Shown here in pieces: positions 1 through 37,959 of a stretch of DNA of 37,959 nucleotides. Under the pieces are notes generated by a model, which was not told the DNA's origin, made no database searches, and saw nothing but the letters and a program-made list of their open reading frames with translations. The position numbers and the translations under genes were made by a program. Location: positions 1 to 37,959 of the IMG/VR virus record IMGVR_UViG_3300006104_000817; one strand, given 5' to 3'. The stretch comes from a virus. Within the stretch, counting starts at the first letter, position 1. The number at the start of each line of letters is the position of its first letter.

Positions 1-8256: not shown

Positions 8257-8928
8257 ATGAAATTAACAACCGAAACATTAAACGTCCTAAAAAACTTCTC
8301 AACGATAAATCAAAACCTACAGTTTAAGAAGGGTAACATATTAACTACCGTTTCTCAAGGTAAAACTGTTTTGGCACAAGCAAATCTAAAAGATGACTTT
8401 CCTCATGATTTCTGTGTATATGATTTAAATGAATTTCTATCAGTACATTCTTTATATAAAGATGCTGATATTGATTTTGATGATGCTAATATATTTTTCA
8501 AGAACGGTAGATTCAAGACTGTTTATCGTAAGACAGCAAAAGAAATGATTGTTGCTCCTCCCGATAAGAAAATCACTTTGCCTTCTATTGATGTTAGTTT
8601 CACATTAACCGCGGAAGATTATGATTGGATTATGAAAACCTCAGCAGTTCTTCATTCTCCTAATATTAAAGTTGAATCAGATGGTGATAATGTTCAAATT
8701 GTTACTTTTGATGCAGGTAATAATTCGGCTCATACCAATTCAATTCAAGTGAGTGAAGGTAATGGTTTGGTTTATAAAATTGTTTTTAAGACAGAGAATA
8801 TCAAAATGATTCCTGGAAGTTATGATGTAACTATTTCTTTCAAAGGCATTTCGCATTTTAAAAATTCAAAACAAGACATCCAATATTGGATCGCTTTTGA
8901 ATCCAAAGATTCTAAAATAGGAGAATAG
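8257..8928 (+). CDS. 45: gp45 sliding clamp
   Basis: Trimeric DNA polymerase processivity clamp and mobile enhancer of late transcription. The N-terminus LTTETLNVLKNFSTINQNL, the mid segment VYDLNEFLSV and the C-terminal IQYWIAFES are characteristic of T4-type clamps. Length is 224 aa (T4: 228). The start is ATG 8257 behind GGAG; the in-frame ATG 8245 overlaps that site. First gene of a 45-44-62-regA block, the usual T4 order with two small genes inserted. Confidence 0.92.
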   Translation: MKLTTETLNVLKNFSTINQNLQFKKGNILTTVSQGKTVLAQANLKDDFPHDFCVYDLNEFLSVHSLYKDADIDFDDANIFFKNGRFKTVYRKTAKEMIVAPPDKKITLPSIDVSFTLTAEDYDWIMKTSAVLHSPNIKVESDGDNVQIVTFDAGNNSAHTNSIQVSEGNGLVYKIVFKTENIKMIPGSYDVTISFKGISHFKNSKQDIQYWIAFESKDSKIGE

Positions 8929-8929
8929 G

Positions 8930-9121
8930 ATGTTAGTTAAATTTACTGATGGCCAAACAAATAAACCAATTGCAATTAATTCTAATCATGTTGTTATTGT
9001 TTTTACTTCAGTAGCAGAAGATGGAACAGAATCCACAGTTATTTCTGTATTGAATGGTAATGTTGTTGTTAAAGAAAGTTACTTAGATACATTAGGTAAA
9101 TTACAGAGCAATTGGCTATGA
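8930..9121 (+). CDS. small conserved hypothetical protein
   Basis: A 63-residue protein one nucleotide after gene 45, with AGGAGAATAGG upstream. It looks like an all-beta domain (LVKFTDGQTNKPIAIN, HVVIVFTSV, ESTVISVLNGNVVVKES). Its position between the clamp gene and a dsDNA-binding protein recalls marine T4-like phages. I do not recognise a function. Confidence 0.75.
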   Translation: MLVKFTDGQTNKPIAINSNHVVIVFTSVAEDGTESTVISVLNGNVVVKESYLDTLGKLQSNWL

Positions 9122-9393
9122 CCACAATTCAAACACTATTCGGTACATATAATTCGATTCAATTGAAAGCAATCAAGAGTGCTATTGATGAAATTAATGA
9201 GTCTATGATGAAACTAGATTCAGAAAAAACAAACATTAAGAATATTGTTGATGCTACCTTTGATTCACTCAAGATTCCTAAAAAAATTCTTCGGCGGATT
9301 GCTAAGGTACATTACAAACAATCATTCCAAGAAGAAGTAGCAGAATCAAAAGAATTTGAAGCATTATTTGAAGGCATTACTGAAGTAAAATGA
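9118..9393 (+). CDS. dsbA: DsbA-like dsDNA-binding protein
   Basis: A 91-residue helical protein. The second half (KIPKKILRRIAKVHYKQSFQEEV then EFEALFEGI) parallels T4 DsbA, a small DNA-binding protein that helps late transcription and lies near gene 33 in T4. The match is by order of motifs, not computed. ATG 9118 overlaps the upstream stop (ATGA); the TTG at 9112 is less likely. Its place in the clamp operon fits a role with gp45 on DNA. Confidence 0.6.
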   Translation: MTTIQTLFGTYNSIQLKAIKSAIDEINESMMKLDSEKTNIKNIVDATFDSLKIPKKILRRIAKVHYKQSFQEEVAESKEFEALFEGITEVK

Positions 9394-9421
9394 TGTTTTT
9401 ATTATATTATGAGGTATATGA

Positions 9422-10354
9422 ATGGAACAAGTTCTCTGGTGTGAAAAATATCGTCCGAAGACCGTAGCAGATTGTATTCTTCCTGGAGCAATCAAAGCGA
9501 CATTTCAGGAATATGTAAACAAGAAACAAATTCCAAATCTTCTCCTTTCTGGAGGAGCTGGTGTAGGCAAGACTACAATCGCCAGAGCATTATGTGAAGA
9601 AATTGGTTGTGATTATATTGTGATCAATGGTTCGGATGAAGGACGAAGGATTGAAACCCTCCGCGGTAAGATTATAAATTATGCATCATCAATGTCCTTA
9701 TCAGGTGGACGTAAAGTTGTAATTGTTGATGAGGCGGATTATATGAACGCAGATTCAGTACAACCTGCCATGCGCGGTGCTATTGAAGAATTTGCATCCA
9801 ACTGTTCTTTCATTTTTACATGTAATTATAAAAATCGTATTATTGAACCCATTCACTCTCGGTGTTCGGTAATTGATTTTAAAGTCAATGGTTCTAAAGC
9901 CAAGATGGCATCTGCTTTCTTTAAGCGTGTGGAATGGATTCTAGAACAAGAGAATATCAAGTACGACAAAGAAGTAGTTGCATCAGTTATTACCAAACAC
10001 TTTCCGGACAATCGAAGAATTCTTAATGAACTCCAGAGATATTCTGTTTCTGGTGTAATTGATAAAGGAATTCTTGCATCGATAAGTGATGTTCAAATTG
10101 GAAATCTAATCACTGCATTAAAGGATAAAGATTTCTCTACCGCTAGAAAATGGGTAACAGGTAACTCTGATGAACCATCTTCTGTCTTTAGAAAATTATA
10201 TGATTCGTTATATGAGAAACTAAAACCTAACTCTATTCCTGAAATGGTTCTTATTTTAGCCCGATACCAATTTCAAGCAGCATTTGTTGCCGACCAAGAG
10301 TTAAATCTTGTTGCTTGTTTAACCGAGATTATGGTTGATGCGGAGTTTAAATAA
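9422..10354 (+). CDS. 44: gp44 clamp loader ATPase subunit
   Basis: AAA+ subunit that, as a tetramer with gp62, loads the gp45 clamp. CEKYRPKTVADCILP is at the N-terminus, Walker A GGAGVGKTT near residues 44-52, Walker B VVIVDEAD near 100-107, sensor 1 FTCNYKNRI and the arginine-finger segment IHSRC. Length is 310 aa (T4: 319). Its stop overlaps gene 62 by one base. Confidence 0.95.
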   Translation: MEQVLWCEKYRPKTVADCILPGAIKATFQEYVNKKQIPNLLLSGGAGVGKTTIARALCEEIGCDYIVINGSDEGRRIETLRGKIINYASSMSLSGGRKVVIVDEADYMNADSVQPAMRGAIEEFASNCSFIFTCNYKNRIIEPIHSRCSVIDFKVNGSKAKMASAFFKRVEWILEQENIKYDKEVVASVITKHFPDNRRILNELQRYSVSGVIDKGILASISDVQIGNLITALKDKDFSTARKWVTGNSDEPSSVFRKLYDSLYEKLKPNSIPEMVLILARYQFQAAFVADQELNLVACLTEIMVDAEFK

Positions 10355-10746
10355 TGCCGGAACTTTTTAAAGAAATTATTCCAGCAATTCTTCAAACTAA
10401 GAAGAATCCTTTTCGTGATGAACTAGACTACAAAGATTATAAACCTTTTTTGATCAATCGTGCGTTATCCTATCATATAGACTGTGTCCTATATGCCAAC
10501 GAAATGAATTTGCATCCTACCATTGATTTTGATCAGCAATTTTCATATCTTCTAAATACAATAAGGCCAATGAAAAGAAAATTTCAGCCTTGGCAGAAAG
10601 CAGAGGCCTTTAAAGATATGGAGTGTGTTAAGCAATATTTTGGTTATTCGAATGAAAAAGCCAAGGATGCTTTACGGATTCTAAATAATGATCAACTCAT
10701 GGAGATACGAGCCCTAACAGATAAGGGCGGCAGAAATATCTCATAA
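10354..10746 (+). CDS. 62: gp62 clamp loader small subunit
   Basis: Non-ATPase subunit of the clamp loader. At 130 aa it is shorter than T4 gp62 (187) but similar to marine relatives. The segment KPFLINRALSYHIDCVLYANEMN and the later GKWAK-like FQPWQKAEA correspond to conserved parts of the family. The TAATG overlap with gene 44 indicates coupled synthesis. Confidence 0.85.
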   Translation: MPELFKEIIPAILQTKKNPFRDELDYKDYKPFLINRALSYHIDCVLYANEMNLHPTIDFDQQFSYLLNTIRPMKRKFQPWQKAEAFKDMECVKQYFGYSNEKAKDALRILNNDQLMEIRALTDKGGRNIS

Positions 10747-10761
10747 TAATAAGGATAACAA

Positions 10762-11181
10762 ATGAGTGAAATTGACGTATTCTCAGGATATGGGGTAGAG
10801 ATTACCCTAGATGAAAAAGATGATTTTTTGAAAATTCGTGAAACATTAACTCGAATTGGTGTTGCTTCCAAAAAAGATAAAATTCTATACCAATCGTGCC
10901 ATATTCTCCATAAAAGAGGATATTATGCTATTGTTCATTTCAAAGAACTATTTGCATTGGATGGCAAAGAAACAGATATATCAGATAATGATTTGGCACG
11001 AAGAAACACTATTTCCAAGTTGTTATCTGATTGGGGTCTGGTTAAATTAGTTGATCCAAAACAAGTAGAAGAACCCGCTCCTGTTTTTCTTAGTCAAATC
11101 AAGATATTAACCCATAAAGAAAAGGTTGATTGGGAATTATCTGCCAAATATAATATTGGAAGTAAGAAAACAAATTATTAA
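10762..11181 (+). CDS. regA: RegA translational repressor
   Basis: RNA-binding repressor that covers ribosome-binding sites of early phage mRNAs, including its own and those of clamp and loader genes in T4. FLKIRETLTRIGVASKKDKI, LYQSCHILHKRGYYAIVHF and RRNTISKLLSDWGLV align in order with T4 RegA. At 139 aa it has about 8 extra N-terminal residues (T4: 122). AAGGA precedes the start at 10762. Confidence 0.93.
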   Translation: MSEIDVFSGYGVEITLDEKDDFLKIRETLTRIGVASKKDKILYQSCHILHKRGYYAIVHFKELFALDGKETDISDNDLARRNTISKLLSDWGLVKLVDPKQVEEPAPVFLSQIKILTHKEKVDWELSAKYNIGSKKTNY

Positions 11182-11195
11182 TACCGAAAAAAGAC

Positions 11196-11224
11196 TTGAC
11201 GCAGTGCAACAAATGTGTTATATT
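11196..11224 (+). promoter_or_regulatory. sigma70-type promoter for the hsp20 region
   Basis: TTGACG 11196-11201, 17-nt spacer, TATATT 11219-11224. It lies immediately upstream of a late promoter, so hsp20 can be transcribed early and late. Confidence 0.65.
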
Positions 11225-11228
11225 ACTG

Positions 11229-11236
11229 TATAAATA
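11229..11236 (+). promoter_or_regulatory. T4-type late promoter
   Basis: TATAAATA, the gp55-dependent consensus. The expected start about 6 nt downstream falls at the first base of the hairpin leader. Confidence 0.8.
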
Positions 11237-11242
11237 AGATTG

Positions 11243-11348
11243 ACTTCACCTTAGGACCGCTAAGTACGAAGTGTTTTAAAGCGGGCATGACACCACGATG
11301 CCGCCGGATACCGTAACCGACAAAACCAGATATGCCTTAGGGGTATCT
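11243..11348 (+). ncRNA. structured 5' leader of hsp20
   Basis: Three hairpins in a row: ACTTC..GAAGT enclosing CTTAG/CTAAG (11243-11272); GCGGGCAT/ATGCCGC with a bulged G (11281-11304); and AGATA..TATCT with an inner CC/GG (11328-11348). GATACC 11307-11312 can alternatively pair with GGTATC 11342-11347, competing with the third hairpin. No ORF is present. It could be a thermosensor, a riboswitch-like leader, a processed RNA or an mRNA stabiliser; no known family is recognised. Confidence 0.5.
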
Positions 11349-11390
11349 ATTTTAATGTAACATCTCGCTTAATTTACAAGGAGAAACACA

Positions 11391-11870
11391 ATGACTACAA
11401 AACCTTCGCTCGTCAAAAATCCCTGGAACACCAGTTATGTAACAATGGAAGATCTTCACAGAACAGTAGATCCGTTTAGTGTTGGTTTCGGTAATATGTT
11501 CAAACAAATGCAAGAACTATCAGACTCGGTTGTTAAGAATATTCCTAATTATCCCCCATACAATATCAAACAAGTCAATGAAAACAAGTATGTTATTGAA
11601 TTGGCTGTTGCTGGTTTTGCTAAACAAGATATTGAACTCACTATGGAAGGTAACAAACTCTTAATCAAAGGTTCTACCGTTGATTCTGGAATGAATGAAG
11701 ATAACGCATACATTTTTAAGGGTATTGCTGACCGCAATTTCACTCGTGCATTTACTTTGGCGGATTCTATTGAAATCAAAGATGCTGAATTAGTAAATGG
11801 TATGCTTAAAGTTTGGTTAGAAAACATTACCAAAGTTCAAGATTCTATTAAAAAAATTAGTATTAAGTAG
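11391..11870 (+). CDS. hsp20: Hsp20-family small heat-shock protein
   Basis: ATP-independent holdase chaperone, common in marine T4-like phages. The alpha-crystallin domain covers about residues 55-145, with YVIELAVAGFAKQDIELTMEGNKL split over its first strands and the family signature near ELVNGMLKVWLEN (GxLxV type). KKISIK ends the protein, resembling the C-terminal oligomerisation tail. The start 11391 follows AAGGAG. Transcribed from overlapping early and late promoters through a folded leader. Confidence 0.93.
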   Translation: MTTKPSLVKNPWNTSYVTMEDLHRTVDPFSVGFGNMFKQMQELSDSVVKNIPNYPPYNIKQVNENKYVIELAVAGFAKQDIELTMEGNKLLIKGSTVDSGMNEDNAYIFKGIADRNFTRAFTLADSIEIKDAELVNGMLKVWLENITKVQDSIKKISIK

Positions 11871-11874
11871 TAAT

Positions 11875-12036
11875 ATGAAAAATATTATATTTATTGCTAT
11901 GTTAACAATAACATGTACTTCTTGTGCAATGCATTCCGTACAGCATGTAACTAAAAATGATATTGTAATTTCTAATCCTATGGTCAATGCCGAAAGAAAA
12001 GAAGAAGGTAAATTTTACAAACATCCCGCTATGTAA
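11875..12036 (+). CDS. small exported protein, probable lipoprotein
   Basis: A 53-residue product four nucleotides after hsp20. MKNIIFIAMLTITCTSCAMHS is a positively charged then hydrophobic segment ending at Cys17, a passable lipobox though the -3 residue is Cys rather than Leu. The mature part is polar (HVTKNDIVISNP, then KEEGKFYKHP). Small phage lipoproteins can be outer-membrane spanins or exclusion proteins; nothing here decides between them. A terminator follows. Confidence 0.55.
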   Translation: MKNIIFIAMLTITCTSCAMHSVQHVTKNDIVISNPMVNAERKEEGKFYKHPAM

Positions 12037-12046
12037 AGTGGTAAAA

Positions 12047-12070
12047 ATGGTGGAGTTTCGGCTCCACCAT
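12047..12070 (+). terminator. hairpin terminator after the hsp20 operon
   Basis: ATGGTGGAG 12047-12055 pairs perfectly with CTCCACCAT 12062-12070 around TTTCGG. The following stretch is T-rich but broken, so it may be a weak terminator. It abuts the next promoter. Confidence 0.65.
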
Positions 12071-12098
12071 TGACTTTCTTTGTTCATTATGATATACT
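12070..12098 (+). promoter_or_regulatory. sigma70-type promoter
   Basis: TTGACT 12070-12075, 17-nt spacer, TATACT 12093-12098. It shares its first base with the preceding hairpin and would drive the small genes and tRNAs downstream. Confidence 0.7.
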
Positions 12099-12128
12099 GT
12101 ATTTGTAGTGTCAATGGAGTATTATATT

Positions 12129-12335
12129 ATGAAACATATGGGAACAACGGTCAAAACTGCCAAGCCGGTACTTATCCGGGTTCGGAACAATATTACTCAA
12201 GATACCTTCATTACTTCACCTCAATGGCCCACTAAGGAAATTGATGGCGTAACTTTTTTGGCCATTAAAATGAATGAAAAAGATCCTTATGTGAAATGGA
12301 TGCGTAAAGATAATCTCGTAAAGGTAAAAGTATGA
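12129..12335 (+). CDS. small hypothetical protein
   Basis: A 68-residue basic protein, probably beta-rich (KPVLIRVRNNITQDTFIT). ATG 12129 is preferred because GGAG lies about 10 nt upstream; the GTG at 12108 would sit at the transcription start. It overlaps the next gene by 4 nt. No family recognised. Confidence 0.6.
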   Translation: MKHMGTTVKTAKPVLIRVRNNITQDTFITSPQWPTKEIDGVTFLAIKMNEKDPYVKWMRKDNLVKVKV

Positions 12336-12523
12336 TTTACCATAATAATTTAAAATATAAGTTTGATCCTTATAATATAAAAGACTTACAAATCGCTAAA
12401 AACTTTCTTAAAACCCATCAATGGGGTAGTAAGGGTTGTCCATTTCAATTAGAATGGCCTCATCTTACAATACCTGATATGTTAGTTGATAAGATTGTTG
12501 AAACTATTGTGGAAGCCCAATAA
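12332..12523 (+). CDS. small hypothetical protein
   Basis: A 63-residue protein with FLKTHQWGSKGCPFQLEWPHLTIPDML split around a WGSKGCPF core, resembling small conserved phage proteins of unknown function. ATGA and TAATG overlaps join it to its neighbours. Confidence 0.6.
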   Translation: MIYHNNLKYKFDPYNIKDLQIAKNFLKTHQWGSKGCPFQLEWPHLTIPDMLVDKIVETIVEAQ

Positions 12524-12693
12524 TGAATTGGATTAAATATTCAGGAATTAACATCACACTCAAAGTAAATCCATTACATTGGAGAATTTCTTGTGCTTAT
12601 AAAGAAACAAATGATGTCTGGACACAAGATGCTTTTGTATTGGAACTGCTAATGTTCACTGTTCGTGTTTGGATAAGTGACGGTAGTTGGTAA
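12523..12693 (+). CDS. small hypothetical protein
   Basis: A 56-residue protein starting in the TAATG overlap with the previous gene and ending 7 nt before a tRNA. It is rich in Trp (five residues), with HWRISCAYKETNDVW and VRVWISDGSW, and is probably a small beta domain. No family recognised; the two overlaps with flanking genes support it being translated. Confidence 0.55.
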   Translation: MNWIKYSGINITLKVNPLHWRISCAYKETNDVWTQDAFVLELLMFTVRVWISDGSW

Positions 12694-12700
12694 AATATTT

Positions 12701-12776
12701 GGCCTCGTAGTTCAGTGAATAGAACAACGGATTTCTACTCCGTGGGTCGGGGGTTTGAATCCCTCCGAGGTCGCCA
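12701..12776 (+). tRNA. tRNA-Arg (TCT)
   Basis: Acceptor GGCCTCG/CGAGGTC with one G-T pair, D stem GTTC/GAAC, anticodon stem ACGGA/TCCGT, 7-base loop TTTCTAC with anticodon TCT, and an encoded CCA. It reads AGA, which is frequent in this AT-rich phage. The T loop is TTTGAAT rather than TTCGAAT. Confidence 0.9.
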
Positions 12777-12782
12777 CTTTTT

Positions 12783-12857
12783 GGGTCTTTAGTTCAATGG
12801 TTAGAACGGGGTACTCATAATACTTTAACGGTGGTTCGAATCCACCAAGACCCACCA
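12783..12857 (+). tRNA. tRNA with CAT anticodon (Met, or Ile2)
   Basis: Acceptor GGGTCTT/AAGACCC, D stem GTTC/GAAC, anticodon stem GGGTA/TACTT with G-T pairs, 7-base loop CTCATAA, T arm GGTGG-TTCGAAT-CCACC, CCA encoded. The G1-C72 pair argues against initiator tRNA. One of the two CAT tRNAs in the window may be lysidine-modified Ile reading ATA. Confidence 0.9.
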
Positions 12858-12952
12858 TTATAAAAAATGAAAGAAAACTCCATAATCCAACCGTACCAAA
12901 AATTGCTCAATTACATGTCGGATTAATGATAGATTATAAGAAGGATATATGT

Positions 12953-13414
12953 ATGGAAAATTTTGCCCCAGAAAAGAAAAAAAAATATATTAACTTTTAT
13001 ATGTCTATAGCACAACAAGTATCTCAAATGTCGCAAGCCAGAAGGTTAAAAGTAGGTAGCATATTAGTAAAAGATGGTAATATTATTAGTTTTGGATGGA
13101 ATGGAATGCCTTCTGGTTGGGATAATAATTGTGAGTATGAGGTGTATCATGAACAAGAATCGGATCTTCCGCCAACATTAACGACTAAACCTGAGGTAAT
13201 TCATTCTGAATCCAATTGTTTGATGAAAGTTACCAGATCAAATCAATCCTCCGAGGGTTCCACGATGTTTCTTACTCATGCACCATGTATCCACTGTGCT
13301 AAACAAATTTATACGGCCGGCATCAAGGTGGTGTATTATGATGCAGATTGGCGGTCTAAAGAAGGCATAGACTTTTTGAATAAATGTGGTGTAATAGTTA
13401 ATCAAATTCTTTAA
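12953..13414 (+). CDS. cd: deoxycytidylate deaminase
   Basis: Converts dCMP to dUMP to feed thymidylate synthesis. Zinc site: His84 and catalytic Glu86 in VIHSESN (family HAE; here HSE), and Cys112 and Cys115 in APCIHCAKQIYTAGI. The N-terminal KVGSILVKDGNIISFGWNGMP is typical. At 153 aa it is slightly shorter than T4 Cd. The start at ATG 12953 follows AAGGA; the in-frame ATG 12926 lacks a ribosome-binding site. Confidence 0.93.
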   Translation: MENFAPEKKKKYINFYMSIAQQVSQMSQARRLKVGSILVKDGNIISFGWNGMPSGWDNNCEYEVYHEQESDLPPTLTTKPEVIHSESNCLMKVTRSNQSSEGSTMFLTHAPCIHCAKQIYTAGIKVVYYDADWRSKEGIDFLNKCGVIVNQIL

Positions 13415-13428
13415 GTTACATATGTAAC
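13415..13428 (+). promoter_or_regulatory. 14-bp perfect palindrome beside a late promoter
   Basis: GTTACATATGTAAC begins right after the dCMP deaminase stop and ends 6 nt before a TATAAATA box. As DNA it could be an operator; as RNA the stem would have almost no loop, so termination is unlikely. Confidence 0.4.
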
Positions 13429-13434
13429 ACAATA

Positions 13435-13442
13435 TATAAATA
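13435..13442 (+). promoter_or_regulatory. T4-type late promoter for speD
   Basis: TATAAATA, 54 nt upstream of the speD start. The expected RNA start near 13448 coincides with the first arm of the switch structure. Confidence 0.8.
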
Positions 13443-13450
13443 AACGTATT

Positions 13451-13491
13451 AAAAGGAACTCCTTTTAAGTTATATTATACTAAAAGGAGTT
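13451..13491 (+). promoter_or_regulatory. three-arm RNA switch hiding the speD ribosome-binding site
   Basis: AACTCCTTTTA (13457-13467) is an exact complement of TAAAAGGAGTT (13481-13491), which contains the speD Shine-Dalgarno AGGAG. The same CCTTTT can instead pair with AAAAGG (13451-13456) upstream. The two structures exclude each other: the first closes the ribosome-binding site, the second frees it. The ligand or trigger is unknown. Confidence 0.6.
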
Positions 13492-13495
13492 TAAA

Positions 13496-13852
13496 ATGGA
13501 ATACTGGGGACATCACATCATAATGGATGTTAAGGGATGTGACGTTAGAAATGCAACTAATCCAAATTTTATTAATAAATTTATCAAAGATTTAGTGTTA
13601 ATGATTAACATGGTACCTTGTGGAGAACCCCAATTGGTACATTTTGCAGATAACACTAACAAAGCAGGATGGACAGTAATTCAATTAATACAAACCTCAA
13701 GCATTGTAGGTCATTTCCTTGACGATTCTGGTGATTTATATCTGGATATCTTCAGTTGTAAACATTTTGATGAGGAAGTGGTAAAAGATGCTATAACCAG
13801 ATATTTCAATCCAGTTAGAATTAAGACCCAATTTATCCAGAGAAAAGCGTAA
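13496..13852 (+). CDS. speD: S-adenosylmethionine decarboxylase-like protein
   Basis: Pyruvoyl enzyme of polyamine synthesis that makes the aminopropyl donor for spermidine; speD is known from T4-like cyanophages. EYWGHHIIMDVKGC at the N-terminus and LYLDIFSCKHFD in the second half are family features. The self-cleavage region reads QTSSIVGHF, where the family usually has a Ser-His pair, so the processing serine may be one of the two here; this deserves care. Length is 118 aa, near bacterial class 1b enzymes. Late promoter and an RBS-sequestering leader lie upstream. Confidence 0.8.
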   Translation: MEYWGHHIIMDVKGCDVRNATNPNFINKFIKDLVLMINMVPCGEPQLVHFADNTNKAGWTVIQLIQTSSIVGHFLDDSGDLYLDIFSCKHFDEEVVKDAITRYFNPVRIKTQFIQRKA

Positions 13853-13858
13853 AAAAAG

Positions 13859-13866
13859 AATAAATA
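13859..13866 (+). promoter_or_regulatory. possible variant late promoter
   Basis: AATAAATA, one mismatch from TATAAATA, in the 36-nt gap between speD and the SprT-like gene and 22 nt before its start. Confidence 0.35.
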
Positions 13867-13888
13867 GTGATACAAGTAAGGACAAAAA

Positions 13889-14443
13889 ATGGAAATCAAA
13901 GTAATCAATAGTCCCAGTAAAAAATTCACTCCATATGTTTTGGACGCAGCCAATTTTTACTCTAACGAACTGATTACAAAACGATTATCCCAAAATATCT
14001 ACTTGGAAATCAAATTTAATTCTGATCTTGATGTGTATGGATATTCATCAATTGAAGGATATAATGATTCAAATAAAGCCAGAGAATTCTTAATTGAGTT
14101 AAATTCCGTCATAGGTGCTAAAGAAATACTAAGAACATTGGCCCATGAAATGGTTCATATAAAACAATATGCTTATAATGAAACCAATGAAACACTTTCT
14201 CGTTGGCGTGGTATTAAAGTAGATTATGATGCCATCGAATATTATTCTCAACCATGGGAATTGGAAGCCATGGCTTTAGAAGTTGGTTTATTCACAAGAT
14301 ATGTTAAAAAATGTAAATTATGGAACGTATTTGAGGAACTTTGTGATCCAGAATCACCCATCGTTCCTATTGCACTAGGATGGAAAAAAGTGAAGTGTAA
14401 ACAACAAAAGTTTAAAATCCCAGAAGGTCCAAGTATTTCCTAA
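13889..14443 (+). CDS. SprT-like zinc metalloprotease
   Basis: A 184-residue protein with HEMVH at residues 86-90, the zinc-binding and catalytic HExxH, preceded by LRTLAHEM. The third ligand may be one of the residues in WELEAMALEVG near 130. Resembles SprT-like phage peptidases; cellular SPRTN removes DNA-crosslinked proteins, but the phage substrate is unknown. TAAGGA precedes the start. Confidence 0.8.
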   Translation: MEIKVINSPSKKFTPYVLDAANFYSNELITKRLSQNIYLEIKFNSDLDVYGYSSIEGYNDSNKAREFLIELNSVIGAKEILRTLAHEMVHIKQYAYNETNETLSRWRGIKVDYDAIEYYSQPWELEAMALEVGLFTRYVKKCKLWNVFEELCDPESPIVPIALGWKKVKCKQQKFKIPEGPSIS

Positions 14444-14454
14444 ATGCTATATTT

Positions 14455-14462
14455 TCTAAATA
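14455..14462 (+). promoter_or_regulatory. possible variant late promoter
   Basis: TCTAAATA, one mismatch from the late consensus, 28 nt upstream of the cysteine peptidase gene. Confidence 0.35.
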
Positions 14463-14490
14463 ATGGTATACTCCATAAAGGAATACTACC

Positions 14491-15270
14491 ATGTTTAAAA
14501 AATATCACTGGACTCGGGACTTTCATGATTCTCGTGATCATTATGCACAAACCTCACAACACTTCACGCTAGTTGCACCTGAATCTATACCATCTTCTGT
14601 TGATCTAAGAAAGTTCTGTTCTCCTGTTGCTGACCAAGGAATATTAGGATCATGTACAGGAAATGCTTTAGTTGGTGCTATGGAATTCTTAGAAAATAAA
14701 TTAAGCGAATATGAACAAAATGGCCAATTTGTTAATTTGAGTAGATTATTTGTCTATTATAACGAAAGAGATATTGAAGGTGATATTGGTCATGATGGTG
14801 GTGCCCAAATCAGTACAGGAATAAAAGTTTTAGCAAACACAGGAGTATGTGCCGAAGCATTTTGGCCTTATAGTATAGATAATTTTGTTGTTAAGCCTAC
14901 AGTCGATTCATATAATGATGCGGCATCTAGAAAAATTGCGGCATATGCTAGAGTGACTCGTGATAATGGAATTATTGATATTAAAAGAGTTTTGGCTTCA
15001 GGATATCCAATTGTTTTTGGCTTTGTAGTTTACAATTCCTTTCAGACCGATGCTGTATCAGATACAGGTAATGCTGATATGCCAAGTGCATCAGATGAAA
15101 AAATTGGTGGCCATGCAGTTTTGATGGTAGGATATGATGACGCAACAAATCGTGTTTTGGTTCGTAATTCTTGGGGTGATGCATGGGGCCAAAAAGGATA
15201 CTTTACATTACCATATGAATATGTTGTTAGTCATGATTTAGCCAACGATTTGTGGACAATCAGCAAATAA
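14491..15270 (+). CDS. papain-like (C1A) cysteine peptidase
   Basis: A 259-residue peptidase with the complete C1A catalytic set: VADQGILGSCTGNA with Cys55 and its oxyanion Gln, GGHAVLMVGYD with His208, and RNSWGDAWGQKGY with Asn226. There is no signal peptide and no long prodomain, so it would act in the host cytoplasm or be packaged. AAAGGA precedes the start. A phage-encoded papain-family enzyme is uncommon; the target may be a host protein or a virion precursor. Confidence 0.93.
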   Translation: MFKKYHWTRDFHDSRDHYAQTSQHFTLVAPESIPSSVDLRKFCSPVADQGILGSCTGNALVGAMEFLENKLSEYEQNGQFVNLSRLFVYYNERDIEGDIGHDGGAQISTGIKVLANTGVCAEAFWPYSIDNFVVKPTVDSYNDAASRKIAAYARVTRDNGIIDIKRVLASGYPIVFGFVVYNSFQTDAVSDTGNADMPSASDEKIGGHAVLMVGYDDATNRVLVRNSWGDAWGQKGYFTLPYEYVVSHDLANDLWTISK

Positions 15271-15319
15271 TTAACTAGAAGAACACTATATACTAATATT
15301 AACTTTTTGAGATTAATTG

Positions 15320-16639
15320 ATGAAAAAATATATACTTATTTCCCTAATCTTTATTCTTACAGGATGTGCTTCCTTGACTGAAATTACCAGAACAACTAAA
15401 CCAACAGATAATGTACAGGATGATAGTTCCATTGAATTATCTGGTTACAAATACGATGAGGCTCAACAATTTATTGAAATGTGTGTTGAATTGAATGACC
15501 AAGATGATAGACTTAATTATGGAAATATGCCCAATTCTATTTCAAATATTGATCCTACTAAATGGATACAGATATATGATTCTCGATCAGATGTTTCTGA
15601 TAAAGTAGCCACATACAAAAATAATCCCGATTCTAAAAATCCTTGGCATAAATTGTATGATATTATAATTAAAAATGCAGATAAAAAATATCCAAAAGGA
15701 TGGAATAAAAATACACTAGCCAATGATCCCTCTTTAAATGGATTTGGTCCTTGGCAAAATGCTTGGATACTTTATCAGGGTGTAGGTAAATATGCAGGTT
15801 CATATACAATAGCAATTCGCGGTACTGTAATATCTTCTGTTCCTTCTGCCATTGAAGATGTTCTTACTAATCCAGTTTCTGCCCAAAACTTCTTAAGTAA
15901 TAAAGTACAATTTGTATCTTTATTTTCGCCCGATGCTGCTGTTCATTCAGGATTTGCTCATGCCACATTTACATTAATGCTTGATGAAAATTTTGGCATT
16001 TTGAAAATATTACACGATAAAGTTCCAACAAATTTGAATGTTTACATCACGGGTCACTCTCAAGGTGCTGCCATGGTATCTTTAGTTCATGCCTTTTTAC
16101 ATTATGCTATGATTAACGATAAAAAAGGATCTCCTGTGTTTGGGTTTGAAACAACACAATACAAACTAAAGAGTTATGGATTTGCTCAACCTAAACCAGG
16201 AAATATTTCGTTTGCTGCTGATTTTGCCAGAATAACACAGAAGTACGATAATGCTATTGTAATTAATAATGATATAGATTTTGTTCCTAAGACACCAGCA
16301 ACATTAGAACAGGGTGAAGATTGGAGTCAGTCTTTACAAGGAAGTTCGTTATCGTCAAAAATTATTAAATATATTACTGAATTGAATTTGAATATTAGGA
16401 AGAAATTATCTACTGTAATTGAATCTGATACAATTAAATTTGCTTCGGGTTATGGTTTATTTTATAATTATAGTGAATTAAAACCTCTTATCGGTCCCCA
16501 AGCAGTATCGTCTTTTGATTTTTCTCCTGCGGGAAGGGTTATAATTGTATCAGGAACACCAGGCGATCCTCCTGATATATTTGGTCAACATCATACGTCA
16601 GTTTATCGTAAGTTGATACATGATCAATTAAACTGGTAA
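15320..16639 (+). CDS. lipoprotein lipase-like hydrolase (lipase class 3)
   Basis: A 439-residue alpha/beta hydrolase with a lipoprotein signal: MKKYILISLIFILTGC, with LTGC as lipobox. The catalytic triad is visible: nucleophile Ser247 in TGHSQGAA, Asp320 in DIDFVPKTP (class 3 DxVPxxP), and His424 or His425 in FGQHHTSVYR. It would be membrane-anchored outside the cytoplasm and could hydrolyse phospholipid or lipopolysaccharide esters. Roles in lysis, exclusion of other phages or envelope change are inference. It converges on the minus-strand cassette downstream. Confidence 0.85.
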   Translation: MKKYILISLIFILTGCASLTEITRTTKPTDNVQDDSSIELSGYKYDEAQQFIEMCVELNDQDDRLNYGNMPNSISNIDPTKWIQIYDSRSDVSDKVATYKNNPDSKNPWHKLYDIIIKNADKKYPKGWNKNTLANDPSLNGFGPWQNAWILYQGVGKYAGSYTIAIRGTVISSVPSAIEDVLTNPVSAQNFLSNKVQFVSLFSPDAAVHSGFAHATFTLMLDENFGILKILHDKVPTNLNVYITGHSQGAAMVSLVHAFLHYAMINDKKGSPVFGFETTQYKLKSYGFAQPKPGNISFAADFARITQKYDNAIVINNDIDFVPKTPATLEQGEDWSQSLQGSSLSSKIIKYITELNLNIRKKLSTVIESDTIKFASGYGLFYNYSELKPLIGPQAVSSFDFSPAGRVIIVSGTPGDPPDIFGQHHTSVYRKLIHDQLNW

Positions 16640-16643
16640 AAAT

Positions 16644-16730
16644 TTACTCGTCAGACTCGTCTTCCGCATTTTTAACATCCAGACAAGCAATAAGAATTAT
16701 AATCCATACTATACCCCATTTCGTACACAA
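16644..16730 (-). CDS. possible tiny membrane peptide
   Basis: From TTG 16730 the minus strand encodes 28 residues: a hydrophobic helix (WGIVWIIILIACL) followed by an acidic tail (NAEDESDE). There is no clear Shine-Dalgarno, and the start is uncertain because the frame stays open into the upstream gene. Its place right after another membrane peptide is the main support. Confidence 0.3.
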   Translation of the reverse strand: MCTKWGIVWIIILIACLDVKNAEDESDE

Positions 16731-16750
16731 AAAACATTGTATTATGTTAA

Positions 16751-16882
16751 TTAATGCGTATAATATGGGGATGGCTTCAATTCAACAATTTCTGGATGAA
16801 GGACTATAACGTAAGCAAATACTGCCATGAACAATACAACAAATAGTCCGGTAATAGTAAAGATTTTTGTTAATGGATCCAT
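16751..16882 (-). CDS. small single-pass membrane protein
   Basis: A 43-residue protein with one transmembrane helix at about residues 8-29 (FTITGLFVVLFMAVFAYVIV) and a short polar tail ending PSPYYTH. The start is one nucleotide after the stop of the upstream minus-strand gene, with GGGATG as a possible ribosome-binding site inside that gene's last codons. It could be a holin-like or accessory membrane peptide; no family is recognised. Confidence 0.6.
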   Translation of the reverse strand: MDPLTKIFTITGLFVVLFMAVFAYVIVLHPEIVELKPSPYYTH

Positions 16883-16883
16883 T

Positions 16884-17282
16884 TTACATCCCTTGGAATT
16901 TAACTATTTCGCCCCTACTAGCACGGGCCTGTTCTTCGTTAATAGGAATATTCATCTGATTAAGAGTAGCTGCTAATTTTTCAGCACCCTCTTCGGAAAT
17001 AGTGGTACCATCTAATTTAGAACAAGCCTGAACCGCAGCCTGTTTACCTTTGATATCATTATCACGATATAAGAATATACAAGTATCCTGTACTCTAAAA
17101 GAACACCAAGCAAATATTGATTCCATGACCTCTTTAGGATCATTGTTACCACCAATATATACTGTAGCACAAACAGTATTCACTTCTTTAGGTGTCATAT
17201 GTTTACCTATAGCAACCAAATCTCCTGCAAAAGATGATATGGTAATAAACATCAGAGATATAATACTAAGAATTTTTTTCAT
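16884..17282 (-). CDS. small secreted protein with signal peptide
   Basis: A 132-residue protein with a clear Sec signal, MKKILSIISLMFITISSFA, and likely cleavage before GDLV. The mature part has four Cys (in NTVCATVYIGG, FAWCSFRVQDTCIF and VQACSK), suggesting periplasmic disulfides. It leads a minus-strand cassette opposite to all neighbouring genes, with a late-like promoter upstream. No family recognised; a periplasmic or envelope role is likely from the signal alone. Confidence 0.75.
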   Translation of the reverse strand: MKKILSIISLMFITISSFAGDLVAIGKHMTPKEVNTVCATVYIGGNNDPKEVMESIFAWCSFRVQDTCIFLYRDNDIKGKQAAVQACSKLDGTTISEEGAEKLAATLNQMNIPINEEQARASRGEIVKFQGM

Positions 17283-17321
17283 TAATTAAGCCTCTTTTGG
17301 TATTAAATGGATACTAGTTAA

Positions 17322-17329
17322 TATTTATG
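17322..17329 (-). promoter_or_regulatory. possible late promoter for the minus-strand cassette
   Basis: The minus strand reads CATAAATA, one mismatch from TATAAATA, about 40 nt upstream of the secreted-protein start. Confidence 0.45.
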
Positions 17330-17341
17330 CATATATAATAA

Positions 17342-17416
17342 TGCGGAGTAGTTCAGGAGCAGAACGCTGGACTCATAATCCAGAGGTCGATGGTGCAATT
17401 CCATCCTTCGCAACCA
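17342..17416 (+). tRNA. tRNA with CAT anticodon (Met, or Ile2)
   Basis: Acceptor TGCGGAG/CTTCGCA, D stem GTTC/GAAC with a short loop, anticodon stem CTGGA/TCCAG, 7-base loop CTCATAA, T arm GATGG-TGCAATT-CCATC, CCA encoded. The T loop has G in place of the second T, unusual for a functional tRNA. Confidence 0.85.
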
Positions 17417-17419
17417 TGC

Positions 17420-17448
17420 TTGACTTTTTCATCTCATTAATGTATAAT
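17420..17448 (+). promoter_or_regulatory. consensus-like sigma70 promoter
   Basis: TTGACT 17420-17425, exactly 17 nt, TATAAT 17443-17448. It lies between the two tRNAs, with a start expected a few bases before tRNA-Gly; it should also transcribe the following small gene and gene 43. Confidence 0.85.
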
Positions 17449-17459
17449 TACTATTCGAT

Positions 17460-17535
17460 GCGGGTGAAGTGTTTTTGGTTACACGTCTGCCTTCCAAGCA
17501 GAAATAGACGAGTTCAACTCTCGCCTCCCGCTCCA
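17460..17535 (+). tRNA. tRNA-Gly (TCC)
   Basis: Acceptor GCGGGTG/CTCCCGC with one T-T mismatch, D stem GTGT/ACAC, anticodon stem TCTGC/GCAGA, 7-base loop CTTCCAA with anticodon TCC, T stem with one mismatch, CCA encoded. It reads GGA. Confidence 0.85.
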
Positions 17536-17555
17536 TCTAAAATTATGAGGTCCTT

Positions 17556-17870
17556 ATGAAAATTCTAGCGTTTAAATTAATTACAGGTGAAGAAGTTCTT
17601 GCCGAAATCGAAACTGAATCCGAAACCGAATTTGTTCTTGTTAATCCAGTTGGCATTGCTGTTGTCCGTGATCCAAAAACTGGACAACCACAAGTTGGCT
17701 TCGCACCTTTTCCTATCCATGCTGAACAAAAAAGTGGATCTACCATTGTATTATCTAAGAAAATTGTGGTATATAATTATGTACCAGCCGAAGATTTTAT
17801 CACCAATTACAATTCTATCTTTGGAACAGGATTGATTGTTCCCCCTAAAAAACAAATCATCACCGGTTAA
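17556..17870 (+). CDS. conserved phage protein, possible LSm-like fold
   Basis: A 104-residue protein with FKLITGEEVLAEIE, FVLVNPVGIAVV and a later KKIVVYNYVP segment: five or so strands in the Sm-like order. It resembles the protein at 484 in its opening pattern and may be a distant paralogue. The start follows GAGG, and its stop overlaps the polymerase start by one base, placing it in the gene 43 operon. Function unknown; RNA binding would be inference. Confidence 0.75.
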   Translation: MKILAFKLITGEEVLAEIETESETEFVLVNPVGIAVVRDPKTGQPQVGFAPFPIHAEQKSGSTIVLSKKIVVYNYVPAEDFITNYNSIFGTGLIVPPKKQIITG

Positions 17871-19360
17871 TGGGCTTCTATACATCAGTCCAGTGCCTTG
17901 GTAATAATATTCTTTACCGAGGCGTAATAGATGGCAAGAGGGTTAAGGCAAGAATAAATTATTCACCTTCTCTCTTTGTGCCATCTAAGAATGTAACCAA
18001 CTTTACTTCACTCGATGGTATATACCTAGACCGGAAAGTCTTTGGTGACATCAGTGAAGCCCGTGATTACATCAAGCAATTTAAAGATGTTGATAATTCC
18101 CATAAGATATATGGAAATAACAGGTTTGAATATGCTTATATTGCTGATCAACATCAAGGTATGGTAGAATGGGACCAAGATAAGATTTTGATTGGTGTAA
18201 TTGATATTGAGGTTAGTTCGGAAAATGGATTTCCAAATCCTTATGATGCTAATGAGCCCATCACAGCAATTACTATTACATATCTCAATGGCGATACTTA
18301 TGCTTTTGGATGCGGTGATTACCAAGTTCAGAATAAAGAATTATATGTAAAGTGTAAAGATGAATATACTTTGTGTAAAAAATTCATGGAACTATGGAAA
18401 GCCAAGTGTCCTGATATTCTTACTGGATGGAATACAAAATTCTTTGATGTTCCTTATATCATAAACCGATTTAAAAAAATTCTAGGTGAAGATGAAGCAA
18501 AAAAATTATCTCCTTGGGGTCATATTTCCGAACGCCAAGCATTTGTATCTGGTAGACAGTTACTAGCATATGATATTCTAGGTGTATCATCACTTGATTA
18601 TATTGAACTATACAAATGGTATGCTCCATCAGGTAAATCACAAGAATCATATAAGTTAAATTCTATTGCCAATGTTGAACTCGGTGAAAGTAAATTATCG
18701 TTTGAAGAATATGATACACTGAATGAATTATATCGATTGAACTTTCAAAAATTTTTGGAATATAACATAAAAGATGTGGAACTCATTATAAAATTGGAAG
18801 ATAAGTTGAAGTTATTGGAATTAGCAATTACTTTAGCCTATGATACTAAATCTAATTATGATGATGTATTTGCTCAAACTAGAATGTGGGATGCATTAAC
18901 ATACTCTTATCTGTTAGAACGAAATATCATTGTACCACCTAAGATCACTAAAGATAAAGATGCTTCTTTTGAAGGTGCATATGTTAAAAGTCCTCAAGTA
19001 GGTAAACATGATTGGGTTGCTTCTTTCGATTTGGATTCTCTCTATCCTCATCTCCTGATGCAGTACAATGTAAGTCCAGAAACATTAATCCAACCAGAAA
19101 ATTATACGCAAGAAATGCTTGATATTCTTTCTTCTGGAATTTCTGTTGATAAGATGTTAAAAAAAGAAGTTGATACCTCCAAATTAGTAAATGCAACAAT
19201 CACACCTAACGGCCAATTTTTTAGAACAGATCATCAAGGATTTCTGCCCAAGATGATGGAAGAGATGTACCAAGATCGGAAGAAATTTAAGAATTTAATG
19301 CTTCAAGCAAAACAAGATTATGAAAATGTTTTAACGGAACTTGAAAAAAGAGGATTGTAA
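17870..19360 (+). CDS. 43: DNA polymerase gp43, N-terminal piece (exonuclease and first half of palm)
   Basis: Family B replicative polymerase, first part, 496 aa. Exonuclease motifs: DIE at 112-114, TGWNTKFFD at about 185-193, and YNIKDVE at about 298-304. Polymerase motif A is SFDLDSLYP at about 385-393. It ends at TAA 19358-19360 soon after KKFKNLMLQAKQDYE, in the fingers and before motif B, so it cannot polymerise alone. The remainder is encoded from 19401. Split polymerase genes (43A/43B) are known in some Aeromonas T4-like phages, where a homing endonuclease lies between the halves; here only about 40 nt separates them. Confidence 0.9.
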   Translation: MGFYTSVQCLGNNILYRGVIDGKRVKARINYSPSLFVPSKNVTNFTSLDGIYLDRKVFGDISEARDYIKQFKDVDNSHKIYGNNRFEYAYIADQHQGMVEWDQDKILIGVIDIEVSSENGFPNPYDANEPITAITITYLNGDTYAFGCGDYQVQNKELYVKCKDEYTLCKKFMELWKAKCPDILTGWNTKFFDVPYIINRFKKILGEDEAKKLSPWGHISERQAFVSGRQLLAYDILGVSSLDYIELYKWYAPSGKSQESYKLNSIANVELGESKLSFEEYDTLNELYRLNFQKFLEYNIKDVELIIKLEDKLKLLELAITLAYDTKSNYDDVFAQTRMWDALTYSYLLERNIIVPPKITKDKDASFEGAYVKSPQVGKHDWVASFDLDSLYPHLLMQYNVSPETLIQPENYTQEMLDILSSGISVDKMLKKEVDTSKLVNATITPNGQFFRTDHQGFLPKMMEEMYQDRKKFKNLMLQAKQDYENVLTELEKRGL

Positions 19361-19400
19361 AAGTTACCGATAATAAAATTAAAAAATAAAGGTGAATGTT

Positions 19401-20514
19401 TTGAAATTATTAAAAGATATGTCTGATTCAGAATTGATTGATTATAAACATGAACTGGAAAGGAGAGTTGCGAAATATGATAATTTGCAACTTGCGAAAA
19501 AGGTGTCACTTTAACTCCGCTTACGGCGCACTTGGCTCCCCATATTTTAGATTCTATGATTTAAGAATGGCACTTGCTGTTACATTGTCTGGTCAGTTCT
19601 CTATTCGTTGGATTGAGGCTAAGATTAATGAATACATGAATAAGTTATTAGGAACTGATGCAGATTATGTTATTGCTTCGGACACAGATTCAATTTATTT
19701 AAGACTTGGTGATTTAGTTAAGAAAATTTATAGTGATGATGTTTCTGTTATAATGAATCCTAATAAAATAATCGAATTCATGGACAAAGTGTGTGAAGAT
19801 AAAATTAAACCATATATCGATAAATCATTTCAAGAATTGGCTGACTATGTTCATGCTTATGACCAGAAGATGCGGATGAAACGAGAAGCATTGGCAGACA
19901 AAGGTATCTGGACTGCTAAGAAGCGTTATATTCTTAATGTGTACAACAATGAGGGTATTACATATAACGAACCACACATGAAAGTAATGGGTTTGGAAAT
20001 GATCAAATCTTCTACTCCTCAAGCAATTCGAGTTAAGATGTCGGAAGCTATTAAGTTAATGTTATCTGGAACTGAAGATGATATACATAAGTTTATTGTT
20101 GATTTTAAAGAAGAATTTAGTAAGTTGCCCGCGGAAGAGATTTCTTCACCTCGAGGACTCAACGGATTGAATAAATACTCTGATGCTGCTACCCTATTTA
20201 AGTTGGGAACACCAATTCATGTTAGGGGTGCTATACTTTACAATCAATTTTTAAAAGACAATAAACTCACTAAAAAATATCCACTCATACAAGAAGGCGA
20301 GAAAATCAAGTTTACTTACTTGAAGATGCCCAATCATTTGAAAAATAATGTAATATCATATCCATCTCGTCTACCAAAAGAATTTAAATTACAAGAATAT
20401 ATTGACTATGATATGCAGTTCTCTAAAGCGTTCATAGATCCTATTAAGATAATTTTAGATTGTATGGGATGGAAAATAGAAAAGATGAGTACACTGGATA
20501 CATTTTTTGGATGA
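19401..20514 (+). CDS. 43: DNA polymerase gp43, C-terminal piece with an apparent +1 frameshift
   Basis: Carries motif B (KKVSLNSAYGALGSP), motif C ASDTDSIYL and the thumb with AKKRYILNVYNNEG and MGLEMIKSSTP. The first frame begins at TTG 19401 behind AAGGTGA and reads LLKDMSDSELIDYKHELER and on to KKVSL, then meets TAA 19512. A +1 shift there gives NSAYGALG and an open frame to 20514. The start codon is uncertain (TTG 19401, ATG 19419 or GTG 19392). A start inside the body frame (ATG 19438) would lose the essential Lys of motif B. The two pieces must associate, as in other split family B enzymes. Confidence 0.85.
19500..19515 (+). other. prfB-like +1 frameshift site in gene 43
   Basis: AAGGTG, three bases (TCA), then CTT TAA C. 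The bacterial RF2 gene uses an internal Shine-Dalgarno, three bases, then CTT TGA C to shift +1. The spacing and slip codon are the same; the stop is TAA instead of TGA. Slipping CTT to TTT continues as AAC TCC GCT TAC, the N-S-A-Y of polymerase motif B. Confidence 0.65.
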
Positions 20515-20553
20515 TAACACAAACATATATTTACAAATTATTGGATAACAAAA

Positions 20554-21465
20554 ATGATATTTAATATTTTTGTTTTTTTTGTTGCTATATTATTATCTTC
20601 TGTTAGTGCCTTTTATTCTGTAATAGGATTAACTGCTATATTTTCTGGTTCTTTTTGGCCAATTATTATTATGGGATCCACTCTAGAATTGGCTAAATTG
20701 ACGGCAGCGTCTTGGCTGTATCGGAATTGGAAAATTACACCCATAATACTCAAAACATATTTTATTATTTCAATTACATTATTAATGTCGATAACATCTT
20801 TAGGAATTTTTGGCGGACTTTCAAAAGCACACATAGATTCCACCTTAGATTATGGTGCAAATAGTATTGAAGTTAAGTCATTAACACAACAAGAGAAAAT
20901 GATCCAGAATCGCTTGGATTATCTCTTGGCTCGTGCAAAAGATCCTGCAATAGCATCTGATAAATTAGATAGACAAATACAAACTACACAAAAAGAATTA
21001 AATGATATTAGTAAAAAGAAGTTACCGTTATTAAAAGAAGAAAATAAACTTACCGTTGATGTTGGTCCGATTAAGTATGTTGCACAATTAATCTATGGTG
21101 ATGTTGATGATGGTATAGATAAAGCAGTTAGACTGGTAATCATGTTAATTATGGTTGTATTTGACCCCTTGGCTGTGTTACTATTAATATCTGCGAATAT
21201 ATCGTTAAGGCAACATGAAAATGAATCTGAAAAAATATCGAATATTAAAAAAAATCTCATTAATAATGATGATATAGTAACAAATAGTAAGATTGACGAA
21301 CCAATAGTTTTGGAAAAATCTGAATCTGTACAAATCAATAAAAATGATATAGCAACAATGCCAGAAGGTGATTTACCGAAAGAGATAAAGAAAAGAATAA
21401 TTTCTCACGGCCCAGGAATATACAGTGAAGAAATCATTACCCTTGATGATTTAATGAAAAAATAA
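20554..21465 (+). CDS. integral membrane protein with central coiled coil
   Basis: A 303-residue protein with hydrophobic segments at about residues 2-28, 34-54, 62-88 and 190-216. Between the third and fourth lies a charged helical region (about 105-165) likely to form a coiled coil. The C-terminal 80 residues are soluble and end in DLMKK. Membrane proteins of this type occur beside gene 43 or uvsX in marine T4-like phages as far as I recall, without known function. Membrane anchoring of the replication machinery is a possible but untested role. Confidence 0.75.
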   Translation: MIFNIFVFFVAILLSSVSAFYSVIGLTAIFSGSFWPIIIMGSTLELAKLTAASWLYRNWKITPIILKTYFIISITLLMSITSLGIFGGLSKAHIDSTLDYGANSIEVKSLTQQEKMIQNRLDYLLARAKDPAIASDKLDRQIQTTQKELNDISKKKLPLLKEENKLTVDVGPIKYVAQLIYGDVDDGIDKAVRLVIMLIMVVFDPLAVLLLISANISLRQHENESEKISNIKKNLINNDDIVTNSKIDEPIVLEKSESVQINKNDIATMPEGDLPKEIKKRIISHGPGIYSEEIITLDDLMKK

Positions 21466-21476
21466 AAAGGTAATTT

Positions 21477-22400
21477 ATGAGCATACTTGATAAGATTAAA
21501 AAGAACACAACGATTAAAGATTCTGCTATTCTGTCGCAATCAAAATTCTTTACCGAAAAGGATATGATTCAGACTTCAATTCCTATATTAAATGTGGCAT
21601 TATCTGGTCGATTCGATGGCGGTTTAACACCCGGTTTAACAATGTTTGCAGGTCCGTCAAAACATTTTAAGACAGCATTTTCATTAATGATGGCAAAAGC
21701 ATATTTGGACAAGTATGATGATGCCGCTTTGTTATTCTATGATACTGAATTTGGTTCACCGCAATCATATTTTGATTCATTTGGTATTGATACTGATCGT
21801 GTTCTTCATACACCTATTACCGATATTGAGCAATTGAAGTTTGATATTATGAAACAACTCCAAGATTTGGCTCGCGGAGAACATTTAATTATTATTGTTG
21901 ATTCGATCGGTAATCTGGCATCAAAAAAAGAAGTAGATGATGCACTTGATCAAAAGTCTGTTGGTGATATGTCCAGAGCAAAACAAATCAAATCATTGTT
22001 TAGAATGGTTACTCCACATTTAAATCTCAAAGATATTCCAATGGTTGTAGTAAATCATGTTTACATGGAAATAGGTATGTTTCCTAAAGCCATCGTTGGA
22101 GGCGGTTGTGTTGTTGAGGGCACCAAGATTCAAACACCTGATGGATTGACTGAAATTCAGAACTTCAGGATCGGCGACCAAGTTGTCCATAAATCTGGCC
22201 AAATTGAGGTTAGACATACATGGAATCCAGAAACACTCTACCATGGTTATCCTGAATGTTTTGAGGTTGAATTTGAAGATGGATACAAAGTTGTATGTTC
22301 AGATACACACAAATTTTTTATCGGTGATATATGGATAGAGGCAAAGGATTTAGTTTCTGGTATGGATGCGAAAATCGTATCTGTAGGACCGAGAAATTGA
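21477..22400 (+). CDS. uvsX: UvsX recombinase N-terminal extein fused to split N-intein
   Basis: RecA-like strand-exchange protein, first 210 residues, then an intein N-part. The extein has the P-loop region GLTMFAGPSKHFKTAF, the Walker B strand LIIIVDSIGNL and VVVNHVYMEIGMFPKAIVGGG. Cys211 opens the intein; typical block A (CVVEGTKIQTPDG) and block B (VVCSDTHKFF) follow, ending at TGA after SVGPRN. The C-terminal half is a separate gene from 22543, so active UvsX needs protein trans-splicing. AAGGTAATTT precedes the start. Confidence 0.92.
   Translation: MSILDKIKKNTTIKDSAILSQSKFFTEKDMIQTSIPILNVALSGRFDGGLTPGLTMFAGPSKHFKTAFSLMMAKAYLDKYDDAALLFYDTEFGSPQSYFDSFGIDTDRVLHTPITDIEQLKFDIMKQLQDLARGEHLIIIVDSIGNLASKKEVDDALDQKSVGDMSRAKQIKSLFRMVTPHLNLKDIPMVVVNHVYMEIGMFPKAIVGGGCVVEGTKIQTPDGLTEIQNFRIGDQVVHKSGQIEVRHTWNPETLYHGYPECFEVEFEDGYKVVCSDTHKFFIGDIWIEAKDLVSGMDAKIVSVGPRN
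22107..22397 (+). other. N-half of the UvsX split intein
   Basis: 97 residues from Cys1 with blocks A and B, a canonical split position near where endonuclease domains usually sit. Its last residues, AKIVSVGPRN, contain the same KIVSV that opens the C-half. Confidence 0.9.
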
Positions 22401-22546
22401 ATTTTGATAGTAACTTGTGGAAAAATCCAGCATCAATAAGCCAACGCAGGGATATTTGTGTTCATTGTGGTAAAGAGAGTGTTGCTGGCAATATCAGTCG
22501 TTGGCATAATGATAATTGCAAACAAAATAAAGGTGAAACTAAATGA
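22401..22546 (+). pseudogene. homing-endonuclease zinc-finger relic between the UvsX intein halves
   Basis: An open stretch in another frame, with no start of its own, encodes CVHCGKES..ISRWHNDNC: a C-x2-C-x12-H-x3-C zinc finger very like those in phage HNH and GIY-YIG homing endonucleases (CxHCGK..RWHxDNC). No nuclease catalytic domain remains. It ends overlapping the C-intein start and appears to be the remnant of the endonuclease that once joined or invaded the intein. Confidence 0.65.
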
Positions 22547-22659
22547 AAATAGTTAGTGTAAAAACGGTAGGTAGTAAACCCGTGTATGATATTTCTATTA
22601 AATCTGATGATTATGATGAACAATATTATGTGCTGGAAAATGGAGTAATGAGCCATAAC
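22543..22659 (+). other. C-half of the UvsX split intein
   Basis: 39 residues ending SHN, with Ser as the +1 extein nucleophile. It begins MKIVSV, repeating the KIVSV at the end of the N-half, although the bases differ at synonymous positions. Confidence 0.9.
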
Positions 22660-23067
22660 TCAGGAAGTTATTATTCCGCAGATAATATTTTCATTATTGG
22701 TAGGCAACAAGAAAAAGAGGGAACAGAAATTGTCGGCTATAATTTTATTATTAATATTGAAAAGAGTAGGTATGTTCGTGAGAAATCCAAAATACCTGTT
22801 ACCGTATCTTTTGATGGTGGTATTAGCAGGTGGTCTGGTTTACTTGACCTCGCTCTAGAGTCCGGACATGTTATTAAACCTACTAATGGATGGTACTCAA
22901 AAGTAGATAAAGAAACTGGTGAGATTGAAAATAAGAAATATCGGATTAAAGATACTGATACAAAAGAATTCTGGACTCCAATTCTAAATCAAGAATCTTT
23001 TACCAAGTTCGTTTCAGATAAGTATTCCGTATCAACAGAAAATATTATGGGGGTGCATGATGATTGA
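22543..23067 (+). CDS. uvsX: split C-intein fused to UvsX C-terminal extein
   Basis: Residues 1-39 are a C-intein with block F (KPVYDISIKSDD..YYVLENG) and block G (VMSHN followed by Ser40). The extein, residues 40-174, continues SGSYYSADNIFIIGRQQ and the rest of UvsX to the C-terminus. Ligation would give IVGGG-SGSYYSADN, matching uninterrupted UvsX, and a product of about 345 aa. AAAGGTGA upstream provides a ribosome-binding site. Confidence 0.92.
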   Translation: MKIVSVKTVGSKPVYDISIKSDDYDEQYYVLENGVMSHNSGSYYSADNIFIIGRQQEKEGTEIVGYNFIINIEKSRYVREKSKIPVTVSFDGGISRWSGLLDLALESGHVIKPTNGWYSKVDKETGEIENKKYRIKDTDTKEFWTPILNQESFTKFVSDKYSVSTENIMGVHDD

Positions 23068-23395
23068 GGGCGAGCATTATTGTTACATCTATCCTAAAGA
23101 TAGTAACAAGTCAGTAGATATTAAACTCTTAGAAGGACCATATAAAGATACCACATTCAGATATGGTAAGGTAAAGTTTGAAGAAAAAAATGAACAGTGT
23201 TATTTACTATTCAATTATGATGTGATACAATCCTCTGTAGATAAACCAAAAAAGTTAGAAAAAAACGAAGATTTTAAAAACTATATTGGTAATTTATTAG
23301 TGGAAATTATGAGTTCAAATATAGAACAGGATATTGATGATGAAACTAGAGCAGACCATATTGAAGAATCTGATTTACAACGAGGATTATCTTAG
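23057..23395 (+). CDS. conserved hypothetical protein between uvsX and 41
   Basis: A 112-residue protein with an N-terminal strand-rich part (HYCYIYPKDSNKSVDIKLLEG, FRYGKVKFEE, LLFNYDVIQS) and an acidic helical tail. Tandem ATG codons at 23057 and 23060 lie behind GGGGG. It overlaps both uvsX and gene 41, so it is part of the same translation unit. Genes of unknown function occupy this position in related phages; I know no activity for it. Confidence 0.75.
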   Translation: MMIEGEHYCYIYPKDSNKSVDIKLLEGPYKDTTFRYGKVKFEEKNEQCYLLFNYDVIQSSVDKPKKLEKNEDFKNYIGNLLVEIMSSNIEQDIDDETRADHIEESDLQRGLS

Positions 23396-23993
23396 AAAAG
23401 TATTACCATTTATAAAAACGGATTACTTTACCGAAAGGCATGAGAAAACACTATTTAATGAAATACAATCCTTCACGAATACTTACAATTCAACACCCAC
23501 GATTGAGGCGCTTAGTATTGCCGTCAAAGAAAAAAATAATCTTACAAATGACGAAGTACAGAAATGTGAAACTTATTTACAAGAAATTGAATCTAATAAA
23601 GAAACAAGTTCCGAGATTCAATGGCTTATTGACAAAACCGAAAGATTCTGCCAAGAGAAAGCGATTTATAATGCAGTATTGGGGTCTATTTCAATACTGG
23701 ACGGTAAGGACAAAGACCATGAGAAAGGTGCGATTCCCAAAATATTATCGGACGCTTTATCTGTAAGTTTTGATAATTCTGTGGGACATGATTATCTCCA
23801 GGATTCTGATAGTCGATATGAATTCTATCATCGGAAAGAAGAAAAGATTCCTTTTGATTTGGAATACTTTAATAAGATCACTAAAGGTGGCCTTCCCAAT
23901 AAAACACTTAATATCGCTTTGGCTGGTTGTGTTCATCCAGAAACTAAAGTTAAAATTAGGTATTGGAAACATACTGCCAGTTTGAGGTATTAA
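23337..23993 (+). CDS. 41: gp41 helicase N-terminal extein fused to a 21-residue split N-intein
   Basis: First 197 residues of the DnaB-type replicative helicase, with the N-terminal domain (EQTILKNLIYNEDYLRKVL) and the linker up to GGLPNKTLNIALAG. The intein starts at Cys198 (CVHPETKVKIRYW) and stops after only 21 residues. Splitting so close to block A is the atypical arrangement known from a few metagenomic phage inteins such as AceL-TerL. The break lies inside the Walker A loop, so neither half can bind ATP alone. The start is ATG 23337 or 23340. Confidence 0.9.
   Translation: MMKLEQTILKNLIYNEDYLRKVLPFIKTDYFTERHEKTLFNEIQSFTNTYNSTPTIEALSIAVKEKNNLTNDEVQKCETYLQEIESNKETSSEIQWLIDKTERFCQEKAIYNAVLGSISILDGKDKDHEKGAIPKILSDALSVSFDNSVGHDYLQDSDSRYEFYHRKEEKIPFDLEYFNKITKGGLPNKTLNIALAGCVHPETKVKIRYWKHTASLRY
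23928..23990 (+). other. ultra-short N-half of the gp41 split intein
   Basis: 21 residues covering block A only. GAGG within these codons serves as the ribosome-binding site of the downstream C-half. Confidence 0.88.
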
Positions 23994-23994
23994 A

Positions 23995-24372
23995 ATGAGT
24001 TTATTTGAAGAAAAAGTTGTAAATATTTCTGAAATAGAAGTATTATTAAATAATGGTTATTCTGTTGAAGTTGAATCTCCGGACGGATTTGTTCCCGTAT
24101 CAGCATTTGTTGATAAAGGAGACTGGCCAGAATACGTTCTAAGTACATCTAGCGGAAAAACAGTTAGGTGTAACTCTGACCATTTATTTGAAACCCCTTT
24201 CGGATGGAAAAAATCCGCAGCAATGGTGAATATATCTGACGCAAAGGTGCTGACTGCTGATGGATGGGAAGAGTGTTCCGTTATAAAAACGGAAAATAAA
24301 ATTCCTATTGTTGATATACAGGTAGAGCATAAGAACCATAGATATTATACCGAAGGAGTTTCTTCACATAAT
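23995..24372 (+). other. C-half of the gp41 split intein
   Basis: 126 residues ending SSHN with Thr as the +1 residue. No endonuclease domain is present between its splicing blocks. Confidence 0.88.
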
Positions 24373-25170
24373 ACTGGTGTAGGAAAATCCTTGTTTATGT
24401 GCCATGTTGCTGCTGGTGCTATGGTACAAGGAAGAAATGTTTTATATATAACACTCGAAATGGCAGAAGAAAAGATTGCTGAGAGAATTGATGCAAATCT
24501 ACTTAATGTTACTATAGATGATTTACTGGAACTTCCTAAGGATATGTATGATAAGAAGGTCACGAGGGTTCGTGAAAAGACTACGGGTAAACTTATTATT
24601 AAAGAGTATCCTACGGCATCTGCATCGGCTACTCATTTTAGGACTCTACTTAACGAACTTAACCTTAAGCGTAATTTTATCCCAGATATTATCTTTATTG
24701 ATTATCTTAATATTTGTTGTTCTTCACGGGTTAAAGCTGGTGCTAATGTTAATTCCTATACCTATGTTAAAGCAATTGCTGAAGAACTTAGAGGATTGGC
24801 TGTTGAACATAATGTGCCTATTGTTAGTGCCACTCAAACAACGAGAAGTGGATTTACATCATCGGATCCTGGCCTGGAAGATACGAGTGAATCGTTCGGA
24901 CTTCCCGCCACCGCAGACTTGATGTTTGCTCTAATAAACTCGGAAGAACTTGAAGAACTAGGGCAAATGATGGTAAAACAGTTGAAAAATAGGTATTCTG
25001 ATCCAACACATTTTAAACGATTTACGATTGGTGTGGATAGGTCCAAGATGCGATTATATGATGTAGAGCAGTCTGCTCAAACAGGTATTGCTGATGCTGG
25101 TCATCAAGGCCTTGGTGCTCACAATAAAATTAAACAAGAGAAAAAATCTTTTGATGGTTTTAAAATATGA
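23995..25170 (+). CDS. 41: long split C-intein fused to gp41 helicase C-terminal extein
   Basis: Residues 1-126 are a C-intein with block B (VRCNSDHLFETPFGW), block F (IPIVDIQVEHKNHRYY) and block G (VSSHN followed by Thr127). The extein then reads TGVGKSLFMCHVAAG (rest of Walker A), VLYITLEM, IFIDYLNI (Walker B) and VSATQTTRSGF, the RecA-type motor of gp41. Ligation gives ALAG-TGVGKS and a helicase of about 462 aa, near T4 gp41 (475). ATG 23995 is one base after the N-half stop, so the halves are translationally coupled. Confidence 0.92.
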   Translation: MSLFEEKVVNISEIEVLLNNGYSVEVESPDGFVPVSAFVDKGDWPEYVLSTSSGKTVRCNSDHLFETPFGWKKSAAMVNISDAKVLTADGWEECSVIKTENKIPIVDIQVEHKNHRYYTEGVSSHNTGVGKSLFMCHVAAGAMVQGRNVLYITLEMAEEKIAERIDANLLNVTIDDLLELPKDMYDKKVTRVREKTTGKLIIKEYPTASASATHFRTLLNELNLKRNFIPDIIFIDYLNICCSSRVKAGANVNSYTYVKAIAEELRGLAVEHNVPIVSATQTTRSGFTSSDPGLEDTSESFGLPATADLMFALINSEELEELGQMMVKQLKNRYSDPTHFKRFTIGVDRSKMRLYDVEQSAQTGIADAGHQGLGAHNKIKQEKKSFDGFKI

Positions 25171-25444
25171 TATTAATTCAACGATTGATAACGCTAAAAA
25201 GTTGACAGAAAAGAAAAGATATTATACATCAGATTTTGGGTATAATAACTCCGTTGATTATATAAATTGTAAAACCGATAACTTGATTCCTGGTGCTAAT
25301 TACGAGAAACATGAATTAAGTAATATCATTGAATGGTGGCGGAGTAAAGCTATAAATAGATACGAAACTCTCAAATCTGAGGGTAGATTAAGGACAGAAT
25401 TAGAAATCTGGACTTCAGGTAAAGACATTCAAATTATTAGGTAA
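25154..25444 (+). CDS. hypothetical protein
   Basis: A 96-residue protein rich in Lys, Asn and Tyr, with KRYYTSDFGYNNSVDYIN and IIEWWRSKAINRYETLKSEGR. The start at ATG 25154 lies inside the end of gene 41 and has only a weak ribosome-binding site, so the N-terminus is uncertain. The frame is open further upstream but that part is gene 41 shadow. No family recognised. Confidence 0.6.
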   Translation: MVLKYDINSTIDNAKKLTEKKRYYTSDFGYNNSVDYINCKTDNLIPGANYEKHELSNIIEWWRSKAINRYETLKSEGRLRTELEIWTSGKDIQIIR

Positions 25445-25449
25445 ATATT

Positions 25450-25611
25450 ATGATAGAAATTGTTAAAAAAATAATTGATTATGAATTTGAAAAAGCTCAA
25501 ATCTTATCCGAAAAAGAAAAACTTAAATTAATTAAAGAACTATTAAAATTTAAATATAGAAAAGTACCTTTAATTGAAATTGAATTAATGGTAGAAGAAT
25601 TGGATTTATAA
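25450..25611 (+). CDS. small charged helical protein
   Basis: A 53-residue product, almost entirely helical and Lys/Glu-rich (EKEKLKLIKELLKFKYRK). The next gene starts directly after its stop, which supports translation. It could form a short coiled coil; function unknown. Confidence 0.55.
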   Translation: MIEIVKKIIDYEFEKAQILSEKEKLKLIKELLKFKYRKVPLIEIELMVEELDL

Positions 25612-25890
25612 ATGGCACTCGTTGATTTTGATAAACTTGCAAAGCAGTATGAAAACACCGATGATTTTGGTTTCTCTGCCGTATCAGAAGAAGAATATAA
25701 TTCTGTAATCAATAAATCTACTGCTAGTGTAGAAGATTATAAAGAACGGTTACAAGAATTGGAAAAAATAATTATTCCTTTTCTCACTAAGTTACATTCG
25801 ACCGGAGATAAAGAATATATATACTGGCCAAATAGAAAAAATCTTATTGAAAAACAAATTGAGAAAATACTGAAACTAACAAGAGATTGA
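25612..25890 (+). CDS. conserved hypothetical protein
   Basis: A 92-residue protein beginning MALVDFDKLAKQYENTDDFG and continuing with a coiled-coil-like segment (SVEDYKERLQELEKIIIPFL) and a short basic end (YWPNRKNLIEKQIEKIL). Short helical proteins with this opening follow gene 41 in related phages as far as I recall. Function unknown. Confidence 0.65.
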   Translation: MALVDFDKLAKQYENTDDFGFSAVSEEEYNSVINKSTASVEDYKERLQELEKIIIPFLTKLHSTGDKEYIYWPNRKNLIEKQIEKILKLTRD

Positions 25891-25892
25891 TT

Positions 25893-26603
25893 ATGAACGC
25901 TACAGTTATTATACCAACTACAGGTGCTCCTGAAGTTCGAAATGCAATTGAATCTGTTTTAAAACAAACACACAATGCCCGATGTTATGTTGTAGTGGAT
26001 GGCCAAGAAAATTTTGATAAGACAGCAGAAATACTCAAAGAATTTAAAAACAATCAACATATAGACATCTGTTTTCTACCTCAGAATGTAGGTAAGAACG
26101 GTTTTTATGGTCACCGCGTATATGCTTCCTTCACTCATCTAATCAACACCGACTTTGTTTTATACTTAGATCAAGATAATTGGTTTGAGTCTAATCATGT
26201 GCAATCATGTATTGATAAGATTACAAATAATAAGATAGAATGGTGTTATTCTCTCAGAAAAATATGTGATAAGAATGGAAACTTTCTTTGTAATGATGAT
26301 TGTGAGTCGTTGGGTAAATGGCAATGTTTTCAGAATTATAATCATGTAGATACCAATACATACTGTATTCCCACACAGATTGCTATTAAATTAGCATCAA
26401 CATGGCATGGAGGATGGGGTCAGGACAGGGTATTTTTACAAACAATATCACACCACTTCCCGAAATTCTATTGTACGGGTGAATATACAGTAAACTATCG
26501 TGTTGATGGTAATATGGGTTCTGTTAAAAAAGAATTCTTTGAAGAAGGTAATAAAATAATGAATCAAAAATATAATGGAGTATTGCCATGGCAAAAGATT
26601 TAA
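25893..26603 (+). CDS. family 2 glycosyltransferase
   Basis: A GT-A enzyme of 236 aa: ATVIIPTTGAPEVRNAIESV is the nucleotide-binding start, VVVDGQENFDKT follows, LYLDQDNWFE holds a DxD-type metal site, and GGWGQDRVFL the catalytic-acid region. First gene of an eleven-gene sugar island. The start is ATG 25893; the TTG at 25887 is less likely. It overlaps the next gene by 16 nt. Donor and acceptor unknown. Confidence 0.85.
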   Translation: MNATVIIPTTGAPEVRNAIESVLKQTHNARCYVVVDGQENFDKTAEILKEFKNNQHIDICFLPQNVGKNGFYGHRVYASFTHLINTDFVLYLDQDNWFESNHVQSCIDKITNNKIEWCYSLRKICDKNGNFLCNDDCESLGKWQCFQNYNHVDTNTYCIPTQIAIKLASTWHGGWGQDRVFLQTISHHFPKFYCTGEYTVNYRVDGNMGSVKKEFFEEGNKIMNQKYNGVLPWQKI

Positions 26604-27448
26604 TTATCGGTGGTTTCACAAATTATGGTATTAATCAACTTAAACCATGGGTGATCTCCGCAAAAGAAGTATCAGATGATACTGATGTTGTTCTGGTGAT
26701 GGGTAATGCAACCCAAGAGACGGTGACATGGTTACAAGAACAAGGTGTTATTGTTGTTCCTATGTTACAAGTGCCCAATATTCCAATTCATGTGTTACGA
26801 TTCTTATCCATCTATGAGTATCTCCAGAAGAATTGGAAATCATATCGGTATGTTGTTACCACAGATGTTAAAGATGTTTATTTTCAAACTAATCCTTTTC
26901 ATTTTATAGATTCTGTTTTTGGCAATTTGGCCTTCTGGGGTGGACTTATTATAGCATCTGAAGGACTTAAATATAAAGATGAACCTTGGGGTAATGATAA
27001 TCTTTTTCAAGCATATGGTCAATATGTCCATAATGAATTTAAAGAGAATGAAATCTTTAATGTTGGAACTTTTGGCGGTATATCAGAATATGTAAAAGAT
27101 ATGGTATTTCATATTTTCACTAATGGGATTAATAGACCTATTCCCATTGTCGATCAAGCAGTGTTCAATGTATTAGTTAACACACAACCATTCAAAGATG
27201 TTGTGTATAAATCATCTTCTTGGGCATGTGAATTAGGTACTGTTATGGATCCATCAAAGATTGAACAGTTCAGACCAAATTTATTGTTTAGTGAACCTAC
27301 AGTGAAAGATGGAATCGTATTGAATAATGATGGTAAACCTTTTCCAATCGTACATCAATGGGATCGTGTTCCTGAATTAAAAAAGAATGTCCAACTAAGA
27401 TATGGTCAAGAAGATGATTCACAATATATTACGTTTAGGACAATATGA
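26588..27448 (+). CDS. glycosyltransferase-like protein
   Basis: A 286-residue protein with DLIIGGFTNYGINQLKPWV at the start and VVTTDVKDVYFQTNPF in the middle, a DxxD acidic site followed by QxNPF typical of a GT-A-like family. FNVGTFGG and PIVDQAVFNVLV resemble conserved later motifs. The end is VHQWDRVPEL. It probably transfers a sugar in the same pathway as its neighbours. It overlaps both flanking genes. Confidence 0.7.
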   Translation: MAKDLIIGGFTNYGINQLKPWVISAKEVSDDTDVVLVMGNATQETVTWLQEQGVIVVPMLQVPNIPIHVLRFLSIYEYLQKNWKSYRYVVTTDVKDVYFQTNPFHFIDSVFGNLAFWGGLIIASEGLKYKDEPWGNDNLFQAYGQYVHNEFKENEIFNVGTFGGISEYVKDMVFHIFTNGINRPIPIVDQAVFNVLVNTQPFKDVVYKSSSWACELGTVMDPSKIEQFRPNLLFSEPTVKDGIVLNNDGKPFPIVHQWDRVPELKKNVQLRYGQEDDSQYITFRTI

Positions 27449-28065
27449 ACGAAAATTATGAAGTAGTTGATCCTGGTCATTGGTACCAAAAACCAACAGG
27501 AAAGATAATGGAGTACGATAACAAGTATATGCAATATTATACAACAATGGACGATTCGATGTCGAAACTCCGTTATGATCTATTATCGAAGTATGTTGAT
27601 TTTAAAAGCGTATGTGATTTCGGATATGGCGATGGTGCTTTTTTAAAATATTGTCGAGAAAAAAATCATGATTGTTATGGACATGATATTTCTAATTATC
27701 CTTTGCCCGAAAATGTAAAATTTGTTAAGAATATTCAAAATGTTAATGTTGATGTAATCACATTCTTTGATTCATTAGAACATATACCTATAAAAAATTT
27801 ATCTCCTTTTTTGAGTGGATTAAATACTAATTATGTTATAATTTCATTACCCTGGTTTCATGAAAACATGGGCATGGAATGGTTTAGAACATGGAAACAT
27901 AGAAAAGAGAATGAACACTTTCACCATTTTGATGTGCATGGATTGATCGAATTATTAAGAAAATCTCACTTCTTACCTATTCATGTTTGTAATGGAGAAG
28001 ATGTGATTAGAAAACCCGTTTCTTATTTACCCAATATATTAACTATTATAGCGAAAAAAATATGA
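27445..28065 (+). CDS. class I SAM-dependent methyltransferase
   Basis: A 206-residue protein with motif I VCDFGYGDGAFLKYC, which binds S-adenosylmethionine, motif II-like HDCYGHDIS, and DVITFFDSLEHIP (motif IV). Resembles the Methyltransf_23 group found in sugar clusters. WFHENMGMEWFRTWKHRKENEHFHHFD is a His-rich stretch, quoted here in part only by its edges. The likely substrate is a sugar or glycan intermediate. Starts within the previous stop (ATGA). Confidence 0.8.
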   Translation: MNENYEVVDPGHWYQKPTGKIMEYDNKYMQYYTTMDDSMSKLRYDLLSKYVDFKSVCDFGYGDGAFLKYCREKNHDCYGHDISNYPLPENVKFVKNIQNVNVDVITFFDSLEHIPIKNLSPFLSGLNTNYVIISLPWFHENMGMEWFRTWKHRKENEHFHHFDVHGLIELLRKSHFLPIHVCNGEDVIRKPVSYLPNILTIIAKKI

Positions 28066-28859
28066 GTGAGATTTCAATTGTAACAGCATTTTTTGATATT
28101 GGGCGTGGTAATTGGACACCAGATAAAGGCCTTCCTCATTATCTACAAAGAAGTAACGACACATACTTAGAAAGATTTAGTCATTTATCTAAACTAGAAA
28201 ATGAAATTGTAATTTTTACCACAAACGATTTGGCTCCAAAAATATTTGAATATAGAAAAGATAAAGGCCCCACAAAAGTTATTATATTTCCCTTTCTCGA
28301 CATATTTAAACGAGAATTGGAATTGATATCAAAAGTACAGAAAAATCCAGAATATCAAAGCAAAATTAATCCATCACAACAAAAGAATCCTGAGTATTGG
28401 TCGCCCGAATATGTTCTTGTAAATTATCTAAAATCTTATTTTGTGAATCGTTCCATTGATTCTGGTTTAGTTTCTGGCGAACTTGTTGCCTGGTTAGATT
28501 TTGGATACTGTAGAAGTGAATCTATCCTCAATAATGTTAAAACATGGAAGTATAATTTCGATAAAGATAAGATACACTTTTTTAAAATTAAAGATTATAC
28601 TGGAACATCTATTGAACAAATTATAGCAAACAACGATGTTCATATTACAGGTCCATGTATTGTTGGTGGCAGAAATAAGTGGCCTACATTAGAAAAATTG
28701 ATGAAAAAAAGTTTTAATAAATTGATTGGCCAAAATTTAATTGATGATGACCAGACATTATTATTGATGGCTTACTTAGAAGATCCAAAATTATTTGAAC
28801 TTCATTCTGTTTCACAAACTGATTGGTTTGTTATTTTTAGGAACTTCAATGAAACTTAA
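28062..28859 (+). CDS. HtrL/YibB-family protein (putative glycosyltransferase)
   Basis: A 265-residue protein with the family opening IVTAFFDIGRGNW, then YLERFSHLSKLENEIVIFT and WLDFGYCRS. HtrL/YibB proteins lie in LPS core or surface-sugar loci of Gram-negative bacteria and are treated as probable glycosyltransferases. GPCIVGGRNKWP and DDQTLLLMAYLEDP are later conserved-looking segments. Overlaps neighbours by 4 and 11 nt. Confidence 0.75.
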   Translation: MSEISIVTAFFDIGRGNWTPDKGLPHYLQRSNDTYLERFSHLSKLENEIVIFTTNDLAPKIFEYRKDKGPTKVIIFPFLDIFKRELELISKVQKNPEYQSKINPSQQKNPEYWSPEYVLVNYLKSYFVNRSIDSGLVSGELVAWLDFGYCRSESILNNVKTWKYNFDKDKIHFFKIKDYTGTSIEQIIANNDVHITGPCIVGGRNKWPTLEKLMKKSFNKLIGQNLIDDDQTLLLMAYLEDPKLFELHSVSQTDWFVIFRNFNET

Positions 28860-29589
28860 TCTTATCTCCACATCAAATCTCGGTGACTTTTTAAATGCCA
28901 TTCCTGTATTGTCTGGAATAGTTAAAAGTACCGATGAGAAGATTGATTTAATTATTAGATCCGAAACAAGAAAATTTAAGGGATTTAGAGAATTTCTAAT
29001 GTATCAGGATTTATTTAATTCTGTTGAGTATTCAGATACTATTTTCAGTCACGGTATTAAGATTATAAGTTCATGGACCCGAGAAGATAAAAATAATCCA
29101 AATAGACCTATTGAAACGTGTCGTTATGAGAATTTTATGAAAGATAATTATAGATTAGAATTTGATGTTGATGATGATTTCATTATTAAAGTTCCGGAAT
29201 TAGATATTGATATTAAAGATACTTATTATGTTGGTGATAGATGGAGTGTCGGTGATATAGATGCCCGGCGCGAAACAAATGTCCTTTCTCATTTGAGTAA
29301 TTTCACATTCATAGATTATGATAATGATATATTAACTAATGCTTATATTATAAAGAATTTAAAAAAACCTTTTATTACAAATTTGACGGGTGTTTCTATT
29401 CTTGCTGATTTATTAAATGTTGAATCGTATGTTGTATGGAAAGCAGAAGATTGGAAGCCAGAATTCAGAAAGGGTGACAATATTGATTGGGATAATGGAA
29501 AAGATATCAATACAATTTTTGAGAAGCATTTCTATCTTAATCGTAAAACTAAATTGATTCATGCTAATGAGTTGAACACTTTATTATGA
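28849..29589 (+). CDS. GT-B-type protein, possibly family 9 glycosyltransferase-like
   Basis: A 246-residue protein beginning LNLISTSNLGDFLNAIPVL, the pattern of heptosyltransferase-like GT-B enzymes (GDxxxxxP). The C-terminal FITNLTGVSILADLLNVESYVVW corresponds to the nucleotide-sugar side of that fold. It is shorter than typical heptosyltransferases (about 320-350), so it may be reduced or only accessory. ATG 28849 follows AGGAA. Confidence 0.6.
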   Translation: MKLNLISTSNLGDFLNAIPVLSGIVKSTDEKIDLIIRSETRKFKGFREFLMYQDLFNSVEYSDTIFSHGIKIISSWTREDKNNPNRPIETCRYENFMKDNYRLEFDVDDDFIIKVPELDIDIKDTYYVGDRWSVGDIDARRETNVLSHLSNFTFIDYDNDILTNAYIIKNLKKPFITNLTGVSILADLLNVESYVVWKAEDWKPEFRKGDNIDWDNGKDINTIFEKHFYLNRKTKLIHANELNTLL

Positions 29590-30080
29590 AAACTATTAAA
29601 TACAACAATAAATATTATCCACATTTTCAAGCAGAAGGTAATGCTTCTCAATTTGCTATTCCTTTTGCCAAGCACATGTGTACCGGCATTGGATATGATA
29701 TAGGATGCAACAGACTTGATTGGGCATTTCCTGGTGCTATACCTATCGACTTAACTTTTAATAATGGATACGATGCATATAATTTGCCCGATAAATTGGT
29801 AAATTACATATATTCGAGTCATTGTTTAGAGCATCTTCCTAATTGGATTGAAGCACTGGATTATTGGACATCTAAATTACAACCAGGTGGTATATTATTT
29901 CTATATCTTCCTCATTATAGTCAAGAATATTGGAGACCTTGGAATAATAGGAAACATCTACATGCATTAAGTACTGAATTGATCCGCGAATATATGATTA
30001 ATTCATGTTATTGTAATATTTTTCATTCGGATAGAGATATGAATGATTCCTTCATGATTGTGGGTGAATTAAAGAAATGA
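29586..30080 (+). CDS. methyltransferase-like protein
   Basis: A 164-residue protein of the Methyltransf_11 type: GYDIGCNRLDW is a degenerate motif I, PIDLTF the acidic strand 2 end, YIYSSHCLEHLPNW the motif IV region, LQPGGILFLYLPHY motif VI. Small for the family. It probably methylates a sugar intermediate. Overlaps both neighbours by 4 nt. Confidence 0.7.
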   Translation: MKTIKYNNKYYPHFQAEGNASQFAIPFAKHMCTGIGYDIGCNRLDWAFPGAIPIDLTFNNGYDAYNLPDKLVNYIYSSHCLEHLPNWIEALDYWTSKLQPGGILFLYLPHYSQEYWRPWNNRKHLHALSTELIREYMINSCYCNIFHSDRDMNDSFMIVGELKK

Positions 30081-30772
30081 TATACAATATTAAAGTAGGT
30101 GCCTTTGGTGGTCAATTAAGAGCAGGTGATTTAATTGGTGTGGCTAATGTGGTTGAACATATGAGAAAGACCGATATTACTACACAGTTCTATTTGGAAT
30201 CAGATGCAGTAAAACAATCAGATTATTGCCAGATATTTTATAATTTTTTATTAAAAAATACAGATTACTTTTCTCCTACTCCAGGTGATTGTGATTTACC
30301 TTCTCGTAGAATTAATCTTTTTGATTTCCGTGATATATCGGGTGATTTAGTTAAGATACATAATACAAAAGAAAAGAAAAAGAAGATTGTGGTATTTCCA
30401 TTATTTGATGCTCCTTATAACACATATAGGAATTGGCCAAGCCATGTGTTCATAAGTATATTAGATAGTTTCAATAAGGATGAATATAAAGACTACGAAA
30501 AAATTATATGTTCCAATAAACCTTTTGATATACCAGATTGGAAATCAAGTACAGATTTTCTAGATAATATTCATCATATAATGGAAACTGAAGTATTTGT
30601 TGGAGGAGACACTTGGTCATCTCATTTTGCAGGATCGCTTGACAATGGCCCTAAAAACCTGTTATACTACTACTCTAGTAGATCATTGATACATGCTCTG
30701 CCGTTCCATTATTTAAATGGTAAAGGTAATCTGAAAACATATTGGTTGGATTTTGAAGGAACTACTTGGTAA
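30077..30772 (+). CDS. GT-B-type protein, possibly family 9 glycosyltransferase-like
   Basis: A 231-residue protein with an N-terminal LRAGDLIGVANVVEHM (compare GDxxxxxP in family 9) and a C-terminal MFVGGDTWSSHFAGSL-like segment that matches the SxxxHLAxA region of heptosyltransferases. Like the gene at 28849 it is short. It may be a sugar-nucleotide-binding or transferase protein. A strong promoter-like sequence lies within its end. Confidence 0.55.
   Translation: MIYNIKVGAFGGQLRAGDLIGVANVVEHMRKTDITTQFYLESDAVKQSDYCQIFYNFLLKNTDYFSPTPGDCDLPSRRINLFDFRDISGDLVKIHNTKEKKKKIVVFPLFDAPYNTYRNWPSHVFISILDSFNKDEYKDYEKIICSNKPFDIPDWKSSTDFLDNIHHIMETEVFVGGDTWSSHFAGSLDNGPKNLLYYYSSRSLIHALPFHYLNGKGNLKTYWLDFEGTTW
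30639..30668 (+). promoter_or_regulatory. internal promoter-like sequence
   Basis: TTGACA 30639-30644, 18-nt spacer, TATACT 30663-30668, inside the preceding coding region about 115 nt before the dehydratase gene. It could be a secondary promoter or chance in AT-rich DNA. Confidence 0.4.
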
Positions 30773-30782
30773 GGATAAAATT

Positions 30783-31808
30783 ATGACGAAAAAAGTATTG
30801 ATTACCGGAGGTGCTGGCTTTATTGCCCATCATGTTATTGATTTGTTCATGAAAACAACAGATTGGGAAATAATTAGTTTGGATAGATTAGATTATTCTG
30901 GTAATCTTAATCGATTATCTGAAGTTATGGAACAATATAATCCAACAGAACGAAAACGATTGAAAATTGTTTATCATGATCTAAAGGCAGAATTAAATCC
31001 ATTAACAATGAACTTTATTGGTAAGCCCGATACGATTCTACATTTGGCAGCATCATCACATGTTGATCGTTCGATTAGTGAACCCCTAGGATTCATTTAT
31101 GATAATATTATTGGTACAGCAAATCTTTTAGAATATGCTCGTAAATTAGATTGTCTGGATAGAATTCTTTATTTCGGTACGGATGAAATATTTGGTGTTG
31201 CTCCTCCCGGAGTTGCATATAAAGAAAGAGATCGGTACAATTCTACTAATCCTTATTCAGCATCAAAAGCATCCGCCGAAGAATTATGCGTTGGTTATGA
31301 AAATACATATAAATTACCGATGTACATAACACACACGATGAATGTATTTGGTGAAAGACAGACGATTGAAAAATTTATTCCAGCAAGTATTCGGAAGATT
31401 TATAATGATGAGAAGATTATCATCCATTCAAATCCAGCAAAAACGCAAGCGGGAAGTAGATTCTATGTTCATGCATCTGATGTTGCTGATGCATTATACT
31501 TCCTTTTAACTACACCCATTGTAAATGAGCCGGATTATGGCAATGCCAAGTGTCCTAAATTCAATATTGTGGGTAAGGAAGAAATTGATAATCTTACTTT
31601 GGCTAAAATGATTGCATCAGCACAAAATAAGGAATTAGATTATGAAATGGTTGATTTTCATTCATCCAGGCCTGGCCATGATTTACGTTATGCTCTTGAT
31701 GGTAATTATATGCGTTCATTGGGATGGGAACCTAAGGTTTCATTAGAAGAAAGAATAAATCAAGTTGTTGATTGGTCGCTTAAAAATAAACGCTGGCTGG
31801 AAATGTGA
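30783..31808 (+). CDS. NAD-dependent sugar-nucleotide dehydratase/epimerase (RmlB-like)
   Basis: Extended short-chain dehydrogenase of 341 aa. The NAD-binding GGAGFIA is at residues 9-15, LDRLDYSGNLNRL resembles RmlB, HLAASSHVDRS carries the substrate loop, FGTDEIFG has the Asp-Glu pair typical of 4,6-dehydratases, and YSASK (Tyr158, Lys162) is the catalytic pair. It would make a 4-keto-6-deoxy NDP-sugar. RPGHDLRYALD near the end is also dehydratase-like. ATG 30783 follows AAGGA. Confidence 0.9.
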   Translation: MTKKVLITGGAGFIAHHVIDLFMKTTDWEIISLDRLDYSGNLNRLSEVMEQYNPTERKRLKIVYHDLKAELNPLTMNFIGKPDTILHLAASSHVDRSISEPLGFIYDNIIGTANLLEYARKLDCLDRILYFGTDEIFGVAPPGVAYKERDRYNSTNPYSASKASAEELCVGYENTYKLPMYITHTMNVFGERQTIEKFIPASIRKIYNDEKIIIHSNPAKTQAGSRFYVHASDVADALYFLLTTPIVNEPDYGNAKCPKFNIVGKEEIDNLTLAKMIASAQNKELDYEMVDFHSSRPGHDLRYALDGNYMRSLGWEPKVSLEERINQVVDWSLKNKRWLEM

Positions 31809-32569
31809 AAACTCTAGGGATATATCATTGGAACTATAATAACAAAGCCGCACTAGATGCTTCTATATCATCATTTAGAAAGTATCATCCTCATGCACCA
31901 TATTTTTTAGCGTGTGATGGTGGCGGGCAGGATCAATATGAAGTATGTAAGAAACATAATGTGGAATATTATCATTCACAGATGAATATAGGTTATCCTT
32001 CGCAACATTGGGGGCACAATAGGAGTAATGTAAAAGAGTTCTTCAGGAGAATGTTTCTAGCCGCAATTACATTAAATACTTCTCATTTTGTTGTTTCCGA
32101 AGATGATGTGATATGTCTTAATGAAATTCAGTTTAATGAGAATTGGGAAATTGCTGCATATGATACTCGATATATTAATGGTGTATTGGCACAAAACGGA
32201 CATAATGATTTTAGTTATTTTACAGACGATGTTCAAAGTGTTATAATTGAAGTTTCTGGAGTAAAACCCAATCATCCTTATTATGGTGCTGGTGCCGGTG
32301 TTATTATTAAAACATCAACATTCATAGAAAACTTTTATAAAGTAATGTTGTTCTTGGACAAGTATTTTGATGAACTCCATGCAAAACACCCTCAGATGGG
32401 TTGGAATGATTACTTTATTCAATTATTTTATTTCGTAGCAGGAAAACCATATACAGTCAATCCTAGATTATATAATATTTTTCCAGAGAATCCTAATGCA
32501 GATTTAAATGAATTAAAAAAGAATTATGATATGATACATAATTTTAAAAATTATTATGAAGGTATATAA
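31805..32569 (+). CDS. GT-A-like glycosyltransferase
   Basis: A 254-residue protein starting with GTG 31805 in the overlap with the dehydratase stop. LGIYHWNYNNKAALDASISSF begins a Rossmann-like half; HFVVSEDDVICL holds a likely EDD metal site; YYGAGAGVIIKTSTF and MGWNDYFIQLFYFV follow as in many GT-A enzymes. Substrates unknown; part of the island. Confidence 0.65.
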   Translation: MKTLGIYHWNYNNKAALDASISSFRKYHPHAPYFLACDGGGQDQYEVCKKHNVEYYHSQMNIGYPSQHWGHNRSNVKEFFRRMFLAAITLNTSHFVVSEDDVICLNEIQFNENWEIAAYDTRYINGVLAQNGHNDFSYFTDDVQSVIIEVSGVKPNHPYYGAGAGVIIKTSTFIENFYKVMLFLDKYFDELHAKHPQMGWNDYFIQLFYFVAGKPYTVNPRLYNIFPENPNADLNELKKNYDMIHNFKNYYEGI

Positions 32570-33373
32570 ATGAAAATTAGATTATATAATCATATGTTCT
32601 TGAATGATGATGCTTCCTGGATATTCATGTTCTTGGATCAAATGAAACAACTTGAAGATTTTGGATTGCTTGATGCAACAGAAATTGTTTCTATAACCGT
32701 TTTAGGAAATGATAAACAGTTTAAATTATATGATGAGATTTCTTCCTTATATCCAAAAATAGAAACATATAAGATACCATATGGGATTACTAGTGAGGAA
32801 TTAAAACTCTTTACTCATTATAAAGGTAATATTAGTTATACGGGAAAAGAAGGACAAAAAGATTTTGTGTTTGAAGTTCCTACAATGAAAAGATTTTGGG
32901 ATGATTCACATACCCAAGATTTTTATGGTTTATATTACCACGCAAAGGGAGCAACAGCCTTTCCTAATTGGTTTAAAAACGGAGATAATATACCAAAATT
33001 TAAAAATTACTTCTATTGGAAAAAATTCTTGGAGTGGGGTTGCATTGAGAGATGGAAAGATTGTGTAAATGCTTTAGATGCAGGAAATGAAGTAGCGGGA
33101 TGCAATTATAATAATCATCCTGTTCCACATTATTCCGGCAATTTCTTTTGGTTTCGTAGTGATTATATGAAAACACTTGATGATCCTTCGGACTCAGAAT
33201 GGTGGAGAACATCTAAGCCTCCTTATTGGTTGGATAGAATGTTGCCTGAATTCTGGCCTCTACATGAAGCAAAAAATATTTTTAATTTACATAGTCCTCC
33301 TGATAGATTATGTTCTCCTAATCCAGGACTTTATGCTGAAACATATGAAAGAAAAATATATGAAAAATCTTAA
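32570..33373 (+). CDS. putative glycosyltransferase-associated protein
   Basis: A 267-residue protein that starts immediately after the previous stop. FYGLYYHAKGAT, GNFFWFRSDYMKTL and WPLHEAKNIFNLH are features I associate with uncharacterised proteins of capsular or LPS sugar loci, perhaps sugar transferases. No DxD motif stands out. The role is inferred mainly from context. Confidence 0.55.
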   Translation: MKIRLYNHMFLNDDASWIFMFLDQMKQLEDFGLLDATEIVSITVLGNDKQFKLYDEISSLYPKIETYKIPYGITSEELKLFTHYKGNISYTGKEGQKDFVFEVPTMKRFWDDSHTQDFYGLYYHAKGATAFPNWFKNGDNIPKFKNYFYWKKFLEWGCIERWKDCVNALDAGNEVAGCNYNNHPVPHYSGNFFWFRSDYMKTLDDPSDSEWWRTSKPPYWLDRMLPEFWPLHEAKNIFNLHSPPDRLCSPNPGLYAETYERKIYEKS

Positions 33374-34040
33374 ACAAATATTCGATAATGTAGAATTAAG
33401 TTCCGATAAATGGGAACCATATTTTAATGTATACGAAACATACTTTTCTAAATTTATCAATAGTTCTCCCGTTTTTGTTGAAGTAGGTGTTCAAAAGGGT
33501 GGATCATTATTGATGTGGGAGAAATATTTTGGTGGATCATCAACTATTATTGGAATTGATATTGATCCTTCCGTATTAGATCACCAAAAACAATATGGCA
33601 AAAACACAAAAGTTTTATTGGGTGATCAAGGTTCTCCAGAATTTTGGGATGAATTTTTAGAAAAATATCCAAAAATTGATTTATTCGTTGATGACGGATC
33701 ACATTCTATGCACGACCAAAAAATAACATTAGAGAAAGTTTTTCCGCACATTTCTGTTGGTGGAGTCTATATATGTGAAGATACTCATTCTAGTTATTTT
33801 ACAGATAGCGGTACAGGATGTGGAATACAAAATAAAGATAATTTTATTGAATATTGTAAGGATTTAATTGATATATTACATTTAAATTGGTCGGGTTATG
33901 GTAGAGGAGATATTAATCCAAATAAAATTGAAATGTATGAAACATTGACCTCTATTCATTTCTATGATAGTATGGTTGTTTTATTGAAAGATGAAAAAAA
34001 GGAGTATAAACGTGTTTTCCCAACCAATCCAAAAAATTGA
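33360..34040 (+). CDS. class I SAM-dependent methyltransferase (CmcI/macrocin-type)
   Basis: A 226-residue enzyme with FVEVGVQKGGSLLMW (motif I), IIGIDIDPS, DLFVDDGSHSMHDQ with metal-site-like Asp residues, and GGVYICEDTHSSY. This arrangement resembles sugar O-methyltransferases of natural-product clusters (MycE or CmcI type). The start is ATG 33360 or 33345; both overlap the previous gene. Substrate probably a sugar of this island. Confidence 0.75.
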   Translation: MKNLKQIFDNVELSSDKWEPYFNVYETYFSKFINSSPVFVEVGVQKGGSLLMWEKYFGGSSTIIGIDIDPSVLDHQKQYGKNTKVLLGDQGSPEFWDEFLEKYPKIDLFVDDGSHSMHDQKITLEKVFPHISVGGVYICEDTHSSYFTDSGTGCGIQNKDNFIEYCKDLIDILHLNWSGYGRGDINPNKIEMYETLTSIHFYDSMVVLLKDEKKEYKRVFPTNPKN

Positions 34041-35202
34041 TAATTGTTTAGCATGCGGTTCAGATAATTTAATGCCTGTTCTTGATTTAAATACACAACC
34101 ACTGGCTAATTCATATAAGAAAGGCAAGTATGCCGCCGAAGAATCTTATCCTTTGGCAATTAATGTGTGTAAAAATTGCCATCATGTTCAATTGACGCAT
34201 ATGGTTGATCCTGATTTGATGTATAAAGATTATCTTTATGTTTCCGGTACAACAAAAACATATTTGGATTATATGGACTGGTTTGGTCCATTCTGTCGTG
34301 AAAAACATGGCGATCCAAAATCAGTATTGGATATTGGGTGTAATGATGGTAGTCAACTCAATGTTTTTAAGTCCATGGGATTAGATACATATGGCGTTGA
34401 TCCTGCTGTGAATCTTTATCCATTATCTTCGGAGAATCATAATGTCTGTTGTGGTTATTTTGATGATAATTATAAACAAAAAGTGGATCTGATTATATCC
34501 CAGAATTCATTTGCACATAATCAGAATCCATTGGAATTTCTATTGAACAGTAAGAATAACTTAAATCCCAACGGATTGATTTTTATTCAAACATCTCAGT
34601 CTAATATGATCACACACAATGAATTTGATACCATTTACCATGAACATATTTCATTTTATAACATTAAATCAATGAAAATGTTATGTAACCGCGCTGGACT
34701 AAATTTGATTGATGTGGTTAAGACGCCAATTCATGGTATAAGTTATGTGTTCATTATATCAGCAGATCGTGAAGCACCATATACTATTGATAATCTAATT
34801 GCTATGGAAACTGTATCTGGACTGTATAATGATGTAACATATCAAGAATATTCCGAAACTTGTCTCAAATCGGTGGAAAAGAGCAAAAATTACATTGATT
34901 CTATGAAAAAGAATGGTGCCATAATTGTCGGTTACGGTGCTCCTGCTAAAGGAAACACATTTCTCAATTTCTCAAAGATTCGGATGGACTTTATTGTTGA
35001 TGATAATAAACTGAAGCAAGGCATGTTCACTCCAGGATCATCTATTCCTATTGTAAGCTCCGATGATATAAAGAACCTCAATCCTGATGTTTTTGTTGTT
35101 TTTGTACCTTTAGCCTGGAACTTCTTTAAAGAAATTAAACAAAGAATCAAGGCAATCAGAAACAATCCCAACGATGTGTTTTTAAACCTAAACGATATTT
35201 GA
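34012..35202 (+). CDS. NDP-sugar C-methyltransferase (three-domain type)
   Basis: A 396-residue enzyme of the TylC3/NovU kind: N-terminal zinc-binding domain with Cys12, Cys15, Cys53 and Cys56; SAM-binding VLDIGCNDGSQ near 105; and a C-terminal domain with GYGAPAKGNT and FIVDDN. Such enzymes add a methyl group to a carbon of a 4-keto-6-deoxy sugar, the product of the RmlB-like dehydratase encoded upstream. The start is GTG 34012 behind AAGGAG. Its SAM domain contains QNSFAHNQNP and the YHEHISFY motif typical of the family. Confidence 0.88.
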   Translation: MFSQPIQKIDNCLACGSDNLMPVLDLNTQPLANSYKKGKYAAEESYPLAINVCKNCHHVQLTHMVDPDLMYKDYLYVSGTTKTYLDYMDWFGPFCREKHGDPKSVLDIGCNDGSQLNVFKSMGLDTYGVDPAVNLYPLSSENHNVCCGYFDDNYKQKVDLIISQNSFAHNQNPLEFLLNSKNNLNPNGLIFIQTSQSNMITHNEFDTIYHEHISFYNIKSMKMLCNRAGLNLIDVVKTPIHGISYVFIISADREAPYTIDNLIAMETVSGLYNDVTYQEYSETCLKSVEKSKNYIDSMKKNGAIIVGYGAPAKGNTFLNFSKIRMDFIVDDNKLKQGMFTPGSSIPIVSSDDIKNLNPDVFVVFVPLAWNFFKEIKQRIKAIRNNPNDVFLNLNDI

Positions 35203-35214
35203 AAGATTTTGTTG

Positions 35215-35222
35215 TATAAATA
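35215..35222 (+). promoter_or_regulatory. T4-type late promoter
   Basis: TATAAATA just after the sugar island and 41 nt before the late operon. It separates the two functional regions. Confidence 0.85.
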
Positions 35223-35263
35223 GATTTACAACCATAGTGTGTTGGAACTCTGTAAGGGCATCA

Positions 35264-36448
35264 ATGAAATCGTTTTTATATTTTCTGAAAGAAGAAACCG
35301 AGGAAACTGACGGTAAACTTAAGCATATTCATCATGCTGAGGATCGTCCTTTAATCCATGGTGCTAAGGGTTTTGTACACACACATAATGCTTTAATGCA
35401 AGCACACAATCATATTAAGTCTGGTGGAAACAGTTCCGCATTGACTATGAAATATGACGGTTCTCCGGCAGTTGTATTTGGTCATCATCCAGAAACAGGT
35501 AAATTCTTTGTTGCATCTAAGTCTGCTTTTAATAAGAATCCTAAGTTAAACTATACACATAAAGACATTGAGAAGAATCATGGCCACGCTCCAGGCCTTA
35601 TGGAAAAACTCCATGCAGCCCTTAATCACCTTAAGAAAGTAGCACCTAAAACAGGTGTATATCAAGGTGATTTAATGCACTCTGGTACTGATTTAAAACA
35701 TAATAAGAATGGCTCGGTATCCTTTACACCTAATACCATTACATATAAAGCCAAAGGTGATGAAGCAGAGAAACTTAAAAAGTCTAAAATTGGTATTGTT
35801 ACTCACACACAATATCACGGTAATGATATCAAAACAATGACCGCTGATTCACATCCAGATCTGCACAATTTCACACAACATCCTGATGTTTGGCAAAAAT
35901 CACCAAATCATGATACAAAACAAGTACACTATTCAGAACAGGATCAAACAGAATTTAATAACCACATGAATGCCGCCAAAAAGATTCATGATGAACACAA
36001 GAAAGAGATGTATAAGGCTACAGAACTTCATCGCGGAGAAGGTGGACACTTATCAACATATATAAATCATACAGTTAGAACAGGTGAAATTCCTTCATCG
36101 GATGGTTTAAAAAAACACATTGCCAATCATTATAAAAAAGCAATAAGTAAATTAAAAACTCCTGTTGCCCAAGGTCGTAAAGATACAGAATTTAAAATGC
36201 ATATCAACCACATAGATGATAACAAAGAACACTATGATAATTTGTTAAAAATGCACAACCACTTACAACAAGCAAAGAATGTTTTAGTGAACACATTACA
36301 ACAACATGAAGGTGGCCTAGAACACCACATCGATGGTAAGAAAACAGGCCCTGAGGGATTTGTTGTTAATCATGCTGGTGAACCAACTAAATTGGTAGAC
36401 CGTAAAGAATTTGCCAAATCAAATTTATTAAAGGGGGTAAGAAAATGA
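35264..36448 (+). CDS. KxDG nucleotidyltransferase (ligase-like; DUF6267-like) with N-terminal capsid-targeting-like peptide
   Basis: A 394-residue protein. MKSFLYFLKE at the start resembles a T4 head-targeting peptide ending in an LxE cleavage motif. The core carries ligase-superfamily motifs: KYDG (Lys63-Gly66, motif I, in LTMKYDGSPAVVF), GVYQGDLM (motif III-like), PEGFVV (Glu364-Val368, motif IV) and TKLVDRKEF (motif V). A helical His- and Lys-rich insert occupies about 195-330. It may be an RNA or DNA ligase, or an enzyme modifying another end or protein. ATG 35264 follows TAAGG. First gene behind a late promoter. Confidence 0.75.
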   Translation: MKSFLYFLKEETEETDGKLKHIHHAEDRPLIHGAKGFVHTHNALMQAHNHIKSGGNSSALTMKYDGSPAVVFGHHPETGKFFVASKSAFNKNPKLNYTHKDIEKNHGHAPGLMEKLHAALNHLKKVAPKTGVYQGDLMHSGTDLKHNKNGSVSFTPNTITYKAKGDEAEKLKKSKIGIVTHTQYHGNDIKTMTADSHPDLHNFTQHPDVWQKSPNHDTKQVHYSEQDQTEFNNHMNAAKKIHDEHKKEMYKATELHRGEGGHLSTYINHTVRTGEIPSSDGLKKHIANHYKKAISKLKTPVAQGRKDTEFKMHINHIDDNKEHYDNLLKMHNHLQQAKNVLVNTLQQHEGGLEHHIDGKKTGPEGFVVNHAGEPTKLVDRKEFAKSNLLKGVRK

Positions 36449-37842
36449 AATCATTTAAATATTGGTTATCAGAAAATATATTACAAGAAAATTTTGGAAA
36501 TGACCATGATTTTAGTGGTTTAATACCATATCATTCATTTAAAACCAACGATGGTCACGAAATTGATGTACATGTTTTTAATAACCCACAGGGAAAACAT
36601 GCATTATTTTATAATAAAAATTTAAAAGGTGTTACTAAATTGGTACATTGGTCAAAAAACCCTGAACATCTTAGTAAATCTGATTTAGAAAAAGCTGGCC
36701 ACGAAGAAAAAGATAATGAAGAACACCTACATGAAGATTTTTTAATTGAAAAATTAACTGCAAATTCTGCAGGAAAAATAGCAGAACATTCAGCGGTTAT
36801 GCATATGATTGGGCATATGCATAAACAAAATAATACCTATAATTCAAAAGAGCACAAAAAAGATATTGAACCACACAAAAAAGCTATTCATGAACTTGGA
36901 AAAAATGCGACCCCACAAGAAGTTGGTTTAAGAGTACGTCATGGACAAGAAATGGCCAATGCCGCTTTACAATCATTACACACCGAACACGGACCATATA
37001 TGAAAATTGTCGGTGTTGGTCATACCGCACAACCGGGAGATATTGGTCGATTTAGCAAAGGCAAACATAATGACGACCAAACAAATCCATCGGATATGGC
37101 AGTTCATTTTAAAGTACCTAAATCTAAAAGTTTGAAAGAAGAAACGGATGACGGTCATGAACACCATTACGAAGGATTCTCATTAAAATCTTCCAGTAAA
37201 CAAAAAAATATAACTTCTAGAAATCCAGCAATACACCTATACGGTGTATTGGATCATCCTACTAGGAAATTAAACACTAAAGAAATTTCATCAAAAGGTT
37301 TAAAAAATGTTCACAAAATTATGGGACATCCAAATAAAACCGATAAAGAAAGAAAAGATATTGTCAGGCAACACCGAGCAAAAGAAGGTGTTACCAGTGG
37401 TTCTAAAATTGAATTAACATCTAACGAACATAATAGAAAAGTACATGAAAATTTAGCTAAAGAGTTACACAATCAATTGAAACATTTAACCGGCCATACG
37501 AGTGATGCAGAACACCATAAGATTGGTAAGATGTTACATGACCATCTAACTCCTAAAACAAGTATGCCATATTCAAAAATTCATGTACAAGGACATAGTG
37601 AAGATAATGTTCATGCAACTGTTACTCCTGGAAGTGACCATCCTTTGAATAAAGTATTTAAAAATAAAAAAACAAGATATTCTTCTTCCAGATCAGGAAA
37701 TACGGTTACTATACATAAGGTTGAAAAGGACGGTTCACTCACTCCATTAGCACATTATAGGCCTAAAGCATCAGATACCGCATTTGCTTCAAGTTCACAC
37801 AAGTGGGACGTTAAAACTGCAAATACTCATTCAAGAAAATAA
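36445..37842 (+). CDS. late protein with capsid-targeting-like peptide and possible PD-(D/E)xK nuclease core
   Basis: A 465-residue His- and Lys-rich protein that I do not recognise as a whole. It begins MKSFKYWLSE, the same type of head-targeting peptide with LSE as the cleavage motif. NPSDMAVHF (Asp217) followed about 30 residues later by EGFSLKSS (Ser246, Lys248) resembles the D...SxK active site of some restriction-fold nucleases; the preceding helix (AEHSAVMHMIGHM) could supply the Glu. This is a motif-level suggestion. ATGA overlap with the ligase-like gene. Confidence 0.6.
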   Translation: MKSFKYWLSENILQENFGNDHDFSGLIPYHSFKTNDGHEIDVHVFNNPQGKHALFYNKNLKGVTKLVHWSKNPEHLSKSDLEKAGHEEKDNEEHLHEDFLIEKLTANSAGKIAEHSAVMHMIGHMHKQNNTYNSKEHKKDIEPHKKAIHELGKNATPQEVGLRVRHGQEMANAALQSLHTEHGPYMKIVGVGHTAQPGDIGRFSKGKHNDDQTNPSDMAVHFKVPKSKSLKEETDDGHEHHYEGFSLKSSSKQKNITSRNPAIHLYGVLDHPTRKLNTKEISSKGLKNVHKIMGHPNKTDKERKDIVRQHRAKEGVTSGSKIELTSNEHNRKVHENLAKELHNQLKHLTGHTSDAEHHKIGKMLHDHLTPKTSMPYSKIHVQGHSEDNVHATVTPGSDHPLNKVFKNKKTRYSSSRSGNTVTIHKVEKDGSLTPLAHYRPKASDTAFASSSHKWDVKTANTHSRK

Positions 37843-37845
37843 TAA

Positions 37846-37959
37846 ATGAAAACATTTCTACAAATAGTTGAAGAACAAGAATCTACACATAATCCTGTGG
37901 TGATGGCCTTTGGTCGTATGAATCCTCCAACAACAGGACATCTTAAACTAATTGATAAA
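37846..37959 (+). CDS. cytidylyltransferase-fold protein with capsid-targeting-like N-terminus, cut by the right edge
   Basis: Only the first 38 residues are in the window. MKTFLQIVEE resembles the N-terminal peptides of the two preceding late proteins. FGRMNPPTTGHLKLI is the N-terminal TxGH nucleotide-binding motif of the nucleotidylyltransferase superfamily (NMN or FAD adenylyltransferase, cytidylyltransferase and relatives). It starts 3 nt after the previous stop and is third in the same late operon. The substrate cannot be judged from this fragment. Confidence 0.75.
   Translation, partial: MKTFLQIVEEQESTHNPVVMAFGRMNPPTTGHLKLIDK

Follow-up and report, generated by a model that had tools for sequence, protein, structure and literature searches.

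The 81 nt that separate the stop codon of a dCMP deaminase gene from the AUG of a speD-family gene hold an exact T4 late promoter box, followed by three related segments, TTAAAAGGA, AACTCCTTTTA and TAAAAGGAGTT (Table 1). Two of these contain a Shine-Dalgarno (SD) sequence and can pair with the one that lies in between. This poses the question whether the speD leader is a translational switch, a simple repressor, or a start site that could be used in either of its folds.

The leader was analysed in its context, the window, which is the whole 37,959-base virus record. The window carries a T4-like gene set with a split T4-type DNA polymerase, a clamp loader, an SbcC-like recombination protein and a DnaB-type helicase, together with four tRNAs. 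We judge its source to be a T4-like phage, of freshwater origin by its accompanying genes. The polymerase occupies two ORFs (17870-19360 and 19438-20514) with ~77 nt between them, which cover positions 7-497 and 520-852 of the profile of a single family. Downstream of speD, the window encodes a papain-family peptidase (14491-15270) and, at 15317-16639, a protein that combines a lipoprotein-like signal with a lipase-like motif, GHSQGA. Among the related contigs searched, both proteins are confined to the window's own population. A perfect 14-nt palindrome, GTTACATATGTAAC (13415-13428), lies directly 3' of the deaminase stop codon and 5' of the late promoter; it may be due to chance.

Architecture and predicted folding of the speD leader

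Table 1. Features of the speD leader and the adjoining genes (positions in the window).
Feature	Position	Strand	Basis
dCMP deaminase gene, upstream of speD	12926-13414	+	Pfam dCMP_cyt_deam_1, 2.1e-19
T4-type late promoter box, TATAAATA	13435-13442	+	Exact consensus; predicted transcription start ~13448
Hairpin H1, TTAAAAGGA-AC-TCCTTTTAA	13449-13468	+	Predicted RNA fold with 8 bp and a loop of 4 nt, in which SD1 is hidden; -6.5 kcal/mol at 37 °C
SD1, AAAAGGA	13451-13457	+	Near the SD position after the late box in relatives' late-promoter speD leaders
Middle arm (anti-SD), 5' strand of hairpin H2, AACTCCTTTTA	13457-13467	+	Exact complement
3' strand of H2, holds SD2 (AAGGAG, 13484-13489), TAAAAGGAGTT	13481-13491	+	Exact complement; predicted SD2 unpaired probability ≤0.004 at 37 °C
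speD-family gene, 118 aa; start codon 13496-13498	13496-13852	+	Pfam AdoMet_dc, 5.5e-17; PHROG 3125, 4.2e-23; diagnostic residues

A preliminary description of this DNA had placed mutually exclusive hairpins at 13435-13498, and both the location and the pairing partners are correct. The middle arm and the strand holding SD2 are exact reverse complements over 11 nt, separated by a 13-nt loop, and SD2 ends 6 nt before the speD ATG. The second copy of the ribosome-binding sequence, which was said to pair with the same complement, is likewise present: TTAAAAGGA (13449-13457) is the exact complement of TCCTTTTAA (13460-13468), which follows after 2 nt, and it therefore competes with SD2 for the middle arm. 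As this arm is shared, H1 and H2 do exclude each other. The 8-mer TAAAAGGA occurs in the leader in direct, inverted and direct copies.

In T4 late promoters, the 8-bp box lies about one helical turn upstream of the transcription start, with its first base at -13 (PMC2988020). Applied to the box upstream of speD, this rule predicts an RNA start near 13448, in agreement with the proposal that RNA from the adjacent late promoter would begin with the first arm. The predicted late RNA has only ~48 nt ahead of the AUG. A sigma-70-like match within the leader is at chance level, and no intrinsic terminator, in the form of a G+C-rich stem with a T run, was found in 12850-14500.

In random versions of the leader built on its dinucleotide make-up, a complement of at least 11 nt to this SD arises at a frequency of 9.5e-5. 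This per-leader frequency, taken over ~45-50 genes, amounts to about half a percent for the whole window. In surveys of leaders from related phages, for which gene starts were called by simple rules, none of the 926 other SD-bearing leaders has an SD stem of more than 7 bp, leaving the window leader as the sole case among 927 distinct ones. Since the complement is rare in random leaders and unmatched among the 927, the hairpin is very unlikely to be a random occurrence. A mutational origin, by duplication or template switch, would nevertheless require no selection. The upstream palindrome on the SD1 side is unremarkable when taken alone, because shuffled windows hold about one of this kind by chance.

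A strict scan of 1201 leaders found the two-SD arrangement in no other leader and lends no support to the use of split sites by further genes in these phages. When viral contigs were scanned for direct-inverted-direct motifs, the hits were mostly transcription terminators before small genes, coding sequence and self-contained upstream hairpins. At two of the loci (L225 and L182) some pairing with an SD would be possible, and the two form no family.

Fold energies were predicted with ViennaRNA, whose model does not include the ribosome. For RNA starting at 13448, the H2 fold is predicted at -14.8 kcal/mol at 37 °C, compared with -6.5 kcal/mol for H1; the 12-bp helix of H2 is predicted at -12.6. 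H1 is the predicted fold until ~13485 has been transcribed, and H2 dominates afterwards. Because the energy gap is ~8 kcal/mol, the two hairpins are not in a poised equilibrium. The translational switch envisaged earlier thus retains its two exclusive hairpins and a predicted hidden SD2, but loses the balance between the folds. The preliminary description had also not taken into account that, with SD2 hidden, SD1 stays free next to the hairpin. SD2 is predicted to be still mostly paired at 75 °C, and an RNA thermometer was discarded since the SD stem does not melt (SD2 unpaired probability ≤0.09 at 70 °C).

The speD product and the leaders of its relatives

Phage members of the SAM-decarboxylase family frequently act on ornithine or arginine in place of SAM (PMC9992855). 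For the SpeDC ornithine decarboxylase, the text of PMC10407285 describes four diagnostic residues, Gln, Thr, Phe and Tyr, around the pyruvoyl Ser. Compared with this description, the speD-family protein has VIQL, T67 before S68, F74 after H73, and Y82. By these residues, the gene product is probably a SpeDC-type ornithine decarboxylase, which would make putrescine rather than decarboxylated SAM.

Further copies of the leader were found only in two IMG/VR records (3300025430 and 3300003813), which are 99.98-100% identical to the window and belong to the same population. Their leaders show no difference from that of the window, and every copy retains intact arms. The next SpeD has 65% protein identity and lacks such a leader. 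A DNA-polymerase scan combined with a SpeD profile scan yielded 50 other distinct speD leaders of phages, all of which are without the element. For the closest proteins (L044 and L041, 64-65% identity), speD begins either before the deaminase gene has ended or directly next to its end. In four leaders (L066, L068, L107 and L127), a late-type box comes after a tRNA-like stretch; the SD lies 7-8 nt beyond the box and the ATG 5-6 nt beyond the SD. In L066, L068 and L107, the box is CATAAATA and the SD is AAGGA, which places the SD almost at the 5' end of the RNA. The gap between box and AAGGA is 10 nt for SD1 of the window compared with 7-8 nt in these three leaders, and deleting 31-32 nt (~13458-13489) would turn the window leader into one of their kind. 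These sequence comparisons suggest an insertion that would have brought the middle arm and SD2 into the stretch between SD1 and the ATG.

Another late-type leader, TTGGGTC...TAAGGAGAGACCTAATG, was seen at L062:4711, L118:3359, L130:3359, L089:5810 and L111:3359, where it precedes the homologue of window 13889-14443. Here, a short hairpin would place the SD in its loop.

Possible modes of translation from the speD leader

The speD leader is probably a variant of the hairpins known to tune translation in T4 and not a polyamine or SAM sensor. In T4 genes 38 and 25, a hairpin between the SD and the AUG shortens the distance between them (PMC3014915). We tentatively favour, at somewhat less than even confidence, a structured start site resembling that of these genes, in which two equivalent SDs flank one complement and SD1 would be used. 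In the stable fold H2, SD2 would be buried, whereas SD1, at the base of the stem, would remain free. SD1 lies 38 nt from the AUG along the sequence, and with the 31 nt of the hairpin (13459-13489) looped out this distance would fall to 7 nt, which is the register of SD2; counted from the first A of AAGGA, the AUG is 12 nt away for SD2 and likewise 12 nt away for SD1 with 13459-13489 looped out. In the transient fold H1, which would form first during transcription, SD1 would be buried and SD2 free. Either fold would be able to present one SD, and speD would be translated mainly from late mRNA without the need for a ligand. The element probably originated by local duplication or template-switch insertion between an ancestral SD and the start codon. 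The direct-inverted-direct copies of TAAAAGGA resemble the product of such an event, which supports the bridged site, as does the location of SD1 close to that of the SD in the late-promoter speD leaders of relatives.

Predicted binding energies are consistent with this. With H2 kept, binding of SD1 to the 16S tail is predicted at -17.8 compared with -14.8 kcal/mol for the free RNA, a gain of 3.0 kcal/mol, and the SD2-bound form with H1 is about neutral (-14.7 versus -14.8), so that in principle an SD would be available in each of the two folds. For comparison, T4 gene 38 is predicted on this scale to go from -16.7 to -17.7 with its hairpin kept (a gain of 1.0), and the repressed read-through RNA of T4 gene e from -14.9 to -10.2 (a loss of 4.7). 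By these models, the simplest reading would be that the start site is functional whichever hairpin forms, and is not an on/off switch. It is possible, if doubtful, that initiation is independent of conformation, in which case each exclusive fold would present one SD at the same distance from the AUG, and initiation would be insensitive to the fold or tuned by the difference between the SDs. Several features speak against bridging. With 6 pairs, SD2 is the stronger of the two SDs (SD1 has 5), the complete H2 shares at its base the final nucleotides of SD1 and has to fray there, the late RNA has only ~8 nt of single-stranded RNA before H2, which leaves little room for the ribosome, and the arrangement is limited to one phage population.

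As in T4 genes 38 and 25, the leader belongs to a T4-like phage and has an upstream SD followed by a distance-shortening hairpin before the AUG. With H2 kept as predicted, the distant SD1 would be brought to a functional distance, the spacing being shortened from 38 to 7 nt, compared with 22 to 5 and 27 to 11 in the T4 genes. In contrast to these genes, whose hairpins hide no better SD, the 3' strand of the speD hairpin is itself an SD (SD2, 13484-13489), and the middle arm pairs either way. Because the gene 38/25 hairpin holds no second SD, we liken the speD leader to this kind without counting it as a member. A precedent for a split ribosome site is E. coli thrS (PMC3936740), where the ribosome likewise binds two single-stranded segments and makes room for the hairpin that lies between them. 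However, the single-stranded upstream domain of thrS has 24 nt compared with ~8 nt in the speD leader, and neither a second SD nor an alternative hairpin, both of which the speD leader has, is described for thrS.

The main rival to the bridged site is simple repression by H2, which requires that SD1 is unused. Here, H2 would bury SD2 and keep speD translation low, and transient H1, predicted until RNA polymerase has moved beyond ~13485, would give a brief window in the nascent RNA. Perfect SD hairpins usually repress, the H2 helix is stable with SD2 less than 1% unpaired at 37 °C, only the ~8 nt before H2 are free, and T4 genes e, soc, 49 and I-TevI are repressed by a hidden SD in the same manner (PMC3014915). 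Repression would leave an intact and well-placed SD1 unexplained, however, and the leader's own late promoter would serve a silenced mRNA; we regard it as a serious but rather unlikely explanation. Alternatively, a replication template switch or duplication may have left the repeat as a neutral scar with little effect and no selection. The TAAAAGGA copies are in line with such an origin, as are the restriction to one population and the absence from the 50 other speD leaders. Nevertheless, a ribosome site covered by an 11-bp stem is unlikely to be left entirely unaffected, and the unbroken arms in all copies also argue against a scar, though the records are nearly identical. We consider a purely neutral element improbable.

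A T4 lysozyme-type control is much less probable still. In T4 gene e, read-through RNA folds so as to hide the SD, and the 5' strand is missing from the late RNA (PMC3014915). Like genes e, soc, 49 and I-TevI, speD has an SD in the 3' strand of a hairpin and a late promoter immediately upstream, and the SD is predicted to be sequestered in read-through RNA. The latter has an extra 5-bp helix around the start site (GUAUU/AAUAC, ~2.4 kcal/mol), which is lost from RNA starting at 13448. In a lysozyme-type mechanism, read-through RNA would be blocked and late RNA without the 5' strand translated. This fails because the late RNA keeps the 5' arm. The predicted start at 13448 is upstream of 13457-13467, placing the arm at ~+10 to +20 with H2 kept, whereas the arm of T4 gene e lies between box and start. 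SD2 is predicted to be paired for every tested start from 13444 to 13456, and the early/late logic of the T4 genes does not apply to speD. The least probable of the explanations, and one we give hardly any credence, is a riboswitch for SAM or polyamine. Such a response had been suggested at first and is not borne out. Only the gene function and the two exclusive folds favour it. The ~48-nt predicted late leader has no aptamer-sized domain, Rfam gives no match to the leader at the gathering score, and the sole match at a relaxed threshold is to a spurious microRNA model (18.2 bits versus a cut-off of 83). In addition, the element is not conserved among speD leaders, the energy gap between H1 and H2 is large, and a SAM-responsive switch is unlikely because the enzyme is probably an ornithine decarboxylase. 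Control by ribosome traffic, the other trigger that had been proposed, is also unlikely, since the deaminase gene already ends 81 nt before the AUG.

If SD1 is used through the hairpin, the leader would constitute a compact natural bridged ribosome site that contains its own alternative, and would provide a simple test of whether SD hiding always represses. The leader also cautions that an SD hairpin need not be an OFF switch. Its importance for the regulation of polyamine synthesis is small, because it is found in one phage population only.

A conserved leader upstream of hsp20

The window contains a further structured leader (11327-11393), which precedes hsp20 (gene 11391-11870). It comprises a stem-loop of variable sequence, a T run, and CUYGCUU facing AAGGAG with one bulged G. 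The leader is conserved in relatives (L108:21-91, L111:1755-1827, L123:425-490, L014:3160-3234 and about 20 more). Rfam gave no match at the gathering score in the 9 records scanned; a relaxed scan of the window's hsp20 leader returned freshwater-2 with 17.5 bits versus 49.9. The SD helix is kept in all 23 aligned sequences, and in two of them (L095 and L014) a U-A pair is replaced by A-U, a compensatory change. UYGCU opposite an SD is the motif of the ROSE thermometer. The conserved hsp20 leader is a candidate heat-sensing RNA in a phage hsp20 mRNA, and as a ROSE-like element it may be of more interest than the speD leader.

What the first reader, a model, noticed from the sequence alone, without database searches (positions are those of the whole stretch)
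22107..22659. Second split intein in UvsX with a homing-endonuclease relic between the halves
The N-half (97 aa) and C-half (39 aa) are separate genes. The 142-nt gap holds an orphan zinc finger of the phage homing-endonuclease type. KIVSV ends the N-half and begins the C-half, as if the element had been joined or invaded at that point. This looks like a snapshot of a full intein decaying into a split intein, similar to the fractured-gene arrangements described from ocean metagenomes.
Basis: partly seen in the sequence, partly recalled or inferred. Interest (0 to 1): 0.78.

Follow-up and report, generated by a model that had tools for sequence, protein, structure and literature searches.

The report
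Endonuclease remnant inside a split intein
In this T4-like phage the recombination gene uvsX is cut in two by a self-splicing split intein, and the short stretch between the halves is the leftover tail of a homing endonuclease that related phages still carry whole; relatives show the same element at every stage of decay, including two lineages in which the intein halves have become one gene.

Summary
Confirmed: uvsX (21477-23067) is interrupted after GGG|SGSYYSAD by a split intein. IntN is 97 aa (22107-22397), IntC is 39 aa (22543-22659), on separate ORFs. The 142-nt gap matches the last 53 residues of an HNH-NUMOD3-zinc-finger homing endonuclease (profile E=4e-17). About 30 relatives keep that complete endonuclease gene at this exact place; others, including cultured Straboviridae, carry a GIY-YIG type there.

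In relatives the intein is already split, with the endonuclease as its own ORF. What decays is the endonuclease, by deletions that spare both intein halves. I found over ten deleted or damaged forms. The end of the series is the reverse of splitting: two lineages carry a contiguous mini-intein. One (L096) matches a split, endonuclease-bearing allele (L102) at 100% over the intein and adjacent exteins, lacks exactly the endonuclease, and keeps the former C-half ribosome-binding site and start codon as sense codons.

The relic probably persists because the C-half's ribosome-binding site lies in the endonuclease's 3' end. In 34 of 57 intact loci the two genes overlap or abut there, and four other finger-only relics look untranslatable or damaged. 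KIVSV is real but unique to this phage among 66 loci, and not a recent duplication.

Splicing, cleavage and relic translation remain untested.

The parts
21477..22106 (+). UvsX N-extein (residues 1-210)
   Evidence: phrog_97 UvsX-like recombinase E=2e-69; 81-86% identical to intein-free uvsX
22107..22397 (+). Intein N-part (IntN), 97 aa, Cys1; five to six residues longer than IntN in most relatives (91-92 aa), the extra tail SVGPRN lying where relatives have the stop codon and spacer
22398..22400 (+). TGA stop of the N-half ORF; it overlaps TTG 22397, a possible start of the relic frame
22376..22531 (+). Homing-endonuclease relic: frame homologous to the last 53 residues of the HNH-NUMOD3-ZnF enzymes (WKNPASISQRRDICVHCGKESVAGNISRWHNDNCKQNK); homology begins upstream of the N-half stop
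   Evidence: profile E=4e-17; position mapping; 49% identity to L207 HEG residues 179-227 at 22385-22531
22397..22546 (+). Relic open frame from TTG 22397 to TGA 22544-22546 (ATGA overlap with the C-half start); all four zinc ligands C-C-H-C intact; translation unproven
22529..22536 (+). Putative Shine-Dalgarno AAAGGTGA of the C-half, 6 nt from its ATG, in the 3' end of the relic frame
   Evidence: duplex energy -4.3 kcal/mol against a mean of -1.9 at random window positions; 15% of random positions reach -4
22543..22659 (+). Intein C-part (IntC), 39 aa, ends ...VMSHN; 4-residue insert against the usual 35 aa
22660..23067 (+). UvsX C-extein with +1 Ser, and stop
   Evidence: T4_UVSX_C PF21134 E=2.5e-20; phrog_97

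Best explanation
uvsX is carried as a fractured gene. Two ORFs each encode an extein fused to half of a class 1 HINT intein, and after translation the halves associate and trans-splice to give intact UvsX (inferred). The spacer once held a complete free-standing HNH-NUMOD3-zinc-finger homing endonuclease that spread the element among uvsX alleles (inferred from relatives). In this lineage a deletion removed the HNH and NUMOD3 domains and the original N-half stop, leaving the zinc-finger codons. The N-half now stops at a TGA inside endonuclease-derived DNA. The 3' tail was probably kept because the C-half's ribosome-binding site and start lie in the end of the endonuclease gene, so a deletion that took the tail would silence the C-half of UvsX. 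Further trimming can remove the stop and spacer and fuse the halves into a contiguous mini-intein, as two other lineages show.
For: Relic = C-terminal 53 of 230 model positions of the endonuclease in the same gap of relatives, E=4e-17. Intact endonucleases are called homing endonuclease by PHROGs (phrog_655, E=1e-50 or better), with NUMOD3 above cut-off and HNH just below cut-off. Cultured Straboviridae show the same three-gene layout, mostly with GIY-YIG enzymes, annotated RecA-like / homing endonuclease / RecA-like. Decay series at one site: full HEG; HEG broken by a stop (L006); internal deletions (L008, L208, L244, L219); finger only (window, L085, L117, L090, L259, L270); tail only (L099, L211, L275); contiguous (L004/L005/L096, L247/L249). 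Near-identical pairs differ by the deletion: L096/L102 (flanks 98.5-99.9%) and L244/L251 (flanks 99.3-99.5%). Mobility: intein DNA 100% identical in uvsX backgrounds only 78.5% identical. In 34 of 57 intact loci the HEG stop overlaps or lies within 6 nt of the C-half start, and an SD-like match precedes that start in the 17 split loci checked, relics included. HINT fold predicted for the contiguous relative, pLDDT 94.7, best hit gp41-1 intein E=4.5e-9. All four zinc ligands survive in the window, and its divergence from intact fingers is in the range seen between intact enzymes, so the deletion is recent or the frame is still constrained.
Against: No near-identical relative of the window that keeps the full endonuclease was found, so its exact breakpoints are inferred from diverged homologues. 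The window's intein branch is long (0.8 changes per column), so splicing competence is less certain than for relatives. In 23 of 57 intact loci the HEG ends short of the C-half start, so the ribosome-binding-site argument is not universal, and the SD match in the window itself is modest. Only about 20 nt would be needed for a ribosome-binding site; five of the deletions end at the same place, just before the W-[VK]-N-P of the finger module (post hoc scan-statistic p about 0.0005-0.01), which that argument does not explain.
Confidence: 0.85

Rival explanations
1. The zinc-finger frame is a functional small DNA-binding protein (for example a regulator of uvsX or a blocker of homing) kept by selection after the nuclease was lost.
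For: Zinc ligands intact; pN well below pS against intact enzymes; TTG start overlapping the N-half stop and ATGA overlap with the C-half would allow coupled translation. Five deletions end at the module's edge.
Against: Other finger-only relics have no ATG/GTG/TTG start (L117, L259), only a GTG inside the module (L085), a frameshift (L090), or a lost ligand (L259 Cys to Tyr; L270 His to Tyr). Intact enzymes show the same pN/pS, so recent loss explains the window equally well.
Confidence: 0.1
2. A contiguous intein is in the course of being split here.
For: Naturally split inteins are generally believed to descend from contiguous ones (PMC12707363), so this is true at some depth.
Against: Every intact relative at this site is already split, with the endonuclease as a separate ORF. 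Contiguous forms are two isolated tips that keep C-half start-site sequence (GAGGAAATTATG in L004/L096; GCATAATGAAAATT in L247).
Confidence: 0.06
3. Sequencing or assembly error splits what is one intein ORF.
For: The gp43 reading frame in the same window is also discontinuous.
Against: A second contig (L002) is identical here (2 mismatches in 8,921 nt, no gaps); N-half, relic and C-half lie in three different frames; the gp43 discontinuity is itself shared by other phages.
Confidence: 0.01

Closest known systems
Fractured genes (Dassa et al. 2009, Nucleic Acids Res. 37:2560; paper not held, known from citations and own knowledge)
   Same: Gene broken into two ORFs by a split intein, with an endonuclease ORF between the halves
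   Different: The endonucleases here are HNH-NUMOD3-ZnF or GIY-YIG, not the EDxHD/Vsr-like family I recall from that paper; in the window only its tail is left
Phage MIJ3 PolB split intein with HNH ORF (PMC6892783)
   Different: Different host gene (polB); intact endonuclease
gp41-1 split intein (PDB 6qaz)
   Same: Closest solved structure; typical split at the endonuclease site, IntN about 90-97 aa and IntC about 35-39 aa
   Different: Only about 25% identity on the structural match; different host gene
Homing cycle and mini-inteins (PMC8966425, PMC7765530)
   Same: Endonuclease degenerates and is deleted after fixation, leaving a mini-intein
   Different: Here the endonuclease is a free-standing gene between split halves, so complete loss can re-fuse the intein
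I-TevIII of phage T4 (PMC2988022)
   Same: HNH homing endonuclease inactivated by a large deletion while its splicing host element stays
   Different: Group I intron, not an intein

Membership tests
Typically split class 1 intein | N-terminal Cys1 nucleophile at the extein junction | tested here: met
   GGG|CVVEGT at 22107; Cys invariant in 14 aligned relatives
Typically split class 1 intein | Block B with conserved His | tested here: met
   CSDTHKF; this His is invariant in 14 relatives; Ser instead of the usual Thr
Typically split class 1 intein | C-terminal His-Asn and +1 Ser/Thr/Cys | tested here: met
   VMSHN|SGSYY; relatives HN|T
Typically split class 1 intein | HINT fold | tested here: met
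   Model of the contiguous relative L004 with window rows in the alignment: pLDDT 94.7, gp41-1 E=4.5e-9; the window halves were not modelled separately
Typically split class 1 intein | Trans-splicing activity | not testable with these tools
   needs expression of both halves
Fractured gene (split intein flanking an endonuclease gene) | Complete endonuclease ORF between the halves | tested here: not met
   Only the last 53 model residues remain in the window; no other copy in the 37,959-nt record; met in about 57 distinct relatives
HNH homing endonuclease (HNH + NUMOD3) | HNH motif and NUMOD3 | tested here: not met
   Absent from the window relic; present in relatives (NUMOD3 E=1e-8 to 3e-10, HNH E=1e-3 to 4e-3 just below cut-off)
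HNH homing endonuclease (HNH + NUMOD3) | C-terminal C-x2-C...RWH-x3-C finger of this family | tested here: met
   CVHCGKESVAGNISRWHNDNC
HNH homing endonuclease (HNH + NUMOD3) | Fold similarity of the intact enzyme to solved HNH homing endonucleases | tested here: inconclusive
   L207 model pTM 0.48, no PDB match with E below 0.5, weak HNH-domain hits only
Contiguous mini-intein | Single ORF through the intein | tested here: not met
   Stop at 22398 and frame change; met in L004, L096, L247

The most novel reading that the evidence does not exclude
Splitting of inteins is reversible in nature, and the endonuclease controls the exit. In most loci its gene has taken over the translation start of the C-half of an essential gene, so it cannot be cleanly deleted. 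Lineages escape either by trimming it to a start-site-bearing tail (this window) or by an in-frame deletion that turns the split intein back into one gene (L004/L096 and L247).
Probability: 0.5. Interest if true: 0.66.

Novelty: new variant of a known kind. Interest (0 to 1): 0.55.

Why it matters
Split inteins are usually drawn as the end of a one-way path from contiguous inteins. This site in uvsX gives a series, with near-identical pairs of phages, in which a split intein with its endonuclease loses the endonuclease step by step and can become contiguous again. That makes the polarity, the constraint on the deletions and the cost of being split directly testable in laboratory T4-like phages. 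It also supplies natural matched split and fused versions of one intein with identical splicing residues, useful for intein engineering.

Tried and rejected
KIVSV as a duplication or joining scar: rejected as recent (11 of 15 nt, different Ser codon families, no shared string longer than 2 in 65 other loci), though the match itself stays unexplained.

Tree of IntN+IntC: only 119 columns and long branches, so it cannot place the window; it is used only to show that relic and contiguous states are scattered (at least 13 changes of state).

Fold search with the intact endonuclease model: uninformative. Genome-contig scan: one weak hit, nothing useful. Pfam and NCBIfam on the relic: no hit. Dassa et al. 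2009 is not in the held library, so whether a uvsX split intein was already listed there could not be checked; no held paper contains both 'split intein' and 'uvsX'.

Full report
What is there. The window is a 37,959-nt virus record with T4-like genes. uvsX lies on two ORFs. The first (21477-22400) carries 210 residues of UvsX and then 97 residues of intein starting at Cys 22107. The second (22543-23067) starts with 39 residues of intein ending in HN and continues with UvsX from +1 Ser. Intein-free relatives read through this point as GGG|TGSYYSAD. The two intein parts, joined in silico, match the gp41-1 intein (E=1.4e-7). A second assembly of the same phage (L002) is identical here.

The gap. 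The 142 nt between the ORFs contain a frame with a C-C-H-C finger. I collected the ORFs that occupy the same gap in relatives: 28 distinct HNH-type proteins of about 230 aa ending in the same finger. A profile of them finds the window frame at E=4.3e-17, positions 177-229 of 230, and nothing else in the window. The intact proteins carry NUMOD3, a weak HNH hit and PHROG 'homing endonuclease' matches. The relic is therefore the C-terminal tail of that enzyme. Homology begins upstream of the N-half stop: the last residues of the window's IntN (SVGPRN) lie where other phages have the stop codon and spacer, and the present TGA lies in endonuclease-derived DNA. This reading of the junction is by comparison with diverged relatives and is an inference.

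Relatives. The split uvsX intein with an endonuclease between the halves is common, with 57 distinct intact loci analysed. It is present in cultured Straboviridae infecting Escherichia, Shigella, Salmonella, Klebsiella, Proteus, Yersinia, Pseudomonas, Shewanella and Vibrio, where it is mostly annotated as two RecA-like or recombination proteins around a homing endonuclease. HNH-NUMOD3-ZnF and GIY-YIG enzymes occupy the same spot. Intein DNA 100% identical in uvsX genes only 78.5% identical shows recent horizontal spread.

Decay series. At the same site there are: an endonuclease interrupted by a stop (L006); internal deletions that keep the finger or the 3' end (L008, L208, L244, L219); finger only (window 142 nt, L085 138, L270 129, L090 115, L259 111, L117 106); tail only or unrecognisable (L211 53, L099/L100/L101 52, L275 42); and contiguous inteins with no stop (L004/L005/L096, 140 aa; L247/L249, 130 aa). 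L209 is a further variant in which the N-half reads into finger codons. Some steps are caught in near-identical pairs: L244 against L251, and L096 against L102.

Direction. L096 is contiguous; L102 is split with a full endonuclease. Their intein halves and the adjacent exteins (600 and 270 nt compared) are 100% identical, and longer flanks 98.5-99.9%. The fused junction GAATAC|GAGGAAATT|ATG consists of the split form's last N-half codons followed by its C-half ribosome-binding site and start codon. AGGAAA in the split form encodes the RK of the endonuclease's C-terminus (CKKRKL in L102, CKRK in others). Contiguous forms are isolated in the tree. The simplest account is split to contiguous. Insertion of an endonuclease into a contiguous intein would have to use, by chance, a stop and an SD-ATG pair already in place. 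The L247 scar is shorter (GCATAATG, as in the finger codons WHN) and only consistent with this. Held literature states the general belief that split inteins descend from contiguous ones (PMC12707363); the data here do not contradict that at depth, but show the step can be undone.

Why a tail remains. In 34 of 57 intact loci the endonuclease stop overlaps the C-half start or lies within 6 nt of it, and an SD-like match precedes that start in the 17 split loci checked, including every relic checked. A deletion that removes the tail would therefore often silence the C-half of a recombinase the phage needs. This explains retention of a tail but not its exact length: five deletions end just before the W-[VK]-N-P of the finger (post hoc p about 0.0005-0.01 by the null chosen). 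Short direct repeats at two of these junctions (GATT in L085, TAGAA in L090) are a possible cause. Four other finger-only relics lack a start codon or carry a damaged finger (L117, L090, L259, L270), so a finger protein is not generally kept; in the window itself the finger is intact and could be translated from TTG 22397.

Intein function. Cys1, the block B His, HN and +1 Ser are present. The contiguous relative, modelled with an alignment that includes both window halves, is a confident HINT fold closest to gp41-1. The window intein evolves faster than its exteins (pN about 0.25 against 0.12, with pS near saturation) and has a 4-residue insert in IntC. I expect it to splice, but this is untested.

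KIVSV. No other of 66 distinct loci shares more than two residues between these ends. The codons differ in a way (TCT against AGT for Ser) that excludes a recent copy. I regard it as coincidence between two beta-strand-like stretches, unexplained otherwise.

Verdict. Observation confirmed. Interpretation right about the relic and the arrangement, wrong about the direction. The arrangement is known; the documented decay series, the start-site overlap and the split-to-contiguous reversal are what is new as far as the held literature shows.

Noticed in passing
window 19492-19526 (gp43 DNA polymerase); also L006, L283, L284, L285, L289, L290: Candidate programmed +1 frameshift in the replicative DNA polymerase, at the PolB NSAYG motif. 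The site CAACTTGCGAAAAAGGTGTC(A/T)CTTTAACTC resembles the E. coli RF2 site (SD-like AAGGTG, 3 nt, CTT, stop, C; RF2 comparison from own knowledge); a +1 slip restores ...LAKKVSL|NSAYGALG. The block of about 30 nt is conserved in 6 distinct phages whose flanks have diverged, while 59 relatives have one unbroken ORF. It deserves its own study.
   Followed up: partly
window 17870-20514: gp43 is also split about 40 codons upstream of that site (43A ends 19360, 43B opens near 19392) by a short untranslated stretch, like the 43A/43B arrangement reported for Aeromonas phages 25 and 44RR (PMC2988022); most of the other frameshift-site contigs show stops at the same upstream place where covered.
   Followed up: partly
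window 23928-24372: The gp41 helicase carries an atypically split intein (IntN 21 aa ending 23990, IntC 126 aa from ATG 23995) with only one nucleotide between the stop and the next start; IntC matches VidaL (6vgv, E=1.4e-12). With uvsX and gp43, three replication/recombination genes in about 8 kb are broken.
   Followed up: partly
L209 2450-2960: IntN reads on into endonuclease finger codons (ends ...RWHNENCKHKME) and a different small frame precedes the C-half: a chimeric IntN.
   Followed up: no
L117 3030 and L207, L208: The C-half start codon lies inside the finger codons (HNENCK read in another frame gives MKIA), so endonuclease and C-half overlap by several codons.
   Followed up: partly
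L190-L198 (cultured Straboviridae): Public records annotate the two uvsX pieces as separate RecA-like, recombination or hypothetical proteins; none of the annotations seen names a split intein (one mentions a HintC domain).
   Followed up: no

What the first reader, a model, noticed from the sequence alone, without database searches (positions are those of the whole stretch)
21477..25170. Two different split inteins operating side by side
UvsX and gp41, neighbours in one operon, each need their own trans-splicing pair, one split canonically (Ser +1) and one atypically (Thr +1). They must not cross-react, making this a natural pair of orthogonal split inteins. Having recombinase and helicase both gated by post-translational assembly may delay or tune replication.
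Basis: partly seen in the sequence, partly recalled or inferred. Interest (0 to 1): 0.7.

Follow-up and report, generated by a model that had tools for sequence, protein, structure and literature searches.

The report
Two split inteins, endonucleases since lost
Two neighbouring replication genes of a T4-like virus are each broken in two and their protein halves are probably stitched together by two unrelated self-splicing elements; relatives show that these are leftovers of selfish DNA-cutting genes that once sat in the breaks, so the arrangement is real but most likely not a replication timer.

Summary
uvsX is split by a canonical intein (97 + 39 aa, Ser+1) and gp41 by an atypical one (21 + 126 aa, Thr+1, inside Walker A). 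Joined exteins align gap-free at the seam with uninterrupted UvsX and gp41. The gp41 intein belongs with VidaL by sequence and predicted fold; the UvsX intein is nearest gp41-1. The interpretation needs changing. In relatives both breaks hold homing endonuclease genes: sense-strand HNH/NUMOD3 or GIY-YIG in uvsX, mostly antisense HNH in gp41. The window has lost both. An endonuclease tail of about 48 codons remains in uvsX; in gp41 an 841-base deletion relative to L003 left only the C-half's leader. The state is labile: the window's own gp41 clade holds endonuclease-split, bare-split and contiguous forms, and two phages 99.4-99.9% identical differ by a 46-base deletion that re-fused the split UvsX intein. 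This argues against a conserved gate. Co-resident uvsX and gp41 inteins recur in about nine lineages. Orthogonality is plausible but untested: gp41-N + UvsX-C lacks most of the fold, while UvsX-N + gp41-C has a published precedent for cross-reaction. No splicing was measured.

The parts
21477..22400 (+). uvsX N-part: UvsX residues 1-210 followed by IntN
   Evidence: phrog_8337 3.5e-78, RecA Pfam 4.9e-9; extein alignment
22107..22397 (+). UvsX IntN, 97 aa, Cys1
   Evidence: Hint_2 and TIGR01445 weak matches; phmmer of the joined intein to gp41-1 6QAZ 7.6e-8; alignment A2
22400..22546 (+). Remnant of a homing endonuclease C-terminal tail (NFDSNLWKNPAS..CVHCGKES..ISRWHNDNCK); its stop overlaps the UvsX-C start codon
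   Evidence: phrog_655 1.4e-4; 47 bits to relatives' HNH endonucleases at their C-termini, best of 100 shuffles 21.6
22543..23067 (+). uvsX C-part: IntC plus UvsX C-terminal extein
   Evidence: phrog_18112 1.4e-64, T4_UVSX_C 2.5e-20
22543..22659 (+). UvsX IntC, 39 aa, ..VMSHN; +1 Ser at 22660
   Evidence: TIGR01443 1.1e-3; sequence
23057..23395 (+). Uninterrupted gene in the gp40 position between uvsX and gp41
   Evidence: ORF; assignment by the uvsX-40-41 order annotated in Thanatos-1, not by its own match
23337..23993 (+). gp41 N-part: helicase residues 1-197 followed by IntN
   Evidence: phrog_19 3.2e-45; extein alignment
23928..23990 (+). gp41 IntN, 21 aa (CVHPETKVKIRYWKHTASLRY)
   Evidence: Homologous CVHP[ED]TK start in split and contiguous relatives
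23980..23994 (+). Deletion scar carrying the IntN stop and a Shine-Dalgarno-like GAGG for gp41-C; L003 holds 841 more bases here, with an antisense HNH gene
   Evidence: blastn breakpoints window 23979/23981 against L003 728/1570; HNH ORF
23995..25170 (+). gp41 C-part: IntC plus helicase C-terminal extein
   Evidence: phrog_19 4.7e-81, DnaB_C 8.1e-17
23995..24372 (+). gp41 IntC, 126 aa, ..SSHN; +1 Thr at 24373 in Walker A
   Evidence: VidaL 6VGV 1.6e-13 for the joined intein, IntC profile 1.9e-15; model of the contiguous L005 intein (IntC 92% identical), pLDDT 95.2, best PDB match VidaL, TM 0.89

Best explanation
Each gene is a fractured gene held together by a split intein. Shown by sequence: each N-part ends in an IntN, each C-part begins with an IntC, the catalytic ends are intact, and each C-part has its own start codon with a Shine-Dalgarno-like leader. 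Inferred: the halves are made from one operon, cognate IntN and IntC associate, and trans-splicing (class 1 type: Cys1, Ser or Thr +1, terminal Asn) yields whole UvsX and whole gp41. Origin, from comparison: a homing endonuclease gene lay in each break in the ancestors and supplied mobility; this phage lost both endonucleases but stayed split, because restoring a contiguous intein needs a deletion in the right frame. Close relatives did undergo such deletions. Function, inferred: little or no regulatory role. Cross-splicing is limited because the two inteins are divergent subfamilies split at different sites; the short gp41 IntN and UvsX IntC cannot make a fold together.
For: Anatomy and seams. 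Subfamilies: VidaL for gp41, gp41-1 nearest for UvsX; the two share 28% identity over 90 aligned residues. Endonucleases in the homologous breaks: gp41, antisense HNH with an I-TevI-type DNA-binding domain in L003 and HNH-like motifs in L091, L094 and many of L133-L207; uvsX, HNH/NUMOD3 in L098, L100, L127 and others, GIY-YIG in Thanatos-1 as annotated. Loss in the window: tail remnant, 841-base difference from L003. Lability: 11 changes over three states, 7 for contiguous/split, 4 for bare-split; L200/L204 re-fusion; L005 is contiguous and lacks the S-x-FEEK stretch that window, L003 and the contiguous outgroup L136 share.
Against: No splicing data. Coexpression, order of assembly and rates are assumed. 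The direction of change for the gp41 intein is inferred: change counts cannot tell gain from loss, and the tree is from short sequences with many open forks. The UvsX Ser+1 is unusual among relatives (mostly Thr) and its effect on rate is unknown.
Confidence: 0.88

Rival explanations
1. One reading: the two split inteins are kept as an orthogonal pair that delays or tunes replication through assembly of recombinase and helicase.
For: Both targets are core replication-recombination proteins; uvsX and gp41 inteins co-occur in about nine lineages while none of 63 scored relatives with an uninterrupted gp41 has an interrupted uvsX. Conditional splicing has been reported for a cellular DnaB helicase intein (abstract of PMC6195587).
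Against: Fast splicing of characterised relatives (PMC13014065); most near relatives lack either intein; repeated switches between split and contiguous; nearly identical phages differ in state. Conserved replication genes are also the usual targets of homing elements, and the co-occurrence samples are not matched.
Confidence: 0.05
2. The two inteins cross-splice to some degree, mainly UvsX-N with gp41-C, giving a dead UvsX-gp41 chimera as a tolerated by-product.
For: [quoted passage not shown] both start with Cys, and the shared core is homologous (28% over 90 aa).
Against: Low identity and different split sites; UvsX IntN (net -7) and the first 45 residues of gp41 IntC (net -7) would repel, while the cognate gp41 IntN is +4. 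No direct data.
Confidence: 0.12
3. One or both inteins no longer splice, and the halves work as non-covalent complexes or not at all.
For: Split gp43 and NrdA of T4-like phages work without inteins (PMC2988022); naturally split inteins can be poor (PMC11923092).
Against: Walker A is cut in two by the gp41 intein, so an unspliced helicase would be expected to be dead; catalytic ends conserved; extein halves intact and full length.
Confidence: 0.06

Closest known systems
VidaL atypically split intein (PDB 6VGV/6VGW)
   Same: Sequence family (1.6e-13; profile 1.9e-15), predicted fold (TM 0.89 for the contiguous relative L005), very short IntN, break after the second strand (S1 site of PMC13014065), Cys-dependent
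   Different: IntN 21 aa against 16; the host gene and +1 residue of VidaL were not checked here; no activity data for the window intein
gp41-1 split intein (PDB 6QAZ)
   Same: Nearest solved relative of the UvsX intein by sequence (7.6e-8) and fold; canonical split with IntN about 90-100 and IntC about 37-39 aa; Ser+1 (table in PMC11766414)
   Different: Distant in sequence; the gp41 site used by a true gp41-1 relative in L127 (2.3e-20) is empty in this window (TRSGF|TSSD)
Fractured genes with split inteins and interposed homing endonucleases (Dassa et al. 2009, cited in PMC3229294 and PMC13014065; text not held)
   Same: Genes split at an intein, with an endonuclease gene between the halves in relatives
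   Different: In the window both endonucleases are gone; in gp41 relatives the endonuclease is mostly antisense HNH
Split uvsX of T4-like isolates (Shewanella phage Thanatos-1, Escherichia phage BYEP01; phrog_8337 + phrog_18112)
   Same: Same uvsX break with an endonuclease or NUMOD3 ORF between the halves
   Different: Deposited product names do not mention an intein; their gp41 is annotated as one gene

Membership tests
Class 1 intein (UvsX) | Cys1, terminal Asn with penultimate His, Ser/Thr/Cys +1 | tested here: met
   C at 22107, HN|S at 22654-22662
Class 1 intein (gp41) | Cys1, terminal Asn with penultimate His, Ser/Thr/Cys +1 | tested here: met
   C at 23928, HN|T at 24367-24375
Class 1 intein (both) | Block B T-x-x-H | tested here: inconclusive
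   The His is kept (SDTH, NSDH) but Ser or Asn replaces Thr, as in most members of both families
Canonical split intein (UvsX) | Break at the usual endonuclease-domain position, IntN about 100, IntC about 35-50 aa | tested here: met
   97 + 39 aa; seam falls between strands 96-99 and 104-116 of the model of contiguous relative L200
Atypically split intein, VidaL-like (gp41) | IntN of 15-37 aa, break near the N-terminus (PMC13014065) | tested here: met
   21 + 126 aa; break between strands 7-12 and 15-20 of the L005 model
VidaL-like (gp41) | Homology to VidaL above other inteins | tested here: met
Fractured gene | Homing endonuclease gene between the halves | tested here: not met
   Absent in the window; remnant tail in uvsX and scar in gp41; present in homologous breaks of relatives
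Split intein | Trans-splicing of separately made halves | not testable with these tools
   Needs expression
Orthogonal pair | No splicing between non-cognate halves | not testable with these tools
   Only sequence and charge arguments

The most novel reading that the evidence does not exclude
T4-like phages run a cycle at two adjacent replication genes: contiguous intein, invasion by an endonuclease gene that splits it, loss of the endonuclease with the split kept, and re-fusion into a contiguous intein. Up to four co-resident split inteins result, which must be mutually orthogonal in nature. The window is a snapshot with both inteins in the bare-split stage.
Probability: 0.5. Interest if true: 0.6.

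Novelty: new member of a known kind. Interest (0 to 1): 0.42.

Why it matters
If both splice, the pair is a ready natural set of one canonical and one short-IntN split intein that already share one cell, useful for two-step protein ligation. More generally, the relatives show stages of how split inteins arise, outlive their endonucleases and turn back into contiguous inteins, which makes the question whether natural splits are kept for function or by inertia directly testable.

Tried and rejected
Cyanophage gp41 hits that seemed to reach into the intein: annotated as single helicase ORFs of ordinary length, so chance extension. Caulobacter phage Cr30 uvsX: one ORF of 361 codons, not shown to hold an intein. 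Sequencing artefact for the gp41 break: rejected, since the C-half start and its leader are homologous to the endonuclease-split L003. Ankyrin/DARPin matches of the gp41 intein: they vanish with the family profile. Association of the two inteins: suggestive counts but the samples are not matched, so no claim. L168 was flagged as having a uvsX intein by pattern only and is not counted. L195 and L199 were called contiguous by a loose pattern; L199 is split with an insert, and L195 was not used in the tree. The key paper on fractured genes is not held; no held paper mentions both 'split intein' and 'uvsX'.

Full report
What is there. The window is an IMG/VR virus record with a T4-like replication block: gp43, an unassigned gene, uvsX, a gene in the gp40 position, gp41. 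uvsX is in two ORFs. The first ends in an IntN of 97 residues beginning at Cys 22107; the second begins with an IntC of 39 residues ending HN|S. gp41 is in two ORFs separated by a single base. The first ends in a 21-residue IntN beginning at Cys 23928; the second begins with a 126-residue IntC ending HN|T, where T is the Walker A threonine. When the intein parts are left out, the two extein pairs align gap-free at the seam with uninterrupted UvsX and gp41 of other phages.

Which inteins. Library profiles give weak but consistent intein matches. Against solved structures the gp41 intein matches VidaL (1.6e-13 single sequence; 1.9e-15 as an IntC profile) and the UvsX intein matches gp41-1 (7.6e-8). 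The window inteins are not contiguous and so could not be modelled whole; contiguous relatives were used: L005 for gp41 (IntC 92% identical, pLDDT 95.2) and L200 for UvsX (pLDDT 86.3). Their best PDB matches are VidaL (TM 0.89) and gp41-1 (TM 0.69). The gp41 break falls after the second strand, the site called S1 in PMC13014065; the UvsX break falls at the canonical endonuclease position. The window UvsX intein has Ser+1, while nearly all relatives have Thr.

What the breaks were. In relatives an endonuclease gene sits in each break. In uvsX it is sense-strand HNH with NUMOD3 (L098, L100, L127) or GIY-YIG (Thanatos-1 as annotated). In gp41 it is mostly an antisense HNH ORF; in L003 it carries an I-TevI-type DNA-binding domain. 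The window has neither. Between its UvsX halves lies a peptide that matches the C-terminal tail of those HNH endonucleases at 47 bits, against a maximum of 21.6 in 100 shuffles, and its stop codon overlaps the UvsX-C start. At gp41 the window aligns with L003 on both sides of an 841-base gap, leaving one unaligned base and the leader of the C-half.

How stable the split is. For 55 gp41 inteins a tree with three states (contiguous, split with a large insert, split with a small gap) needs 11 changes; contiguous/split alone needs 7, at least 4 forced by well-supported branches, and small-gap splits 4. The window clade (L001, L003, L005; 100/100) holds all three states. L005 lacks a stretch (S-x-FEEK) shared by window, L003 and the contiguous outgroup L136, which fits re-fusion by deletion better than an ancestral contiguous form. 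At uvsX, L200 and L204 are 99.9% and 99.4% identical in the two aligned blocks, but L200 lacks 46 bases that in L204 carry the IntN stop and the last part of an endonuclease tail; the deletion makes one contiguous intein that still contains the former ribosome-binding site and start codon. These points argue that the split state is a by-product of endonuclease invasion, not a conserved control.

How often two occur together. Beside the window, uvsX and gp41 inteins are found together in L094/L095/L208, L100, L127, L160, L161/L166, L163, L182 and L200/L204. Of the 80 nearest gp41 relatives, 75 match only from the helicase part of the query onward, without the intein; 63 of those 75 loci show an uninterrupted uvsX and none an interrupted one. 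The samples were drawn differently, so this is a lead only.

Orthogonality. The two inteins align at 28% identity over 90 residues. gp41-N with UvsX-C would supply 60 residues of a fold of about 130-150 and is not expected to work. [quoted passage not shown] Net charges would disfavour it: UvsX IntN -7, start of gp41 IntC -7, gp41 IntN +4. A library of 15 mutually orthogonal split inteins already exists (PMC7090010), so an orthogonal natural pair would be useful but not new in kind.

Gating. Published half-lives of about 5 s for gp41-1 and about 1 min for VidaL (PMC13014065) leave little delay. Together with the patchy distribution and labile state this makes regulation unlikely, though it has not been tested for these inteins.

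Limits. No splicing was measured. L001 may come from the same sample as the window. The tree is built on short sequences, and counts of changes do not show direction. The library of papers lacks the main paper on fractured genes; statements about it rest on citations in held papers.

Noticed in passing
L208 2041-5459, L094 1826-5071, L095 1550-5319: One phage (contig 3300025502_000435) has uvsX in three pieces: a 141-aa middle protein carries an IntC, an 11-residue extein (SMFPTAVISGG) and an IntN of a second intein. Its gp41 also has the Walker A split intein and the N-half of another at TSE|C, with endonuclease-like ORFs in the breaks. The middle protein must not splice with itself, a strict natural demand for orthogonality.
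   Followed up: partly
L200 2098-2517; L204 710-1175: Near-identical phages differ by 46 bases: split UvsX intein with an endonuclease-tail remnant in L204, re-fused contiguous intein with relict ribosome-binding site and ATG in L200.
   Followed up: yes
window 17870-20514: gp43 is also in two parts without an intein: 43A stops at 19360; a 43B frame starts near ATG 19419 but is shifted by one extra T near 19507 (CACTTTAACTCC), shared with L001. Could be a base-calling error or a real frameshift.
   Followed up: partly
L127 5752-7989: gp41 with a contiguous VidaL-like intein in Walker A and, downstream, a split relative of gp41-1 (2.3e-20) at TRSGF|C, next to a split uvsX.
   Followed up: partly
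window 24007-24150: Part of the gp41 IntC resembles an ankyrin repeat (DARPin hits down to 7e-9); the matches vanish with the family profile.
   Followed up: no
L004 236-907: A GIY-YIG-like ORF lies antisense just upstream of gp41, in addition to the HNH ORF inside the gene.
   Followed up: no

What the first reader, a model, noticed from the sequence alone, without database searches (positions are those of the whole stretch)
23928..24372. Atypically split intein in gp41 with a 21-residue N-half
The intein is cut just after block A, leaving 21 residues on the N-side and 126 on the C-side. Naturally split inteins cut this early are rare (AceL-TerL and the VidaL UvsX intein are known examples). 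Here it interrupts the Walker A loop of the replicative helicase, so helicase activity depends absolutely on trans-splicing. The two genes are one base apart, with the ribosome-binding site of the C-half inside the N-intein codons.
Basis: partly seen in the sequence, partly recalled or inferred. Interest (0 to 1): 0.85.

Follow-up and report, generated by a model that had tools for sequence, protein, structure and literature searches.

The report
Helicase intein split by departed endonuclease
A lake phage makes its replication helicase as two proteins that a self-splicing intein, cut almost at its start, should join; relatives in the same phage group show the intein whole, cut by a selfish endonuclease gene, and still cut after that gene has left, which shows how such split inteins arise.

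Summary
gp41 is encoded in two ORFs: IN of 21 aa (23928-23990), TAA, one base, then ATG and IC of 126 aa (23995-24372). The intein lies inside the Walker A loop (AG|TGVGKS). About 75 close gp41 relatives have the exact empty site. All class-1 splicing residues are present and dN/dS is ~0.1, so it is very probably a working trans-splicing intein; no splicing was tested.

It is not an isolated rarity. A pattern scan found ~95 matches, all at this one gp41 site: about 12 contiguous, ~50 fractured between 14-20-aa IN and ~125-aa IC by the same antisense HNH homing-endonuclease gene (HEG), and five split without it. Two clean empty/filled HEG pairs exist. The window's own clade holds three states: HEG-fractured, split without HEG, and re-joined. 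The window's IC start codon lies in sequence shared with the right end of the HEG insert. So its split is best read as a HEG fracture that outlived the HEG.

Split site and fold match VidaL (Foldseek TM 0.89). Known kinds: atypical split inteins and 'fractured genes'. New: this family, HEG entry away from the usual endonuclease site, and the whole-fractured-split-rejoined series.

The parts
23340..23993 (+). gp41 N-half gene: N-extein (23340-23927) plus N-intein and stop
   Evidence: phrog_19 DnaB-like helicase E 3.2e-45; start set by homology to L004
23922..23927 (+). first part of the Walker A loop (Ala-Gly), N-extein side of the splice junction
   Evidence: sequence; joins 24373 in ~75 intein-less relatives
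23928..23990 (+). N-intein IN, 21 aa (CVHPETKVKIRYWKHTASLRY), Cys1 nucleophile and block A
   Evidence: family alignment
23980..24003 (+). 24-nt scar in the split loop; includes the N-half stop and C-half start; TTAAAATGAGTTTA is shared with the right end of the HEG insert in L004 and is absent from contiguous L086
   Evidence: junction comparison
23984..23988 (+). Shine-Dalgarno-like GAGGT for the C-half, inside N-intein codons
   Evidence: 6 nt before ATG
23995..24372 (+). C-intein IC, 126 aa (MSLFEEKVVNISE...VSSHN)
   Evidence: best PDB relative VidaL
24181..24183 (+). block B histidine (IC residue 63)
   Evidence: invariant in A2 and A3 as H78
24313..24315 (+). block F aspartate (IC residue 107)
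   Evidence: invariant in A2 and A3 as D121
24367..24372 (+). penultimate His and terminal Asn of the intein
   Evidence: invariant
24373..25170 (+). gp41 C-extein, beginning with Thr+1 and the rest of Walker A (TGVGKS)
   Evidence: phrog_19 E 4.7e-81, Pfam DnaB_C 8e-17

Best explanation
This is a class-1, atypically (S1) split intein in the Walker A loop of a T4-type gp41 helicase. The two halves are translated separately, the C-half probably by a ribosome that starts again at the GAGGT/ATG next to the N-half stop. The 21-residue IN docks into the 126-residue IC, completing a VidaL-like Hint fold; Cys1, block B His, block F Asp, His-Asn and Thr+1 then ligate AG to TGVGKS and restore Walker A. 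The split arose when an HNH homing-endonuclease gene inserted, antisense, into the loop after strand 2 of a contiguous mini-intein, bringing a stop for the N-half and a start signal for the C-half. In the window lineage the endonuclease gene was later deleted and the split stayed. Shown: anatomy, empty sites, filled/unfilled HEG pairs, shared scar, purifying selection, fold of a contiguous homologue. Inferred: splicing itself, translational coupling, homing activity, direction of each step.
For: Empty gp41 site in ~75 relatives. Catalytic residues invariant across the family. dN/dS 0.08-0.11 in IC with intein dS 0.36-0.48 against the window. AlphaFold of contiguous homologue L086, pLDDT 97, with the cut in loop 14-19 between strands 7-13 and 20-25; Foldseek best hit VidaL, TM 0.89, rmsd 1.6; VidaL's sequence breaks at the homologous place. 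HEG origin: L086 (whole) versus L089 (858-bp insert), flanks 98.9% and 100% identical; L204 (whole) versus L230 (HEG); 52 of 52 insert HEGs are one antisense family; 72 of 74 HEG hits show gp41-intein sequence beside them by motif and one more (L157) on inspection; the closest relatives L004/L005 carry this HEG between 92%-identical halves; the window keeps the insert's right-end TTAAAATGAGTTTA; L228 uses an ATG lying in the HEG remnant. HEG-less splits need 4 separate changes on the tree.
Against: No splicing data. The window's scar is only 24 nt, so the match to the insert end is short, and its left half resembles L089 better than L004. The tree is unrooted for this trait and recombination among phages could mimic gains and losses. 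The contig is a fragment, so a second gp41 elsewhere cannot be excluded.
Confidence: 0.83

Rival explanations
1. The split is a recent frameshift or stop: an intein (and gp41) in decay, or a sequencing error.
For: Only one base separates the ORFs, and they lie in different frames.
Against: L002 repeats the junction at 5494/5495 identity. Both halves are under purifying selection. The C-half has its own SD and ATG. Other lineages have the same architecture with overlaps, short gaps or 650-1575-bp gaps.
Confidence: 0.04
2. The two ORFs are fused at translation by a +1 frameshift near TAT-TAA, so the intein works in cis and is not really split.
For: The frames overlap for 5-8 nt before the stop and a GAGG lies just upstream; a +1 shift would give an open fused chain.
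Against: No known slippery motif. Close relatives have an 851-bp HEG between the halves, where fusion is impossible, with the same IC start. The other HEG-less splits have different junctions.
Confidence: 0.06
3. The short gap is the primary state: the intein was split by a small insertion, and the HEG invaded an already split intein.
For: The window branches outside the L005 (HEG) + L006 (cis) pair, 99/94.
Against: In the second lineage the HEG sits in an otherwise unchanged contiguous intein (L086/L089), as also in L204/L230, so fracture is directly seen. L228 keeps HEG sequence in its coding start.
Confidence: 0.1

Closest known systems
VidaL atypically split intein (PDB 6vgv)
   Same: Split after strand 2 (S1), very short IN (16 aa), Cys1, same fold (TM 0.89, rmsd 1.6) and homologous break point (PMC13014065)
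   Different: Only ~29% identical; its native host gene could not be checked here. Here IN is 21 aa (14-21 in the family), in gp41 Walker A, with contiguous and HEG-fractured sister forms
Fractured genes (Dassa et al. 2009, NAR; known here by citation and memory only)
   Same: Phage replication gene broken by a split intein with a free-standing endonuclease gene between the halves: the arrangement of ~50 relatives
   Different: The window has lost the endonuclease gene; the HEG is HNH plus an I-TevI-like DNA-binding domain, antisense, and sits at S1, not the canonical split site
gp41-1 split intein
   Same: Phage gp41, split intein, weak profile similarity (6qaz, E 6e-7)
   Different: Canonical split with a long IN (from memory, ~88/37), at the H4 site, not Walker A
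AceL-TerL / GOS-TerL
   Same: Natural split inteins with a short IN (25 and 37 aa)
   Different: Cut after helix 1 (S2), in terminase (PMC13014065, PMC11766414)
M. smegmatis DnaBi1 (P-loop intein)
   Same: Intein in the P-loop of a replicative helicase
   Different: Contiguous, class 3, +1 is the P-loop Ser (PMC6195587); here class 1, +1 is the Thr five residues before it

Membership tests
class-1 intein | Cys/Ser1, block B His, block F Asp, penultimate His, terminal Asn, Cys/Ser/Thr+1 | tested here: met
   C1, H63, D107, H125, N126 of the window halves and T+1; invariant in family alignments. IN positions 1-10 were fixed by the search pattern, so their invariance is not independent
class-1 intein | Hint fold | tested here: met
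   AlphaFold of contiguous homologue L086 (63% identical to the window IC), pLDDT 97, inteins fill the Foldseek list; the split pair itself could not be folded as a complex
atypical (S1) split intein, VidaL-like | halves on separate ORFs, break between strand 2 and strand 3, before helix 1 | tested here: met
   IN ends and IC begins in loop 14-19 of the model
atypical (S1) split intein, VidaL-like | trans-splicing of the paired halves | not testable with these tools
   needs co-expression
fractured gene (split intein with endonuclease gene between halves) | endonuclease gene between the two halves | tested here: not met
   window gap is 1 bp and no HEG relative is in the contig; met in L004, L005 and ~50 others
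gp41-1-type canonical split intein | long IN, short IC, split at the canonical endonuclease site | tested here: not met
   IN 21, IC 126
AceL-TerL-type (S2) split intein | break after helix 1 | tested here: not met
   helix 28-34 of the model lies in IC
mobile intein | history separate from the host gene | tested here: met
   intein 84-96% identical against 64-82% in exteins and neighbours; extein dS saturated

The most novel reading that the evidence does not exclude
Splitting is reversible here. One dedicated HNH endonuclease repeatedly enters and leaves the S1 loop of a single gp41 intein family, leaving behind whole, fractured, HEG-less split and re-joined inteins (L006 shares 177 identical nt of N-extein and IN with HEG-bearing L233 and lacks the FEEK segment that its relatives keep). 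The HEG enters away from the canonical endonuclease site because, as a free-standing gene, it escapes the steric limit proposed for in-frame endonuclease domains.
Probability: 0.45. Interest if true: 0.75.

Novelty: new variant of a known kind. Interest (0 to 1): 0.62.

Why it matters
How natural split inteins arise has been argued from isolated cases. Here one site in one gene shows the steps side by side in close relatives, including two nearly perfect before/after pairs for the endonuclease insertion. It bears on the question stated by Beyer et al. 2019 (PMC6801210): why endonuclease domains in inteins sit at one site, and whether others exist. The family also offers dozens of short N-inteins, two of them 14 aa in sequence (L170, L181), one less than the shortest characterised (15 aa, PMC10189870), which are attractive for peptide-to-protein ligation if they splice.

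Tried and rejected
An intact second gp41: none in the contig, but the contig is partial. Sequencing error: rejected by L002. The same HEG elsewhere in the window: none. Cultured phages: IC relatives at most 37% identical, those listed being in UvsX or terminase where annotated. Bacterial and archaeal genome contigs: no relative. Pfam's intein models barely see this intein (PF14890, E 0.019, below cut-off), so library hits alone would have missed it. Repeats across the junction: nothing beyond chance-like matches. Promoter scan of the L004 insert: no more than in shuffles; a late-promoter-like motif seen by eye was not pursued. Papers by Dassa 2009, Thiel 2014, Neugebauer 2017 and Burton 2020 were not available to read (Dassa: look-up failed; the others did not come up in the searches).

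Full report
OBSERVATION. The window carries gp41, the T4-type replicative helicase, in two ORFs. Both match phrog_19 on adjoining parts of the profile, 159-361 and 362-595. The N-half ends in CVHPETKVKIRYWKHTASLRY (21 aa, 23928-23990), stop TAA; after one base the C-half starts at ATG 23995 with 126 aa of intein ending ...VSSHN (24372), then TGVGKS. The extein junction AG|TGVGKS is Walker A. An SD-like GAGGT sits 6 nt before the ATG, inside N-intein codons. The junction is not an assembly error: L002, from another IMG/VR record, is identical at 5494 of 5495 bases.

EMPTY SITE. Of the 80 best gp41 relatives in IMG/VR, nearly all (L007-L081) have no intein and join the two exteins with a gap of zero at exactly this point. 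So the insert boundaries are established by comparison, not only by motif.

SISTERS OF THE WINDOW. L004/L005 have the same intein (IC 92% identical) but with 851 bp between the halves, holding an antisense ORF of 274 aa. It matches phrog_655 homing endonuclease (E 2e-21), Pfam HNH weakly and I-TevI_DNA-bd above its cut-off. L006 has the same intein (92%) in one uninterrupted ORF of 17 + 119 residues. A second lineage (63% alike) shows the insertion event itself: L086/L087/L088 are contiguous (...RFRKRISNFEEKSVNISE...), and L089 is fractured by the same kind of HEG in the same loop, with flanks 98.9% and 100% identical on either side of an 858-bp insert.

THE FAMILY. A degenerate DNA pattern for CVHP(D/E)TKVxI drew 97 loci from IMG/VR; all lie in gp41 at this site. 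Among non-identical loci: about 12 contiguous, ~51 with a long insert, six HEG-less split records of five kinds (window, L180, L196, L228 = L257, L239), the rest cut off by contig ends. IN lengths run from 14 to 21 aa, mostly 16-17; the window's 21 is the longest, because its last residues are encoded by the scar. The long ORFs in the inserts form one HEG family, 52 of 52 antisense to gp41; some inserts also carry an unrelated sense ORF. Conversely, 72 of 74 HEG relatives show gp41-intein sequence beside them, a 73rd (L157) on inspection, and only L153 lies elsewhere.

HOW THE WINDOW'S SPLIT AROSE. Contiguous L204 reads TTTCTTG|GTGGATTG; HEG-bearing L230 has TTTCTTG-A... and ...AAAAT-GTGGATTG. 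The insertion thus makes the stop of the N-half and the start of the C-half at its two ends. In the HEG-less split L228 the start ATGGAATTT lies in what is HEG-insert sequence in L174, so that split outlived a HEG. L239 keeps a stretch like the right end of the insert (TTTATTTATATGA). The window keeps TTAAAATGAGTTTA, as at the right end of the L004 insert, which the contiguous L086 lacks. On a tree of 63 inteins made without the linker columns, HEG-less splits need four separate changes, and the window forms a 100/100 clade with L005 (HEG) and L006 (contiguous). L006 shares its N-extein and IN (177 nt) at 100% with L233, which has the HEG. L006 lacks the FEEK segment found at the homologous place in its relatives, contiguous or split, so it looks like a deletion that removed the HEG plus some 20 nt and restored the frame. 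This rests on a single contig.

SELECTION AND MOBILITY. Between the window, L005 and L006 the IC has dN/dS 0.08-0.11 and dS 0.36-0.53, while the exteins are saturated in dS. Along the alignment, identity is 84-96% in the intein and 64-82% outside. The intein is maintained as a protein and has moved between phages more recently than gp41 diverged.

FOLD. AlphaFold2 of contiguous L086 with 31 family members gives pLDDT 97. The split loop is residues 14-19, between strands 7-13 and 20-25 and before helix 28-34, i.e. S1 in the nomenclature cited in PMC13014065. Foldseek's best solved structure is VidaL, TM 0.89, rmsd 1.6; it is also the best by sequence (E 2e-11 to 5e-17), and the VidaL chain reads ...IRLTKKGMIEEKK..., consistent with a break at the homologous place.

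MECHANISM. Shown: anatomy, conserved residues, selection, fold of a whole homologue. Inferred: coupled translation, docking of IN into IC, and trans-splicing to restore Walker A, without which neither half should hydrolyse ATP. Whether HEG cleavage targets the contiguous intein or intein-less gp41 is open.

NOVELTY. The kind is known: naturally split inteins with short IN (VidaL 16, PolB16 OarG 15, AceL-TerL 25, GOS-TerL 37 aa), and phage genes fractured by split intein plus endonuclease gene (Dassa 2009, seen only as a citation). P-loop inteins in replicative helicases are known. I found no account of this gp41 family, of HEG entry at S1, or of such a series. Beyer et al. say all endonuclease domains in inteins sit at one conserved site and ask why others are not found; a free-standing gene that splits the intein is one way round the limit they propose. 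Caveat: key papers were unreadable, and from memory one (Neugebauer 2017) tested a 'VidaL T4Lh-1' intein that might be a T4-like helicase intein.

CONFIDENCE. Working split intein ~0.9; HEG fracture followed by HEG loss in this lineage ~0.85; re-joining in L006 ~0.6.

Noticed in passing
window 21477-23067: UvsX is also broken by a split intein, here of canonical type: IN CVVEGTKI...VGPRN (~98 aa, ends 22397) and IC MKIVSV...VMSHN (39 aa, from 22543) before SGSYYS. So two recombination/replication proteins in a row would need trans-splicing.
   Followed up: partly
window 22331-22546: Small ORF overlapping both UvsX intein halves matches the later part (178-234) of phrog_655 homing endonuclease (E 1.4e-4): probably a decayed HEG of the same broad family, i.e. 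another fracture losing its endonuclease.
   Followed up: partly
window 17870-20514: DNA polymerase gp43 is in two ORFs (17870-19360, 19438-20514) that match separate phrogs 2062 and 1918 besides the whole-length phrog_262; no intein was recognised at the break.
   Followed up: no
L170, L181: N-inteins of only 14 aa (CVHPETKVKIRFRK, CVHPETKVKIRFKK), shorter than the shortest characterised natural IN (15 aa).
   Followed up: no
L255: Besides the Walker A split intein, a second intein-like C-terminus (...ILTHN|SNSDVGLEDTSES) lies further down gp41, at the H4-type site used by gp41-1.
   Followed up: no
L190, L168, L187 and six others: The HEG insert also carries a sense-strand ORF of one family (MDAQEFRNLQEAY... 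in L190), cargo of unknown function.
   Followed up: no
L004 705-1529 (-): The antisense HEG reading frame overlaps the end of the N-intein ORF by 29 nt, so the last HEG residues are encoded opposite intein codons.
   Followed up: no
L153: The one HEG relative found away from gp41; its C-terminus ends in a YHFDNCK motif like the UvsX remnant of the window.
   Followed up: no

Follow-up and report, generated by a model that had tools for sequence, protein, structure and literature searches.

The capsid targeting sequence (CTS) of phage T4 has been known since the 1990s, from a few small T-even proteins. The first 10 residues of T4 ipIII are sufficient for targeting, and amber-suppression analysis of ipIII assigned residues 4 and 7 mainly to targeting and residues 8 and 10 to processing, the gp21 cleavage site being located after L/I-X-E (PMC9026906). 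T4 Ip1-3 inhibit GmrSD (PMC12373910), and the enzyme T4 Alt is loaded into the head and undergoes gp21 processing (PMC9026906). Because the T4 review suggests that the CTS may let T4-like phages incorporate various proteins (PMC9026906), the principle itself is already known. For capsid targeting together with cyanophages, a search of the open-licence literature returned only this review, and for DUF6267, the family of one protein described below, it returned nothing. In the passages considered here, the cyanophage virion papers name no packaging signal, and one of them requests proof of packaging.

A three-gene operon with a shared start

The DNA analyzed here (the window), 37,959 bases long, comes from IMG/VR and represents part of a freshwater T4-like virus; among its genes are those for SbcCD, clamp, clamp loader, DNA polymerase, UvsX, and helicase. 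The family B DNA polymerase and UvsX each consist of two ORFs (17870 to 20514 and 21477 to 23067), with separate matches to the two PHROG profile halves, and four tRNA genes are arranged as two pairs (12701 to 12854 and 17342 to 17532). At the right end of the window, three consecutive ORFs, A, B, and C, start with MKSFLYFLKE, MKSFKYWLSE, and MKTFLQIVEE, respectively, as quoted in the initial annotation. All three lie on the plus strand. A (394 aa, 35264 to 36448) and B (465 aa, 36445 to 37842) begin with the ATG at 35264 and 36445, and their stop and start codons overlap as ATGA. C begins at 37846, with a spacing of 3 bases after the B stop, and is truncated by the contig end after 38 codons (37846 to 37959). 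The complete C, 665 aa in size, was taken from a near-identical contig (L002:5265-7262; last 400 bases identical). Directly upstream of this operon lies a sugar/methyltransferase cluster (25887 to 35202), which includes a three-part C-methyltransferase (PF08421, PF13489, and PF08484).

A T4-type late promoter element, TATAAATA, the T4 late promoter core, is located at 35215 to 35222 on the plus strand, 49 nt upstream of the A start. The same element was found upstream of DUF6267 genes in 41 of 97 distinct regions, almost always between −48 and −59, compared with a background frequency of 0.009 per 120 nt. Over the whole window it was not enriched (4 versus 8.3 expected); only its position upstream of DUF6267 genes is informative, not the window-wide count. 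Between the promoter and the ribosome-binding site of A, we observed a conserved 5'-UTR hairpin, ACAACCATAGTGTGTTGG (35228 to 35245, plus strand), with a 5-bp stem and a CAWAGTGT loop. Its 26 distinct versions contain paired exchanges from C-G to U-A (20 and 6) and from G-C to A-U (20 and 5), and the window copy has a disrupted outermost pair. One copy per contig is present in the window, L002, and the relatives G003, G005, G006, and G010, always just upstream of A. A search with the strict pattern gave none in the other phages examined, and comparison with Rfam gave no match at the gathering threshold.

A matches Pfam PF19782 (DUF6267) with an E value of 5e-100 and 335.8 bits, compared with a curated cut-off of 27. 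Its AlphaFold2 model has a pLDDT of 91.7, with the core above 90; the low-confidence parts are residues 4 to 14, which comprise the tag and a linker (pLDDT below 50), and the last few residues, so that the model places the tag outside the confidently folded core. Residues K63, D65, and G66 (motif I, KxDG) and E364 and G365 (motif IV, EG) are invariant among 51 sequences; in A itself, the motifs read KYDGSP, PEGFV, and KLVDR. RNA or tRNA ligases occupy all of the top 17 places among the structural matches (Z 9.1 to 7.2); the best match extends over 183 residues, and T4 Rnl2 is matched with a Z of 7.8. Since no single Foldseek match was significant (best E 0.03), we regard the RNA-ligase-like nucleotidyltransferase fold as likely and the corresponding activity as presumptive. 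A search of PDB sequences returned nothing convincing for A or C, and A did not match the solved ligases.

B has no Pfam or PHROG family. Its model is weak (pLDDT 72.9), and the best structural matches are the restriction endonucleases HinP1I (Z 7.6, rmsd 12.8) and MspI (Z 6.0). Residues D217 and S246-L-K248 are invariant in the B family. As a guess from the model, B may be a PD-(D/E)XK-type nuclease. The C fragment matches phrog_3041 (E 2e-9), and the full-length protein matches CTP_transf_like (PF01467; 8e-7, 29.7 bits versus a cut-off of 21) and Zeta_toxin (1e-5), giving a layout in which a cytidylyltransferase-like domain comes first and a Zeta-toxin-like P-loop domain second. A HIGH-type motif, GRMNPPTTGH, starts 13 residues past the tag, and relatives of C carry the tags MKSFLELYEE, MKTFLELVEE, and MKSFKQLIVE. 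By its domains, C looks like an NMNAT/cytidylyltransferase-like protein joined to a kinase. The bodies of A, B, and C are unrelated (DUF6267, no family, and cytidylyltransferase-like), in agreement with the initial annotation that these proteins otherwise differ. Its description of all three as enzymes fits A, as RNA-ligase-like, and C, as a nucleotidyltransferase/kinase, and extends to B tentatively.

Tag positions and the gp21 protease

The proposed CTSs occupy 35264 to 35293 in A, 36445 to 36474 in B, and 37846 to 37875 in C, all on the plus strand. The residues at positions 4 and 7 are F4/F7 in A, F4/W7 in B, and F4/I7 in C. At positions 8 to 10, LKE of A, after which the cut is expected, and LSE of B fit L/I-X-E, and VEE of C has V in place of L/I. 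In B, a second LxE (LQE) precedes NFGNDHDF, and [LIV]xE stands directly before the invariant NFG in 10 of 10 aligned relatives, the preceding residues being variable.

To count such starts, we used a strict motif of ten residues based on the start of T4 ipIII, M[KQRN]x[FYLIWM]xx[FYWLIMV][LIVMF]xE, scored at every candidate start with same-frame non-start codons as the control. In the window, A and B match versus 0.00 expected (control 0/3,207), and C is too short for counting. None of the other called window ORFs carries the motif; the concern that it might be equally common in early proteins found nothing to sustain it there. The near-identical contig L002 has 4 matches versus 0.00 expected, and the relatives G003, G006, and G010 have 5 (0.17), 4 (0.11), and 5 (0.13). 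Among cyanophages, S-CREM2, S-CRM01, and P-SSM2 have 5 (0.18), 4 (0.30), and 3 (0.35). T4, the positive control, gave two genes starting with MKTYQEFIAE (products of 100 and 193 aa, which we assign to ipII and ipIII) together with gene 61.1, and the T4-like phages HTVC008M, S-PM2, and P-RSM6 gave zero matches. In Melnitz, a relaxed motif returned mixed matches and the strict motif a single one (MQGFKTFLSE). The strict form undercounts, because the tag length varies.

Small proteins have this start as well. T4 gene 61.1 (L082, T4 18966-19130), which encodes an uncharacterized protein of 54 aa, begins with MKTFKEFIKE. Small Gly-rich and Lys-rich proteins of 63 to 71 aa with the same tag are found in the freshwater relatives G003, G006, and G010 (L065-L072 and L077-L079).

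We gathered relatives of A mostly with patterns from the protein core, the first 47 loci having been found via a tagged query. The start of the core could be recognised in 120 DUF6267 relatives. A script assigned a strict or relaxed tag to 103 of them; of the other 17, several show a shifted tag on inspection by eye, and three (L466, L467, and L469) begin directly at MSKNTHLEHLED without a tag. The cyanophage DUF6267 proteins of S-SZBM1, S-CRM01, and P-RSM6 likewise start at the core without a tag. In S-PM2 (103025-104804, L062), the DUF6267 gene is broken in the deposited sequence, and its C-terminal half forms an in-frame fusion to a cytidylyltransferase. From 49 non-redundant DUF6267 relatives, we obtained column information of 2.88 bits at position 4, 2.50 at position 7, 2.71 at position 8, and 2.95 at position 10, versus 0.8 to 1.6 bits for the remaining columns 2 to 14. 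In this alignment, the informative columns coincide with the residues assigned to targeting and processing in T4; the sequences were not selected for this match to an experiment on another phage, though the first 47 loci came from the tagged query.

The gp21 protease (PF03420), which the initial annotation proposed to locate, is absent from the 38-kb window and is present in two close relatives (E values of 7e-34 in G003 and 1e-32 in G006), as well as in 11 of 11 reference phages. For gp21 and gp23 (PF07068), co-occurrence with tagged contigs (5/14 versus 7/31 for gp21 on long contigs) decides neither way, as the contigs are fragments. The gp23 proteins of G003 and G006 keep an LxE (LME and LNE) at the T4-like maturation position, matching the LxE that stands before the conserved segment of gp23 in Melnitz and others.

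Taken together, we consider it highly probable that the N-termini of A, B, and C are T4-type capsid targeting sequences, which would confer prohead entry, a gp21-type cut, and injection with the DNA. Under this model, the three proteins would be expressed late, and the ten-residue tag, with an aromatic or hydrophobic side chain at each of positions 4 and 7, would draw them into the prohead core. A gp21-type protease would then cut after [L/I/V]xE at positions 8 to 10, leaving the mature enzyme inside the head, from which it would enter the host together with the phage DNA. With A as an RNA-ligase-like enzyme, B possibly as a nuclease, and C as a nucleotidyltransferase/kinase, the cargo could be of use at the onset of infection. 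We speculate that a pre-made ligase and an NMNAT/kinase might allow tRNA cleavage or NAD loss inflicted by host defence to be repaired at once.

Tagged proteins in virions and among viral contigs

The S-CREM2 report lists 52 virion proteins with coordinates (PMC10665884). By that list, 5 of 6 strict-tag proteins of S-CREM2 are in the virion, versus 52 of 219 proteins overall (P 0.003), and outside the structural blocks 4/5 tagged versus 10/136 untagged proteins were detected (P 3e-4). The tagged and listed proteins are an S-adenosylmethionine hydrolase (MKDFDSFLEE), an APH-like kinase (VKRFDAFLTE), a cytidylyltransferase (MKNFSSFLTE), gp13 (MKDLHSFLTE), and gp136 (MQTFSMFFSE). Cytidylyltransferases reported as virion proteins in two further papers start with MRFRQFIIEA in S-SZBM1 (PMC9146016) and with MKSFLQFLKE in S-SCSM1 (PMC9602691). 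Neither virion list includes the untagged DUF6267 proteins, gp141 of S-SZBM1 and gp87 of S-CREM2. The S-CREM2 authors remark that highly expressed enzymes may co-purify with CsCl-purified virions (PMC10665884). The Cas9 in the same S-CREM2 list (L052:7704-10313, minus strand) has a tag-like stretch, LRFASFMAEA, at residues 17 to 26, with no ATG directly before it, possibly reflecting a misannotated start or an internal tag.

These lists bear on the strongest alternative, in which the tag does lead into the prohead, and the proteins act in head assembly or are degraded there, with no delivery to the next host. Precedent exists in the T4 core proteins gp22 and gp67, which, once inside the prohead, are for the most part cleaved and lost (PMC9026906). 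Two small tagged proteins, S-SZBM1_191 and S-SCSM1_30 (105 to 106 aa), are in keeping with such a fate, as neither appears among the listed or marked virion proteins. Against it, tagged enzymes were detected in mature virions of three cyanophages, and the cargo is enzymatic and varies between phages, unlike scaffold. We therefore consider this alternative improbable. One tagged family, frequent and about 105 aa long (SVNISGDFNGNLY...), adjoins structural genes (S-SCSM1 44215-44535, S-SZBM1 122311-122628, and many among L165-L282) and does not appear in the virion lists.

A second alternative, which we rate as very improbable, is that the shared start forms an amphipathic helix of a general kind, or reflects chance and common descent, with no targeting role. 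The motif is indeed short and degenerate, and it also fits a few helical starts that may be unrelated, such as MKNIYEVLDEFE on an uncharacterized protein. We scanned viral contigs with a degenerate DNA pattern for MKxFxxF[ILVMF]xE and found that 108 of the 122 viral matches listed lie at ORF starts. A permuted pattern gave 17/119, and the unpermuted one gave 18/118 in bacterial genomes (Fisher P of about 1e-33 and 1e-32, respectively, both nominal because contigs may be related). An ORF-start enrichment that is absent from both controls argues against a general helix, as does the spread of the tag, among the matches listed, over 46 unrelated bodies. The agreement of the conserved positions with T4 genetics and the predicted location of the tag outside the folded core of A point the same way. 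The initial annotation's reading of these starts as T4-like targeting peptides thus gains support from the conserved positions, the ORF-start enrichment, and the tagged virion enzymes of cyanophages. That the tag instead directs proteins to the baseplate, tail, or another virion part is hardly credible: virion proteomics gives no location, and some tagged genes, such as S-CREM2 107301, lie near tail or neck genes, but the same motif is proven to target the head in T4 (PMC9026906), and its LxE end is a head protease site.

The tag is modular and is shared by many enzyme families. The 108 listed tagged proteins fall into 46 clusters with no detectable similarity past residue 12, and the Pfam matches obtained with 43 representatives include DUF6267, adenylate kinase, RimK ATP-grasp, DnaJ, SET, GNAT acetyltransferase, HAD phosphatase, and cytidylyltransferase. 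We discarded gene duplication as the source of the common start, as the tagged bodies form these clusters without BLAST similarity. Two tagged proteins of other viruses, at L204:10529-11047 and L220:3736-4149, have, by eye, a YHGT motif like that of ADP-ribosyltransferases, and would parallel the packaged Alt of T4.

Beyond the three genes of the window, we find it reasonably probable that one ten-residue tag serves aquatic T4-like phages as a general loading code, with dozens of unrelated enzymes packed, trimmed, and injected, and that the tag alone would predict the injected proteome from metagenomes. The cargo of such a code would comprise RNA-ligase-like DUF6267 proteins, NMNAT, nucleotide kinases, ATP-grasp, SET, GNAT, and DnaJ proteins, SAM hydrolase, and perhaps Cas9, and the injected enzymes would amount to a first-response kit against host defences. 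The injected proteins of these phages are little known, and the tag offers a mechanism for the unexplained virion enzymes of cyanophages, as well as a sequence rule that picks injected-protein candidates from metagenomes. What such phages put into the cell before the first gene is read becomes a directly testable question. The findings suggest that, along with their DNA, these phages bring a prepared set of tools into the cell.

Comparison with known systems

By the open-licence literature, what is new here is the presence of the tags on enzymes of the aquatic branch, their breadth, and the link to virion proteomes. The closest likeness is to T4 IPII and IPIII (MKTYQEFIAE), with which A, B, and C share a ten-residue N-terminus with F/Y at position 4, F/W/I at 7, L/I/V at 8, and E at 10, the occurrence of the tag on unrelated proteins, and a gp21-family protease encoded in the genomes of relatives. 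Unlike the small anti-restriction cargo of the T4 IPs, the proteins described here are large and enzyme-like, and are encoded in one operon of a Kyanoviridae-like branch. T4 Alt provides the likeness of a head-packaged enzyme, as A, B, and C would be. The Alt propeptide differs from the tag. A resembles T4 Rnl1 and Rnl2 in its predicted fold and KxDG motif; what sets it apart from them is HxxHxED, the tag, and the long C-terminal helices that precede motif IV. With S-CREM2, S-SZBM1, and S-SCSM1, the likeness lies in the family of C, which is tagged in these phages and found in their virions. The gene order helicase - DUF6267 - cytidylyltransferase of S-SZBM1 is the same as that of the window, whereas the DUF6267 proteins of S-SZBM1 and S-CREM2, in contrast to A, are untagged and do not figure in the virion lists.
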